The translations under genes and the position numbers were made by a program. From Klebsiella pneumoniae (GTDB taxonomy: Bacteria; Myxococcota_A; UBA796; SXON01), in NCBI GenBank assembly GCA_945867435.1, contig CAMBIK010000005.1, forward strand, positions 1-46,371: a DNA stretch of 46,371 nt, given 5' to 3'. Shown here piece by piece: positions 1 through 46,371 of the stretch (positions are counted from its first letter, which is position 1; each line of letters opens with the position of its first letter). The notes beneath the pieces were generated by a model, which was not told where the DNA came from, made no database searches, and worked only from the letters and a program-made list of their open reading frames with translations.

Positions 1-352
1 CCACATGATGCAGAACCCCATCCATGAGCGTGAATCCGTAGCTGGCACCCACGGCATCATCCCCGCCTTCGCCGACCGTGAAGATCACCTGACCATCGTC
101 ACGCTGCGTGATGTTGAACACGTCGTTCCAGAGGGCAATCGGACGCATATCCGCGCTCGCATCGGGATCCCCACGCAGCCAGGCTTCCACGGTGAAGGAA
201 GCCGCGGGCGCGGTGACGCCATCCACGGTCCCACAATCTGGCGAACCGTCGAACGCAAGCGCATGAGGGCCTTCGACAACCGGATCACAGGCACCAAGAA
301 GGGCGAGCAGCAACATGAACGCGAAGATATCCGTGCGACACGAGGGATGCAT
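1..352 (-). CDS. LamG-like lipoprotein, N-terminal part (runs off the left edge)
   Basis: The first about 117 residues are present; the rest lies outside the window. From the ATG at 352 the protein has a short n-region with Arg, a hydrophobic core and a lipobox (LLGAC), so it should be an outer-membrane or periplasmic lipoprotein. A second ATG at 316 gives a minimal signal beginning MLLLALLGAC. After the lipid-modified Cys come AFDGSPDCGTVDG and SFTVEAWLRGD, which resemble the start of a concanavalin-like LamG domain (edge strand plus the FTVEAWL motif), followed by WNDVFNITQRDDGQVIFTVG. LamG domains usually bind glycans or other ligands. If the 352 start is used, its start codon overlaps that of the divergent NamZ-family gene. 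The family call is moderate and the lipoprotein call is strong. Confidence 0.6.
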   Translation of the reverse strand, partial: MHPSCRTDIFAFMLLLALLGACDPVVEGPHALAFDGSPDCGTVDGVTAPAASFTVEAWLRGDPDASADMRPIALWNDVFNITQRDDGQVIFTVGEGGDDAVGASYGFTLMDGVLHHV

Positions 353-1514
353 GGTACGAACCGGGTTGGAACGACTCTTCGACAATCTGGACTCCATCCG
401 CGGGAAGCGATTGGGCGTCGCTTGCAATCATACGGCCGTCGATCCCTCGCTCAACCACCTGCTCGACCGACTCGCGGCCGCAGGCGCCAAGGTGCAGCGA
501 ATCTTCACGCCCGAACATGGACTTCACGCCACCGCGCAGGACATGATCTCGGTAGACGAGTCCCGCCCCGACGTGGTGTCCCTCTACGGTTCCACGGTCG
601 ACACGTTGCGCCCACGGCCCGAAACCTTGGCCGACATCGACATTCTCTTATTCGATATTCAAGATATCGGAAGCCGTTACTACACCTATCAGGCCACTCT
701 GGGCTTCATGATGGAGGTCGCGGCCACGACGGGAACGCGAATCCTCGTGCTCGACCGCCCGAACCCCATCGACGGGGTCACGCTCGAAGGCAACGTGGTC
801 GAATCCGGCTTCGAGAGCTTTGTGGGCGCCTTTCCGCTTGCCGTGCGCCATGGAATGACCATGGGCGAGCTCGCCTACTACTTCCGGGACGTCGTCGGAA
901 TTCGCTGCGATGTGGAGGTGGTGCGGTGCGAAGGCTGGGACCGCACCTCGTGGTACGACGACACGGGCCTGCCATGGGTCTTCCCCTCCCCCAACATGCC
1001 GACCTTGGATGCGGCCAGCATCTACCCGGGAATGTGCCTTATCGAAGGCACCAACCTCTCCGAAGGGCGCGGCACCACCCGCCCCTTCCACCTGGTCGGC
1101 GCCCCCTGGCTCGATGCTGGAGAGATGCAACGCCTGTGCCGCTTGGGCGCCCACGACGCGGGCCTCCAGGGCGTGGCCTTCCGCGCAGCCTGCTTCGAAC
1201 CCCGCTTCCAGAAGTTCGCGGGCGTGCCCTGCAACGGCATCGAGATCTTCGTACAGGATCGCCACGCGATGAACGCCCTCCTTTTGGGACTCGTGGTCCT
1301 GGAAGCCGCGCTCCGCGCCGCTCCCGAATCGTTCCGGTGGCGCACCGAAACCTACGAATTCGTGAACAACCCCATCGCCATCGATCTGCTCCTGGGCAGC
1401 CGCGAAGGCCGACTCGCCCTGGAATCGAAGGTGCCACTGGGCGAGCTTTGCGCGCAGTGGGACAGCGGCCGCGGTGAATGGGAACGTGCGCGCAAGAGCT
1501 GCCTGATCTACTAA
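351..1514 (+). CDS. NamZ/DUF1343 family exo-beta-N-acetylmuramidase-like protein
   Basis: This 387-residue protein is of typical length for the DUF1343 family, whose characterised member NamZ (YbbC) releases N-acetylmuramic acid from peptidoglycan fragments. Conserved stretches are visible: RLGVACNHTAVD near the N terminus, FTPEHGLHATAQD, DIQDIGSRYYTYQ, LVLDRPNPIDG and the Gly-rich GTNLSEGRGTTRPF. Only the general family role is inferred; the substrate is not. I chose the ATG at 351 because GAGGG at 342-346 sits four bases before it; an in-frame ATG at 315 would lie inside the divergent lipoprotein gene. No signal peptide is evident, so the enzyme may be cytoplasmic and act in cell-wall recycling. 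The stop overlaps the convergent lipoprotein gene by four bases. Confidence 0.85.
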   Translation: MVRTGLERLFDNLDSIRGKRLGVACNHTAVDPSLNHLLDRLAAAGAKVQRIFTPEHGLHATAQDMISVDESRPDVVSLYGSTVDTLRPRPETLADIDILLFDIQDIGSRYYTYQATLGFMMEVAATTGTRILVLDRPNPIDGVTLEGNVVESGFESFVGAFPLAVRHGMTMGELAYYFRDVVGIRCDVEVVRCEGWDRTSWYDDTGLPWVFPSPNMPTLDAASIYPGMCLIEGTNLSEGRGTTRPFHLVGAPWLDAGEMQRLCRLGAHDAGLQGVAFRAACFEPRFQKFAGVPCNGIEIFVQDRHAMNALLLGLVVLEAALRAAPESFRWRTETYEFVNNPIAIDLLLGSREGRLALESKVPLGELCAQWDSGRGEWERARKSCLIY

Positions 1515-2266
1515 GGAGGCGGGCTCAGCGTGAGGTCCCGCACCGTGCTTCCCTGAGGTGGGACCAGCAAGAAGGCTGCATCCGTGGGGGAGGCACCCTT
1601 CCATTCGTTGAACCGGAGGTCGGCCGCCACGCCGAGGGACGGCAAACGAACCCCCAGGGCTGTCGGCCACGCGTCTGGCGCCCACTTACCAGAAAAGAGT
1701 AGGACTCCGGAGGCATCTGTGGCCGTGGCGTCGGTCAGGTGTGCGGTACGGCTGTCCACGCCCAGGGCGAGGCGGGCGCCGTCTGCGCGCGTCCAAGTGG
1801 CGGTGGCCACGCTGCCGGACGCCGAAAGTGCTGGAACGGTGTCGAGGGCGGGAAGTCGGCCCATCAGCAAGCTTGTCGCCGCAGCGGCACCGCGCACTGC
1901 TTCCCCCGCGCCCAGGACCCGCCCCAGCGCGCCATCCGCATCCACCGCGATGTAATAGGTGTTTTCGGATGCGATGTACGCGCGGACGTCGTGACCATTG
2001 CATGTCACGACGACCTGTGCGGGACCGATGGGCCCTCGAAGCTCCACCCGGAAGCGGTCGGGGGGCGAGACGACGAGGGTGCCGTTGGCCGTCAGCCGCT
2101 GGGCGCCCACCGTGATCACCGTGGAGAAGGTCGCGTAGCTCGACGGCGGCGAAGGTTCGGTCCGGGCTCGCTCGAACAGCGCGGCGGGATCGACCACGTC
2201 GGGGGCGGCGGGGAGAACCACGGGGCACCCGGCCAGAAGAAGTAAAGCGGGAAGCCAATATATCAT
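1511..2266 (-). CDS. LolA/LolB-like (DUF4292-like) outer-membrane lipoprotein
   Basis: This 251-residue lipoprotein has a clear signal MIYWLPALLLLAGC. The mature part begins with a helix (ALFERARTE) and the SYATFSTVITVGAQRL strand pair, then a PDRFRVELRGP segment. Such a series of beta-hairpins wrapping a helix is typical of LolA/LolB-like folds that bind lipid or lipoprotein acyl chains. Specific ligand residues cannot be assigned. It is the last gene of a leftward operon: its ATG overlaps the stop of the TPR gene (ATGA). Co-transcription with MlaD and an ABC-2 permease fits a role in moving hydrophobic molecules through the envelope. This role is inferred; the fold assignment is by eye. Confidence 0.6.
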   Translation of the reverse strand: MIYWLPALLLLAGCPVVLPAAPDVVDPAALFERARTEPSPPSSYATFSTVITVGAQRLTANGTLVVSPPDRFRVELRGPIGPAQVVVTCNGHDVRAYIASENTYYIAVDADGALGRVLGAGEAVRGAAAATSLLMGRLPALDTVPALSASGSVATATWTRADGARLALGVDSRTAHLTDATATDASGVLLFSGKWAPDAWPTALGVRLPSLGVAADLRFNEWKGASPTDAAFLLVPPQGSTVRDLTLSPPP

Positions 2267-2631
2267 GGAATTACGCCGCGAATTTCCGCTTCTCGAAACG
2301 CCGCGACCGCACCCTCGATGTCCCCGTTGGCGGCGCGTGCCCGCCCCAGGGCCGTGTAGGCATGGGCGTTCGCGGCAGGGTCGGTCACGGCCGCCTCCAG
2401 CAGCCGAAGCCGTTCGAGCAACGTGCCCGGCTCGCCCTCCTGGAGCTCGGCCAAAAGCACCCGAGGCGCGGCCGCCGACGGGGCGTGAAGCAGCGCCGTC
2501 CGCGCGGCGACCGCGGCCGCTGCATCGTGACCGTGGGCACGCTCCCATACGGCCACCAGGTACTGGTAGCGGGCTCGGGCCGAGGTGGGGGGTTCGGCAA
2601 ACGCCACCGACATCGCGAGCCAAGCGATCAC
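2263..2631 (-). CDS. Small exported TPR-like protein
   Basis: The gene encodes a 122-residue protein from a GTG at 2631 that overlaps the permease stop (GTGA, four bases), which points to translational coupling. The N terminus VIAWLAMSVAFA followed by EPP looks like a short signal peptide. The rest is alpha-helical and Ala-rich with TPR-like spacing. The best repeat is near the C terminus, from AHAYTALGRARAANGD into IEGAVAAFREAE. Earlier helices (VWERAHGHDAAAAVAARTAL, APRVLLAELQEG) fit two more degenerate repeats. It probably acts as a periplasmic protein-interaction module for the surrounding transporter genes. Its stop overlaps the start of the LolA-like lipoprotein gene. Confidence 0.7.
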   Translation of the reverse strand: MIAWLAMSVAFAEPPTSARARYQYLVAVWERAHGHDAAAAVAARTALLHAPSAAAPRVLLAELQEGEPGTLLERLRLLEAAVTDPAANAHAYTALGRARAANGDIEGAVAAFREAEIRGVIP

Positions 2632-4319
2632 GAGAGACCTCTTGCCCAAAGGATAGCGGCGGCACGCCGGGGCGGCCAGTGACCCACGAACAGGCACACT
2701 GCGACCGCGGCCACGCACAGCGCTACCGCCGTGGCCACGTTGCCTTGTACCACAAGGTACGCGGCCCCAAAGAACAGCGCCAACACGACGAAGACCAGCA
2801 CCAGCGCCAGCACCATGAAGAACACCGCCGCAGGCCCCGATGCCGCCCGCGCCGCGTTCTCGCTCGTGAAGTCCGGCCAGATCGCACCGAAAGCGGAGGC
2901 CAGGCCGGAGATGCCCCACGCGAGCAGCGCGGTGAGCACCGCTTCCGCGGCCAGAACGACGGGGCGCGCTTCGAGAAGGAACCCGCTGCCGACCACCACC
3001 ACCTCGCCCACAAGCACCATGGGCACCAGCCCGAATGCAGCCTTGGCCCGCAACACCACCAAAGGGTCCACGGGGGCGCCGCGGAGCACCCACCAGGACT
3101 TCCCCTCGCGGGAAATCGCCGTGAACTGGAAGCGGGCCGCGATGGCCGCCATCACAAATCCCCCGATGCCCAGGTTCAAGAGGGTGAACCCTTCGCGAAT
3201 CCACTGGGCCTGCGCCCCTCGGAACGCGGTCATCGGCAGTGCCTGTACGCTGATCAGATAAATGGCGCAGAGCCCCATCAGAAGAAAAACCTGCGACCAC
3301 TGTGCAGGATCCCGCGCCAGCACGCGCAGATCCTTGGCTGCGATCGGTCGCCACGCCTGCGGCAAGACAGCGGCGAGCCTGTCGAAGATCGGGGAGCGGT
3401 AGAAGCGTGCGGAACGGGCCTCCTGGGCGCGGGCCCAGCCGCCATCGAACCCCTTCCGCGTGGCCCACCGCGCGAGCGCCATCGCCGAGAGCGCGCCGGT
3501 CACCAGCAGCCCCACCGCCGACCACGGCACCGGAGAGTTGAGCAGGGTGCTCCCCAGAAGCTCACCCGCCCAGCGCGGCGGAAAGAGCTGCGGAAGCGGA
3601 AGATTCAGCACTGCCATGTACTCCGCGAGCGAAGTGAAGGACTCCGCGTCGACCAACTGCTCGGGGCGAAGCGTGCGCACCGCAACAAAGAGGAGCGCCA
3701 GCATGAGCACGCCGACGACAACCATGAACTCGCGAGTGCGTCGAGCAGGGAAGACGTTCACAAGGAACGTGGCGAGGGTGATGCCGAGGCTCGTCGCGAT
3801 GAGCAAGAGGCAGGGAAGCGCCACGGCGACCGAAAGGTAGTAGTGCCAACCTGCGCTTGCGACGATCCCCGCGGCCACGAAGACCGGCAAGCCAAAGACG
3901 GCCATCATCCAACTTGATTGGGCCAGCGTGTCCAAAAACCGGGCGTAATGGAAGGTGGGGCGCGACAGGGGCAACGACAGGATCAGCTCCAGATCGTCGC
4001 TGAGATAGTAAACGGCCAATGCCGTGATCACGTTGCTGAACGCCAGCATGCCGAAGAGGCTGACGAGGAGGATGTCGAGGAACCGGGTCGCCAGCACCGG
4101 CCCCAGCCCGCTGATCTCCCAGAACCGGTTGACCAGGACCAGCATCAGGGCAAACAGGCCCGCCCAAAACAGGAGCCCAAGTATCCCAAAGAGTAGGTAC
4201 AAGGTCCGCCTCTCTCCTCGAAGGACCGCGTTCCGAAGGGAGAGTCGCCGCGGGCTCAGCAGGCGCCAAACCAGGCCGGGCGAAAGGGAAGGGTCCGCCA
4301 CGACTTCTCCCTCTTCCAT
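2628..4319 (-). CDS. ABC-2 type transporter permease (putative ABC exporter)
   Basis: This 563-residue integral membrane protein has about twelve hydrophobic segments in two halves separated by a polar stretch (KGFDGGWARAQEARSARFYR). The first half has the ABC-2-like FSNVITALAVYYLSDDLELI region, followed by the coupling-helix-like LSLPLSRPTFHYAR. The second half repeats the pattern (LRVLARDPAQWSQVFLLMG, then AISREGKSWWVLRGAPVDP). This duplicated layout resembles a family of large exporter permeases that need a separate ATPase. No ATPase is encoded next to it; the nearest is at 10328-11041. It starts three bases after the mlaD-like stop. The substrate is unknown. Confidence 0.85.
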   Translation of the reverse strand: MEEGEVVADPSLSPGLVWRLLSPRRLSLRNAVLRGERRTLYLLFGILGLLFWAGLFALMLVLVNRFWEISGLGPVLATRFLDILLVSLFGMLAFSNVITALAVYYLSDDLELILSLPLSRPTFHYARFLDTLAQSSWMMAVFGLPVFVAAGIVASAGWHYYLSVAVALPCLLLIATSLGITLATFLVNVFPARRTREFMVVVGVLMLALLFVAVRTLRPEQLVDAESFTSLAEYMAVLNLPLPQLFPPRWAGELLGSTLLNSPVPWSAVGLLVTGALSAMALARWATRKGFDGGWARAQEARSARFYRSPIFDRLAAVLPQAWRPIAAKDLRVLARDPAQWSQVFLLMGLCAIYLISVQALPMTAFRGAQAQWIREGFTLLNLGIGGFVMAAIAARFQFTAISREGKSWWVLRGAPVDPLVVLRAKAAFGLVPMVLVGEVVVVGSGFLLEARPVVLAAEAVLTALLAWGISGLASAFGAIWPDFTSENAARAASGPAAVFFMVLALVLVFVVLALFFGAAYLVVQGNVATAVALCVAAVAVCLFVGHWPPRRAAAILWARGLS

Positions 4320-4322
4320 CCG

Positions 4323-5438
4323 CTACTTGCCGCCGGAGTTCGGGTCGCCGACCGGGGGCTCCCAGGCACCCCCATCTTCCTCCCGCGTGTGGGCCACCGT
4401 AGAACGGATGTAGGCCCGAAGCAGCGCATTTCGCTGGGCCCCGCCCAGGAGCGACCGAAAGTCCTCGTAAAGCTGGGGGTCCTTGACCAGGAGGCCGAGC
4501 GACCCTTCGCCATTGTTCACCGAGGCCACCACCGCGTTCAGCTCGCGCACTGTGGCACGAAGATCGTCGATCGTCTGCGCGTTGGCCGGTTCGTAGAGCA
4601 GACTGTGCAGCGCCGAAGGCTGCGTCTTGATGTCGGTCACGATCCCGGTCATCTCCGACGCAAACTCGCCAAGCTGCAAGGCGAGCGCATCGCCGCCATC
4701 GCCATAGATCAGGGCGTGGGCGAGACCATCGCCGTTCCGGATCTCCGCCGTGATGTCGGCGACATCGACAACGACGCTGTCGACATGGGCCAGGATGTCC
4801 TTCAGCTTTCGCGCCGCCGCCTCGTCGTACACCAAGACATGCAGCAGGCCCTTGCCCTCTTTGGCTTCGGCCAGCATCGCCTCCAGGTGGGCCAGACTAT
4901 CGGCGATCTTCGCGCCCTTTGCTGATTCGTCTGAGCCCAGCATCAGATCGACCTTGTGGGAAACGCTCGCGGCGTTGTCCACGATGGCGGTGGCTCGATC
5001 GGCGTAGGAAACGAAGTCGAGCGCTTCCGAGGACTGGATCTCCGCGCCGTCGGCGAGGGGGGCGGTGTTTTCGGTGCCCGTGGTGATGCAGATGATGTTG
5101 TCCCCCAGCACGCCGACGTTGCTGATTCCCGCGATGGAATCCAACGTGATGCGGGGACCGTACTCCTCACGAATCGTTAGCTCCACATGTACGTTCTTGC
5201 CATCGGCACGGTTCGGGGCGAGCTCCACTTGGGTCACCTCGCCGACGTCGATGCCGGCCAAGCGCACCACGGCACCCGGCTTCAACCCCTTCACGTCCAC
5301 ATACTGCGCGTGAAGCTTGTACCTTGGCGCGAACGCCTCCGTACCCCCGCCCAGAAGGAACGCCGCAACGGCGATCATCAGGATGAACGCCAGCACGAAG
5401 GCGCCGACCTTCATCTCCTGGAAAAGATTGCGCTCCAT
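4323..5438 (-). CDS. mlaD: MlaD-family MCE-domain protein
   Basis: MlaD proteins are inner-membrane-anchored MCE-domain subunits of retrograde or anterograde phospholipid transporters; they form hexameric rings with MlaE and MlaF. This 371-residue protein has a cytoplasmic stub (MERNLFQEMKVG), one transmembrane helix (FVLAFILMIAVAAFLLGGG) and an MCE domain at about residues 35-135, with LKPGAVVRLAGIDVGEV as its signature. The remaining about 230 residues are helical (long AEAKEGKGLLHVLVYD- and AEIRNGDGLAHALIYG-type repeats), longer than E. coli MlaD and closer to PqiB/Mce-like needle extensions. Repeats of the form G(D/K)GL(A/L)HxLxY(D/G) recur about four times. The partner genes mlaE and mlaF lie 6 kb away on the other strand. 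Confidence 0.88.
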   Translation of the reverse strand: MERNLFQEMKVGAFVLAFILMIAVAAFLLGGGTEAFAPRYKLHAQYVDVKGLKPGAVVRLAGIDVGEVTQVELAPNRADGKNVHVELTIREEYGPRITLDSIAGISNVGVLGDNIICITTGTENTAPLADGAEIQSSEALDFVSYADRATAIVDNAASVSHKVDLMLGSDESAKGAKIADSLAHLEAMLAEAKEGKGLLHVLVYDEAAARKLKDILAHVDSVVVDVADITAEIRNGDGLAHALIYGDGGDALALQLGEFASEMTGIVTDIKTQPSALHSLLYEPANAQTIDDLRATVRELNAVVASVNNGEGSLGLLVKDPQLYEDFRSLLGGAQRNALLRAYIRSTVAHTREEDGGAWEPPVGDPNSGGK

Positions 5439-5477
5439 GATCGCCGCTCCATAGCCCGCCCTGCGCGGACTGCCGCC

Positions 5478-6002
5478 TCAGCGTACTTCCAGATCCCGCC
5501 GAACCCCAGTGGGGTCGAACAAACAGAACACGACATGACCGCCCCGCACGAAGAAGCTGTCCGGGCTGAAGCGGCCCGGAATGGCACCGCGGACCCTCAG
5601 CCGCTCGGCCCGCTTGATGCGCTTGTCCGCCAGCTTCACATCGTACTCTTCGAGGGTCGCACGGAGCCCGGATTCCACGTTCCAGGTGCCGCAGTCCTCG
5701 CCGCCCTGGTCGTCGGCGACAAACAAGGAGACAAAGCGCCCGTCCTGACCGAGCAGGTCAAGCGTGCGCCAGTGGTCGGTCAGGTCGGTGCACCAGTCGT
5801 GGCCTTCGGGCGCCTCGGCACCGAGGATGCGGCGTTCCCCCAGCCAGAGCCCTTCCTCCTCCCAGAAGCACGTTCGACCCTCAATATCGGGCACGGCGTG
5901 GCCCTCGGAGAGCCGCACGGTGGCGGGCTCCACGATCGCGGGATGGGGAGGGGTGTGCATGCACCCGGCCGCCAGGGCGAGAACCGCCAGCGCGGAGCTC
6001 AC
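5478..6002 (-). CDS. Lipoprotein of unknown function
   Basis: This 174-residue protein starts at a GTG that overlaps the Nudix stop codon by four bases (GTGA). Its N terminus VSSALAVLALAAGC is a lipoprotein signal ending in a lipobox (LAAGC) without a basic n-region. The mature chain contains five cysteines (CMHTPP, RTCFWEEEG, HDWCTDLTD, EDCGTWN, VVFCLFD); four of them could pair as disulfides after lipidation of the first. I recognise no domain. Its position between the Nudix gene and mlaD, 39 bp upstream of mlaD, makes it a candidate envelope accessory protein. No function is claimed. Confidence 0.7.
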   Translation of the reverse strand: MSSALAVLALAAGCMHTPPHPAIVEPATVRLSEGHAVPDIEGRTCFWEEEGLWLGERRILGAEAPEGHDWCTDLTDHWRTLDLLGQDGRFVSLFVADDQGGEDCGTWNVESGLRATLEEYDVKLADKRIKRAERLRVRGAIPGRFSPDSFFVRGGHVVFCLFDPTGVRRDLEVR

Positions 6003-6634
6003 GAAGCCTCGACGCGTTCAACGAGGTCGTCGACCATCCGGAGGGTCATCCCCCAGAGCAGCGTGCCGTCGAGACGCACGCAGGGAAGCTCATGCTCGAG
6101 CCCCTGCCAGCTAAAATGAAAGGTCCCCCGTGCCTCGCGAGCAAGGAATCGGGAGAAAGCGAAGCGCACCACACCCGCCACCTCTTCGTTCGGCGCCAGG
6201 TCGGGCCATTCCGGAACGCTGAACACGTAGGGCACCACGCTCACCTGCCGCTTCGGGGTGTTGCGCGGCGATACGAGCGGGGTCAGCGCACCAAAAAACC
6301 GGGATTCCGACAAATCAAGACCGATCTCCTCCAGGGTTTCTCGCCGGGCGGTGTGGAGCAGCGAAACGTCGTCTGGCTCCGCACGACCGCCTGGGAAGGC
6401 CATGTGCCCGCTCCACAAATCGCCTTCTCGAATGGCCCGATGGATGAACAAGAGATCATCGTCCGGACCGAAAATCGCGGCGACGGCCGCACGCAGCGCG
6501 TCGGACTTGGCGGGAATGGCATCGGGCGGGAGCGACAGGCGCGCGAGGGCGGACACACGTTGCTCTAAGCCGTGCGGGCGTGCTACGACGCGCGCCACCG
6601 AGAGCACGGTTCGAATGAGCGACGTTCTGGACAT
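5999..6634 (-). CDS. Nudix hydrolase, NudL/CoA pyrophosphatase-like
   Basis: This 211-residue protein contains the complete Nudix box: GGRAEPDDVSLLHTARRE is followed by TLEEIGLD, giving the Glu residues that bind the metal. Upstream is SGHMAFPGG, which corresponds to the GQVAFPGG motif of the NudL/UPF0035 branch, and the C-terminal LLWGMTLRM matches that branch's IWGATA-like element. NudL enzymes cleave CoA or acyl-CoA to 4'-phosphopantetheine and 3',5'-ADP; other nucleoside diphosphate substrates cannot be excluded. The ATG at 6634 overlaps the 5' end of the divergent signal peptidase gene. The downstream lipoprotein gene is translationally coupled (GTGA). Confidence 0.85.
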   Translation of the reverse strand: MSRTSLIRTVLSVARVVARPHGLEQRVSALARLSLPPDAIPAKSDALRAAVAAIFGPDDDLLFIHRAIREGDLWSGHMAFPGGRAEPDDVSLLHTARRETLEEIGLDLSESRFFGALTPLVSPRNTPKRQVSVVPYVFSVPEWPDLAPNEEVAGVVRFAFSRFLAREARGTFHFSWQGLEHELPCVRLDGTLLWGMTLRMVDDLVERVEAS

Positions 6635-7499
6635 GGATCTTCAGCAGCCCGTGGGCGAAGAGCCTCCGAAGTCGGGCGGCCGCCTCGTGGATGCGTGGCG
6701 GTGGTGCATGGAGGTGGTGTGGAGTTGGGGCCCGCCCCTCCTTGCTGTGCTGATGATCCGTTCTTGCGTCGTCGAGCCCTTCCAGATTCCCTCCGGATCG
6801 ATGGTGCCCACCCTCGCCATCGGGGACTTCATCGTCGTCAGCAAGTTCGCGTACGGGCTCCGCATTCCGTTCACGAACATCGAGATCCTCGAACTGGGGG
6901 AACCAGAGCGGGGCGACATCAACGTGTTCATCCACCCGCCGACCGTCAGCGACGATCCCTGGTGCCGCATCAAGCGGATTCCAAAGGATTGGACTCTGGA
7001 CCTGCTTCCCTTCATGCCCGGCCCTGAGCAACCATGCACCACCGACTACGTGAAGCGGCTGGTGGGGCTTCCCGGCGATACCGTCGAGGTGCGCGACGAT
7101 GTCTTGTACATCGATGGCGTGGCCCAAAATCGGGTTCAGAACCCAGATTATGAATATGTGGACGTGCGGGGTTGCTTTGCGCAGTCGATGGCGAGCTACG
7201 AAGAGACCCTAGGCACCGTCACGCACACGACCTTGCAAACGCAGCGGGACTCCGACGGCATCTCCAAGGGCATGCGGATGGCCGACATGCCGCCGACGAA
7301 GGTGCCCGAGGGTCACTACTTCTACATGGGCGACAATCGCGACAACAGCGCCGATAGCCGGGTATGGAAGTTTGTGCCTCGCGAATATATCCGCGGCAAA
7401 GCGAAGGTGGTGTGGCTGTCGTTCGACCCTTGCAAGGAAGGGGGGATGCCAGGCCTCGGCTACCCGCGGCTGGAACGGATCGGGCACAGCCTAAAGTAG
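6615..7499 (+). CDS. lepB: Signal peptidase I
   Basis: Type I signal peptidase removes signal peptides from exported proteins at the outer face of the inner membrane by a Ser/Lys dyad. In this 294-residue protein the nucleophile is Ser62 in QIPSGSMVPTL, the general base Lys147 in DYVKRLVGLPGD, and the box E motif GDNRDNSADSR is present. One transmembrane helix (about residues 34-50, SWGPPLLAVLMIRS) precedes the Ser; the usual second helix of E. coli LepB is absent. About 35 residues (PTVSDDPWCRIKRIPKDW to PGPEQPC) are inserted before the Lys motif, with Cys117 and Cys141. The start is either ATG 6615 or ATG 6633; the latter shares CATG with the divergent Nudix start. Confidence 0.95.
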   Translation: MSDVLDMDLQQPVGEEPPKSGGRLVDAWRWCMEVVWSWGPPLLAVLMIRSCVVEPFQIPSGSMVPTLAIGDFIVVSKFAYGLRIPFTNIEILELGEPERGDINVFIHPPTVSDDPWCRIKRIPKDWTLDLLPFMPGPEQPCTTDYVKRLVGLPGDTVEVRDDVLYIDGVAQNRVQNPDYEYVDVRGCFAQSMASYEETLGTVTHTTLQTQRDSDGISKGMRMADMPPTKVPEGHYFYMGDNRDNSADSRVWKFVPREYIRGKAKVVWLSFDPCKEGGMPGLGYPRLERIGHSLK

Positions 7500-7505
7500 G
7501 GTGGT

Positions 7506-8810
7506 TCAGATCCCGAGCCCCGCCCGAAGCAGCTCCGGGTAGACCGCGATCCGGTTGTTGAGCCGGGCCCGCGCCATTTCCACCTCCGACGTGGTCACGG
7601 ATTCGCCGTCGAGGACCTTGCGGGCATCGTCCTGCATCGCCGTGGCGCTAAGGCTTTGTACGGTCGAGGCGAAGGCCCCAAGGTCTCCGCCTTCGACATC
7701 GGTGATCGCCGAGCTCAGGGCAGCCAGGTAGCGGTCGGCGCAGGCCTCGTCGTAGTAGAGGCACGACTGCCCGATGGCTCCAACTACATAGCGGGCAAAG
7801 AGCGGAGTGCCGCTGTCAAAGCTCTCTTCCATCGTGGCCGGCGTGAAGTGGAAACGGTCATCGTCGGGGTTGAGGTACGCGAAGAAGTCGTTGAGATGGA
7901 AGGGATAGCCGTCACGATTGCCCAGGGCCACGGAGTAGGTCCAGAAGCGCAGGAACGCGTCCATGTCGAGCACGCTGTCGGCGGCGGCGTAGAAGTCATC
8001 CCCGTGGTTTTGCAGTTCGCTTCGGGCCTCATCGAGCGCGCGCGTGTCGCCTTCCCCGGACACGAGGCTGAAGTGGGCGAGCCCGCGCTCGGTAAAGTCG
8101 GCGCTATCGCCGGCTTCCCAGAGATCGCCCGCGTCGTCCGCGTAGTTGCGTTCCAACCAGCGGGAATCCACATCCTCCAGGTTGGCGTAGAGACCGACAT
8201 ACACGGCCGCCGCCCCTTCGATGGACAGATAGACCTGGGCAAAGTTGGCTTGTGGCGCAGGCATCCCGGCGCTGCGCCAGGCATGGAAGCCCACCACGTC
8301 GCGACACATCGCCGGGTCGTCCCCCATGTTGTCGAGCACCAGCCGCTTCAGGCCGGCGTAGCGGATCGGCTCGTCAAACGCTCCGAACTTCACCTTTAGT
8401 GAGGGCTTTTCCCCCCAGCCCACCGGGGACCCACCACCTTGCAGCCGCACGCCGACGTTGGGGAGCACCTCGCCGTTCACCGTGACGGTCGCCGGGAAGT
8501 AGCTCAGGTCGGGGTCGAGAGTGCCGGAGAGCAAGGCAGCATCGAGCTCCGCGGTCATCGCGGACTCGTCCGCCGCGGTCATCTCGATCCCGACCTGCGT
8601 GACCGCCGCGACGTCGTAAAGGGCGGCGTAGGCGGCTTCGTCGGCGGCGGAATCGCCCGTGTCGTCCGGCGGCGCCCCGGTGTCGGAGGTGTCCCCGCCC
8701 ACGTCATCCGCTTCGCTATCCACGGCGCTGTCGATGAGGGTGGGTGAGGCGGCGGTGTCGATGACCGCCGGCTCTCCCACACAACCCCCGACGATCAAGA
8801 AAAAACCCAT
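7506..8810 (-). CDS. CotH-kinase-family lipoprotein with altered metal motif
   Basis: This 434-residue lipoprotein (MGFFLIVGGC; an in-frame stop just upstream fixes the ATG) has an acidic Asp/Thr-rich linker to about residue 58 and then a CotH domain. Recognisable elements are VRLQGGGSPVGWGEKPSLKV (ATP/Lys loop region), LKRLVLDNMGDDPAMCRDVV, VYVGLYANLEDVD and LGNRDGYPFHLNDFFAYL (the N-D-GY...NNYYLY-like segment). CotH proteins are secreted atypical kinases that phosphorylate coat or surface proteins. Where the family usually has PWDxD, this protein reads PATMEESFD, so a metal-binding Asp appears replaced. It might be a pseudokinase or use a variant metal site. It is convergent with lepB and divergent from the transglutaminase gene. 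Confidence 0.8.
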   Translation of the reverse strand: MGFFLIVGGCVGEPAVIDTAASPTLIDSAVDSEADDVGGDTSDTGAPPDDTGDSAADEAAYAALYDVAAVTQVGIEMTAADESAMTAELDAALLSGTLDPDLSYFPATVTVNGEVLPNVGVRLQGGGSPVGWGEKPSLKVKFGAFDEPIRYAGLKRLVLDNMGDDPAMCRDVVGFHAWRSAGMPAPQANFAQVYLSIEGAAAVYVGLYANLEDVDSRWLERNYADDAGDLWEAGDSADFTERGLAHFSLVSGEGDTRALDEARSELQNHGDDFYAAADSVLDMDAFLRFWTYSVALGNRDGYPFHLNDFFAYLNPDDDRFHFTPATMEESFDSGTPLFARYVVGAIGQSCLYYDEACADRYLAALSSAITDVEGGDLGAFASTVQSLSATAMQDDARKVLDGESVTTSEVEMARARLNNRIAVYPELLRAGLGI

Positions 8811-8858
8811 TCAGCCCACTCCACGCGGCAGCGATCATAGCCGGGATACGGGGAGGCA

Positions 8859-10331
8859 GTGGGTCGCCTGCCAACGTTTGAGTTCCTGGCCGTGCTCGCG
8901 TTCGTGGCCCTCTCGGTCGCGACCGTGTCCACGCCCCCATCCACACTTCGGCCGATCGACATTGCGGCGTTGACTTCAGGGACCGCCGAAGAATCGTGGA
9001 CCGGCATCTTCATCGGTGAAGCGCACGTCGGCTACTCGGTCGCGCGCGAATCCCCGACCGAGGGGGGCGGGCGCCTCTTCGAGCAGCGCGGCAGCTTCGC
9101 CCTGGGGGCCATGGGCACCACCCAGCAGGTCACCACGGGCGGTACCGCCGTCACCGACGCCGCCGGGCGTCTCCTCCGCTTCGACTTCCTGCTCAGCTCG
9201 CCCCTCCTGGTGCTGGTCCGCGGAGAAGTGCAGCCGGGTTCGGTACATGTGGAGGTTCAGCAAGGCGGCGAAGTGAGCGTCGTTGACGTGCCGCTGGCGG
9301 AGGCCCCCACCCTCTCGCTCACCGCCACGCGCCAGTTGGCCGGCAAGGAGCTTCGCCCCGGCGACATCTTCGAGCTGCCCTATTTCGACCCCCTCACCGT
9401 CACGGCCAGCACAATGCGCATCACGGTAGAGGCGCCCGAGCTCCTGCCCGATGGGGAGGTCGGCCATTGGCTTTCGATGAATACGGGCGGGGTTGTCACC
9501 CGGCGCCTGGTAGACGGGAAAGGCACCATCCTTCGAGAAGAAGGCGCGTTGGGCCTGCGCTCCGTGCGAATGTCGAAAGTGGAAGCCATGGCCGTCGACG
9601 AAGGAGCCGCGCCGGATCTGGTGGCTCTCTCGAGCACCCCCCTCACCGGCTTCATCGACCCCGCGCGGCCGCTCGGCCCCCTCACCCTCAAGGTGCTGGG
9701 CGTACCGCCCGGAAGTGTGCCTGGCGAAGGCACGATTCAAGTTGTGGAGGGGGATCGTGTCACGCTCTCCACCCCCCCCGCCCACCTCTGGCCCACGCTC
9801 CCCGTCGCGGGGACCGAAGCCAACGAGCCCTCGTTGACCCTCCCTTCCACCCACCCCGAGATCGTCGCCAAGGCCCGCGCGGTCGTGGGCGACGCCCCCG
9901 ACCGCTCCACCGCCGCCAAACGCCTCGCAGACTTCGTATTCGCCTACGTCACGAAGGTCCCCACTCTGGGCATCCCGAACGGCCTGGACGTGCTTCGGAG
10001 CGGTCAAGGCGATTGCAACGAGCACACGGCGCTGTATGTGTCGCTGGCCCGCGCTGTGGGCATCCCTTCACGGATCGCCGCCGGCCTGGTGTACAACTCC
10101 CGACTGGGGCCGGCCATGTACTACCACGCCTGGCCAGAAGTGAAGTTGGGTCCTGGCGAATCATGGGTTGCCATCGATCCCACCTTCGGCCAGTTCCCGG
10201 CCGACGCAACCCACCTCAAGTTGGTCACGGGCGACCTGGACCGTCAGATCGAGATCCTGAGCACGATGGGCAAGATTCGTCTGGAGGTGGCCGTTCCGGC
10301 GTTGCCTTCGGATAAGCAGCCACCCCCATGA
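8859..10331 (+). CDS. Secreted or anchored transglutaminase-like protein
   Basis: This 490-residue protein begins at a GTG (GGAGG lies only two bases upstream) with an N-terminal hydrophobic anchor or signal (FLAVLAFVALSVATV). A large N-terminal beta-rich region of about 330 residues precedes a transglutaminase-like domain with the full triad: Cys386 in GQGDCNEHTALYV, His423 in YYHAWPEV and Asp440 in VAIDPTFGQ. Such bacterial enzymes are usually cysteine proteases or amidases rather than cross-linkers, so catalysis on peptides or cell-wall material is as likely as transamidation. The N-terminal part (GEAHVGYSV, QQVTTGGTAV) resembles the substrate-recognition part of similar anchored transglutaminase-like proteins. 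Its stop overlaps the next gene's ATG by four bases, so it leads an operon with ABC and Mla genes. Confidence 0.85.
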   Translation: MGRLPTFEFLAVLAFVALSVATVSTPPSTLRPIDIAALTSGTAEESWTGIFIGEAHVGYSVARESPTEGGGRLFEQRGSFALGAMGTTQQVTTGGTAVTDAAGRLLRFDFLLSSPLLVLVRGEVQPGSVHVEVQQGGEVSVVDVPLAEAPTLSLTATRQLAGKELRPGDIFELPYFDPLTVTASTMRITVEAPELLPDGEVGHWLSMNTGGVVTRRLVDGKGTILREEGALGLRSVRMSKVEAMAVDEGAAPDLVALSSTPLTGFIDPARPLGPLTLKVLGVPPGSVPGEGTIQVVEGDRVTLSTPPAHLWPTLPVAGTEANEPSLTLPSTHPEIVAKARAVVGDAPDRSTAAKRLADFVFAYVTKVPTLGIPNGLDVLRSGQGDCNEHTALYVSLARAVGIPSRIAAGLVYNSRLGPAMYYHAWPEVKLGPGESWVAIDPTFGQFPADATHLKLVTGDLDRQIEILSTMGKIRLEVAVPALPSDKQPPP

Positions 10332-11041
10332 TCCGCGCCCGCCTCATCGAAAAGCGCTACGCGTCCTTCCAAGCAGTAGAACCGTTGGATCTGGATGTGC
10401 GCGCCGGCGAAGTTTTCGGCTTCCTTGGGCTCAACGGCGCGGGCAAGACCACGACGCTGCGAATGCTGGCCGGCGTGCTCCCTCCCACGGCAGGCACCAT
10501 CACAATCGATGGGAAGGACCTTGCGAAAGACCCGGTGGAGGCACGGCGGTGCATGGGGTTCATCCCCGACCGCCCCTACCTCTACGACAAGCTCACCGCT
10601 CGTGAATTTCTGCGCTTCATCGGTGAGATCTACGGAATGTTCCCCGCACGCCTGGACGAACGGCTGGCCGCCGTCCTGGATCTGCAGGGGCTCACCGACC
10701 ACGCCGATCAGCTTATCGAGAGCTACAGTCACGGCATGAAGCAACGCCTCGTGCTCGCCGGAGCGCTACTCCACGAGCCGAAGTTGCTCATCGTGGATGA
10801 GCCGATGGTGGGGCTCGACCCGCGCGGCACCAAACAGATCAAGGAGACCTTTCGCAGCATTGCCGCCGAGGGTCGTACCGTTTTCCTCTCTACGCACACC
10901 CTCGCCGTTGCCGCAGAGGTGTGTGACCGCATCGCGATCCTCCACAAGGGGCGCATCGCGACGATGGGCACCCTGGCCGAGGTGTGCGGAAACGAGGCCC
11001 TCGAAGAGGTGTTCTTGAGGATCACGGGGAGCTTCGAATGA
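10328..11041 (+). CDS. ABC transporter ATP-binding protein
   Basis: This 237-residue ATPase has Walker A (GLNGAGKT at about residues 36-43), the Q-loop region, a signature written YSHGMKQRL instead of LSGGQ, Walker B LLIVDEPMVGLD and the switch His in STHTLAVA. The short form and the ESYSHGMKQR signature match the ABC-2/NatA/CcmA-type exporter ATPases that pair with ABC-2 permeases. No permease follows it. The orphan permease at 2628-4319, on the other strand, is the natural candidate partner. It overlaps its neighbours by four bases at both ends (ATGA). The pairing is inferred. Confidence 0.92.
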   Translation: MIRARLIEKRYASFQAVEPLDLDVRAGEVFGFLGLNGAGKTTTLRMLAGVLPPTAGTITIDGKDLAKDPVEARRCMGFIPDRPYLYDKLTAREFLRFIGEIYGMFPARLDERLAAVLDLQGLTDHADQLIESYSHGMKQRLVLAGALLHEPKLLIVDEPMVGLDPRGTKQIKETFRSIAAEGRTVFLSTHTLAVAAEVCDRIAILHKGRIATMGTLAEVCGNEALEEVFLRITGSFE

Positions 11042-11520
11042 GGTTGGCAAGTGCTGCCCTGCTGCTGACCGGGTGCATGCCCGCCGCTTGGCTGCAAGCG
11101 AGGGAGCTTGAAGGCAAGTACCGAATCGGCTCGCCCACCGGAGCGGGATGGGTGTCGGTCGCGCCCGGCGGTGCGGACCATGCGTGGGTGAACAAGGCAG
11201 CCGGGGCGAGCCTCTACGCGGATTCCAACTGTGGCACGCGGTTTCGGGAGGCGCGGACCCAGGACCTCGCCACGGAGATGGTCGCCGGCCTGCAGGGCGC
11301 GACCCAGGACATCGAGGTCGTGCGCGCCATCGGCCCCCGCGAGGGCGTTCTGCGCACGCACACAGGCAGGTTGGATGGCGTGCCGGTGCGCCTCGGCATC
11401 GCGGTCGTGAACCACGACTGGTGCTCCTACGACTTCGTGCTGATCGCTCCCATGGGGCAGCTCGATGTGCTCTGGCCCGCTTACGAAGCCGTGCTCGACG
11501 GCTTCAATCCGGTGCGGTGA
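11038..11520 (+). CDS. Lipoprotein of unknown function in the Mla operon
   Basis: This 160-residue lipoprotein starts at ATG 11038, overlapping the ATPase stop (ATGA), with signal MRLASAALLLTGC and a lipobox at Cys13. The mature chain is mixed alpha/beta with two cysteines (SNCGTRFREA and HDWCSYDFVL) that may pair. RTQDLATEMVAGLQGATQDI looks like a helix-rich middle, and PAYEAVLDGFNPVR is its end. I recognise no domain. Overlap of the stop with the mlaE ATG by one base (TGATG) indicates co-translation with MlaE and MlaF, so it may serve a lipid-transport complex. Function is inferred from context only. Confidence 0.7.
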   Translation: MRLASAALLLTGCMPAAWLQARELEGKYRIGSPTGAGWVSVAPGGADHAWVNKAAGASLYADSNCGTRFREARTQDLATEMVAGLQGATQDIEVVRAIGPREGVLRTHTGRLDGVPVRLGIAVVNHDWCSYDFVLIAPMGQLDVLWPAYEAVLDGFNPVR

Positions 11521-12278
11521 TGGCAGGATTTCAAGTGATCCTGCGCGATGCGGGCGGCATCGCTGTGCTCAGCGTGCAGACATTTCGTGCGTTTTTTCGA
11601 GCACCGATCGAGTTTTTCCCGGTAGTCTACCAGCTCGACCACGCGGGCATCCGTAGTTGGTCGATCACCGTGCTCACCGCGTTGTTCACCGGCATGGTGC
11701 TGGCTCTTCAGTTTGCCACCGGCCTGGAGAGCTACGGTGGAAGCATGTACACGGGGAAGCTGGTTTCCCTCGGAATCGTGCGTGAACTGGGGCCGACGCT
11801 CACGGCGCTCTTGGTGGGGGGGCGCGTCGGCAGCGGCTTTGCCGCCGAGCTGGGGTCGATGGTGGTCAACGAGCAGGTCGATGCCATCCGCGCACTCGGC
11901 GCCGACCCGATCAAGAAGCTCGTGGCGCCCAGAGTCATTGCCTGCATCATCGCGCTTCCCCTGTTGACCGTGCTCGCGGATGTGGTCGGCGTTTTCGGCG
12001 GGATGCTGATCACGATGAGAGAAGTCGGTGTCACTCCAAAATTCTTCTTTTCGCAGGTCAAAGAGACCCTCGGCGTCGTGGACCTCCTTCACGGGCTGGG
12101 CAAGAGCGTGTTCTTCGGCTACTTCATTGGGATCATCGGCTGCTTTGTCGGTCTCAACACCACAGGGGGCACGGAAGGGGTCGGGCAGTCCACCACCCGC
12201 GCCGTCGTGGCGAGCGCGATCACCCTCCTGATCTCCAACTACCTTCTGAGCACGATCTTCGTGGCCATCTATGGCTGA
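11520..12278 (+). CDS. mlaE: MlaE family lipid ABC transporter permease
   Basis: MlaE is the inner-membrane permease that couples to MlaF and to the MCE protein MlaD in phospholipid transport between inner and outer membranes. This 252-residue protein has the family signatures: a membrane-edge N-terminal helix (FRAFFRAPIEFFP), LVSLGIVRELGPTLTALLVG, GRVGSGFAAELGSMVVNEQ and DAIRALGADPIKKLVAPRVI with FVGLNTTGGTEGVGQSTTRA. About five transmembrane helices follow the amphipathic one. The ATG at 11520 overlaps the upstream stop. MlaF starts eight bases inside this gene's 3' end. Confidence 0.95.
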   Translation: MAGFQVILRDAGGIAVLSVQTFRAFFRAPIEFFPVVYQLDHAGIRSWSITVLTALFTGMVLALQFATGLESYGGSMYTGKLVSLGIVRELGPTLTALLVGGRVGSGFAAELGSMVVNEQVDAIRALGADPIKKLVAPRVIACIIALPLLTVLADVVGVFGGMLITMREVGVTPKFFFSQVKETLGVVDLLHGLGKSVFFGYFIGIIGCFVGLNTTGGTEGVGQSTTRAVVASAITLLISNYLLSTIFVAIYG

Positions 12279-13044
12279 GCCGAAGCCGGAACCGATCATC
12301 AGCTTCTCCGGGGTGAAGAAGGCCTTTGGGCCACGGGTGATCTTCGAGGATGCGACGCTATCCGTGTACCCCGGCGAAACGCTCACGGTCCTGGGCGGCT
12401 CGGGCACCGGGAAGAGCGTCATGATCAAGATGCTGATCGGGCTCCTGAGGACGGATGGGGGATCGATCCAGGCGTTTGGGCAGGAAGTGACCAGCATGGG
12501 CGAGCGGGACCTGATCAAGATCCGCACCCGCATCGCGATGCTTTTCCAATCGGGGGCGCTGTTCGACTCGCTCACGGTGGAGCAGAACATCAAGTACCCG
12601 CTGCTCGAACACCGCTGGGGAACCGAAACCGAGATGGGGCAGCGCGTGGAGGAAGTGCTGGACATGGTCGGGATGCCGGGAAGCAACAAGCTGAAGCCGG
12701 CCCAGCTCTCAGGCGGGATGCGGAAGCGCGTGGGGCTCGCGCGCGCCATCGCCATCCAACCCGAGGTGATCCTGTACGACGAGCCCACCACCGGGCTCGA
12801 CCCCGTGAATGTCCGGCGAATCAACGGACTCATCCTCGGGTTGCAGAAGAAGCTCGGCGTAACGAGCATCGTGGTGACCCACGACATGGACAGCTGCTTC
12901 ACGGTGAGCGACAGGATCGCGATGCTGCACGATCGTCGCATCGCGTTCGTGGGGACCGCGGCAGAGACCCAGGCCTGCACGATTCCCTATGTGAGGGAGT
13001 TTATCCGCGGCGGAAGAGGCACCTTGGACGAGGATGTGAGCTGA
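12271..13044 (+). CDS. mlaF: MlaF family lipid ABC transporter ATPase
   Basis: MlaF supplies ATP hydrolysis for MlaE/MlaD phospholipid transport. This 257-residue protein has Walker A GGSGTGKSVMIKMLIG, the LFQSGALFDSLTVEQN Q-loop region typical of MlaF (not of generic ABC proteins), the signature LSGGMRKRVGLARA, Walker B VILYDEPTTGLDP and the switch VVTHDMDS. The start overlaps mlaE by eight bases. The 3' end overlaps the convergent mnmG by 58 bases, so the two transcripts are complementary there. No MlaD follows; the MCE gene is at 4323-5438. Confidence 0.96.
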   Translation: MAEPKPEPIISFSGVKKAFGPRVIFEDATLSVYPGETLTVLGGSGTGKSVMIKMLIGLLRTDGGSIQAFGQEVTSMGERDLIKIRTRIAMLFQSGALFDSLTVEQNIKYPLLEHRWGTETEMGQRVEEVLDMVGMPGSNKLKPAQLSGGMRKRVGLARAIAIQPEVILYDEPTTGLDPVNVRRINGLILGLQKKLGVTSIVVTHDMDSCFTVSDRIAMLHDRRIAFVGTAAETQACTIPYVREFIRGGRGTLDEDVS

Positions 13045-14768
13045 ATCAGCACCATCGTGAGCGCCGACACGGCCGCAGGCGTGACGCCGGGGACGCGTGA
13101 GGCCGCTCCGAGCGTGGCCGGCCGCGCGGCCGTGAGCCGCTCACGCGCCTCCATGGAGAGGGCCGGAAGGTCGGCGAACACGATGCCCTCCAACGAAACA
13201 TCCTCAAGACGCCGGGTAACCGCCTGGCGAACCGCCTCACGCGCGATGTAGCCGGCGTACTTCGTATCGATCTCCACCTGCTCGGCCACCTCGGGGTCGG
13301 CGTCTGGAAACAGCATGGCGGCGGTCACGTCCGGACGACGCAGCGCGGCCGGAGCGTCGAGGCTCAAGCTGGAGATGGCGTCGCGCTTGGCCTCGAAGCG
13401 GTGCCAGGCCGCGTCGCTGACGAGCCCCAGGTCGCGCCCCATCGGCATGAGGCGACGGTCCGCGTTGTCTTCGCGCAGAACGAGTCGATGTTCAGCTCGG
13501 CTCGGGAACATCCGGTAGGGCTCGCCGCCGACCCCGCGCTGGGTGAGGTCATCGACCATCACGCCGATGCACGCCTCGTCACGGCCCAGAACCAAGCGCA
13601 CCCCCGCAGCGTTCACGCCAGCCACCAATCCCTGAGCGGCCGCTTCCTCGTAGCCGCTCGTTCCGTTCACCTGTCCCGCGAAGTACAAGCCGGGGAGGGC
13701 GATAAGCTCCAACGTGGGCCGGAGCTGGGTGGGATCGATGAAATCATACTCCACCGCGTAGCCGTACTGCTCGATCACGGCCTTTTCCAGCCCTTCGATA
13801 GAGTGAATCATCGCATCCTGAGCCGCTTTGGGCAGGCTGGTGCTGGCGCCGTTCACATAAATGCGATGGGTGTCCAGGCCCTCGGGCTCCAGGAACAACT
13901 GGTGCCGCTCCTTGTCCGCGAAGCGCGTGATCTTGTCTTCGATGCTCGGGCAATAGCGAGGGCCGCGGCCGGTGATGGCCCCAGTGTACATCGGGGAATC
14001 CCCCAGGGAGGCCCGGATCGCTGCGTGGGTGCCTTCGTGCGTGAAAGCGATGAAGCAATCCCGCTGCGGCAGCCGTTCCGTCGGCGGCGTGAACGAGAAG
14101 TGGCCGCCCGGGACCGTGTCGGGCTGGGGGCCCAAGCGCGCCCAATCCACCGTGCGACCGTCGAGTCGGGGCGGCGTGCCGGTCTTGAGGCGGCCCAGCC
14201 GCAGCCCCAGTCGGGCGAGGCACACGGCCATGGCATTGGCCGCTCCCTCCCCCACCCTTCCCCCCGGCTGGGATTCCCGGCCCTGGTGCAAAACGGCGCG
14301 AAGGAAGGTGCCGTTGGTGAGCACGACCGCACGCGCGCCAAGCCGCGTTCCATCCGCCAGGAGCAGCCCTTCGACCCATCCCCCCCGAACCAACAGCTCG
14401 GCCGCTTCTCCCACGACGACATCGAGCGTGCCCGCCACGGAAGCGATCTCGGCCGCCATCCGGCGTGGGTACCGGTCGATATCGACCTGGGCGCGGGAGG
14501 CCTGCACCGCGAGCCCCTTCCGGGTGTTCAGGCGGCGAAACTGCAGGGTCGTCGCATCGGCCACCCTCGCCATCGCACCACCAAGCGCATCGATCTCGCG
14601 AACGAGCGTGCCCTTCGCCAGCCCCCCCACGGCCGGATTGCAGCTCAGCCGGCCGAGTTGATCACGCGACAGCGTGACAAGCGCCACGGAACGACCCAAC
14701 CGGGCCGCCGCCAACGCTGCCTCACAGCCGGCGTGCCCGCCGCCGACGACCACCACGTCATACTGCAT
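12987..14768 (-). CDS. mnmG: tRNA uridine-5-carboxymethylaminomethyl modification enzyme MnmG
   Basis: MnmG, together with MnmE, installs the cmnm5 group on the wobble uridine (U34) of several tRNAs, using FAD and folate. This 593-residue protein shows the FAD-binding dinucleotide fold at its start (VVVVGGGHAGCEAALAAAR), then RLSCNPAVGGLAKG, and the MnmG hallmarks GRGPRYCPSIEDKI and GQVNGTSGYEEAAAQG. The conserved C-terminal SRAEHRLVLREDNAD and the DTKYAGYI element of the tRNA-binding domain are also present. It is slightly shorter than the about 630-residue average. Its last about 18 residues come from the region overlapping mlaF and do not look family-like. The neighbouring mnmE is not seen. 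Confidence 0.97.
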   Translation of the reverse strand: MQYDVVVVGGGHAGCEAALAAARLGRSVALVTLSRDQLGRLSCNPAVGGLAKGTLVREIDALGGAMARVADATTLQFRRLNTRKGLAVQASRAQVDIDRYPRRMAAEIASVAGTLDVVVGEAAELLVRGGWVEGLLLADGTRLGARAVVLTNGTFLRAVLHQGRESQPGGRVGEGAANAMAVCLARLGLRLGRLKTGTPPRLDGRTVDWARLGPQPDTVPGGHFSFTPPTERLPQRDCFIAFTHEGTHAAIRASLGDSPMYTGAITGRGPRYCPSIEDKITRFADKERHQLFLEPEGLDTHRIYVNGASTSLPKAAQDAMIHSIEGLEKAVIEQYGYAVEYDFIDPTQLRPTLELIALPGLYFAGQVNGTSGYEEAAAQGLVAGVNAAGVRLVLGRDEACIGVMVDDLTQRGVGGEPYRMFPSRAEHRLVLREDNADRRLMPMGRDLGLVSDAAWHRFEAKRDAISSLSLDAPAALRRPDVTAAMLFPDADPEVAEQVEIDTKYAGYIAREAVRQAVTRRLEDVSLEGIVFADLPALSMEARERLTAARPATLGAASRVPGVTPAAVSALTMVLIQLTSSSKVPLPPRINSLT

Positions 14769-14810
14769 TGCGGCGCACTATCCGGCCCGACACCGGGCTA
14801 CGATAGCGGA

Positions 14811-15755
14811 ATGTCGACCCGTGCTCACGCAGCATTGCTTCTCGCCTTCGGCATCCTCGGTTGCCCAGACCCTCACCAGGAAACGGCGGTGGCTGAGTGT
14901 ACGTTTCTGGCCAATGAGAACAATTATTCGTGGTCGGGCGGGCTGAACATCCCCGAGTTCACCACGGGCGAACATGTAGACGTTCACCTCGACTTCACGG
15001 CGTTGACCGACGATATGTTGTGCCACGACATGGACCCGGTGGCCGATGTGGACAACGTGTCGCTCACCCGTTTCCACAACTTCAGCAACGCGGAGATCGC
15101 CAGCGGCCTCACCAACAACTCGCTGCTTCAACGCGACACCAGCGGATATGTAGACTGTCAACCTGGCGATACCACAGACTGCCTCTTGAGTGAATTCTCG
15201 TTCGGCGGCACCTTCGTCGACACGGTCGCGGAGTACGAGGCGGCGGGCGGAAGCTTCCTGATCGCGATCGCAAACGGCTTCGACCCGAGCAAGGGAGCCT
15301 TGTTCCTTCTCTTTCTAAATCCGACCGCGGAAAGCGATGTGACCGAGGTCACCATCACGCCCACCTGCGATGTGGTCGACTACGACGTGGACCTCACGGC
15401 AATGACCCACCTGTCGCTCCCTGCGGCCCCCTCTTGCATCGACTGGTCCGCGCTCACGATCGCGGGCAACGGCGAACCCGTGAACCCAGGCAAGCTCGAT
15501 GAGGTGCTGATCGGGCACTACACCGAGACCCCCGACGAGATCGACGACCAGTTCACCGACATCGAGCTCATCGCGACCGAGCTCTACACCCTGGAGCTTA
15601 CCGGAGGGCAGAATACCGACTTGTCGAGCGCCGTTTCCGCAGATGGATCCGCCTTCGGCGGCTTCACCACCGATGGCACATGGTTGCTCGGCTTGCGCTG
15701 CACGGGGTGTACCAACCCTGCCCCCATTTTCATGACCGTGGTCGACCCGCACTGA
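14811..15755 (+). CDS. Lipoprotein of unknown function
   Basis: This 314-residue lipoprotein begins MSTRAHAALLLAFGILGC with a strong lipobox at Cys18. The mature part is beta-rich with six cysteines (AECTFL, MLCHDMD, YVDCQPG, TDCLLSE, PTCDVV, PSCIDW) and a final GLRCTGCTNP motif. Many Asp residues (TALTDDMLCHDMDPVADVD) suggest possible metal binding, but the canonical DxDxDG loop is absent. I recognise no domain. The start lies 42 bp from the divergent mnmG start. The 3' end overlaps or abuts the glycosyltransferase gene, so they are probably co-transcribed. Confidence 0.75.
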   Translation: MSTRAHAALLLAFGILGCPDPHQETAVAECTFLANENNYSWSGGLNIPEFTTGEHVDVHLDFTALTDDMLCHDMDPVADVDNVSLTRFHNFSNAEIASGLTNNSLLQRDTSGYVDCQPGDTTDCLLSEFSFGGTFVDTVAEYEAAGGSFLIAIANGFDPSKGALFLLFLNPTAESDVTEVTITPTCDVVDYDVDLTAMTHLSLPAAPSCIDWSALTIAGNGEPVNPGKLDEVLIGHYTETPDEIDDQFTDIELIATELYTLELTGGQNTDLSSAVSADGSAFGGFTTDGTWLLGLRCTGCTNPAPIFMTVVDPH

Positions 15756-17245
15756 AAACCTCCGTCGCCCTGCGGTTCGCCCTCCTGGTCGTCGGCGTCG
15801 CGGTGCCGCTGGCGTGGACGATGGGGCGCCCCCCGGCGTTCGACGAAGTGAACTTCCTGACCCTCGCGCGGGGAGCGGTGGCCGACCCCTGGCGACCGCA
15901 TGCGGTCACGATCAACTGGCAGGGAAGGACGGAGAGCGCCTTCGCGGTACTCAGCAACCCGCCGGGGATCGGCTGGTGGCTCGCCCCCGTGATGGGCCTG
16001 CCCGTGTGGGTGCAGCGGGCGTGGATGCTGCCTTGGCTAGTGCTTGCGGCATGGGGCTCTATTCAGCTTGGACAACGGTTTATCGGACATGCTGCCGCCG
16101 GGGCGATCGTCCTAGTCGCCAGCCCCATCGTGATCCTTTCGGCGACGGCACTCACCCCCGACGCGCCCTTGTACGCGATCACCCTGGCCGGGATGGCAGG
16201 CTATGTCCGAGCCGTGGAACGCGGGTCAGGGGCGGCGCCGTGGGCGCTCCTCATCGGCTTCGCCGCCTGGTTTCGCTACAGTGGCCTGGCGCTCTGGCCG
16301 GCGGTGCTGCTCTGGCCCTTTCTCCAGCGGCGGCCCCTGCTGCCCGCGCTCGCCGTGGTCGTCCCGACCCTGCTGCTGGTCGGGCACGACCTCGCGGCCT
16401 ACGGCCGCGTTCACTTGGCAGCGATGAGCGCCTTCCAGGCGGTCGCCAACACCCCGCTGGACTGGGGCCACAAGGCCGTGGCCTCCGTCGCCATGCTGGG
16501 CGGGGCGGTCGTACTGCCCGTGTACCGGTGGCGCCGCCGACACGCTGTGGTGGCCGCCCTGGGCGCATTGGCGGCCTGGCCTTGGGGGCCGGTGGCGATG
16601 GGCTTCGCCGCGCTCGGTGGCGCGGCACTGGCGCCGATCCTGGACATGGGCCGACAGACCAAGGAGTCGGCCACCACCGACCGGATCTTCCTGGCCACCT
16701 GGGCGCTCGTCGGCTGCGCCTTTCTGCTCACCTTGCGCTTCACCGCCGCTCGCTACTGGCTGCCGTTCCTCGCCCCGGTGGCCTTGCTGCTGCCGTTGGA
16801 TGCGCTCCGCCTCCGCCTGGGCCTTGGCCTGGGCCTGGGGGTGCTTCTCAGCCTTGATGGGGCCCTTCACGCACGGGGAGAGACCGCGCTGGCTGCGGAA
16901 GCTTCCGCTCTGGGAACGGGGGGCTTCGCCGGGCATTGGGGCTGGCAGGGTGCGCTGGAAGCCGCGGGCTGGACCGCTCTCGACGAGGGCACGACGCCTG
17001 AGCACGGCACGCTCGTAGCCATTCCGCAAGAAGCGTGGCCGCAGCGGCTGAATGTGCGCTGTGACCAGGTCGCGTGGGCAGGGGTTGCCTCGCCTCCGCA
17101 CCCGGGGCTGCCGCGCGCCTACTCGCGGGAAGCAGCCGCTAACCTACATTCCAACTGGATCGCCGGACCGACGCCACTTCGCACCGTGATCCCCTGGTGG
17201 TTCGCACGCGATGCGTATGAGCAGGCACGCGTGTGCGCAGAGTGA
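15680..17245 (+). CDS. GT-C-type membrane glycosyltransferase-like protein
   Basis: This membrane protein of up to 521 residues has about eleven hydrophobic segments. An early FDEVNFLTLARGAVADPW motif lies after the first helix, in the place of the metal-binding DE-type loop of ArnT/PMT-like (GT39/GT83) glycosyltransferases. These use a lipid-linked sugar and transfer it to protein or lipid. The NPPGIGWWLAPVMGLPVWVQ segment is also reminiscent of this fold. Acceptor and donor are unknown. The upstream start is uncertain: the ATG at 15680 would overlap the lipoprotein gene by 76 bp, while an in-frame CTG at 15752 (CTGA overlap) gives LKTSVALRFALLVVG, a better-looking N terminus. Confidence 0.7.
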   Translation: MVARLALHGVYQPCPHFHDRGRPALKTSVALRFALLVVGVAVPLAWTMGRPPAFDEVNFLTLARGAVADPWRPHAVTINWQGRTESAFAVLSNPPGIGWWLAPVMGLPVWVQRAWMLPWLVLAAWGSIQLGQRFIGHAAAGAIVLVASPIVILSATALTPDAPLYAITLAGMAGYVRAVERGSGAAPWALLIGFAAWFRYSGLALWPAVLLWPFLQRRPLLPALAVVVPTLLLVGHDLAAYGRVHLAAMSAFQAVANTPLDWGHKAVASVAMLGGAVVLPVYRWRRRHAVVAALGALAAWPWGPVAMGFAALGGAALAPILDMGRQTKESATTDRIFLATWALVGCAFLLTLRFTAARYWLPFLAPVALLLPLDALRLRLGLGLGLGVLLSLDGALHARGETALAAEASALGTGGFAGHWGWQGALEAAGWTALDEGTTPEHGTLVAIPQEAWPQRLNVRCDQVAWAGVASPPHPGLPRAYSREAAANLHSNWIAGPTPLRTVIPWWFARDAYEQARVCAE

Positions 17246-17251
17246 GCTTCG

Positions 17252-18145
17252 CTACAGCGGTTCGTAGGCCGTGGCCTTGAACTTCAGCTCTTGCAGGCCC
17301 ACGTCGGCGCCGTAGCTATCGACCAGCGTCACCTTCAGGTTATCGATGGTGCTGCCCACATACCCGTTGTGGGCCGACACGGTGATCCATTGAAGATCGG
17401 CCTTGTCGGCAAGGGTGAAGGTCTGTACCGCGCGTTCCCCGACCTGCACGGTCACGGTCTTCACGCGCCCCTTGCCCTTGTCGCCCTGGAAGCCGATCGA
17501 GCTGACACCCCAGCCCTTCGGATCTACGGTGATGAGCGCGCCCGGCGCCCCGACCCACACGGTTTTCGGAGCGTTGTCCAGCGCCGCCGCGAGATCGCCG
17601 CCTTCAAGCGTGACGCCCGGAGTCGCCTCGGTCTCTTCCATGTACACGGCCAGCTCCGACACCCGGAGGTTCGGATAGTCGTCGCCCTCGTAGATGTCTT
17701 CCACCACCAACTTCACCTTTCCGCCGAAGAAGCTGTCGAAGCCGACCACAGCCTTCTTGGACAGCGACAGGACCTGAAGCCCACGCACATCAGCCACATC
17801 AAGCGATTCTGAAGTGACAAGCACGGCTTCCTGCGAATTGTCGATCGAGTAGACCTCCACGCGAAGCTTCTTGACGCGCGGATAATCCTTGAACGATTCC
17901 TCGTCCTTGTCCCAGCCCGCCACAATCGCGATCTTCTCCACCGTTCCTTTCGGAATGTCGAGTTCGATCCATTCGCCCTTGTTCTCGGTATCACCCGGCA
18001 GCGACCAGGCCGTTTCGGGCTTGCCATCGATGGCGGAGCCGCCGTTCCAATAGTTGGTGCCCTTCTTGGCTTCCGGCTGGAACTTGGAGGTCTTCGCTCC
18101 CGCGAAGGCAGGCTCGACGATGAGCAGGGCGAGCAACGCGATCAT
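17252..18145 (-). CDS. Secreted discoidin-like (NADase-type glycan-binding) protein
   Basis: This 297-residue exported protein starts with a signal peptide (MIALLALLIVEPAFA, cut after AFA). Its N-terminal half has the pattern of F5/8-type C (discoidin) or NADase-type glycan-binding domains: AIDGKPETAWSLPGD, EWIELDIPKGTVEKIAI, the YPRVKKLRVEVYS strand and DDYPNLRVSELAVYM. These galactose-binding-like folds usually recognise surface glycans. The second half repeats some of this layout (GGDLAAALDNAPKTVWVGAP, ITVDPKGWGVSSIGF), so the protein may consist of two such domains in tandem. It is the last gene of the leftward run that begins with sugar-nucleotide enzymes. Binding is inferred from the family. 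Confidence 0.8.
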   Translation of the reverse strand: MIALLALLIVEPAFAGAKTSKFQPEAKKGTNYWNGGSAIDGKPETAWSLPGDTENKGEWIELDIPKGTVEKIAIVAGWDKDEESFKDYPRVKKLRVEVYSIDNSQEAVLVTSESLDVADVRGLQVLSLSKKAVVGFDSFFGGKVKLVVEDIYEGDDYPNLRVSELAVYMEETEATPGVTLEGGDLAAALDNAPKTVWVGAPGALITVDPKGWGVSSIGFQGDKGKGRVKTVTVQVGERAVQTFTLADKADLQWITVSAHNGYVGSTIDNLKVTLVDSYGADVGLQELKFKATAYEPL

Positions 18146-18196
18146 GCTGTCTCCAAGGGAACGCAGCGTATCACACGATGCGGCCCTACGCGGAGG

Positions 18197-19573
18197 CTAC
18201 AGCGTGACGGTGACCAGGGGAAGCTTGATGTCCGTGTGAGACTCGGTGCCGGTGGGCAGGTGTCCGCTCGGGTCGTTGCCGTAGCTGGAAACGGCCTCGC
18301 CCGCCTCGTTCACGTTGCCATCGCCATCCGCATCGAGGTAGGCCCAGAGGTACACAATGGTGTTGGCGGGCGCCACCAGCGTGAAGCTAAGCGAATCCCC
18401 GACGAGATCGGCATCCGCGTAGCTGACATAGTCGTAGGCGTTGCCCGGGATATCGCCGGCGCTCAAGTCGGAATCGGGCTTGTACTTCATCGCAGCGACA
18501 TGCACCTTGGCGCCGGCGCCGAGGGCACCAAAGCCATCGGCGAGCGAGACCGACCCGGAGAGCACCACGAACGGCACCACCGAGGGGCTTACGCCCGTTC
18601 CGGAAGGGATCATGATGGTGTGATCGGCGAGGGCACTTTCCGCGACGACGATTGGGTTGGCCGAAGCCCCGGTTCCATCAACATATTCGCCCCACTTGTC
18701 GGCCGGGTCGATCAGGCCGTTGAAGTTGGCATCCCAAGCGCCGAGGAGGTTTCCCGTACCCCAATTCTTGGGGACGTACATGCCGTATTCGCCTTCGGCC
18801 CCGCCTTCGGTCATCACGGGTGTGAACGCATCCGCATAGTAGGGACCGGTGCCATCTTCCATATAGAGCAGGCTGATGCAGCTGCCCCCCGCGTAGGACT
18901 CGGTGATCAGGCCATCGCCGCTGATGTAGACGTAGTCATCCACGTTCCAAGTGCTGCCGCCGCCACCCCCACCACCCACGCCGTTGCCGCCACCCCCGCC
19001 GCCGCTACCCGTACCGAAGTCGTAGTAGGCGGCCGGGATGTCGATATCGACATCGGTCACTTCCGCGCCCGCGAGGACAGGAATGGTATCGGGCCAGATG
19101 CCCACCGGCTCGGTGCTCGAAAGGATGCCATCCCCCCAGTAGTCCAGGATCGCGTAGACCCGTACGTTGGCCGCAACTTCCGGGTCTACCTGAAGCTCGT
19201 AGTCATTGCCGGTCGCGTCGGGCGACCGGATCACATACTGGTCGAGGAAGTTCATGGAGAAGGCTTCTTCGTCGAGCGAGTAGGCAGCGACGAAGATCGC
19301 GCCGAAGGGGAAATCCCCGTCCGGATAGACCTCTTCCCACTCGGCCCACACCATTTCGCCATCCGTGTCGGTGGTGTACAGCTCCACCTTGACCGTGCCC
19401 GAGATGATGCCATCCGTGCCCGCGGGGGCATCGGTGTCCTCGCCCACCGGGACCTGCTCAAGGGCCTCTTCCGTGGGATCGGCCCCGGCCGGCTCCTTTT
19501 CCGCCACTTCGACGGTCACGCAAGCGTTTAGCGAGAGGGCCATTCCACCAAACAGGATCGTCGAGGCACGCAT
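18197..19573 (-). CDS. Lipoprotein with calcium-loop-like repeats and poly-Gly linker
   Basis: This 458-residue lipoprotein begins MRASTILFGGMALSLNAC (lipobox LNAC) with an acidic linker. Three copies of a loop with alternating Asp/Asn/Gly are visible: AILDYWGDGILSSTEPVG (about 130-147), GAWDANFNGLIDPADKWG (about 288-305) and AYLDADGDGNVNEAGEAV (about 415-432). Each is followed by a hydrophobic strand, as in repeats that bind Ca2+ (DxDGDG type). A glycine-rich linker (GTGSGGGGGGNGVGGGGGGG) separates repeat 1 from the rest. The three repeats share a DxxxxGxxxxxExxG frame that suggests duplication. It sits 31 bp downstream of the OmpA-TSP3 gene and 51 bp upstream of the discoidin gene. Function is unknown; adhesion or matrix anchoring is possible. 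Confidence 0.75.
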   Translation of the reverse strand: MRASTILFGGMALSLNACVTVEVAEKEPAGADPTEEALEQVPVGEDTDAPAGTDGIISGTVKVELYTTDTDGEMVWAEWEEVYPDGDFPFGAIFVAAYSLDEEAFSMNFLDQYVIRSPDATGNDYELQVDPEVAANVRVYAILDYWGDGILSSTEPVGIWPDTIPVLAGAEVTDVDIDIPAAYYDFGTGSGGGGGGNGVGGGGGGGSTWNVDDYVYISGDGLITESYAGGSCISLLYMEDGTGPYYADAFTPVMTEGGAEGEYGMYVPKNWGTGNLLGAWDANFNGLIDPADKWGEYVDGTGASANPIVVAESALADHTIMIPSGTGVSPSVVPFVVLSGSVSLADGFGALGAGAKVHVAAMKYKPDSDLSAGDIPGNAYDYVSYADADLVGDSLSFTLVAPANTIVYLWAYLDADGDGNVNEAGEAVSSYGNDPSGHLPTGTESHTDIKLPLVTVTL

Positions 19574-19604
19574 GAAGACTCCAAGAGAGCGATCAGGATA
19601 GCAC

Positions 19605-21281
19605 TTACTTCTGGTCCACGATGATGAATTCTACGCGACGGTTCTCCCCGCGGTGATCTTCGCTGTCGTTTGCGACCTTGGGGCGCATCTCTCCGAACCC
19701 GGCAGCGTCCAAACGGCCGACTTCGATGCCGCGCGACGCGAGAGCGGATTTCACCGACTCGGCGCGCCCTTGGGAGAGCTTCAGGTTGGCAATGTCGCTG
19801 CCAACGTCGTCAGTGTGCCCCTCGATGCGGATCCGTAGCAACTGCGGGTTCGCAAGGATTACCTTCGCAAGTTCGTCGATGAGGGAGCTGCTTCTCTCCA
19901 TGATCGTGACCTTGTTGAAGTCGAAATAGATCACATCGTTGATCTTGATGAAGCCCTTTTCCAAAACCACGCGACCCTCATCGGGGCAGCCATCCTCGTC
20001 CCGATCGCCGTCGATATCTTCGGCGTCGTAGGGGCAGCGGTCCAGGTCGTCGCTGATGCCATCGCCATCGCTGTCACGGTTGGGGCAGCCGGCGAGGTCG
20101 GCCACGCCCGCCTCGATGGGGCACTGGTCGTCGGCATCCGCCACGCCATCCTTATCGTTGTCGGGCTCGGGGCAGCCGTCGTTGTCCATAAATCCGTCGT
20201 CGTCTTCAGGGTCATTGGGGCACTTGTCGATCGTATCTTCACGGCCGTCGGCGTCGTTGTCGAGCTCGGGACAGCCGTCGCGATCCTGAAAGCCATCGAG
20301 ATCTTCCGCTTCGTTCGGGCACTTATCCTGACCGTCCGCAACGTGATCGCGATCCACGTCGCGCGAGTTCGGGTCGAAGTTCGGGGCGAAAACCACGCCA
20401 CCGTACACTCGGAAGTCCGGCGCCCCGACGCCGCCCCCGAGCCCAGTGCCACCGCCCAAGGTGACCGAAAGCAGGTCCGACATCAGGAACTTGCCGCCGA
20501 CTCGGACTTCCGCCGCGTTCTGCGCGGTGCGCGCGCCAGCGGAAGTGCCCACCAGTTCCACGTTGATTTCGACAGGCGGCGCCACTCGGTAGCCCGCAGC
20601 AAAACCGTACAGGAGGGCGTTGCCGAAGCTCGCCTCCTGAAGGCGGGCAGGTTCGCGGAACCGAACACCACTCATCGCAGCGACGCGCAGCTTGTAGGCT
20701 CGCGTGTGAATCTTGCCGTCGGACCATTCCACGACCACCTGAGGCGAGGCAGAGGCCGCGCCCTCGCCCAAGAAGGCTTCCGGCGCGCCCGAAGGCACGG
20801 TGACCGGCAGGACGAGCGCAACCCCCAGCGGGAAGGCATCGCGGTCGAGCACGACCGCTTTGGGAGTGAGCACGATGTCCCCCGCGCCCGTGGTCGGCAG
20901 CGTGGCGGGAACCGGAATTGCCAAGGTAGGCGCGACGAAGCCATCTTGAGCCAAGACCATCGGAACGTCCACGCTGACGCTGACGTACCGCCCAAAGCCG
21001 AGCGCAACCTGGGCATGCATGGTAGCCCGACTGTTCACCAGGGCATCCGCTTCCCCACCGTTGGGCGAAACGCGGTTGCCCGCGGCATCCACCAGCACCA
21101 CCGGATCGTCGCTGTAGTTGAACCAAAGCCCTCCGCCAAGCTGCAGGTTCTGAAGCGTAGAGGCGCTAGGCATCCCCGCGTATCCGTAGGTGTCCGCGTG
21201 GGGACGGAAAAGCTCGAAATCGAGCCCAGCATCCCCTTCGGCTGCCGATGCGCCGAGGACCAAGAGTAGAATACCGGCCAT
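19605..21281 (-). CDS. OmpA-family outer-membrane protein with thrombospondin type 3 repeats
   Basis: This 558-residue protein has a signal peptide (MAGILLLVLGASA), an N-terminal beta-rich domain of about 300 residues (probably a beta-barrel or porin-like region), five or more TSP3 calcium-binding repeats at about residues 315-440 and a C-terminal OmpA domain. The TSP3 units read like RDHVADGQDKCPNEAED, GREDTIDKCPNDPEDDDGFM and DGISDDLDRCPYDAED, with the Cys-Pro motif. The OmpA-like domain contains YFDFNKVTI, GHTDDVGSDIANLKLSQGRA and the GENRRVEFII motif that contacts peptidoglycan. It likely ties the outer membrane to the cell wall. I use the ATG at 21281, which overlaps the upstream stop by one base. 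Confidence 0.92.
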   Translation of the reverse strand: MAGILLLVLGASAAEGDAGLDFELFRPHADTYGYAGMPSASTLQNLQLGGGLWFNYSDDPVVLVDAAGNRVSPNGGEADALVNSRATMHAQVALGFGRYVSVSVDVPMVLAQDGFVAPTLAIPVPATLPTTGAGDIVLTPKAVVLDRDAFPLGVALVLPVTVPSGAPEAFLGEGAASASPQVVVEWSDGKIHTRAYKLRVAAMSGVRFREPARLQEASFGNALLYGFAAGYRVAPPVEINVELVGTSAGARTAQNAAEVRVGGKFLMSDLLSVTLGGGTGLGGGVGAPDFRVYGGVVFAPNFDPNSRDVDRDHVADGQDKCPNEAEDLDGFQDRDGCPELDNDADGREDTIDKCPNDPEDDDGFMDNDGCPEPDNDKDGVADADDQCPIEAGVADLAGCPNRDSDGDGISDDLDRCPYDAEDIDGDRDEDGCPDEGRVVLEKGFIKINDVIYFDFNKVTIMERSSSLIDELAKVILANPQLLRIRIEGHTDDVGSDIANLKLSQGRAESVKSALASRGIEVGRLDAAGFGEMRPKVANDSEDHRGENRRVEFIIVDQK

Positions 21282-22798
21282 CAAAGACCCTTCCTTTCAC
21301 GCCGGGCCACACCCAGGCCCAGGCCCAGGAGCGCTGCCAGCACGCCGGCGTTTCCGCCGACCACACCGCACAGGCCTCCCCCGCGCACAGAGGCAAGGGT
21401 GGCGCTCCGCGAGCAATCCGCTTCGTTGTCGATCCAGCCATCACAATCGTTATCCACCTGGTCGAAGCAGACTTCCTTCGCGCCAGGGTTGACCTGTCCG
21501 CTCAGGGCGACTTGCGAGGCCGGGTAGCCATCGGCCTCCCCCAGATCCATGCAGTCGCCGCCCTCGCTGGTGAATCCGTCGCCATCCTTGTCAGGAATGT
21601 CCACGACGCCATCGCAATCGTCGTCGATGCCGTTGCCGAGGTCTTCCATTCGACCGGGGTGCACTTCCTCGTTTGCATCGTCGCAATCGAAGCCGTCACA
21701 GCAGAGCTCGCCGGTGCAGCTGGTGTTTACGCTGGCCATCGCGAGGTAGCTGTCGCCGTCGGCATCGCAGGCTTCAAGCAGGTCGCAGTCTTGGTCGATG
21801 CCGTCGTACGGCAGCTCGGCCGCGCCGGGGTGAACGGAGTCGTCGGCGTCGTCGCAATCGTCCCCGCAGGGCTTCTCGGCACCCCGAGCGGTGTGGGAGT
21901 AGCCATCTTTGTCATCGTCCAGGTCGTCGATGCAACTGTCGCAGTTGTCGTCGTCTCCATCCAGGAATTCCACGGCTCCAGGGTAGGTGCTGACGTTGGC
22001 GTCATCGCAATCGCCATCCACTTCAGTCCACCCATCGCCGTCGTCGTCGGTGATGCCGTCGTCCCGAACGCCGTCGCAGTCGGCGTCGTCATCGGCCTCT
22101 CCATTTGGGGCCTCGATCCCATCGGTCGCATCTGGGTTGATCTCATCATGTTCGTCGTCACAATCGCCCTGGAACTCGGCGTAGCCATCGCCGTCGTTGT
22201 CGACGTTGTACTCATCGCCGCACTGGTCGTTCGAGGCCCCAGGGGTGCCCTTCATGCCGGGGCCGGAGGGGATAATCGATCCTGAAGAACACCAGTTCAG
22301 TTGTAGATCGTTCGCCCATTCGTTTGCACTTGCGTTGGGTTGGGACTGCAGCGCTTCGTCGGCCGTGAGAGACCATGTAGAATCCCAATCCACCACATCC
22401 AGTTCCAGGCCCGCGAAGCTGATCCGAAGCACGTCATCCGCCGCCGCGATGTTGAACTCGCTGAGGTAGCTGTAAAGGTAGTCCACAGGGACATTTCCGT
22501 TGTACCCCGACACCGTTTCGTCGCGCTCGGTGCTTGCCCCGAACACGAAGTAATCGCCAACTCCGAGCGAAATAGGCGGATCGGCCGGAATGAGCAGCGA
22601 TTGGGTGCTGCGCTCGATCAACAGCCCGTTGAGGGTGATCGTGACCCCCGAATTGTTGTAGATCTCGAACCACTCCCCAAAATACGGGGCCACGGCCGTA
22701 GGATCCGCCTGCACCTCCGTCACGGTGAGATCCCCCCGACGGGCCGGAACAGCGGCCCAAGCCGAATCGAGGAGGTGAGGCATCAGTAGAACGAACAT
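21281..22798 (-). CDS. Lamin-tail-domain protein with MopE-type metal motifs and sorting-like C-tail
   Basis: This 505-residue secreted protein starts at ATG 22798 (signal MFVLLMPHLLDSAWA). Residues about 20-165 form a lamin-tail-like domain (WFEIYNNSGVTITLNGLLI, LGVGDYFVFGAS, LRISFAGLELDVVDW). Then follow five MopE-type Asp/Cys units (DNDGDGYAEFQGDCDD, DDGDGWTEVDGDCDDANV, DDKDGYSHTARG..., FDCDDANEEVHPG, NDCDGWIDNEADC), which in this family coordinate metal ions. The C terminus GGGLCGVVGG, hydrophobic helix, RRERKGL resembles the MYXO-CTERM anchoring tail, with a Cys before the helix. The stop overlaps the OmpA-TSP3 start by one base. Extracellular or surface location is likely. Confidence 0.85.
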   Translation of the reverse strand: MFVLLMPHLLDSAWAAVPARRGDLTVTEVQADPTAVAPYFGEWFEIYNNSGVTITLNGLLIERSTQSLLIPADPPISLGVGDYFVFGASTERDETVSGYNGNVPVDYLYSYLSEFNIAAADDVLRISFAGLELDVVDWDSTWSLTADEALQSQPNASANEWANDLQLNWCSSGSIIPSGPGMKGTPGASNDQCGDEYNVDNDGDGYAEFQGDCDDEHDEINPDATDGIEAPNGEADDDADCDGVRDDGITDDDGDGWTEVDGDCDDANVSTYPGAVEFLDGDDDNCDSCIDDLDDDKDGYSHTARGAEKPCGDDCDDADDSVHPGAAELPYDGIDQDCDLLEACDADGDSYLAMASVNTSCTGELCCDGFDCDDANEEVHPGRMEDLGNGIDDDCDGVVDIPDKDGDGFTSEGGDCMDLGEADGYPASQVALSGQVNPGAKEVCFDQVDNDCDGWIDNEADCSRSATLASVRGGGLCGVVGGNAGVLAALLGLGLGVARRERKGL

Positions 22799-22857
22799 GC
22801 GGATTCCGCTTGTGGGTGGTGACGATACCGCGAACGTCGCCAGCATAACGCGCGAAG

Positions 22858-24444
22858 CTAATGCCGGATGAGACGGATTCCCTCGACGGGGAGGAGGCCG
22901 ACCACCACATCCGTCGTGCTGTTGGCTCGTGGATCCCCGGCGGTGGGGCCATCCCCAGTGAGGTCCTGGTAGGCCTCGATCTCGACGGCACCGAGCCCCG
23001 GAGTCACCTGGGCCTCCCACATTCCGGTCTGCGCCACCACCGTACCCACGTGCTTCCTGCCCTTGCCTGCCGCCAGCGCGGGGGTGAATATGTCGACCTT
23101 CACCACCGCGGCTCCGGGGAGGTCGACCGTTCCTGACAGCTTCACGCTCGGTCCAGCGGGCATGTCGGCCCGAGGCTGCGTAGGGGGCTGCGTGGGCGAG
23201 CCCCGCCTTCCGGCGACCAGAGTCAGGGTGGGCGCAGTGGCCAAGGTGGCCGAGGTGACCGTGAGCTCGGCGAAGGGGTCGCTGGGGGAAGGCCCGTCGC
23301 GATCCGGGTCCTGGAACGCCTCGATCCGGAAGCTGGCCACCGTGGTCGGCACCCTGAAGCTGAACGGGCCCGTCCCCAGAAGCTGAAGCTGCCCCACCCG
23401 CTTCTGGCCGCCGGGGGAAGCCACGTCGGGTTCGTTTACGTCCAACTGGATTCCGCCCGTCAGGGGGGCGACAAGCGTGCCGGAAAAGAGCGTCGTGGCT
23501 CCCGAATGGCCCTCCCACGGCACACGGACCTGGCCGGAACCGCCGGCCGGAACCGCCTGCGCGGCTCCCCCGGGCCCCGGGCTGCCGGGGCCCGCCCCGC
23601 CCGTGCCCGCAGCCCCGCGGCTGCCCGCAACCAAGTTGATGCGCACGGGTTCCGCCGTGAGCGTGGAGACCACGGTCGTGAGCTCGGCGTAGGGGTCGTC
23701 GGTGCTGGGGCCGTCGCTCTCGCGATCCTGGAAGGCCTCGATTCGGAACTGCGTGACCGAACGCGGAACTTCAAGGGTAAAGGCGCCAGATTGGGGAAGG
23801 CGCACCTGGCCGACCCGACGCTGCCCCCCGGGCGCCGACGCATCGGCCTCGGCGACGTCCACCTGGATTTCCCCGTCCTCGGAAGACAGCACTTCCGCCG
23901 TGAAGGTCACGGTCTCCCCCACAAATCCCAGCCACGGTGCGGCCTCCCCACCCCCGCCCCCCCCCGCGCCCGCCTCCGAAGGCGCGGGCCGCGCACCCAC
24001 GACCAGATTGACCGGAACAGACTTCCCGGATGCGCGGGCCGCCGCCACGTCCACCGTTTGGGTCGCGTAGGGGTCGTCCGAACTGGGGCCATCGCCGGCC
24101 GGGTCCTGAAAAACCTCGATCTTGAACGTCGTGACGGCGATCGGCACGGAGAGCGTGATGGTCGTTTCCTGGGTCTCGACGCGACCGACACGCTTCAGAC
24201 CACCCGCCGCAGCGGCGTCGGGAATGACCACATCGAACTGCGCGGCGGCCTCAAGCAAAGAGATTATTTGAAAGGTCAATTCCGACTTTTCACCCAGCAC
24301 ACTGTCCCACGGCAGCCCGAGCGCGCCCTGAGCACCCGAGGGAGACTCCGCCCCGCCCCCCCCAACGTAAAATGCTGGATCAAGCGGCACGGCGACATCC
24401 GTGACGCGCTCGATGCACGCGATCAGGAGGGTGAGCGGTAGCAC
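22858..24444 (-). CDS. Lipoprotein of four tandem FQDxxxDGP repeats
   Basis: This 528-residue lipoprotein starts at a GTG (24444) inside the 3' end of the epimerase gene; signal VLPLTLLIAC, lipobox LIAC. It consists of four about 100-residue units (about residues 44-150, 170-275, 309-412, 433-525) separated by Gly/Ala/Pro-rich linkers. Each unit has a GG(Q/L)(K/R)RVG-type motif and ends with a conserved element at 107-130, 233-256, 372-395 and 487-510: FxIEAFQDxxxDGPSxxDPYAxxT. This resembles no repeat I can name; the acidic Asp-Gly-Pro turns might bind Ca2+ in a beta-sandwich. A run of eight G on the coding strand covers codons 28-30, which makes it potentially phase-variable. It is co-transcribed with the sugar-nucleotide genes. 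Confidence 0.85.
   Translation of the reverse strand: MLPLTLLIACIERVTDVAVPLDPAFYVGGGGAESPSGAQGALGLPWDSVLGEKSELTFQIISLLEAAAQFDVVIPDAAAAGGLKRVGRVETQETTITLSVPIAVTTFKIEVFQDPAGDGPSSDDPYATQTVDVAAARASGKSVPVNLVVGARPAPSEAGAGGGGGGEAAPWLGFVGETVTFTAEVLSSEDGEIQVDVAEADASAPGGQRRVGQVRLPQSGAFTLEVPRSVTQFRIEAFQDRESDGPSTDDPYAELTTVVSTLTAEPVRINLVAGSRGAAGTGGAGPGSPGPGGAAQAVPAGGSGQVRVPWEGHSGATTLFSGTLVAPLTGGIQLDVNEPDVASPGGQKRVGQLQLLGTGPFSFRVPTTVASFRIEAFQDPDRDGPSPSDPFAELTVTSATLATAPTLTLVAGRRGSPTQPPTQPRADMPAGPSVKLSGTVDLPGAAVVKVDIFTPALAAGKGRKHVGTVVAQTGMWEAQVTPGLGAVEIEAYQDLTGDGPTAGDPRANSTTDVVVGLLPVEGIRLIRH
24356..24363 (-). repeat. Eight-G run in the repeat-lipoprotein gene
   Basis: A run of eight G on the coding strand covers codons 28-30 of the four-repeat lipoprotein, just after the signal. 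A one-base slip would truncate it. See the phase-variation finding. Confidence 0.4.
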
Positions 24445-25376
24445 GCCACAGTCTCCTGGATCCCGGCTTGAAGTTTCACGCGCGGCACCCAACCGGTGCG
24501 AGCGTGCATACGCGAGGTGTCCAGGAGCTTTCGCCGCATTCCGTCCGGCTTCTCCCTGTCCCACCTGACATTTCCCGCGTATTCGGTGGCGAGAGCGATC
24601 GCCGCCGCGAGCTTGGCGATCGAATGCTCCTCGCCGCTGCCCAGGTTCACGGGGTCGGGGCCCCCGCCGCACTCCAGCAGGCGGACCAACCCCTCTGCGG
24701 CATCGCGAACGTGGAGCAGATCGCGGGTGGCGCTGCCCGTTCCCCAACACACCACCTCCGGCGCCAGCGCGTCGTGGGCGACGACAAAGCGCCGCACCAG
24801 CGCTCCGACCACATGGGCGCGAACAGGGTCGAAGGATTCTCCTGGCCCATAGAGGTTGGTCGGCACCCCAAAGGCGCAATCGAAGCCGGTTTCCTCGGCC
24901 AAAGCACGCCCGTGGATCATCATCGCCCGCTTCGCCCAGCCATACGGGCCGTTGGTCGGCTCCGGCAGACCTTCCATGAGGCGCGCCTCCTCCATCGGCT
25001 GCACCGCGTCCCGCGCGTAGGCGCAGGCCGAGGACACCCCCACCAACCGCCGCACGCCTGCCTGTTGAGCTGCATCGAGCACATGGGTATTCGCAAGGAT
25101 ATTACCAGAGAACGAAGTGGCGGGATGGGCTTGCATCCAGCCAATCCCGCCGCCCACCGCCGCGGCGTGGAGGACCAATTCCGGCGCGAAGCGAGCGAAG
25201 GTCTGAACCACCGCGCGACGGTCGGTCAGTTCGCATTCCGCCCGACCGATCGCGAGCGGCTCCGCCCCGCGCGCCCGCAAGCACTCCACCAACCAACGGC
25301 CCAAAAAGCCGTGGGCCCCGGTCACCATTACGCGCTTCCCTCGCAGCGCAATCAGCTCGGACCACGCCTCGCTCAT
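24423..25376 (-). CDS. GDP-L-fucose synthase-like epimerase/reductase
   Basis: This 317-residue short-chain dehydrogenase resembles Fcl (GDP-4-keto-6-deoxymannose 3,5-epimerase/4-reductase) and its colitose counterpart ColC. Visible features are the NADP fold GAHGFLGRWLVE, HAAAVGGGIGW, SSACAY (family SSCIY, so the Cys is one position later), the catalytic Tyr145 and Lys149 in EPTNGPYGWAK, PTNLYGPGESFD, His188 in RAHVVGALVRRF, WGTGSATRDLLHV and KPDGMRRKLLDTS. The displaced Cys118 may change the epimerase step. It follows the SDR gene by two bases, and the repeat lipoprotein starts inside it. Together with the 3-dehydratase this suggests a deoxyhexose nucleotide such as GDP-colitose; no mannose guanylyltransferase or 4,6-dehydratase is in the window. 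Confidence 0.82.
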   Translation of the reverse strand: MSEAWSELIALRGKRVMVTGAHGFLGRWLVECLRARGAEPLAIGRAECELTDRRAVVQTFARFAPELVLHAAAVGGGIGWMQAHPATSFSGNILANTHVLDAAQQAGVRRLVGVSSACAYARDAVQPMEEARLMEGLPEPTNGPYGWAKRAMMIHGRALAEETGFDCAFGVPTNLYGPGESFDPVRAHVVGALVRRFVVAHDALAPEVVCWGTGSATRDLLHVRDAAEGLVRLLECGGGPDPVNLGSGEEHSIAKLAAAIALATEYAGNVRWDREKPDGMRRKLLDTSRMHARTGWVPRVKLQAGIQETVACYRSPS

Positions 25377-25378
25377 CG

Positions 25379-26314
25379 CTACACGTTGCTGTAGGGGTTG
25401 CGGATGCGGACATGCGAGAGGCCGCCGATCAACTCGTTGAGCCCACGATCGATATCGACCGCCACCTCGAAGCCCAGGCCACGCACGCGTGCGTAGCTAA
25501 CCTCGTAATCCCGCTTGTCCTCGTCGTTGCCGACATCGGCAAAGTATAGGTGGAAGTTCAGCTTACCCTGAAGAAGGCGGGTAATGTCCTCCTTGGTAAA
25601 GTTCATGCTTTCGTGGCCAACGTTGAGCACCTGGTCCTTCGCACGGTCCCAGTTGCGAAGCAGGTGGGGCACCACGCGGGCCATGTCGTGCACATGGATG
25701 AACGTCCGGCGAAAATGCCTCTCGTAGACCAGGAGATAGCGGTTCACCAAGGCCTGGTAGGTGAAGTCGTTGATCATCAGGTCGAGCCGAAGCCGAGGCG
25801 ACAGACCGAAGGCAGTCGCGAAGCGGAGCGCCACCGTGTTCGGCCGAGACATCGCCATCTGCTCGGCGGCGGTCTTGGTTTCACCGTAGAGAGAAAGCGG
25901 ATTTAGCGGCGTTGATTCATCGCACACCCCCAGAACTTCCCCGTAGTTGCTCCCCGTAGAGAAGTTGATGAACCGCGTTTCAGGGCGAATGTGGTCGAGC
26001 ACGGCGCGAGTGCCATCCAGATTGGTCTTCCTCGCTTCATCCGGCCACTTCTTGCACGCGGGGTACCCCACGACGGCGGCAAGGTGAACCACGGCGTCGG
26101 CGTCGGCAAGGTCGGCGGCGAGCGCGGGAATGTCGAGCACATCCCCCTGCCGAAACGAAAAGTTCGGATGGATGAAACATCCAAAAATAGGTTCTACGCC
26201 GAACTTGAGCGTGTCCACCACATGAACGCGGTAGCCCTCGTTCAACAGATGCGGGACAAGGACGGAGCCGACGTACCCGGCGCCTCCGGTGACGACGACC
26301 TTGAGGCGGTTCAT
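25379..26314 (-). CDS. NAD-dependent epimerase/dehydratase (SDR)
   Basis: This 311-residue SDR starts with VVVTGGAGYVGSVLVPHLL (NAD-binding GxxGxxG at residues 10-16), has HLAAVVGYPACKKW, NFSTGSNYGEVLG (Ser region), catalytic Tyr143 and Lys147 in SLYGETKTA, and RRTFIHVHDMARV. The closest families are UDP-glucose 4-epimerase-like and nucleotide-sugar dehydratase SDRs of polysaccharide clusters. The pattern lacks the specific signs of GDP-mannose 4,6-dehydratase. It may act on the intermediate made by the dehydratase encoded upstream. I chose the ATG at 26314; a GTG at 26332 would add six residues. It is in line with the neighbouring sugar genes (30 bp and 2 bp spacers). Confidence 0.82.
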   Translation of the reverse strand: MNRLKVVVTGGAGYVGSVLVPHLLNEGYRVHVVDTLKFGVEPIFGCFIHPNFSFRQGDVLDIPALAADLADADAVVHLAAVVGYPACKKWPDEARKTNLDGTRAVLDHIRPETRFINFSTGSNYGEVLGVCDESTPLNPLSLYGETKTAAEQMAMSRPNTVALRFATAFGLSPRLRLDLMINDFTYQALVNRYLLVYERHFRRTFIHVHDMARVVPHLLRNWDRAKDQVLNVGHESMNFTKEDITRLLQGKLNFHLYFADVGNDEDKRDYEVSYARVRGLGFEVAVDIDRGLNELIGGLSHVRIRNPYSNV

Positions 26315-26344
26315 GGAGTCGGAGTGTAGCACCCTGAGCCGGGG

Positions 26345-27568
26345 CTAACGAGCGGTGCCAGCGCCCCAACCCTCGATCGCTCTGCGCAGACGGTCGCCGT
26401 GCGCGGCCCCGAATGCGTGGTGGTTCCCGACGAACAGGCCGCGCTCGTGTACGGCCTCCGCGACTGGAAGGGGAACGGGTGCCCGGGCGCCGGCCACAAG
26501 GGCGAACGCCGGTTGGCACACAAGGTTGCTGCCCGAAATCGGTCGGGTCTCAATCTTCTGAGCTTCAAGGTGCGCCATCAACGAGCGCCGGTCGCCTTCG
26601 ACCAGCATCGGGAACGCAAAGCCGGCGTGCTCGGTGCCGGCCGCCTCGGGAAACACGCCCACCAACCCCGCCAGCGCGGCACACCAGTCGGCGTGGTTCT
26701 GCCGCCTGCGTTCCAGCCACGCAGGCAGGCGGCGCGCCTGAACCAACCCGAACGCCCCCGCGATCTCGGTGGGCCGAAGGTTGTAGCCCGAAGATACGAA
26801 GAGAAACCTTGGATCTATGTCAGGAAAACGCTCCGCCCATTTTGCCCGGTCGCTGCGCTCACGCACCCAGCCGTGGGCACGTTGGGACCGCAGAGCATCC
26901 GCGAGATCGCCATCGTCGGTGACGATCATCCCGCCTTCAATCGTGGTGATGTGATGGGAGAAGAAGAAGCTGAACGCCGCGGCTTCGCCGATGCCGCCGA
27001 CTCGACGACCCTTGTAGACCGCACCGTGGGCCCCACACGCGTCTTCCAGCTTCAACAGCCCTTCGAACGCGTCGAGATCGCAGGGTTGGCCCAGCAGATG
27101 AACACCCAGGACCGCCTTCGTTCGCGGTCCAGCCGCCGCGCGCGCCGAAGCGGGGTCGATGGTGAGCGTTCGCGGATCGACATCGACCAAAACCGGCACC
27201 AGGCCACACTGCGCAATGGGGAAGAGTGAGGTCGACCAGGTGACGGCGGGGCAGAGCACCTCATCCCCCGGGCGCAGCCGGCCCAGTTCGACCATCGCCG
27301 CGAGCATCAGCAGCACCGCGGAGCTACCAGAGTTCACCATGACACCCTGGGAACGCCCACAATATCGGGCCCACTCGACCTCGAATGCCCGCACCTTTTC
27401 GCCCATCGTGACGCGGGTGGACAACAGGGAATCCAACGCACCGAGCACTTCGTCGGCGCCGTAGGGCACCAGCACCAGGGGGTGGCCTTCGGCGGCATCA
27501 GCGCGTTCTATCGGCAATCCTGCCATCTCCTCGCGGATCAGGGCCTCGATGTGCTCACGGCGCGTCAT
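26345..27568 (-). CDS. DegT-fold sugar 3-dehydratase with His in place of PLP Lys (ColD/RfbH type)
   Basis: This 407-residue protein is a DegT/DnrJ/EryC1/StrS-fold enzyme. In aminotransferases of the fold the PLP-binding lysine sits in a motif such as SFHAIKNITCAEGG; here the same place reads SFFFSHHITTIEGG, so Lys is His205. This replacement is diagnostic of the 3-dehydratases: ColD (GDP-4-keto-6-deoxymannose) and RfbH/E1 (CDP-sugar). They use PLP or PMP to remove the C3 hydroxyl. LEDACGAHG, WVRERSDRA and NLRPTEIAGAFGLVQ are further family elements. No cysteine cluster for an Fe-S site is evident, which favours ColD over RfbH, but this needs alignment. It is the first gene of the eight-gene leftward run, divergent from patatin. 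Confidence 0.86.
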   Translation of the reverse strand: MTRREHIEALIREEMAGLPIERADAAEGHPLVLVPYGADEVLGALDSLLSTRVTMGEKVRAFEVEWARYCGRSQGVMVNSGSSAVLLMLAAMVELGRLRPGDEVLCPAVTWSTSLFPIAQCGLVPVLVDVDPRTLTIDPASARAAAGPRTKAVLGVHLLGQPCDLDAFEGLLKLEDACGAHGAVYKGRRVGGIGEAAAFSFFFSHHITTIEGGMIVTDDGDLADALRSQRAHGWVRERSDRAKWAERFPDIDPRFLFVSSGYNLRPTEIAGAFGLVQARRLPAWLERRRQNHADWCAALAGLVGVFPEAAGTEHAGFAFPMLVEGDRRSLMAHLEAQKIETRPISGSNLVCQPAFALVAGARAPVPLPVAEAVHERGLFVGNHHAFGAAHGDRLRRAIEGWGAGTAR

Positions 27569-27615
27569 GGAGGCCCAATATAGCGCTTGCCACCGGAGAG
27601 TGCGACGATGGGGGC

Positions 27616-28770
27616 ATGCTCGGCTTTGTACTATCGGGAGGGGGGGCGCGCGGAGCCTACGAGGCGGGCGTGCTTCGCTATGTGTTCACGACGTTGGCGG
27701 AGCGCCACGGCATCGATCCGAACCCCGACTTGATCTCGGGCACGAGCGTGGGGGCGCTCAACGGAGCGTGGGTCGGCGCGAGGGGGTCTGCGGGAGCGTC
27801 GCAGCTCTGGGAGTTCTGGCAGCGGGTGACCATCGACCAGGTGTACAACTTCGCCGCGACCGACTTCCTGCGCTGGCCTTCGAAGTGGCTGGAACGAAAG
27901 ACCGAATTCGGGGACGGGATCGGACTTTTCGACCCGACGCCACTGTATCGCCTGATTCGGGACGGCGTGCCGTGGAGCGACTTGCACGCCCGAATCGACC
28001 GGCGAGAGCTGCGGGCGTTCATGGTCTCGGCCACAGACGTAGGCAGCGGCAGAACACGGATTTTCACCGATGGGGACGTGCGCCTGCGCCGGGCGGCGAC
28101 TTCGACCCCGACGGCCTGCCGTGTCGGCCCCGAGCATTGCCTTGCGAGCGCCGCGATCCCCTTCATCTTCCCGGCGATTCGGGTGGACGGGCGGTACTTT
28201 GTCGATGGCGCGCTCCGTCAGAACACGCCCTTGTCTCCTGCCGTGGAAGCCGGTGTGGACCGGGCGCTCGTGATCGGAGTGAAGCGTCTCAAGGCGGAGG
28301 AGGAAGCTCCCTCCCAGTCGCCCTCTCCCGCCTTCCTGGCAGGGAAGGCGCTCAACGCGCTCCTCCTCGACCCGATCGAAGAGAACATCCGACGCGTCGA
28401 CGCGCTCAACGGGCTGATGCGCTGGGGGCAGGCCTCCTGGCCCGACTTCATGGAGCGACTTCGCGCCGAGCACAAGCCCTACCATGTGGTTGAGCACGTC
28501 TTCTTGCGCCCGAGCGAAGACCTCGGGAAAATGGCTGCGCAGATCTTTGCCGTTACCAAGGACGATCTTCCTTGGGCCATCTCGCGTCTTCTCAGCAGCG
28601 TGTCGGGCGGGGACGACCAAAAGGAGGCTGACCTGATGAGCTACTTGTTCTTCGACCACCGCTACACAGCGGCGATGGAGGACCTGGGCTACCAGGACGC
28701 GGCCAGGGCGGAGGAGCAGCTGGCAGCTCTGTTCACCCGGCCGAAGGAGCCCATCCGCACCCTCGGGTGA
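27616..28770 (+). CDS. Patatin-like phospholipase
   Basis: Patatin-like enzymes hydrolyse acyl esters of phospholipids or other lipids with a Ser-Asp dyad. In this 384-residue protein the oxyanion Gly loop is SGGGARGAYEAG near the N terminus, the nucleophile is Ser44 in SGTSVGALNGA and the Asp is Asp197 in DGALRQNTPL. The segment VGPEHCLASAAIPFIFPAI precedes it. The C-terminal 130 residues are helical, with a polar end. Cytoplasmic or membrane-associated activity is likely, as no signal is seen. A run of seven G lies in the Gly loop codons. An ATG eight bases upstream (27608) is out of frame. The gene is divergent from the sugar 3-dehydratase gene. Confidence 0.92.
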   Translation: MLGFVLSGGGARGAYEAGVLRYVFTTLAERHGIDPNPDLISGTSVGALNGAWVGARGSAGASQLWEFWQRVTIDQVYNFAATDFLRWPSKWLERKTEFGDGIGLFDPTPLYRLIRDGVPWSDLHARIDRRELRAFMVSATDVGSGRTRIFTDGDVRLRRAATSTPTACRVGPEHCLASAAIPFIFPAIRVDGRYFVDGALRQNTPLSPAVEAGVDRALVIGVKRLKAEEEAPSQSPSPAFLAGKALNALLLDPIEENIRRVDALNGLMRWGQASWPDFMERLRAEHKPYHVVEHVFLRPSEDLGKMAAQIFAVTKDDLPWAISRLLSSVSGGDDQKEADLMSYLFFDHRYTAAMEDLGYQDAARAEEQLAALFTRPKEPIRTLG

Positions 28771-28788
28771 GCGTGGTAGCTTCCGCCG

Positions 28789-30159
28789 ATGGCGGCGGCA
28801 CGATCTCCACTCACGGGCATCTCCGTCTTTTCCGGTGGAGGCATCGGCGATCTGGCGATGCGTGCTGCAGGCGTCCGATTGGAGGTGGCCTGCGAGCTCC
28901 TCGCGGAGCGCGCTTCGGTGCTTCAGGCCAACTACCCCGAGGCCCATGTGTTCTGCGGGGATGTCGCTTCCCTGAAGAACGAGCTGATCGCGGTGGCACT
29001 CAAACGGCTCAAAGGCAGGCCGCTCGACCTCCTCTTCGCCACGCCGCCGTGCCAGGGAATGTCCAAGAACGGGCGGGGCAAGCTGCTCAGCGCGGTGCGG
29101 GCGGGCAAGAAGCCTCTGCTCGACCCCCGGAACCAGCTGGTTTTCCACGCCATCGACCTGGCCCTCGCGCTGCGCCCGCGGCTGGTGGTTTTTGAGAACG
29201 TCCCGGAGATGGAGCACACGCTTATCCAGGATCGGAATGGGCAAGTTCGGAATGTGCTGGACGTGATCCGAGACGAGCTCGCGCCGACCTACCTGGGGCG
29301 CAGCGAGGTCGTCGAGTTCGCGGACTACGGCGTGCCGCAGCGTCGCCAGCGCCTGATCACGGTGTTTGCTCGCGAGGGCGAGGTGCGTGCGCGGGCAGCC
29401 GCGGGGGGGAGCCTTCTTCCTCCCCGGACCCATTCCAAGGCCGGCGGGGGCGGAAGGCCGAGGTGGACTTCGGTCAGCGAGGCCTTGCGGAATGTCCCGT
29501 CGCTCGATGCGCGCACCCTGCAAAGCGCCTCGTCACCCCTCCCCTTCCACACGGTACCCGTTCTGGATGACCGGAAGTACTTCTGGGTCAGCCACACCCC
29601 GCCTGGCAAGGGAGCCTTCGACAACCAGTGCGTACACGCCGCTTGCGGCTTCGACGGGAACCCCACCCACGGGGCACGTCGCGATGAGCGCGGGATCAAT
29701 CGTGCGAATGGCGATACGCCGATTCGGTGCGCGCGCTGCGGCGAGCTGCTCCCTCGACCGTGGGTCGTCGAGGGCGGCCGCCATCGGATCATGTCGGGCT
29801 TCACCAGCGCCTACAAGCGGATGGCGGGCGACCTCCCCGCCAGCGCCCTCACACGGAACCTTTCGTATGCCTGCAGCGACCAAAAGCTGCATCCCACGGA
29901 GCACCGAGTGCTCTCCTTGCATGAGGCGTTCATCCTTCACACCGTGGCCGACTACGCGTTCACCTGGCGGCGTGCGGATGGCCGAACGCTCTCCAAAAAG
30001 ACGATAAGGGAGATCCTCGGCGAGAGCATCCCGCCTCGCGGGCTGCAGTTGATCTTCGAGCACCTCCTCGCAGGGCTCCCCACTCAGGCGAAAACAGGAT
30101 GGAATCGGACCTCCGCATCGACGCCGGCCTCACCATCCCCGGCACCGAACTGCGCGTGA
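28789..30159 (+). CDS. Orphan cytosine-5 DNA methyltransferase with cysteine knuckle
   Basis: This 456-residue protein is a C5-cytosine DNA methyltransferase. Motif I (SVFSGGGIGDLAMRAAG) binds AdoMet, motif IV has the catalytic Cys88 in ATPPCQGMS, motif VI is VVFENVPEM (Glu136) and motif VIII QRRQRL; motif IX/X is HRVLSLHEAFILHT near the end. The target-recognition region (about 195-355) contains Cys281, Cys286, Cys314 and Cys317 (CX4C and CX2C), suggesting a zinc knuckle. No restriction endonuclease or specificity gene is adjacent, so it is probably orphan and epigenetic or protective. The 3' end overlaps arfB by 61 bases; the last about 20 residues are therefore probably not conserved. Confidence 0.9.
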   Translation: MAAARSPLTGISVFSGGGIGDLAMRAAGVRLEVACELLAERASVLQANYPEAHVFCGDVASLKNELIAVALKRLKGRPLDLLFATPPCQGMSKNGRGKLLSAVRAGKKPLLDPRNQLVFHAIDLALALRPRLVVFENVPEMEHTLIQDRNGQVRNVLDVIRDELAPTYLGRSEVVEFADYGVPQRRQRLITVFAREGEVRARAAAGGSLLPPRTHSKAGGGGRPRWTSVSEALRNVPSLDARTLQSASSPLPFHTVPVLDDRKYFWVSHTPPGKGAFDNQCVHAACGFDGNPTHGARRDERGINRANGDTPIRCARCGELLPRPWVVEGGRHRIMSGFTSAYKRMAGDLPASALTRNLSYACSDQKLHPTEHRVLSLHEAFILHTVADYAFTWRRADGRTLSKKTIREILGESIPPRGLQLIFEHLLAGLPTQAKTGWNRTSASTPASPSPAPNCA

Positions 30160-30527
30160 CCACGAGCCGCTCGGGGGGCCCCGGCGGGCAGGGCGTGAAC
30201 ACCACCGACAGCCGGGTAACCCTGCGTTGGAACGTGCAAAGCTCCGCGGCCCTTGGCGAGGAAGCGCGCGAACGACTGGTGGCGCGCCTGGACCGCCGGG
30301 TGACGGCAGAAGGGGACGTGAGCGTGTCGGTGAGCGACGAGCGCAGCCAGCTCAGCAATCGCGCCACCGCCCGGGAGCGGCTCGCTGCGATGGTGCGGGG
30401 CGCGCGAATCGTGCAGCGGGTACGGCGGCCTACGCGGCCTACGCGCGGGTCGAAGGAACGCAGGCTCGTCGCCAAAAAGGCGCGTGGCGCGAAGCTCAAG
30501 AATCGGGAACCGGGATCATCGGACTGA
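30099..30527 (+). CDS. arfB: ArfB-like peptidyl-tRNA hydrolase for ribosome rescue
   Basis: ArfB (YaeJ) frees ribosomes stalled at the 3' end of mRNAs by hydrolysing peptidyl-tRNA. This 142-residue protein matches the family length (E. coli about 140). The GGQ motif is at residues 29-31 in SRSGGPGGQGVNTTDSRV, preceded by the LTIPGTELRVT strand. The C-terminal tail (SKERRLVAKKARGAKLKNR) is rich in Lys and Arg, as in ArfB, where it enters the mRNA channel. It starts inside the 3' end of the methyltransferase gene. The assignment is firm because class-I release factors are about 360 residues with extra domains. Confidence 0.94.
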   Translation: MESDLRIDAGLTIPGTELRVTTSRSGGPGGQGVNTTDSRVTLRWNVQSSAALGEEARERLVARLDRRVTAEGDVSVSVSDERSQLSNRATARERLAAMVRGARIVQRVRRPTRPTRGSKERRLVAKKARGAKLKNREPGSSD

Positions 30528-30662
30528 GGGGCCCCCGAAGGCGAGGACATCGCCGGCGATGGTTCCGCCGATGGGTCACGGGCGTCAGGCGATGTGGTTT
30601 TCGCGATGGAGACGTTCTGCGCCTCCTCCGGCCAATTCACCGCCGCACTTTAGGCCACCGCC
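30528..30662. other. Convergent intergenic stretch with a 14-bp palindrome
   Basis: These 135 bases separate arfB from the leucine-rich-repeat lipoprotein gene; the two genes converge. A perfect 14-bp palindrome (CATCGCCGGCGATG) lies at 30548-30561. It has no loop and no T-run, so it is not a convincing terminator. I see no supported gene in this stretch. Confidence 0.35.
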
Positions 30663-32510
30663 CTACTGATTCCCGCTGATCGTGCAATCCGCGAGATCGC
30701 CCCGGGTCCGCACACACAAGGCCTCCACGTCGGCTGTGGGGAGGAACGGATTGTCCTCCACCGCAAACTCGTCGTCCACGGTGCCTAGCGCGGCGAGCGC
30801 GTCCAGGTTGGCCAACGCCGGGTTGTCGGTGACCACGAAGCGGCGAAGCTCCGCGACCGATTCCAGGCCTTCCAACGACAGGAGCAGGTCGTTGTCATCC
30901 AAGGTGAGGTCGTCACGCGAGCCGCCCTCCCAGCCTTCAAGGCCGTAAAGGTTGGGCAGGGCATCGAGGTCGTAGAGGCCGAGATCGCCCAGATCGAGGC
31001 CAGAGAGCGCCTCGAGCGTATTGAGGCTCGGCAGATCGGCGAGTTGAAGGTCGGAGACCTTGGTGAGCGAGACCATTCCTTCCAGCGAGGCGAGGCGGCT
31101 GTCCCACAGCTCAAAAGTGCCGACGCTCGTCAGGCCCGACAGCCCAGAAAGCGAGGTGACGCCAGCCTCTCCGAGCGAAAGCGTGCCCACCGACGACACC
31201 CCCGCGAGAGCACCGAAATCCGTGACCGCGTTCCCGCTCAGGTGAAGGTAGTCGAAGGTGACCACGCCCACGAGCGCCGAGAGGTCGCCCAGGGACCCGT
31301 TGTTGTAGACAAGCACCTGCCCCGCATCGTCGCCCACCGCATGCAGCGCCTCCACATCGGCCAAAACGTCGTTGTCGTGCACTGAAACGCGTGCCAACTG
31401 GGTGAGCCCGGACAAGCCCGCCAGCGTTGCCAACCGTGAATTGTCCGCCACCTCCAGCTCGTCGAGGCGGCTCAGACCCCCGAGACCCTCCAGCGTCGGT
31501 AGGCCCGTTCCCGTGATCGTGAGGAGGCTGGAGTCGGTGAGGGCGAACAGACCCGCGACGGAAGCCAAGGCAGGAAGCGACGAAAGCGTGACCCACTGGG
31601 CCGATTCCAATCCGGAGAGCCCGTCCAGGTCTGTGAGCGAATCAAGCTGGTCCAGCTCCAGCACCGTCGCCTCTCCCACGCCTGCCAGGCCATCGACGTT
31701 CGCCAGCCGAGGCAGCTCCAGCAACTGAAGGGTGGACAGCGAACCCTGCAAACTTTCCAGCGACTGGATGGATTCCAGGGAGGGCATGTCCCAGAGTTCG
31801 ATCTCCGTCGCCATCCGCAGGTTGTCGAGGCCGTCCAAAGAAACGAGGTCGGGATTCCCGATCAGCTCCAGGCGGGTGACCTTGGCGACGCCCTCCAACC
31901 CGTGCAGCGACGTGAGCGACGAGGTCCACACCCGCAGCCCGCCATCGACCTCGCAGAGACACTCCAGGCCGGTCAGGTCGTCGGTTGTGCGGCCGATGAT
32001 CTGAATGTTGCCCTTCACATTGGAATACCGCTCGCAAAACCAGGAGATGTCGTCACTTCCGCCCACCGAGACATTGCCTTCGTAGGTGGGTCCAAGGTCG
32101 GCGCAGGTGGCGTCTACGTCGGTGCAGTCCTGGTCGATTCCATCGTACGGCGTATCGGTCGCCGTGGGGTAGCGGGCGGGGTCTGCGTCGTCGCAGTCCA
32201 GGTCGTCCGCCACATGACCGGCGGGCTGTTCGCAGGCGTAGATCGCGATCCTGAAGTCCCCGGACCCATCGCCGTCCGCGTCCTGGAACCACAGCGATTC
32301 CACCTCCTCGTCTGTCTCCCCGTCGCAATCGTCATCGACCTCGTTGCAGATCTCCTCTGCTTCAGGAAACACGGCAGGATCTGCGTCATCGCAGTCGCCC
32401 CCACCTGGAGTCACCCCATCCAGATCACCATCAAGTGTGGATGGGTCCGGACCGTTCCCGGCCGAATCGGGGGGGGAGTCACAGGCGGTCAACAACGCGA
32501 GGAGGAGCAT
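30663..32510 (-). CDS. MopE-motif plus leucine-rich-repeat lipoprotein
   Basis: This 615-residue lipoprotein begins MLLLALLTACDSPPD; a TTG six bases upstream (32516) would add Leu-Arg. Residues about 20-135 contain two MopE-type metal units (GGDCDDADPAVFPEAEEICN with EVDDDCDG, and DLDCDDADPARYPTATDTPY with DGIDQDC). The remainder, about 150-600, is a run of about 15 leucine-rich or receptor-L-like repeats of the type LxxLxGLxGLxxLxxLxLxxxxxL, typical of adhesion or binding proteins. A cysteine pair (FCERYSN, LECLCEVDGG) caps the repeats. It is the last gene of the leftward operon with a GT2 glycosyltransferase (16 bp gap). An eight-C tract covers codons 12-14. Confidence 0.85.
   Translation of the reverse strand: MLLLALLTACDSPPDSAGNGPDPSTLDGDLDGVTPGGGDCDDADPAVFPEAEEICNEVDDDCDGETDEEVESLWFQDADGDGSGDFRIAIYACEQPAGHVADDLDCDDADPARYPTATDTPYDGIDQDCTDVDATCADLGPTYEGNVSVGGSDDISWFCERYSNVKGNIQIIGRTTDDLTGLECLCEVDGGLRVWTSSLTSLHGLEGVAKVTRLELIGNPDLVSLDGLDNLRMATEIELWDMPSLESIQSLESLQGSLSTLQLLELPRLANVDGLAGVGEATVLELDQLDSLTDLDGLSGLESAQWVTLSSLPALASVAGLFALTDSSLLTITGTGLPTLEGLGGLSRLDELEVADNSRLATLAGLSGLTQLARVSVHDNDVLADVEALHAVGDDAGQVLVYNNGSLGDLSALVGVVTFDYLHLSGNAVTDFGALAGVSSVGTLSLGEAGVTSLSGLSGLTSVGTFELWDSRLASLEGMVSLTKVSDLQLADLPSLNTLEALSGLDLGDLGLYDLDALPNLYGLEGWEGGSRDDLTLDDNDLLLSLEGLESVAELRRFVVTDNPALANLDALAALGTVDDEFAVEDNPFLPTADVEALCVRTRGDLADCTISGNQ
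32469..32476 (-). repeat. Eight-C run in the MopE/LRR lipoprotein gene
   Basis: A run of eight C on the coding strand covers codons 12-14 (SPP) right after the lipidated Cys. A slip would shift the frame before the metal motifs. Confidence 0.4.
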
Positions 32511-32526
32511 CCGCAACGGTAGCCCA

Positions 32527-33234
32527 TCAGGCCGAGAAGAGGCGACTCCGCGGCAGTTCGGTCATCAGCACCCGGAGGTGATCGACCCCCACCGGCCAGC
32601 TCGACGCCTTGCGTTCGCCGCCGATTCTTTGCCCTTCCTTTGTCGGAACCTCGTCGATCCGCCAGCCGCGCTGCATGGCGCGAATGGTGATCTGGTATTC
32701 GATGGGGAAGCGCTTCACAGTAGTGTCCAGTTCGAGGAGCGCGCTGCGGCGCAGGGCGCGGAAACCGTTGATGGTGTCGTACACCCTGGGGCCGCGATGA
32801 AACAGGCGATTGGCGAGCTGCGACAACGTGTCGTTCACCCTGGCCCGAAGCTTGACCACCTCGCCATCTTCCTCGTTTTCCGCCCCGGGCCCGAAGCGGC
32901 GGGCGATCGCTACATCCGCGCCATCGAGGAGGCGGTCGTCCAGCCGAACGATGTCAGCCGGGTCCTCATTGCCATCGGGACTGAAAAACACGAGTCGCTC
33001 GCTGGATACCGCTTCGGCCGCACACCGGAACGCCACACCACGCCCACGAATCGGCTGCACGACCACGGGAATCCCCTTCTCCCGGAAGAATTCCTGCGTG
33101 CCGTCGGTGCTGCCGCCATCGAGCGCCACCACCTCACGGAATTCGGCGAGCGGGAGCTGCGCCCACAGCGCACGCAGCCCCTCAATTTCGTTGAGCGTAA
33201 GCAGGATGAGGGCGGAATCGCGCACAGCGGGCAT
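32527..33234 (-). CDS. Glycosyltransferase family 2 (DPM1-like)
   Basis: This 235-residue protein is a GT-A fold family 2 glycosyltransferase without transmembrane segments. LILLTLNEIEGL starts the nucleotide-binding part, VALDGGSTDGTQEFF is the usual DGSxDGT loop, FFSPDGNEDPADI contains the metal-binding acidic motif, and DTINGFRALRRSALLEL matches dolichol-phosphate-mannose-synthase-like members. Such enzymes add a hexose from a nucleotide sugar to a lipid or sugar acceptor. The stop of the SGNH gene upstream abuts this start, so the two are co-translated. The substrate is unknown. Confidence 0.88.
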   Translation of the reverse strand: MPAVRDSALILLTLNEIEGLRALWAQLPLAEFREVVALDGGSTDGTQEFFREKGIPVVVQPIRGRGVAFRCAAEAVSSERLVFFSPDGNEDPADIVRLDDRLLDGADVAIARRFGPGAENEEDGEVVKLRARVNDTLSQLANRLFHRGPRVYDTINGFRALRRSALLELDTTVKRFPIEYQITIRAMQRGWRIDEVPTKEGQRIGGERKASSWPVGVDHLRVLMTELPRSRLFSA

Positions 33235-34227
33235 CTACTTCACCAACCCATTCGAAAGGAGGAACTGCGCCATTCCCTGGGCGATGACCTCGTTGCCCGC
33301 TGGGTTCGCATGGCCGCGATCCTCGGGAAAGTACAAGGTCTCCGACGCGGCGCGGCGGGCCATGTCTGGCTGCGGATCGAACACCGGTACGTCGAGCTCC
33401 TTGCTGGCCGAGTGCAGGATGGCGCGGTGAGCTTCGGTGTAGCCGCTCACTTCCAACGGGTAGCCAAACAGCATGAAGCGCGCGCCCACCTGGGCCGCCC
33501 GGGCGGCGAACGCACGGATGTTCGCCACATATTCATCGAGGGGGATCCGCGCTTCCCCGCCGTGGCCCGACTCGCTCGCGGCCTTGCGGCGGAGATCGAC
33601 CTCGTTACGAATCCAGAGGTAGGACTTGAGGCGATGGAGCACCGTTTGCTTGAGGAAGTCCGCGTCCTGCATGAGCAACGCCTGGGTGTGATCGCTATAC
33701 TGAACCACGCGGGAGTCCTGTACAAGATACCCAAAAATCACCAAGTCAGGGGCGTACTTTGCCAGCGCCCTGTCCCACAGCCACAGACCCTGGAAGCTGC
33801 TGTAGCCGGGCTGGCCCGCGTTGATGACTTCGACCGGGTGGCCGCCCTCGGTGAGCAGAGATTCAAGGCGGGCGGGGTAGGACTCTGCGTCGTCGACACC
33901 CCAGCCGAACGTGGTCGAGCAGCCCAGCGTCATCACCCGGTAGGCGCCTGCGGCCTTGGCTTCCGCGTGAAGCGGTGCGCGCAGACCGTTGCTGTCCGTG
34001 CTCACCCGGAAGGTGCCCCCTCGCTCCTTGTGGGGGGTCGCTTCGAGGTTCAGGTTGGAGGGTTCCACCCACGTGACCGTGTTGTGGGTGAACACGGCGG
34101 CGGCCGGGATGCGCGGCCACCCGCTCCCCCAGAGATAAGCCTCAAACCCACCGAAGAATAGGATGAGCGGCAGCAGCGCGAACCAAAGCTTCCGACCCCA
34201 TGTCAACCGGCGCCGAGCGCGCGCCAC
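33235..34227 (-). CDS. Membrane-anchored SGNH/GDSL hydrolase
   Basis: This 330-residue protein starts at a GTG (34227) right after the upstream stop. A basic n-region (ARARRRLTWGRK) and one transmembrane helix (LWFALLPLILFFGGFEAYLWG) anchor it, with the catalytic part outside. The SGNH signature is visible: block I TLGCSTTFGWG (the Ser), INAGQPGYSSFQG (Gly block), YLVQDSRV, and the C-terminal DRGHANPAGN holding the Asp and His. Such enzymes are O-acetyl or acyl transferases or esterases acting on polysaccharide or lipid. Next to a GT2 gene it may modify the same glycan. The function is inferred from the fold. Confidence 0.86.
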   Translation of the reverse strand: MARARRRLTWGRKLWFALLPLILFFGGFEAYLWGSGWPRIPAAAVFTHNTVTWVEPSNLNLEATPHKERGGTFRVSTDSNGLRAPLHAEAKAAGAYRVMTLGCSTTFGWGVDDAESYPARLESLLTEGGHPVEVINAGQPGYSSFQGLWLWDRALAKYAPDLVIFGYLVQDSRVVQYSDHTQALLMQDADFLKQTVLHRLKSYLWIRNEVDLRRKAASESGHGGEARIPLDEYVANIRAFAARAAQVGARFMLFGYPLEVSGYTEAHRAILHSASKELDVPVFDPQPDMARRAASETLYFPEDRGHANPAGNEVIAQGMAQFLLSNGLVK

Positions 34228-35040
34228 CTACTCGGCCGGCTGCAGCGTGACGGCGACGCGGTCTTCCACGTTGGCCGACTTGAAATACTTGTTGTCGTAC
34301 CAGGTGGTGTCGTTGATCGACCAGCTCAGTTCCCCGTTGCTCGGGGCCACGAAAACCTTGTCCGCCCCGATCGCGAAGGTGATGGCGATCCCGTCGTCGC
34401 CTTGAAACTTACCGACGAGCATGCCGACGAAGCAGCCTTCGATGTTGCAGGGATACTCCGCACCGATCGCCTTCTGTTCCGGATCCCCCAAGACGTTGAT
34501 CCAGGGGCCGCCATCCACGATGCGGTACTTGTCGCTGACCGTGCCGGTGATGTGGGCCCGATCTCCCTTGCAAATCGTCGTGGGACGCTGCCAGGGCCTC
34601 CCCACGTCGAGGTAATCGAACAGGGTGTAGGTGAGCGGAACCAGGCATTCGCCGGCCGTGAGTTGACCGGACAGCACGCTGAGCCACCCCCGCCACGCCT
34701 CGACCGAGCCCCCCTTCAGGTACGCCTTGCACTGTTCCAGGTTCGCTGCGGCTACGGTCTCGATCAGCTGGGGACGCCCCAGGAGGGTGGTCTCCACATC
34801 GTCCACCACCCGTTCTTCGAACTTGACGTCGTCCTCTCGACTGCCCAGCCACTGAGTCTTCATCTCCTCAAGGGCGCGCTGCCGCGCCATCCGACGGTCG
34901 CCTTCCGGAAGCGTCGCAAAGTCGGCCGGAAAGAAGCAGTCGGCCTTCCAACCCGTTTCATGGCCCCACGCGTTCACGGGGGGCGGCACGACCTTGGGCT
35001 TCTTGGCGTCGGCATCGGCGATAAAGAGCATCCACAGCAT
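34228..35040 (-). CDS. Exported protein of unknown function
   Basis: This 270-residue protein begins at ATG 35040 with GGAG at 35046-35049 and a short hydrophobic start (MLWMLFIADADA) that could be a weak signal peptide. The middle is helical (RMARQRALEEMKTQWLG); the C-terminal half is beta-rich, with a pair of cysteines (PCNIEGCFVGMLVG) and a GDRAHITGTVSDKYRIVDGG stretch that resembles an OB or PilZ-like fold, which I cannot confirm. A run of nine G on the plus strand (C on the transcript) lies 10-18 bases before the start. It is the first gene of the SGNH-GT2-LRR operon; its stop abuts the SGNH start. Confidence 0.75.
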   Translation of the reverse strand: MLWMLFIADADAKKPKVVPPPVNAWGHETGWKADCFFPADFATLPEGDRRMARQRALEEMKTQWLGSREDDVKFEERVVDDVETTLLGRPQLIETVAAANLEQCKAYLKGGSVEAWRGWLSVLSGQLTAGECLVPLTYTLFDYLDVGRPWQRPTTICKGDRAHITGTVSDKYRIVDGGPWINVLGDPEQKAIGAEYPCNIEGCFVGMLVGKFQGDDGIAITFAIGADKVFVAPSNGELSWSINDTTWYDNKYFKSANVEDRVAVTLQPAE

Positions 35041-35049
35041 GCGAACTCC

Positions 35050-35058
35050 GGGGGGGGG
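35050..35058 (-). repeat. Nine-C homopolymer in the 5' leader
   Basis: A run of nine C on the transcribed strand sits 10-18 bases upstream of the start codon at 35040, just before the GGAG ribosome site. Slippage here could change leader spacing or folding. Such a function is only a hypothesis. Confidence 0.35.
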
Positions 35059-35096
35059 CAGCCTACCTAACCCCTCGCGAGCACGATGCGTTCCCC

Positions 35097-35343
35097 TCAA
35101 CGTGCTGGGAAGTCCGGGACGGGCTCGCCAAGCACCTTTGCTCGGGTGAGCGCGAGCGGAATCGATCCCGCCTGAAGGATCACGTCGTGAAAGTCACGCT
35201 CGTTGAAGTCCGCGCCCATCGCCGGCACCTGTGCCAAGACCCGGGCCGCGAGCTCCCGACGCTGGGGAACGTAGCTTTCCAGGGCGAGCAGGTTGTTGGC
35301 GACAGGGAGAGAAAGACAAGTGGCGGCTTGCGTATGGCGCCGT
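35097..35343 (-). pseudogene. Remnant of a DUF885-like gene (C-terminal end only)
   Basis: Read leftward in one frame from the end of the metallophosphoesterase gene to the TGA at 35097-35099, this stretch encodes about 80 codons with no start at their beginning. The end, FNERDFHDVILQAGSIPLAL, resembles the conserved C-terminal segment of DUF885 proteins (AFHDAVL...GALPL). SLPVANNLLALESYVPQRRE precedes it. The about 500 upstream residues of a normal DUF885 protein are missing, so I read it as a decayed remnant left after deletion. An alternative is a real short gene with a non-standard start. Confidence 0.45.
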
Positions 35344-36213
35344 CTACCCCGGCTCGAGCCTCAAGACCGCGATCTCGGGGCGGCAGGACAGCCGCACGGG
35401 GGCAACGGACCAGCCGAGCCCCCGGCTGACGAAGAGGTGGCAGTCCCCGCGAGAGTACCACCCAGCCGGATAGGCGCCGCTGCCACGAGGAAGGAACAGG
35501 CTGCCAAGCTTGGATAAGCGCACCTGCCCGCCGTGGGTGTGCCCCGCCAACACCAGCGGCACGCCGGGCCTGGCGATCGCATCGAACAACGCTGGGGAGT
35601 GCGTGAGCACCAGCGTGGGCCGGGCGAGGTCGACCCCGGCGAACGCTCGATCGAGGTCGGGTGACCCCGCGAGGGCGTCGTCGGTGCCCACCAGTTGGAG
35701 GGGGCCGAGGTTCACCGATTCGTCCAACAGCAGCGGAATTCGGTGGCGCGAAAGAACATAGCGCCAGGTAACGGGCGGTGCCTGGGCCCAGTACTCCCAG
35801 TTCCCCATGATGGCGTGGCAGCCGAGACGGGCCGGAGGAATCGCCGCCAGGAACCGGTCCGCCGCCTCGCGGCTCCACCCGCGCGTGACCACATCGCCCG
35901 TCAGCACCACCAGATCAGCCTCGATGCGGGAGATTCGCTCACAGAGACTGTCCAACGCCGCGTCGGCTTGACGAATATGCACATCGGTCAGTTGGAGGAC
36001 CCGGAGCGGCTCCCGCAGCCCTGGAATCGCCGCCCCGTGCTCGACCGTTTCCCAGGCCACCAACTGATTGAAGCGACTGGCCGTGGAATCGACGACCCGA
36101 GTACCCAAGGGTGCCGCGGCGGCGGGCACTCGACTGGCGGCGGGGAAGGTGGCCCCCCTTCGAACTCCGCGGGTGATCCCTCGCAGATACCGTAGGGCGG
36201 TGGCTGGATTCAC
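35344..36213 (-). CDS. YkuE-type metallophosphoesterase with GNW motif
   Basis: This 289-residue protein belongs to the calcineurin-like metallophosphoesterases related to YkuE/LpxH-like enzymes. Visible motifs are LTDVHI (block I), LTGDVVTRGWS (block II), MGNWEYWA (block III), LTHSPALFD (block IV) and AGHTHGGQVRL (block V). In block III the family usually has GNHE/D with a His acting in catalysis or metal binding; here it is Trp. A basic N terminus precedes the domain; no signal peptide is obvious. The GTG start at 36213 follows the unknown gene by three bases. Substrates in this family include phospholipid-like or sugar phosphates; none is indicated here. Confidence 0.86.
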   Translation of the reverse strand: MNPATALRYLRGITRGVRRGATFPAASRVPAAAAPLGTRVVDSTASRFNQLVAWETVEHGAAIPGLREPLRVLQLTDVHIRQADAALDSLCERISRIEADLVVLTGDVVTRGWSREAADRFLAAIPPARLGCHAIMGNWEYWAQAPPVTWRYVLSRHRIPLLLDESVNLGPLQLVGTDDALAGSPDLDRAFAGVDLARPTLVLTHSPALFDAIARPGVPLVLAGHTHGGQVRLSKLGSLFLPRGSGAYPAGWYSRGDCHLFVSRGLGWSVAPVRLSCRPEIAVLRLEPG

Positions 36214-36216
36214 CCG

Positions 36217-36924
36217 CTACTCGAAGCGGAAGCTCGTTTGCGTGGCGAAGACGTGGGTCTCCACGCCCGACCCCTGCAAACGGTCGCGCCAGGGCGTGAT
36301 CAGCTCGGTCGGCAGGCCCATCTCGCGACGTTCGCCGTTGAGCACATCGCTCAACAACACGCGATTGGGCCCGAAGCGAGGAAGAAGCTGGAACACGGCG
36401 GCCCCTTCCGCCCAGGGAATGCCGCAAACGGTCCACTCCGCGTTCCCAAATCGGGCCGCCGCTCGCGCCACCCAGGCTTCGTCTGCCCTCGCGTGGAGGG
36501 AGAGATCCAGGTGGAGGAGCCGGGCGCCATCAGGAAAGGTGATTTCCACGATCCAGGGCTCGCCGCCCGGGCCACGCGCCTGCTCGGTCAGGCGACGCAG
36601 CGTGGCACGAGGCCGCGAGGCCGCGACGCCCGCCTGAACCAGCTGATCGCGCACCCCGATGTGGGGGGCGGCCGGGGCGTAGAGGCAGCCATCGAACTTC
36701 ACGCCGTCGATGGTGCGCGGCGGCGGACCGCCGTCGAGGGTGCCGTGCTTGCCGAGGTAGTCGATGACCGGGTCGGACGCGACCACCGTGAGCGTGCGCC
36801 CCTTTTTCAAGGCCGCCACGGTGCCGCGCAGGCGGGTGGGGGCCGGGCCGGTAAGCACCACGATGTCACCTTCGTCCGGCTCGGCGACTGGGTCGAACAC
36901 AATCGTGCGACCCCGGCGTTCCAT
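36217..36924 (-). CDS. Protein of unknown function, possibly a decayed metallo-beta-lactamase fold
   Basis: From the ATG at 36924 the protein has 235 residues. An open frame continues about 20 codons upstream (36925-36985), encoding VEYDYPYRLKLIHGDFAEIR, without an ATG, GTG or TTG, and it reads like genuine protein. The layout ERRGRTIVFDPV...DIVVLTGPAPTRL with a later TLTVVASDPVIDYLGKHG looks like the first strands of a metallo-beta-lactamase-like fold, but the metal His motif (HxHxDH) is missing. No function can be given. It lies 65 bp from rocD and 3 bp from the metallophosphoesterase, in one operon with them. Confidence 0.65.
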   Translation of the reverse strand: MERRGRTIVFDPVAEPDEGDIVVLTGPAPTRLRGTVAALKKGRTLTVVASDPVIDYLGKHGTLDGGPPPRTIDGVKFDGCLYAPAAPHIGVRDQLVQAGVAASRPRATLRRLTEQARGPGGEPWIVEITFPDGARLLHLDLSLHARADEAWVARAAARFGNAEWTVCGIPWAEGAAVFQLLPRFGPNRVLLSDVLNGERREMGLPTELITPWRDRLQGSGVETHVFATQTSFRFE

Positions 36925-36989
36925 GCGAATTTCCGCGAAGTCTCCGTGGATGAGCTTCAGCCGGTAGGGGTAGTCATATTCGACGCGGG

Positions 36990-38162
36990 CTATGGCATCA
37001 CCTCGGCAATCACGCTCATAGCCGACTCCAGCGTGGCTCGGTCAATGACTAGCGGCGGTGCGAAGCGGACCACAGTTCCGTGGGTGTCCTTGGCGAGGAT
37101 CCCGCGCTCCATCAGGGCCACGCACACCGGGCGAGCGGCGCCGGGCAACTCCACCCCAATGAGGAGCCCACGCCCGCGCACGGCTACGGGGGTGTTGAGC
37201 GACCGGAGACGGTCCATGAACCAAGTCCCCAGTTCATCCGCCCGCTCCGCCAGTTTTTCATCCACAAGGACATCGAGGGCGGCGAGCCCGATGGCTGCGG
37301 CAAGCGGATTGCCCCCGAACGTGGAACCGTGATCACCGGGCGAAAACACGCCCATCACCTCGTCGTCAGCGCAGAAGGCGCTCACCGGGTACAGCCCGCC
37401 ACCCAACGCCTTGCCGACACAGATGGCGTCGGGGCGGATGCCCTCGTGGTCGAACGCCCACGTGCGGCCGGTGCGGCACAGTCCCGTCTGGATCTCGTCG
37501 AGGATGAGGAGCACGCGGTGGCGGGTACACAGCTCGCGCACCCGGGCGAGGTAGCCGGCCGGCGGCACGATCACGCCGCCCTCGCCCTGGATGGGCTCAA
37601 GCAGCACAGCGGCCGTGCGAGGCGTGATCGCGGCTTCCAGCGCGGCGATATCGCCGTAGGGCACGATTCCGAAGCCCGGCGTGAACGGTCCGAAGCCGGA
37701 GCGGTACTGCGTTTCGGTGGAGAAGCCAACGATGGTGGTGGTGCGACCGTGGAAGTTCCCCTCGGCCACCAGGATCTCCGCGGCGCCGGCCGGAACGCCC
37801 TTCACGAACTGCGCCCACTTGCGCGCCGCCTTCAGCGCCGTTTCCACGGCCTCCGCCCCGGTGTTCATGGGCAAAACGCGGTCGAACCCACTGAGATCGG
37901 CCAGACGCTTGAGGAACGGCCCCAGCCGATCGTTATGGAACGCGCGGCTGGTGAGGGCGACGCGACCGAGCTGAGCCTGGGCGGCCGCCACGATGCGCGG
38001 GTGCAGATGGCCCTGGTTGACCGCCGAATAGGCAGAGAGCATGTCCAGGTAGCGGGTGCCCGAGGCGTCCCAGACGAAGGCACCTTCGCCGCGGACCAAG
38101 GTCACCGGCAGAGGATGGTAGTTGGTCGCGCCGTAGCGGTCGGCGAGGTCGACGGCATTCAT
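36990..38162 (-). CDS. rocD: Ornithine aminotransferase
   Basis: This 390-residue class-III PLP aminotransferase matches ornithine--oxo-acid aminotransferase (RocD), which converts ornithine and 2-oxoglutarate to glutamate-5-semialdehyde. Signs are SAYSAVNQGHLHPRIV, the MNTGAEAVETALKAARKW glycine loop, LILDEIQTGLCRTG with Asp222, the PLP-binding Lys251 in CVGKALGGGLYPVSAF, and GDHGSTFGGNPLAAA. The full length and the NTGAEAVE motif favour ornithine over acetylornithine aminotransferase. Arginine/ornithine catabolism or proline synthesis is its pathway. Its stop is 65 bp before the next gene's start; htpX is 35 bp upstream. Confidence 0.92.
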   Translation of the reverse strand: MNAVDLADRYGATNYHPLPVTLVRGEGAFVWDASGTRYLDMLSAYSAVNQGHLHPRIVAAAQAQLGRVALTSRAFHNDRLGPFLKRLADLSGFDRVLPMNTGAEAVETALKAARKWAQFVKGVPAGAAEILVAEGNFHGRTTTIVGFSTETQYRSGFGPFTPGFGIVPYGDIAALEAAITPRTAAVLLEPIQGEGGVIVPPAGYLARVRELCTRHRVLLILDEIQTGLCRTGRTWAFDHEGIRPDAICVGKALGGGLYPVSAFCADDEVMGVFSPGDHGSTFGGNPLAAAIGLAALDVLVDEKLAERADELGTWFMDRLRSLNTPVAVRGRGLLIGVELPGAARPVCVALMERGILAKDTHGTVVRFAPPLVIDRATLESAMSVIAEVMP

Positions 38163-38197
38163 GGCGCGTGGCTAACTGCAAACCGCCCGAGTTGCGG

Positions 38198-39061
38198 CTA
38201 CGCGCGCCCCAGCCCCTGCATCTCTGCCGTGACCCGCTCAAGGCGTTCGATGCGCTGTTCGGTGGTGGGATGGGTGCGGAACAAGGACAGAAACCCGCCG
38301 CCGCGCAGCGGATTGACGATGTAGAGGTGCGCCGCAGTCGGGTTCACGTCGGCCGGAATGTTGGATGCACCTTGCTCAAGCCGCGACAGAGCGCGGGCAA
38401 GCGGGCGGCCGTCGCGAAGCAGGCGCGCAGCGTACTCGTCCGCCACGAACTCCCGCGACCGACTGATCGCGAGCTGAATGAGAGTGGCGGTGATCGGGGC
38501 CAGGATGATCATCGCCAGCCCCCCCATGCCGCCGCCTTCACGCTCGCCGCGCCGCCCCCCGAAGATCATGGACCACTGGGCGATGTTCGCGAGCATCGCG
38601 ATTGTGCTTGCGATGGTCGCCGCCACGGCCATGATGAGCGTGTCGCGGTTGGCGATATGCGCCAGTTCGTGAGCGATCACGCCACGAAGCTCCTCCGGCG
38701 GCATCGAACGCAGCAGCCCCTCGGTCACGGCCACAACGGCGTTTTCCGGAGATCGGCCGGTCGCAAACGCGTTGGGTTGCGCCTGCGGCACCACATAGAC
38801 ACGCGGCATCGGCAGGCGGGCGAGGGCGGCCAACTCGGCCACCATGGCGTAAAGCTTGGGCTCCTCGGCGGGCCCCACGGGGCGGGCGCGGCTCATCATC
38901 AGCACGATGCGGTCGCTGAACCACCCCGATGCCATGTTCATCACCAGCGTGATGGCGAAGGCGACCATCATGCCACGGGGGCCGCCGAGCCTGGCACCCG
39001 CGAAGATCAGGATGGCACTCATGAGTGCGAGAAGCGCGCCAGCCTTGAGGTAGTTCCACAT
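38198..39061 (-). CDS. htpX: Heat-shock metalloprotease HtpX (M48)
   Basis: HtpX is an inner-membrane zinc endopeptidase that degrades misfolded membrane proteins. This 287-residue protein is of family length. The first two hydrophobic segments are LLALMSAILIFAG and MMVAFAITLVMNMA; PQAQPNAFATGRSPENAVVA is the conserved lead into the catalytic part, the metal motif is HELAH at residues 131-135, two more membrane segments follow (AVAATIASTIAMLANIAQW, MIILAPITATLIQLAI), and the third ligand is the Glu of REFVADEYAA. The ATG at 39061 is supported by the family start MWNYLK. The nearest upstream unit is the tRNA-Val gene. Confidence 0.95.
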   Translation of the reverse strand: MWNYLKAGALLALMSAILIFAGARLGGPRGMMVAFAITLVMNMASGWFSDRIVLMMSRARPVGPAEEPKLYAMVAELAALARLPMPRVYVVPQAQPNAFATGRSPENAVVAVTEGLLRSMPPEELRGVIAHELAHIANRDTLIMAVAATIASTIAMLANIAQWSMIFGGRRGEREGGGMGGLAMIILAPITATLIQLAISRSREFVADEYAARLLRDGRPLARALSRLEQGASNIPADVNPTAAHLYIVNPLRGGGFLSLFRTHPTTEQRIERLERVTAEMQGLGRA

Positions 39062-39204
39062 GATCAGGGACTACGCACGCGCCCGAAGGGCGTCAAGAGG
39101 GCGACGTTTCAGCCATACCCCTGAACCATACCGCGAGGAATGCTCCTGGCACCCGACCCAGGGATATCGACGAGGTCGCGCCCTCGAATTCCACGCCGTA
39201 AAAG

Positions 39205-39246
39205 CGAAACGCCCGCCCCCGCGACCTGCGAAGACGGGCGGTTTCG
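39205..39246 (-). terminator. Terminator-like hairpin after tRNA-Val
   Basis: An inverted repeat pairs CGAAACGCCCG at 39205-39215 with CGGGCGGTTTCG at 39235-39246 with one bulge and a 19-base loop. On the minus strand the hairpin is followed by TCGCTTTTACGG, a short T-run. It lies immediately 3' of the tRNA on its strand and 144 bp before htpX, so it could end the tRNA transcript. Confidence 0.6.
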
Positions 39247-39249
39247 GTA

Positions 39250-39324
39250 TGGTGGGTGTGGCAGGATTTGAACCTGCGACTCCTACCGTGTGAAGGTAGT
39301 ACTCTGCCGCTGAGTTACACACCC
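39250..39324 (-). tRNA. tRNA-Val (anticodon CAC)
   Basis: The minus strand folds into a cloverleaf. The acceptor stem is GGGTGTG with CACACCC, the D stem ACTC/GAGT, the anticodon stem CTACC/GGTAG with loop TTCACAC, a five-base variable loop and the T stem GCAGG/CCTGC with loop TTCAAAT. The anticodon at loop positions 34-36 is CAC, which reads the valine codon GUG. The 3' CCA (39250-39252) is encoded in the DNA, so the gene is 75 bases long. Confidence 0.96.
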
Positions 39325-39408
39325 GTGACGCCGAGCCGCGTATGCGGTCCATGCGAATGCGTCAAGCACCAGCCGCACACCCCGGCACGGGTGGGGCCCG
39401 CCCAGCTG

Positions 39409-39549
39409 CTACTTCTTCTTCTGGGCTTTCGACTTCACGTTGGGCGCGGAACGAAAGCCGGGACGCGCAGGGGCGTCGGTCGGCTTGCTCATGATCGAAG
39501 GTGGAGCGATCTGGGTGGGCGGGGCGGCGGGCTTGGGCGCTTCGGACAT
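39409..39549 (-). CDS. 46-residue basic small protein
   Basis: A short gene from ATG 39549 to the TAG at 39409-39411 encodes 46 residues. The N-terminal half is Pro/Ala-rich (MSEAPKPAAPPTQIAPPS), then SKPTDAPARPGFRSAPN, and it ends with VKSKAQKKK. The composition is disordered and basic at the end, which fits a nucleic-acid-associated or ribosome-associated peptide, but nothing more can be said. A preceding ORF ends nine bases upstream. High GC at third positions supports real coding. Confidence 0.6.
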   Translation of the reverse strand: MSEAPKPAAPPTQIAPPSIMSKPTDAPARPGFRSAPNVKSKAQKKK

Positions 39550-39558
39550 ACCAGCGCG

Positions 39559-39816
39559 CTAACCCAGCGACCCCTCTTTCGCCTCCTCGCGGAAGTCGAA
39601 GTAACCCTCCTTCGTCGGCCGTCCCGATGTCGGCGCAACCGAGGCTGTCAGAGTCGTGCGACCGGCGCAGACACCTTCGCAGCGTGACCTCGTCGAGCAT
39701 CCATTGTTGATGGGCGAAGGATGGGAGGATCCCGACTGCACGGGCGATGGCTGCATCCGGTGGGAGTCACGCGAAACTGCCGCGACCTGGGGAGAGTAGC
39801 GACCGCTCACCGTCAA
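39559..39816 (-). CDS. Possible small protein or gene remnant
   Basis: An 85-codon frame ends GRPTKEGYFDFREEAKEGSL plus Gly, which looks like protein with third-position GC, nine bases before the 46-residue gene. The upstream 50 residues look random, and competing short frames exist on both strands (for example one ending DGCIRWESRETAATWGE on the plus strand). It may be a decayed gene or a small real one. I do not assign a function. Confidence 0.25.
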   Translation of the reverse strand: MTVSGRYSPQVAAVSRDSHRMQPSPVQSGSSHPSPINNGCSTRSRCEGVCAGRTTLTASVAPTSGRPTKEGYFDFREEAKEGSLG

Positions 39817-40475
39817 TAGTAGAAGTAGTAATACATCTTAGCGTTGCCACCCGTGGTGGCGTACCGTCGGAAGTCGGCCGCGTACTTGTCGCCCGTCACG
39901 CCCACGACGCCCATGGTGGGGATGTCATATCCGTAGAAATACCAGCCTCGGTAGCCCGCGCCGTCGATGTGCGCCCAAATGACATTTTCGAGCGGATAGT
40001 CCGTGGTGCCATAGGTGTAAACGTACGCCTCGGTCCAGCCGAATCCATTGAGGGTGCTGCCAAAGGGAAAGTCCCAGTACTCGGTATTGTCGAAGGCGGT
40101 GGGCCCGATGAAGTCATCGCAGCGCGAGCCGGAGGTCGCCCCGCCCGTGACCCGCACGGAGAACGACCACGCGCATTCGGGACAGCCCTGAGGCCCGATG
40201 CCAGTGCCTGCGTACTGGGCCTCGATATCGCAGACGTACTGTGAATCATCCAGTGTCATCGCCCCATAGCCACGCGACGCGGAAAAGGACTCGGAAGCCG
40301 GGTTGTAGGCCACCGAACCATGCCACATCACAAACGCCGTGCCCGTGTCGGAGCTGCCGGGCTCGCGCGGGGGCGGGGCCGAGCCCCCCCCGCCGAGCAC
40401 GCGGCTACCCGAATCCTCGACCGCCGTGCCGCAGCCCGCCACCAGACACAGGACGACCTGTCGCCGAACCCACAT
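39813..40475 (-). CDS. Lipoprotein of unknown function
   Basis: This 220-residue lipoprotein starts at ATG 40475 with MWVRRQVVLCLVAGC (lipobox VAGC, Cys15). A Gly/Pro-rich linker (GGGGSAPPPREPGSSD) follows. The mature part is beta-rich and aromatic, with cysteines at YVCDIEA, PQGCPECAW and SRCDDF (probable disulfides) and an extremely Tyr-rich end (KMYYYFYY). I recognise no domain. It is divergent from the pirin gene (76 bp). Extended in-frame codons upstream (to 40601) are not family-like and precede the signal, so I reject that start. Confidence 0.78.
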   Translation of the reverse strand: MWVRRQVVLCLVAGCGTAVEDSGSRVLGGGGSAPPPREPGSSDTGTAFVMWHGSVAYNPASESFSASRGYGAMTLDDSQYVCDIEAQYAGTGIGPQGCPECAWSFSVRVTGGATSGSRCDDFIGPTAFDNTEYWDFPFGSTLNGFGWTEAYVYTYGTTDYPLENVIWAHIDGAGYRGWYFYGYDIPTMGVVGVTGDKYAADFRRYATTGGNAKMYYYFYY

Positions 40476-40551
40476 CCCCACAGGGTACACAGAATCCAGA
40501 CAGCGCGCACCCCACTCCGCGGCAAGGTTAGAAAACGGGTGAGGAGCAGCG

Positions 40552-41568
40552 ATGGTTGATGTCGTCTTGAGAACGATGCCGCTGGGGTGGGTGTGGGCCA
40601 CGCTCGACCCCTTCCTGTTCTGCGTACACCACGACGACGCTTATCCAGCAGGAAACGCCAGACTTGGCCCGAACGCCTCGCTTGCAGGCCGGGACATGGG
40701 GCAGGACTTCGCGGGCAAGGACGGATGGCGAATGTACCACGGACAGGTGGTGCCGGGCTTTCCCAGTCACCCCCACCGCGGCTTCGAAACGGTCACGCTC
40801 GCTCGACGAGGCCTCATCGATCACTCCGATTCGTTGGGAGCGGCCGCGCGCTTCGGCCGCGGCGATGCCCAATGGCTCACGGCGGGCGCGGGCATCGTGC
40901 ACAGCGAAATGTTTCCTTTGCTCGATGCTTCCGCCCCGAACCCGGTCGAGTTGTTCCAAATCTGGCTGAACCTGCCGGCCGTCGACAAGCACGCGCCACC
41001 GCACTTCGCGATGTTGTGGGCCGACGAAATCCCGCAAGTGTCGATCCAGGACGACGCGGGGCGCAGCGTCGCGATTACCGTCGTCGCCGGCGAGCTCCTG
41101 GGATCGGTGCCGCCCCGACCCCCTCCCCGCTCCTGGGCGGCGCGGCCCGACAGCGACGTAGCCATCTGGACGCTCCGCTTCGACGCAGGGGCCACCTGGA
41201 CACTCCCGCCGGCAAAGCCAGGAACCAACCGAATGCTGTACCTTGCCACCGGCGGCCCCGTGCGCGTCGGTGGGCACATGATCTCGGGGAAAACCGGCGT
41301 GCACCTCCGTGCTGACCATCCGGCCCCTATCGAGGCGGTTGGAGCAGCAGAATTGGTGCTTCTTCAGGGAAAGCCTATCGGAGAGCCGGTCGTGCAACAC
41401 GGGCCGTTCGTCATGAACAGCCACAGCGAGATCCAACAGACATTCGCCGACTATCGCCGCACGGGCTTCGGCGGCTGGCCGTGGCCAAAATCGGACCCGA
41501 CCCACGGCACAGACAACGTGAGGTTCGCCCGCGGCGTGGATGGCAAGGTCGAACGCCGCGAAGGCTGA
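40552..41568 (+). CDS. Pirin family protein
   Basis: Pirins are cupin-fold proteins with one Fe ion; some bacterial members are quercetinases or regulators. This 338-residue protein has HPHRGFETVTLARRG (the HxH ligands), RGLIDHSDSLG, and GAGIVHSEMF (His plus Glu ligands), all in order as in the family. A further ILV-rich C-terminal cupin half is present (RMLYLATGGPVRVGGHMI). The start ATG is preceded by GAGGAG at 40541-40546. No metabolic partner is adjacent. Its stop is four bases from the convergent subtilase gene. Confidence 0.9.
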   Translation: MVDVVLRTMPLGWVWATLDPFLFCVHHDDAYPAGNARLGPNASLAGRDMGQDFAGKDGWRMYHGQVVPGFPSHPHRGFETVTLARRGLIDHSDSLGAAARFGRGDAQWLTAGAGIVHSEMFPLLDASAPNPVELFQIWLNLPAVDKHAPPHFAMLWADEIPQVSIQDDAGRSVAITVVAGELLGSVPPRPPPRSWAARPDSDVAIWTLRFDAGATWTLPPAKPGTNRMLYLATGGPVRVGGHMISGKTGVHLRADHPAPIEAVGAAELVLLQGKPIGEPVVQHGPFVMNSHSEIQQTFADYRRTGFGGWPWPKSDPTHGTDNVRFARGVDGKVERREG

Positions 41569-41572
41569 GTCG

Positions 41573-43279
41573 TCAGCGCCTACGCCTGACCACGACTCCA
41601 AACGCCACGAGGAGCGAAACCGCCCCGGCACCGGCAGTCGTGGCGCAGGTCGCTGGAGTGGCGGGGGCAGGCTCGGCCTCCACCGGCGGCGGCAGATCCA
41701 CCACGCTCAAGGACTGAACGGCGGAAGACTCCCCTTCCCCCCACACGTCCCACGCAGCGACCTTCCACTCGATGGCATCTCCAACTGCAAGCTCGCCGCC
41801 GAGATCGACCCACGTCCCCCCCAGCGAGATCACCTCGGCCTCGGCTTCCTCACCGCCCGCCGGCCACCACCTCACCGTGTACCCCTGCACATCCGAGTCG
41901 GCGTCCAACGCCGGCTCCCAGGCCAGCACGGCTCGACCGACATAGGTTTTGGCCAGCACACGCGTCGGGATGGGAGCTTCCGGGGCGGTGTTCGCGACCG
42001 CAAGCACCGCGGCCCCGGCGTCGATTCTGCCGCAGCCGTAGTACGGGCTCCAGCCTTCATCGTCCCACTCCGCATCGCCCAGGTCACTCCGGACACCGGT
42101 GCGACAAAGCACATCGCGAACCTGCTTCGCCGTGATTCTCGGGTTCGCTTCGATCATCAGCGCTACCACGCCGCTCACGACGGGGGCCGCCCCGCTGGTG
42201 CCCGAGAATCCGTCCCAAAACGCGTCGTCCCCCCCGTAGCTGCCGTAGCCGCCGGGCGTGATGTCGGTGGTGAGCAGCGACGTGGGCGCGGCAATGTCGA
42301 TGTCGTCTCCGAAGTTGCTGTACGAGGACCGTTCATCCCACCATTCCAGGGCGGCCACACTGACGGCCTTGCGGTTGGAGAGCATCATGTCGTCCGAGTT
42401 GTCGCAACCGTCGTTCCCCGCGGCGAACACGACGACACTACCGAGCCCGCCGCGCCCGACATCCTCCGCGTAGTCGAACATCTCGGTGAACACCTCGATG
42501 CTGGGAACGCCATCGCACCCGTAGAACCCCCAGGAGTTCGACAAGACCGACGCCCCGGCATCCACGGCCTCCGCGAAGGACTCGTACAAGTCGCTGGTGC
42601 TGGTGTTCCCGCCGATGAGCCGGATCGCGTACACCTCGGACCCCCAAGCCACCCCGGCCACTCCCAGCCCATTATTCCCGGTCGCGGCTGCAATTCCGGC
42701 GACGCCCGTACCATGGGGGGCGCTGCTGTCTGTACCAGGGCTCGGGTCGTCGTCGCGGTCGATGTAGTCGTGCCCCGGCACCACCACAAGATCGGGATGA
42801 TCGAGCTGCACGCCGGAGTCGATCACGGCGACAACCACCCCGGCTCCGGTTGCGGTGTTCCAAGCCTGCGCCGCGTTGATATCCACGCCGGCAACACGGC
42901 CGCCCTGGCCGGTGTTCTCGAGGTGCCACTGGTCCACGAACCAGGGGTCTGCGGGGACCAGGGCAGGTGTGAGGTCGATCCGCAGGTCCGGGTGGACCCA
43001 CTCCACGTCAGCCCGGGCATGAAGCTCGCGCGCCAACGCGAGGTCGTCGGCTCCAGGACGCAGGCGGATCCTGACCAGCCCGCCCCTCAAACGCTCTATG
43101 CTAACGATGCCGGGCAACGCGGCGAGCGCCGCGGGGTCGGCGGCGCGGGCCAACAAGTCTCCGGTGCGACCGCGAACCGCAGCACCGGCCTCCAACGCCG
43201 ACATCGAAGCCATGTCCGCGCCACGTCCAACGAAGAAGGTGTCGTCGCCAAAAGCCGCATGAAGCCAAAGAGCCAGCAT
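41573..43279 (-). CDS. Secreted subtilisin-like (S8) serine protease
   Basis: This 568-residue protein starts at ATG 43279 with a weak signal (MLALWLHAAFGDD). An inhibitor-like propeptide (about 20-105) precedes the catalytic S8 domain with Asp154 (VVAVIDSGVQLDH), His189 (APHGTGVAGIAAATG) and Ser362 (FSGTSGAAPVVSG); Asn in AAGNDGCDNS. A fibronectin-III-like domain (about 460-540, VLAWEPALDADSDVQGYTV) follows, and the end is CATTAGAGAVSLLVAFGV plus RRRR, a Cys-small-hydrophobic-basic tail resembling MYXO-CTERM. It is thus probably secreted and surface-anchored, perhaps processing surface proteins. It converges on the pirin gene. Confidence 0.92.
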   Translation of the reverse strand: MLALWLHAAFGDDTFFVGRGADMASMSALEAGAAVRGRTGDLLARAADPAALAALPGIVSIERLRGGLVRIRLRPGADDLALARELHARADVEWVHPDLRIDLTPALVPADPWFVDQWHLENTGQGGRVAGVDINAAQAWNTATGAGVVVAVIDSGVQLDHPDLVVVPGHDYIDRDDDPSPGTDSSAPHGTGVAGIAAATGNNGLGVAGVAWGSEVYAIRLIGGNTSTSDLYESFAEAVDAGASVLSNSWGFYGCDGVPSIEVFTEMFDYAEDVGRGGLGSVVVFAAGNDGCDNSDDMMLSNRKAVSVAALEWWDERSSYSNFGDDIDIAAPTSLLTTDITPGGYGSYGGDDAFWDGFSGTSGAAPVVSGVVALMIEANPRITAKQVRDVLCRTGVRSDLGDAEWDDEGWSPYYGCGRIDAGAAVLAVANTAPEAPIPTRVLAKTYVGRAVLAWEPALDADSDVQGYTVRWWPAGGEEAEAEVISLGGTWVDLGGELAVGDAIEWKVAAWDVWGEGESSAVQSLSVVDLPPPVEAEPAPATPATCATTAGAGAVSLLVAFGVVVRRRR

Positions 43280-43326
43280 CCGGCTAGTGTAGCGCAAGGG
43301 CGTTAGGCCCGCGTCACGAGGCCGTC

Positions 43327-44760
43327 ATGTACACCGACACGCTCCTCCACATCGATGGTGCCTGGGTCCCCGGCGCCCAGGGCCGCACCCACGACGTGGT
43401 CAATCCCGCCACCGGGCAGGTGATCGGCGTCGTGGCCCACGCCGAGATCGCAGACCTTGACCGCGCCTTGCTCGCGGCCGAGCGCGGATTTCAGCTGTGG
43501 CGCAAGACCTCGGTTTTTGACCGCTACAAGCTCATGCGGAAGGCCGCAGACCTGTTCCGGTCTCGCGCCGAAGCCGTTGCGCGCCGCCTGACCATGGAGC
43601 AAGGCAAGCCCTACGCAGAGGCGTTCGGCGAAGTCATCCTCGGCGCCGACCTCATCGACTGGTTCGCGGAGGAAGGCCGCCGCGCCTACGGCCGCATCAT
43701 CCCCTCCCGCGTGCCCAACGTGGAGCAGTTGGTTTTCCGTGAGCCGGTCGGTCCTGTCGCGGCATTCACCCCCTGGAACTTTCCGATCAACCAGGTGGTC
43801 CGCAAGCTCTGCGGCGCGGTCGCGACCGGCTGCTCCGTGATCATCAAGGCGCCAGAAGAAACGCCAGCCTCGCCCGCCGACCTCGTCACGGCGTTCATCG
43901 ACGCGGGCATGCCGGCCGGGGTGGTGCAGCTCGTTTACGGGAGCCCCGCCGAAATCTCCAGCTACCTCATCCCTCATCCGGTGATCCGCAAGGTCACGTT
44001 CACCGGGAGCACGCCGGTCGGCAAGCACCTTGCGGCGATGGCAGGCCTCCACATGAAGCGGGCCACGATGGAGCTCGGCGGTCACGCGCCCGCCGTGATC
44101 TTCGCCGACGCGGACGTGGACCTCGCCGCCAAGCTCTTGGCTACGTTCAAGTTCCGTAACGCCGGACAGGTATGCACCAGCCCCACCCGGTTTCTGGTGG
44201 AACGCCCGGCCTACGATCGCTTCGTGGAGGGCTTCTTGAAGGTGACCGAGCGGCTAGTCGTTGGCGATGGCCTCGACCCCGCCACGCGTATGGGCCCGCT
44301 AGCAAACGCCCGGCGCGTGGATGCAATGGAGCGTCTCGTGGCCGATGCCCAGTCTTGCGGAGCCAGCGTACTCCACGGCGGCAAGCGCATTGGGGACCGC
44401 GGCAACTTCTTCCAGCCCACCGTTCTCACCAATCTCAAGCCTCAAACCGCAATTCTCCACGAGGAGCCCTTCGGCCCCATCGTGCCGATCGTGCCCTTCG
44501 ACACCTTCGACGAAGCCGTGGCCGAAAGCAACCGCCTGCCGTTCGGGCTCGCCGCCTACGCCTACACGAGCTCGCTTCGCACGGGTCAGGCCTACGCTGC
44601 GGCGGTGGAATCCGGGATGGTGTCGATCAACCATCAGGGCCTCGCGCTGCCGGAGCTCCCGTTCGGAGGCATCAAGGACTCGGGCTACGGCTCGGAAGGC
44701 GGAACGGAGGGGCTCGACGCCTACCTGAACACAAAACTCGTCACCCGCGCCGGGCTCTAA
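43327..44760 (+). CDS. NAD(P)-dependent aldehyde dehydrogenase, succinate-semialdehyde type
   Basis: This 477-residue aldehyde dehydrogenase has [22 protein letters not shown], the Rossmann-linked [11 protein letters not shown], the general-base Glu249 in TMELGGHAP and the catalytic Cys283 in [12 protein letters not shown]. Length and motifs fit the succinate-semialdehyde dehydrogenase branch (GabD), which yields succinate from 4-aminobutyrate metabolism; other aldehydes are possible. The ATG at 43327 is 47 bp from the divergent subtilase start. It is followed with a one-base gap by the exonuclease gene, so they likely form an operon. Confidence 0.9.
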
Positions 44761-44761
44761 G

Positions 44762-45520
44762 ATGAACATCACCACGTTCAACGTGAACTCGGTTCGGGCA
44801 CGCCTGGAGCATCTGCTCAGGTGGATCGACGACCGGCAGCCCGACGTCCTTTGCCTTCAGGAACTGAAATGCGTGGACGCGGACCTGCCGCGGGCCGAGT
44901 TTGAGCGGCGCGGCTACCATGTGGAAAGCTTGGGTCAGAAGACCTACAACGGCGTGGCGATCCTTTCGCGCTCCCCCATCTCCGATGTCGTGACCGACCT
45001 TCCCTGGGCGGGCGACCCGCAGGCGCGCGGCATCGCGGGAACCGTCCAGGGCATCCGCATCGTGAACCTCTATGTGGTGAACGGGCAAGACACCGAGAGC
45101 GAAAAGTACCTCTACAAGCTCGAGTGGCTTCGCAAGCTCCGTGAATTCCTCGAAGGAACGACCGGCGGTCCCCTCCTCGTATGCGGAGACTTCAACATCG
45201 CCCCCACAGACGCCGACGTTTACGACCCCGCGGCCTGGAAAGGGCAGGTTCTGTGTACGCAAGCGGAACGCGAAGCCTTCGCCGGCATCTGCGCGCTGGG
45301 CCTGACCGATGCCTATCGAAAGATGAATCCCGAACGCCGACAGTTCACCTGGTGGGACTACCGGGCGAACGGCTTCGACCAGAACAAGGGCGTGCGCATC
45401 GACCACCATCTGGTCAGCGACGTGCTGCTGCCCCGCGTCCTCGACGTGACCGTGGACATGGACGAGCGGGCGCGCCCCCAAGCGAGCGACCACGCGCCAG
45501 TCACCCTGCACTTGGCGTAG
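44762..45520 (+). CDS. xthA: Exodeoxyribonuclease III
   Basis: XthA removes nucleotides from 3' ends and cleaves abasic sites in base-excision repair. This 252-residue protein is of family length, with the DNase I-like fold. FNVNSVRARL is at the start, Glu34 in CLQELKC is the metal ligand, then YNGVAILSR, the catalytic LLVCGDFNIAP, the WWDYRANGFDQNKGVRIDHH segment and SDHAPVTL at the end. These are all the signatures of the family. The start ATG lies one base after the aldehyde dehydrogenase stop. Confidence 0.96.
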   Translation: MNITTFNVNSVRARLEHLLRWIDDRQPDVLCLQELKCVDADLPRAEFERRGYHVESLGQKTYNGVAILSRSPISDVVTDLPWAGDPQARGIAGTVQGIRIVNLYVVNGQDTESEKYLYKLEWLRKLREFLEGTTGGPLLVCGDFNIAPTDADVYDPAAWKGQVLCTQAEREAFAGICALGLTDAYRKMNPERRQFTWWDYRANGFDQNKGVRIDHHLVSDVLLPRVLDVTVDMDERARPQASDHAPVTLHLA

Positions 45521-45524
45521 CGGT

Positions 45525-46226
45525 TCAGTCGATCCGCAGAGTCGCGATCATCGCCTTCACCGCCGAATAGATCTCCACCTCAATGGCGCGGCTCAGCACA
45601 TCTGCCCAGCGCTCGAAGGGATCGATCAGGCCTTCCTCCGCCGATTCCGCCATCGGCAAGCGCGACAAATCCTCTCGCAACGCCGCTTCTGCTTCACGGG
45701 CGCCTTCCGCGAGGCGCGGCCCCACCGCGAGGATCAACGCCAGGCCGACCCCGGGAACCGGCGCAGTCGCCAGCAGGGGATCGAGCCAAGTCACTGTCTT
45801 TTTCCACGCCACCTCAAGTTCGCTGTCCAACCCGTGGGGAAGGAGCACAAGCGGGCGGGTCGCGGCGACCAGTGTGCCTTGCCGTTCCCCCGCAGCCCGA
45901 CCCTCGGCAAGCGCGCCAGGAAGGGCCTTGTGGAGGGTGGAGAGCGCGTCAAGCGTAGGGACGAGCGCGTCGCTGAACCGAGTCAGCAGGTCGGCCTCGC
46001 CCTCCTCCCCAATCAAGCGCCGGGCCAGTTCGGCCGCGCACACTTCCCAGGTGGACACCGCGGCCGTGCCGGGGCGCTTGAGATGGCCATCGATCTGGTC
46101 AGCCAGCTCGGGCCAGGCGTCGGCGACGGCGTTCGACCATGCCTGACCGACCTGGCCACGCGCGGGGGGGGGACCACCGGCCAAGCGGGCTCGCACCTCC
46201 TTCAACAGGCCCCGAAACAGCGCCAT
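45525..46226 (-). CDS. Protein of unknown function, mainly helical
   Basis: This 233-residue protein starts at ATG 46226; GAGG at 46232-46235 is five bases before it. GTG codons at 46232 and 46244 are alternatives. Helices rich in Ala/Glu and Leu follow (FRGLLKEVRARLAGG, WEVCAAELARRLIGEEGEAD, RFSDALVPTLDALSTLHKAL). There is no signal peptide or clear transmembrane segment, although one hydrophobic run is present (VPGVGLALILAVGPRLAEG). The protein is not recognised. A nine-C tract (46164-46172) covers codons 19-21. It diverges from the CobW-like gene with overlapping regulatory space (34 bp). Confidence 0.72.
   Translation of the reverse strand: MALFRGLLKEVRARLAGGPPPARGQVGQAWSNAVADAWPELADQIDGHLKRPGTAAVSTWEVCAAELARRLIGEEGEADLLTRFSDALVPTLDALSTLHKALPGALAEGRAAGERQGTLVAATRPLVLLPHGLDSELEVAWKKTVTWLDPLLATAPVPGVGLALILAVGPRLAEGAREAEAALREDLSRLPMAESAEEGLIDPFERWADVLSRAIEVEIYSAVKAMIATLRID
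46164..46172 (-). repeat. Nine-C run in the unknown gene at 45525-46226
   Basis: A run of nine C on the coding strand encodes three prolines at residues 19-21. A slip would shift the frame early in the protein. Confidence 0.4.
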
Positions 46227-46259
46227 CCGCACCTCGACGGACACCGTTATATCGCCCGG

Positions 46260-46371
46260 ATGCCCGCTCGCGTACCCGTCCTGGTAGTCGGTGGATTCCT
46301 GGGAAGCGGAAAAACCACCATGGTCCGTCATTTGCTGGCCGATGCGCAGTTGCGCGGACTTCGGCTGGCGG
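46260..46371 (+). CDS. CobW/UreG-type GTPase, N-terminal part (runs off the right edge)
   Basis: The first about 37 residues of a gene starting at ATG 46260 are present. After the first strand (PVLVVGGFLGSGKTTMVRHL) the P-loop is GSGKTT, and the preceding GGFLGSGKTT is the signature of CobW/COG0523 GTPases that deliver metals to enzymes. The C-terminal portion is outside the window. No metal-enzyme gene is adjacent in the visible part. The start is not yet certain but the ATG is the first in this frame. Confidence 0.82.
   Translation, partial: MPARVPVLVVGGFLGSGKTTMVRHLLADAQLRGLRLA

Follow-up and report, generated by a model that had tools for sequence, protein, structure and literature searches.

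Outer-membrane lipoproteins with a single transthyretin-like domain serve bacterial secretion systems, and the available text of PMC3213119 reports a DALI Z of 6.4 between TssJ and transthyretin and describes TssJ and the pilotin ExsB as having a common transthyretin fold. A second kind of envelope system is the myxobacterial pair TraA/TraB, in which, according to the available text of PMC3325183, TraA is a MYXO-CTERM protein whose tandem repeats possibly form a stalk and TraB is OmpA-like. Here we analyse a predicted lipoprotein of an uncultured myxobacterium-like bacterium, encoded in a DNA stretch of 46,371 nucleotides (hereafter the window), whose relatives vary the number of beads in the middle of the protein and keep both ends. 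Combining all lines of evidence, we assign a probability of about one half to the reading that it is a length-variable, lipid-anchored stalk that presents a cap domain and is linked to a surface-glycan pathway.

The lipoprotein gene opens with a GTG codon at position 24444, with AGGAG 8 nt upstream, and its translation starts M-LPLTLLIA-C (Table 1). After the (V/M)LPLTLLIAC lipobox region come a tether, a brief G-rich segment and the four homologous units with linkers between them, in which G, A and P account for 39 of 57 residues. The earlier note had described a lipoprotein with four copies, about 100 residues each, of an unnamed repeat, and this description is borne out by the lipobox LIAC and by the lack of any Pfam or NCBIfam family for the protein; the regular spacing of 126, 139 and 115 residues between motif starts is likewise reproduced. 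The GG(Q/L)(K/R)RVG element that it placed in every unit is intact in units 1–3 only, unit 4 reading KGRKHVG. All six unit–unit alignments score 109–269, far above the maximum of 64 reached in 1000 shuffles per pair, so that the repeat is not a product of chance. Identity to unit 2 is 44% for unit 1, 50% for unit 3 and 32% for unit 4, which forms a distinct subtype in the unit tree.

Table 1. Positions of the lipoprotein, its parts and its neighbouring genes in the window.
Feature	Position	Strand	Remark
Lipoprotein gene	22858..24444	-	GTG start, 528 codons + stop; frame open
Nine-residue signal peptide (V/M)LPLTLLIA ahead of lipobox Cys	24418..24444	-	no basic residue
Lipid-acceptor Cys and conserved tether, CIERVTDVAVPLDPAFY	24367..24417	-	predicted disordered
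Unit 1 (beta-sandwich)	23986..24315	-	
Asp loop of unit 1, DPAGDGPSSDDP	24070..24105	-	
Linker 1, G/A-rich	23941..23985	-	
Unit 2 (beta-sandwich)	23614..23940	-	unit used for modelling
Asp loop of unit 2, DRESDGPSTDDP	23692..23727	-	
Linker 2, G/A/P-rich	23524..23613	-	
Unit 3 (beta-sandwich)	23200..23523	-	
Asp loop of unit 3, DPDRDGPSPSDP	23275..23310	-	
Linker 3, P/T/Q-rich	23164..23199	-	
Unit 4, C-terminal cap subtype	22861..23163	-	
Asp loop of unit 4, DLTGDGPTAGDP	22930..22965	-	
OmpA-family protein with thrombospondin type 3 repeats (OmpA-TSP3)	19605..21284	-	
LTD/MopE gene, next after lipoprotein	21281..22798	-	sub-cut-off partial lamin-tail-domain match, MopE-type Asp-rich motifs
Epi1, NAD-dependent epimerase/dehydratase	24423..25376	-	end overlaps start of lipoprotein gene
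Epi2, NAD-dependent epimerase/dehydratase	25379..26332	-	
DegT/DnrJ/EryC1/StrS-type aminotransferase	26345..27568	-	
Family 2 glycosyltransferase (GT2) of conserved cluster	32527..33234	-	
GDSL/SGNH-type hydrolase of conserved cluster	33235..34227	-	

Relatives of the whole protein (E ≤ 0.001) occur in 40 of 58 related genomes, including the genome of the window and those of all 10 congeners; the unit profile matches 22 of 188 genomes of the phylum at E ≤ 1e-8, and a profile of the single-unit paralogues matches 32 of 235 genomes at E ≤ 1e-5. No listed genome of family f3, which belongs to the same order, was matched in the whole-protein, unit or single-unit-paralogue search. The window's genome encodes further single-unit lipoproteins on contigs C116, C23 and C7, with a partial match on C65. 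Across 30 loci, the number of units per protein ranges from 2 to 6; in L017, L019 and L023 the gene is truncated where the locus or contig stops. We built a tree of 103 units over 108 columns by a quick method that left 45 of 100 inner branches open, after setting aside one weak fragment from L028 (E 0.6). A single branch with support 91 has the C-terminal units of all 30 proteins on one side (mean of 26.2 changes after shuffling), and the 44 units that are internal in proteins of the window's family form a group with support 99. We read this tree as pointing to an ancestor that would have possessed one or more internal units plus a cap, the internal units having probably multiplied separately in families f1, f4 and f5. 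We rejected recent tandem duplication within the lineage of the window, since across the genus each unit clusters with its orthologues at the corresponding position in other species. Fusions of the unit to GDSL hydrolases were also considered, yet the unit-like C-terminal stretches in L060 and L061 (i-E 0.03–0.05) are too weak a match.

Purifying selection acts on every unit in three species pairs, with dN/dS of 0.07–0.47, ratios that are rough given dS of 0.49–1.66, and none of these pairs shows positive selection on the cap. Among the units, the lowest mean pairwise identity over 8 species is that of the cap (47%), a pattern that would fit a variable head and equally a relaxed end.

The profile search that the earlier note had proposed, with a view to a described domain, yielded no strong match in Pfam, NCBIfam or the sequences of the PDB. 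The whole protein has no Pfam match at E ≤ 1 and no NCBIfam match; 71 single units scanned against Pfam gave DUF7363 as the best match (3 members, best E 0.0017) and otherwise stray matches, and two profiles searched against PDB sequences returned nothing convincing, with E of 0.026 and worse. No plasmid record matched unit 2, and a literature search on motif sequences and phrases, in a library with few subscription journals, returned no paper. A Pfam scan of the single-unit paralogues, tried as a bridge to a named family, failed. Two candidate families, both absent from the Pfam scans, were rejected after profile–profile comparison with members from related genomes: DUF2141 (PF09912; hhalign probability 1.2%, 29 columns), which has a D-E-N-x-N-G-like loop after a strand that hhalign places against the Asp loop without statistical support, and CarboxypepD_reg (PF13620; probability 1.5%, 21 columns), a carboxypeptidase regulatory-like domain in which a G-x-F-x-x-x-P step is in register. 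By the libraries searched, the unit is an undescribed domain family, while its general kind, the tandem beta-sandwich envelope lipoprotein, is already known.

Using unit 2 together with 71 aligned units, AlphaFold2 predicts a seven-stranded beta-sandwich (pLDDT 89.1, pTM 0.81) with strands at residues 12–20, 27–35, 41–50, 54–61, 66–72, 86–92 and 101–104; the unit is thus predicted to be well folded (pLDDT 89), and not disordered, the outcome that the earlier note had named as counting against it. In the full-length model (8 sequences; pLDDT 70.5, pTM 0.31) the units are folded and their placement relative to each other is undefined, with the linkers and residues 1–40 below pLDDT 50. Foldseek with the unit model returned no structure at E ≤ 0.001; the best E was 0.009, and the rows include transthyretin and TssJ. 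The top VIA-align row is the type III secretion pilotin ExsB (2yjl_C; Z 9.1, rmsd 3.0, 92 aligned residues, 9% identity), a score barely over the best Z of 7–8 usual for unmatched models and thus a lead on fold class and no more. AspS (5wec_A) has Z 6.5 at 13% identity, and transthyretin and 5-hydroxyisourate hydrolase (2rox, 3qva, 2h1x) have Z 6.0–6.2 over 93–96 residues at 7–11% identity; many unrelated rows score in the same range as transthyretin 2rox (6.0). Among the VIA-align rows, no named family of repeats from bacterial surface proteins is conspicuous, which in itself excludes none.

The ExsB, AspS and TssJ rows, together with the transthyretin fold described for TssJ and ExsB, would suit an assembly or pilot lipoprotein whose units bind a large envelope protein, perhaps the adjacent OmpA-TSP3, and act as its pilot. 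We regard such a role as unlikely: beyond the marginal Z and low identity of the ExsB row, no secretin, TssM or other type VI secretion gene is present among the window proteins scanned, and a variable copy number is not expected for a pilotin.

At the N-terminus, LIAC follows a hydrophobic stretch and conforms to the lipobox pattern [LV][ASTVI][GAS]C, and most relatives carry a lipobox-like Cys, with Ser at this position in L048. We counted start codons in 30 loci. These are L050, L051 and, from the set of 30 homologous loci made up of L001 and L004–L032, the 28 that remain once L019 and L023, whose N-terminus is absent, are left out. An ATG, GTG or TTG codon lies 8–10 codons before the Cys in 26 of them, the exceptions being L015, L022, L024 and L032, and some of the 26 also offer alternative starts. 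In five loci (L007, L008, L009, L028 and L050), an upstream stop within 33 codons leaves the short form as the sole start, so a longer signal peptide is excluded there. In the window, an in-frame TTG 25 codons before the Cys, absent from several relatives, is a possible start, and we therefore infer the nine-residue form there from the relatives. Short signal peptides of relatives, such as MVPLLLLSA-C and MAWLLLAG-C, contain no basic residue, and two exported neighbours likewise start without basic residues near the N-terminus. The predicted signal peptide is thus not one of ordinary length with a basic n-region; the ordinary length, 16–26 residues in the available text of PMC8689077, is an average and not a strict requirement. 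If real, a signal peptide of 8–10 residues would bear on the accepted lower limits of size and charge for lipoprotein export.

The tether that follows the Cys, CLERVTGExVPLDPRF, is the best-conserved stretch of the protein, with 85% mean pairwise identity over 8 species versus 47–65% for the units. Its conservation despite predicted disorder suggests that the tether is a docking site near the membrane.

The gene lies in a conserved neighbourhood. Epi1 is directly upstream of the lipoprotein gene in 15 of 19 loci (L033–L038, L040–L048) and within 5 kb in L049 and L050; it is absent from L051, and L039 begins at a contig start. The LTD/MopE gene follows the lipoprotein gene in 16 of the 19 and OmpA-TSP3 is present in 17, L045 ending at a contig edge. 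The flanks of L051, which has a g2-like variant of the tether, contain no sugar genes, LTD/MopE or OmpA, showing that adjacency is not obligatory. GT2 and DegT are adjacent in L040–L047, so that the patatin, C-5 cytosine DNA methylase and LRR/MopE genes that separate them in the window (27616–32516) look like an insertion. Downstream of the lipoprotein gene, the window encodes a 458-residue protein without Pfam or NCBIfam match (18197–19573), conserved between the OmpA and F5/8 genes, and a conserved gene (17255–18145) matching PF25302 (NADase_transloc, F5/8 type C-like) with 55.8 bits, which is also found in the loci of several relatives. The cluster is carried as well by two metagenome-assembled genomes labelled Klebsiella pneumoniae (L042 and L043), labels that are probably wrong.

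Across the 58 genomes, the distribution of Epi2 (E ≤ 1e-40) coincides with that of the lipoprotein: 40 genomes have both and 18 have neither. The absences fall in 16 f3 genomes, in G022 (family f2, in which G031 carries both genes) and in G051 (family f4; 72% complete), so that they represent two or three independent events, not 18. By comparison of the two match lists, 28 of the 40 genomes have the two genes within about 6 kb of each other on a shared contig; in the other 12, contig ends intervene (G004, G015 and G037) or the lipoprotein and epimerase are on separate contigs (all five g2 genomes, G026, G031, G043 and G045). That the lipoprotein is inherited together with a nucleotide-sugar gene suggests a surface glycan as what the stalk serves.

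The protein from 21281–22798 ends in a GGGLCGVVGG...ARRERKGL tail that appears MYXO-CTERM-like by eye, with no match in the NCBIfam scan. Its Cys-hydrophobic-Arg layout, and the 232 bits scored by OmpA-TSP3 against the TraB model of NCBIfam, which stands for outer membrane exchange, would accord with an adhesin or cell-contact receptor in the manner of TraA/TraB, namely a stalked surface protein beside an OmpA-family partner. The TraB cut-off is 700 bits, however, and the match is confined to the TSP3/OmpA part, for which reason we do not file this neighbour as TraB; moreover, the scanned proteins gave no PA14 match, and diversifying selection is not indicated, dN/dS being below 0.5 for every unit. 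Such a receptor thus seems improbable.

The Asp motif, placed by the earlier note at the end of each unit, turns out to be a loop after predicted strand 5, with two further strands C-terminal to it. In the numbering of the 115-residue unit model, D74, D78 and D84 lie in this loop between strands 5 and 6, and D30 on strand 2. Across 71 units, conservation is nearly complete at D30 (70/71), D74 (71/71), D78 (65/71, with 5 Asn), G79 (68/70), P80 (66/70), D84 (68/70) and P85 (64/70). Some single-unit paralogues carry DEDKDGKPGPLDP-like loops of the form D-x-D-x-D-G; in two loci (L035:1302-2156 and L036:1721-2581), a single-unit lipoprotein with such a loop is encoded upstream of DegT. The pattern is one that we take to resemble Ca2+ loops, and judged from residue conservation, Ca2+ binding by the near-invariant D-x3-DGP-x3-DP loop is plausible. 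A protein whose four Asp loops act chiefly as a store or buffer for Ca2+ or a different divalent ion is nevertheless improbable, since, for all its invariant loop, the D-x-D-x-D-G loops of some paralogues and the MopE-type and TSP3 Asp-rich motifs of its neighbours, one site per about 100 residues makes poor storage and the fixed cap and tether are left unexplained.

Fixed ends around a variable middle fit a spacer or stalk, a layout that a pilotin, an enzyme or a metal store would not need. In the stalk reading, the very short type II signal peptide would direct export of the protein and the Cys of the lipobox would be lipidated; the conserved, disordered tether would then dock to a partner near the outer membrane. 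The predicted beta-sandwich units, whose number varies among relatives, would act with the flexible G/A/P linkers as a spacer, possibly stiffened into a rod by Ca2+ bound in the D-x3-DGP-x3-DP loop of each unit, and the C-terminal cap, which groups on a single branch, would be the working head held at a distance. Its partners would be the products of the linked nucleotide-sugar/glycosyltransferase genes, LTD/MopE and OmpA-TSP3, with which it probably holds or organises a surface glycan or layer. A bolder version, which we hold to be doubtful, is a length-tunable surface device with an invariant tether, a fixed cap, 1–5 spacers, an ultra-short uncharged signal peptide and its own nucleotide-sugar cassette, whose cap would hold or receive a dedicated glycan, kept a defined distance away from the outer membrane. 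The undescribed domain family is present in several copies per genome and spread over most families of one bacterial order, and its architecture of fixed ends and variable middle makes stalk length in the bacterial envelope cleanly testable.

Compared with known systems, the protein resembles the transthyretin-fold outer-membrane lipoproteins ExsB, AspS and TssJ in its lipid anchor and, weakly, in the structure of one unit; those proteins, however, consist of a single domain and serve secretion systems, whereas here 2–6 units stand in tandem with no such system nearby. Transthyretin and 5-hydroxyisourate hydrolase have the beta-sandwich in common with the unit, yet we know of no comparable Asp loop in them. 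Among the Foldseek rows for the full model are macroglobulin domains, fibronectin III, the Gram-positive pilin PitA and adhesin extender repeats (TM-scores of 0.09–0.14 on the query), tandem beta-sandwich rods with which the protein shares the bead-string layout alone.
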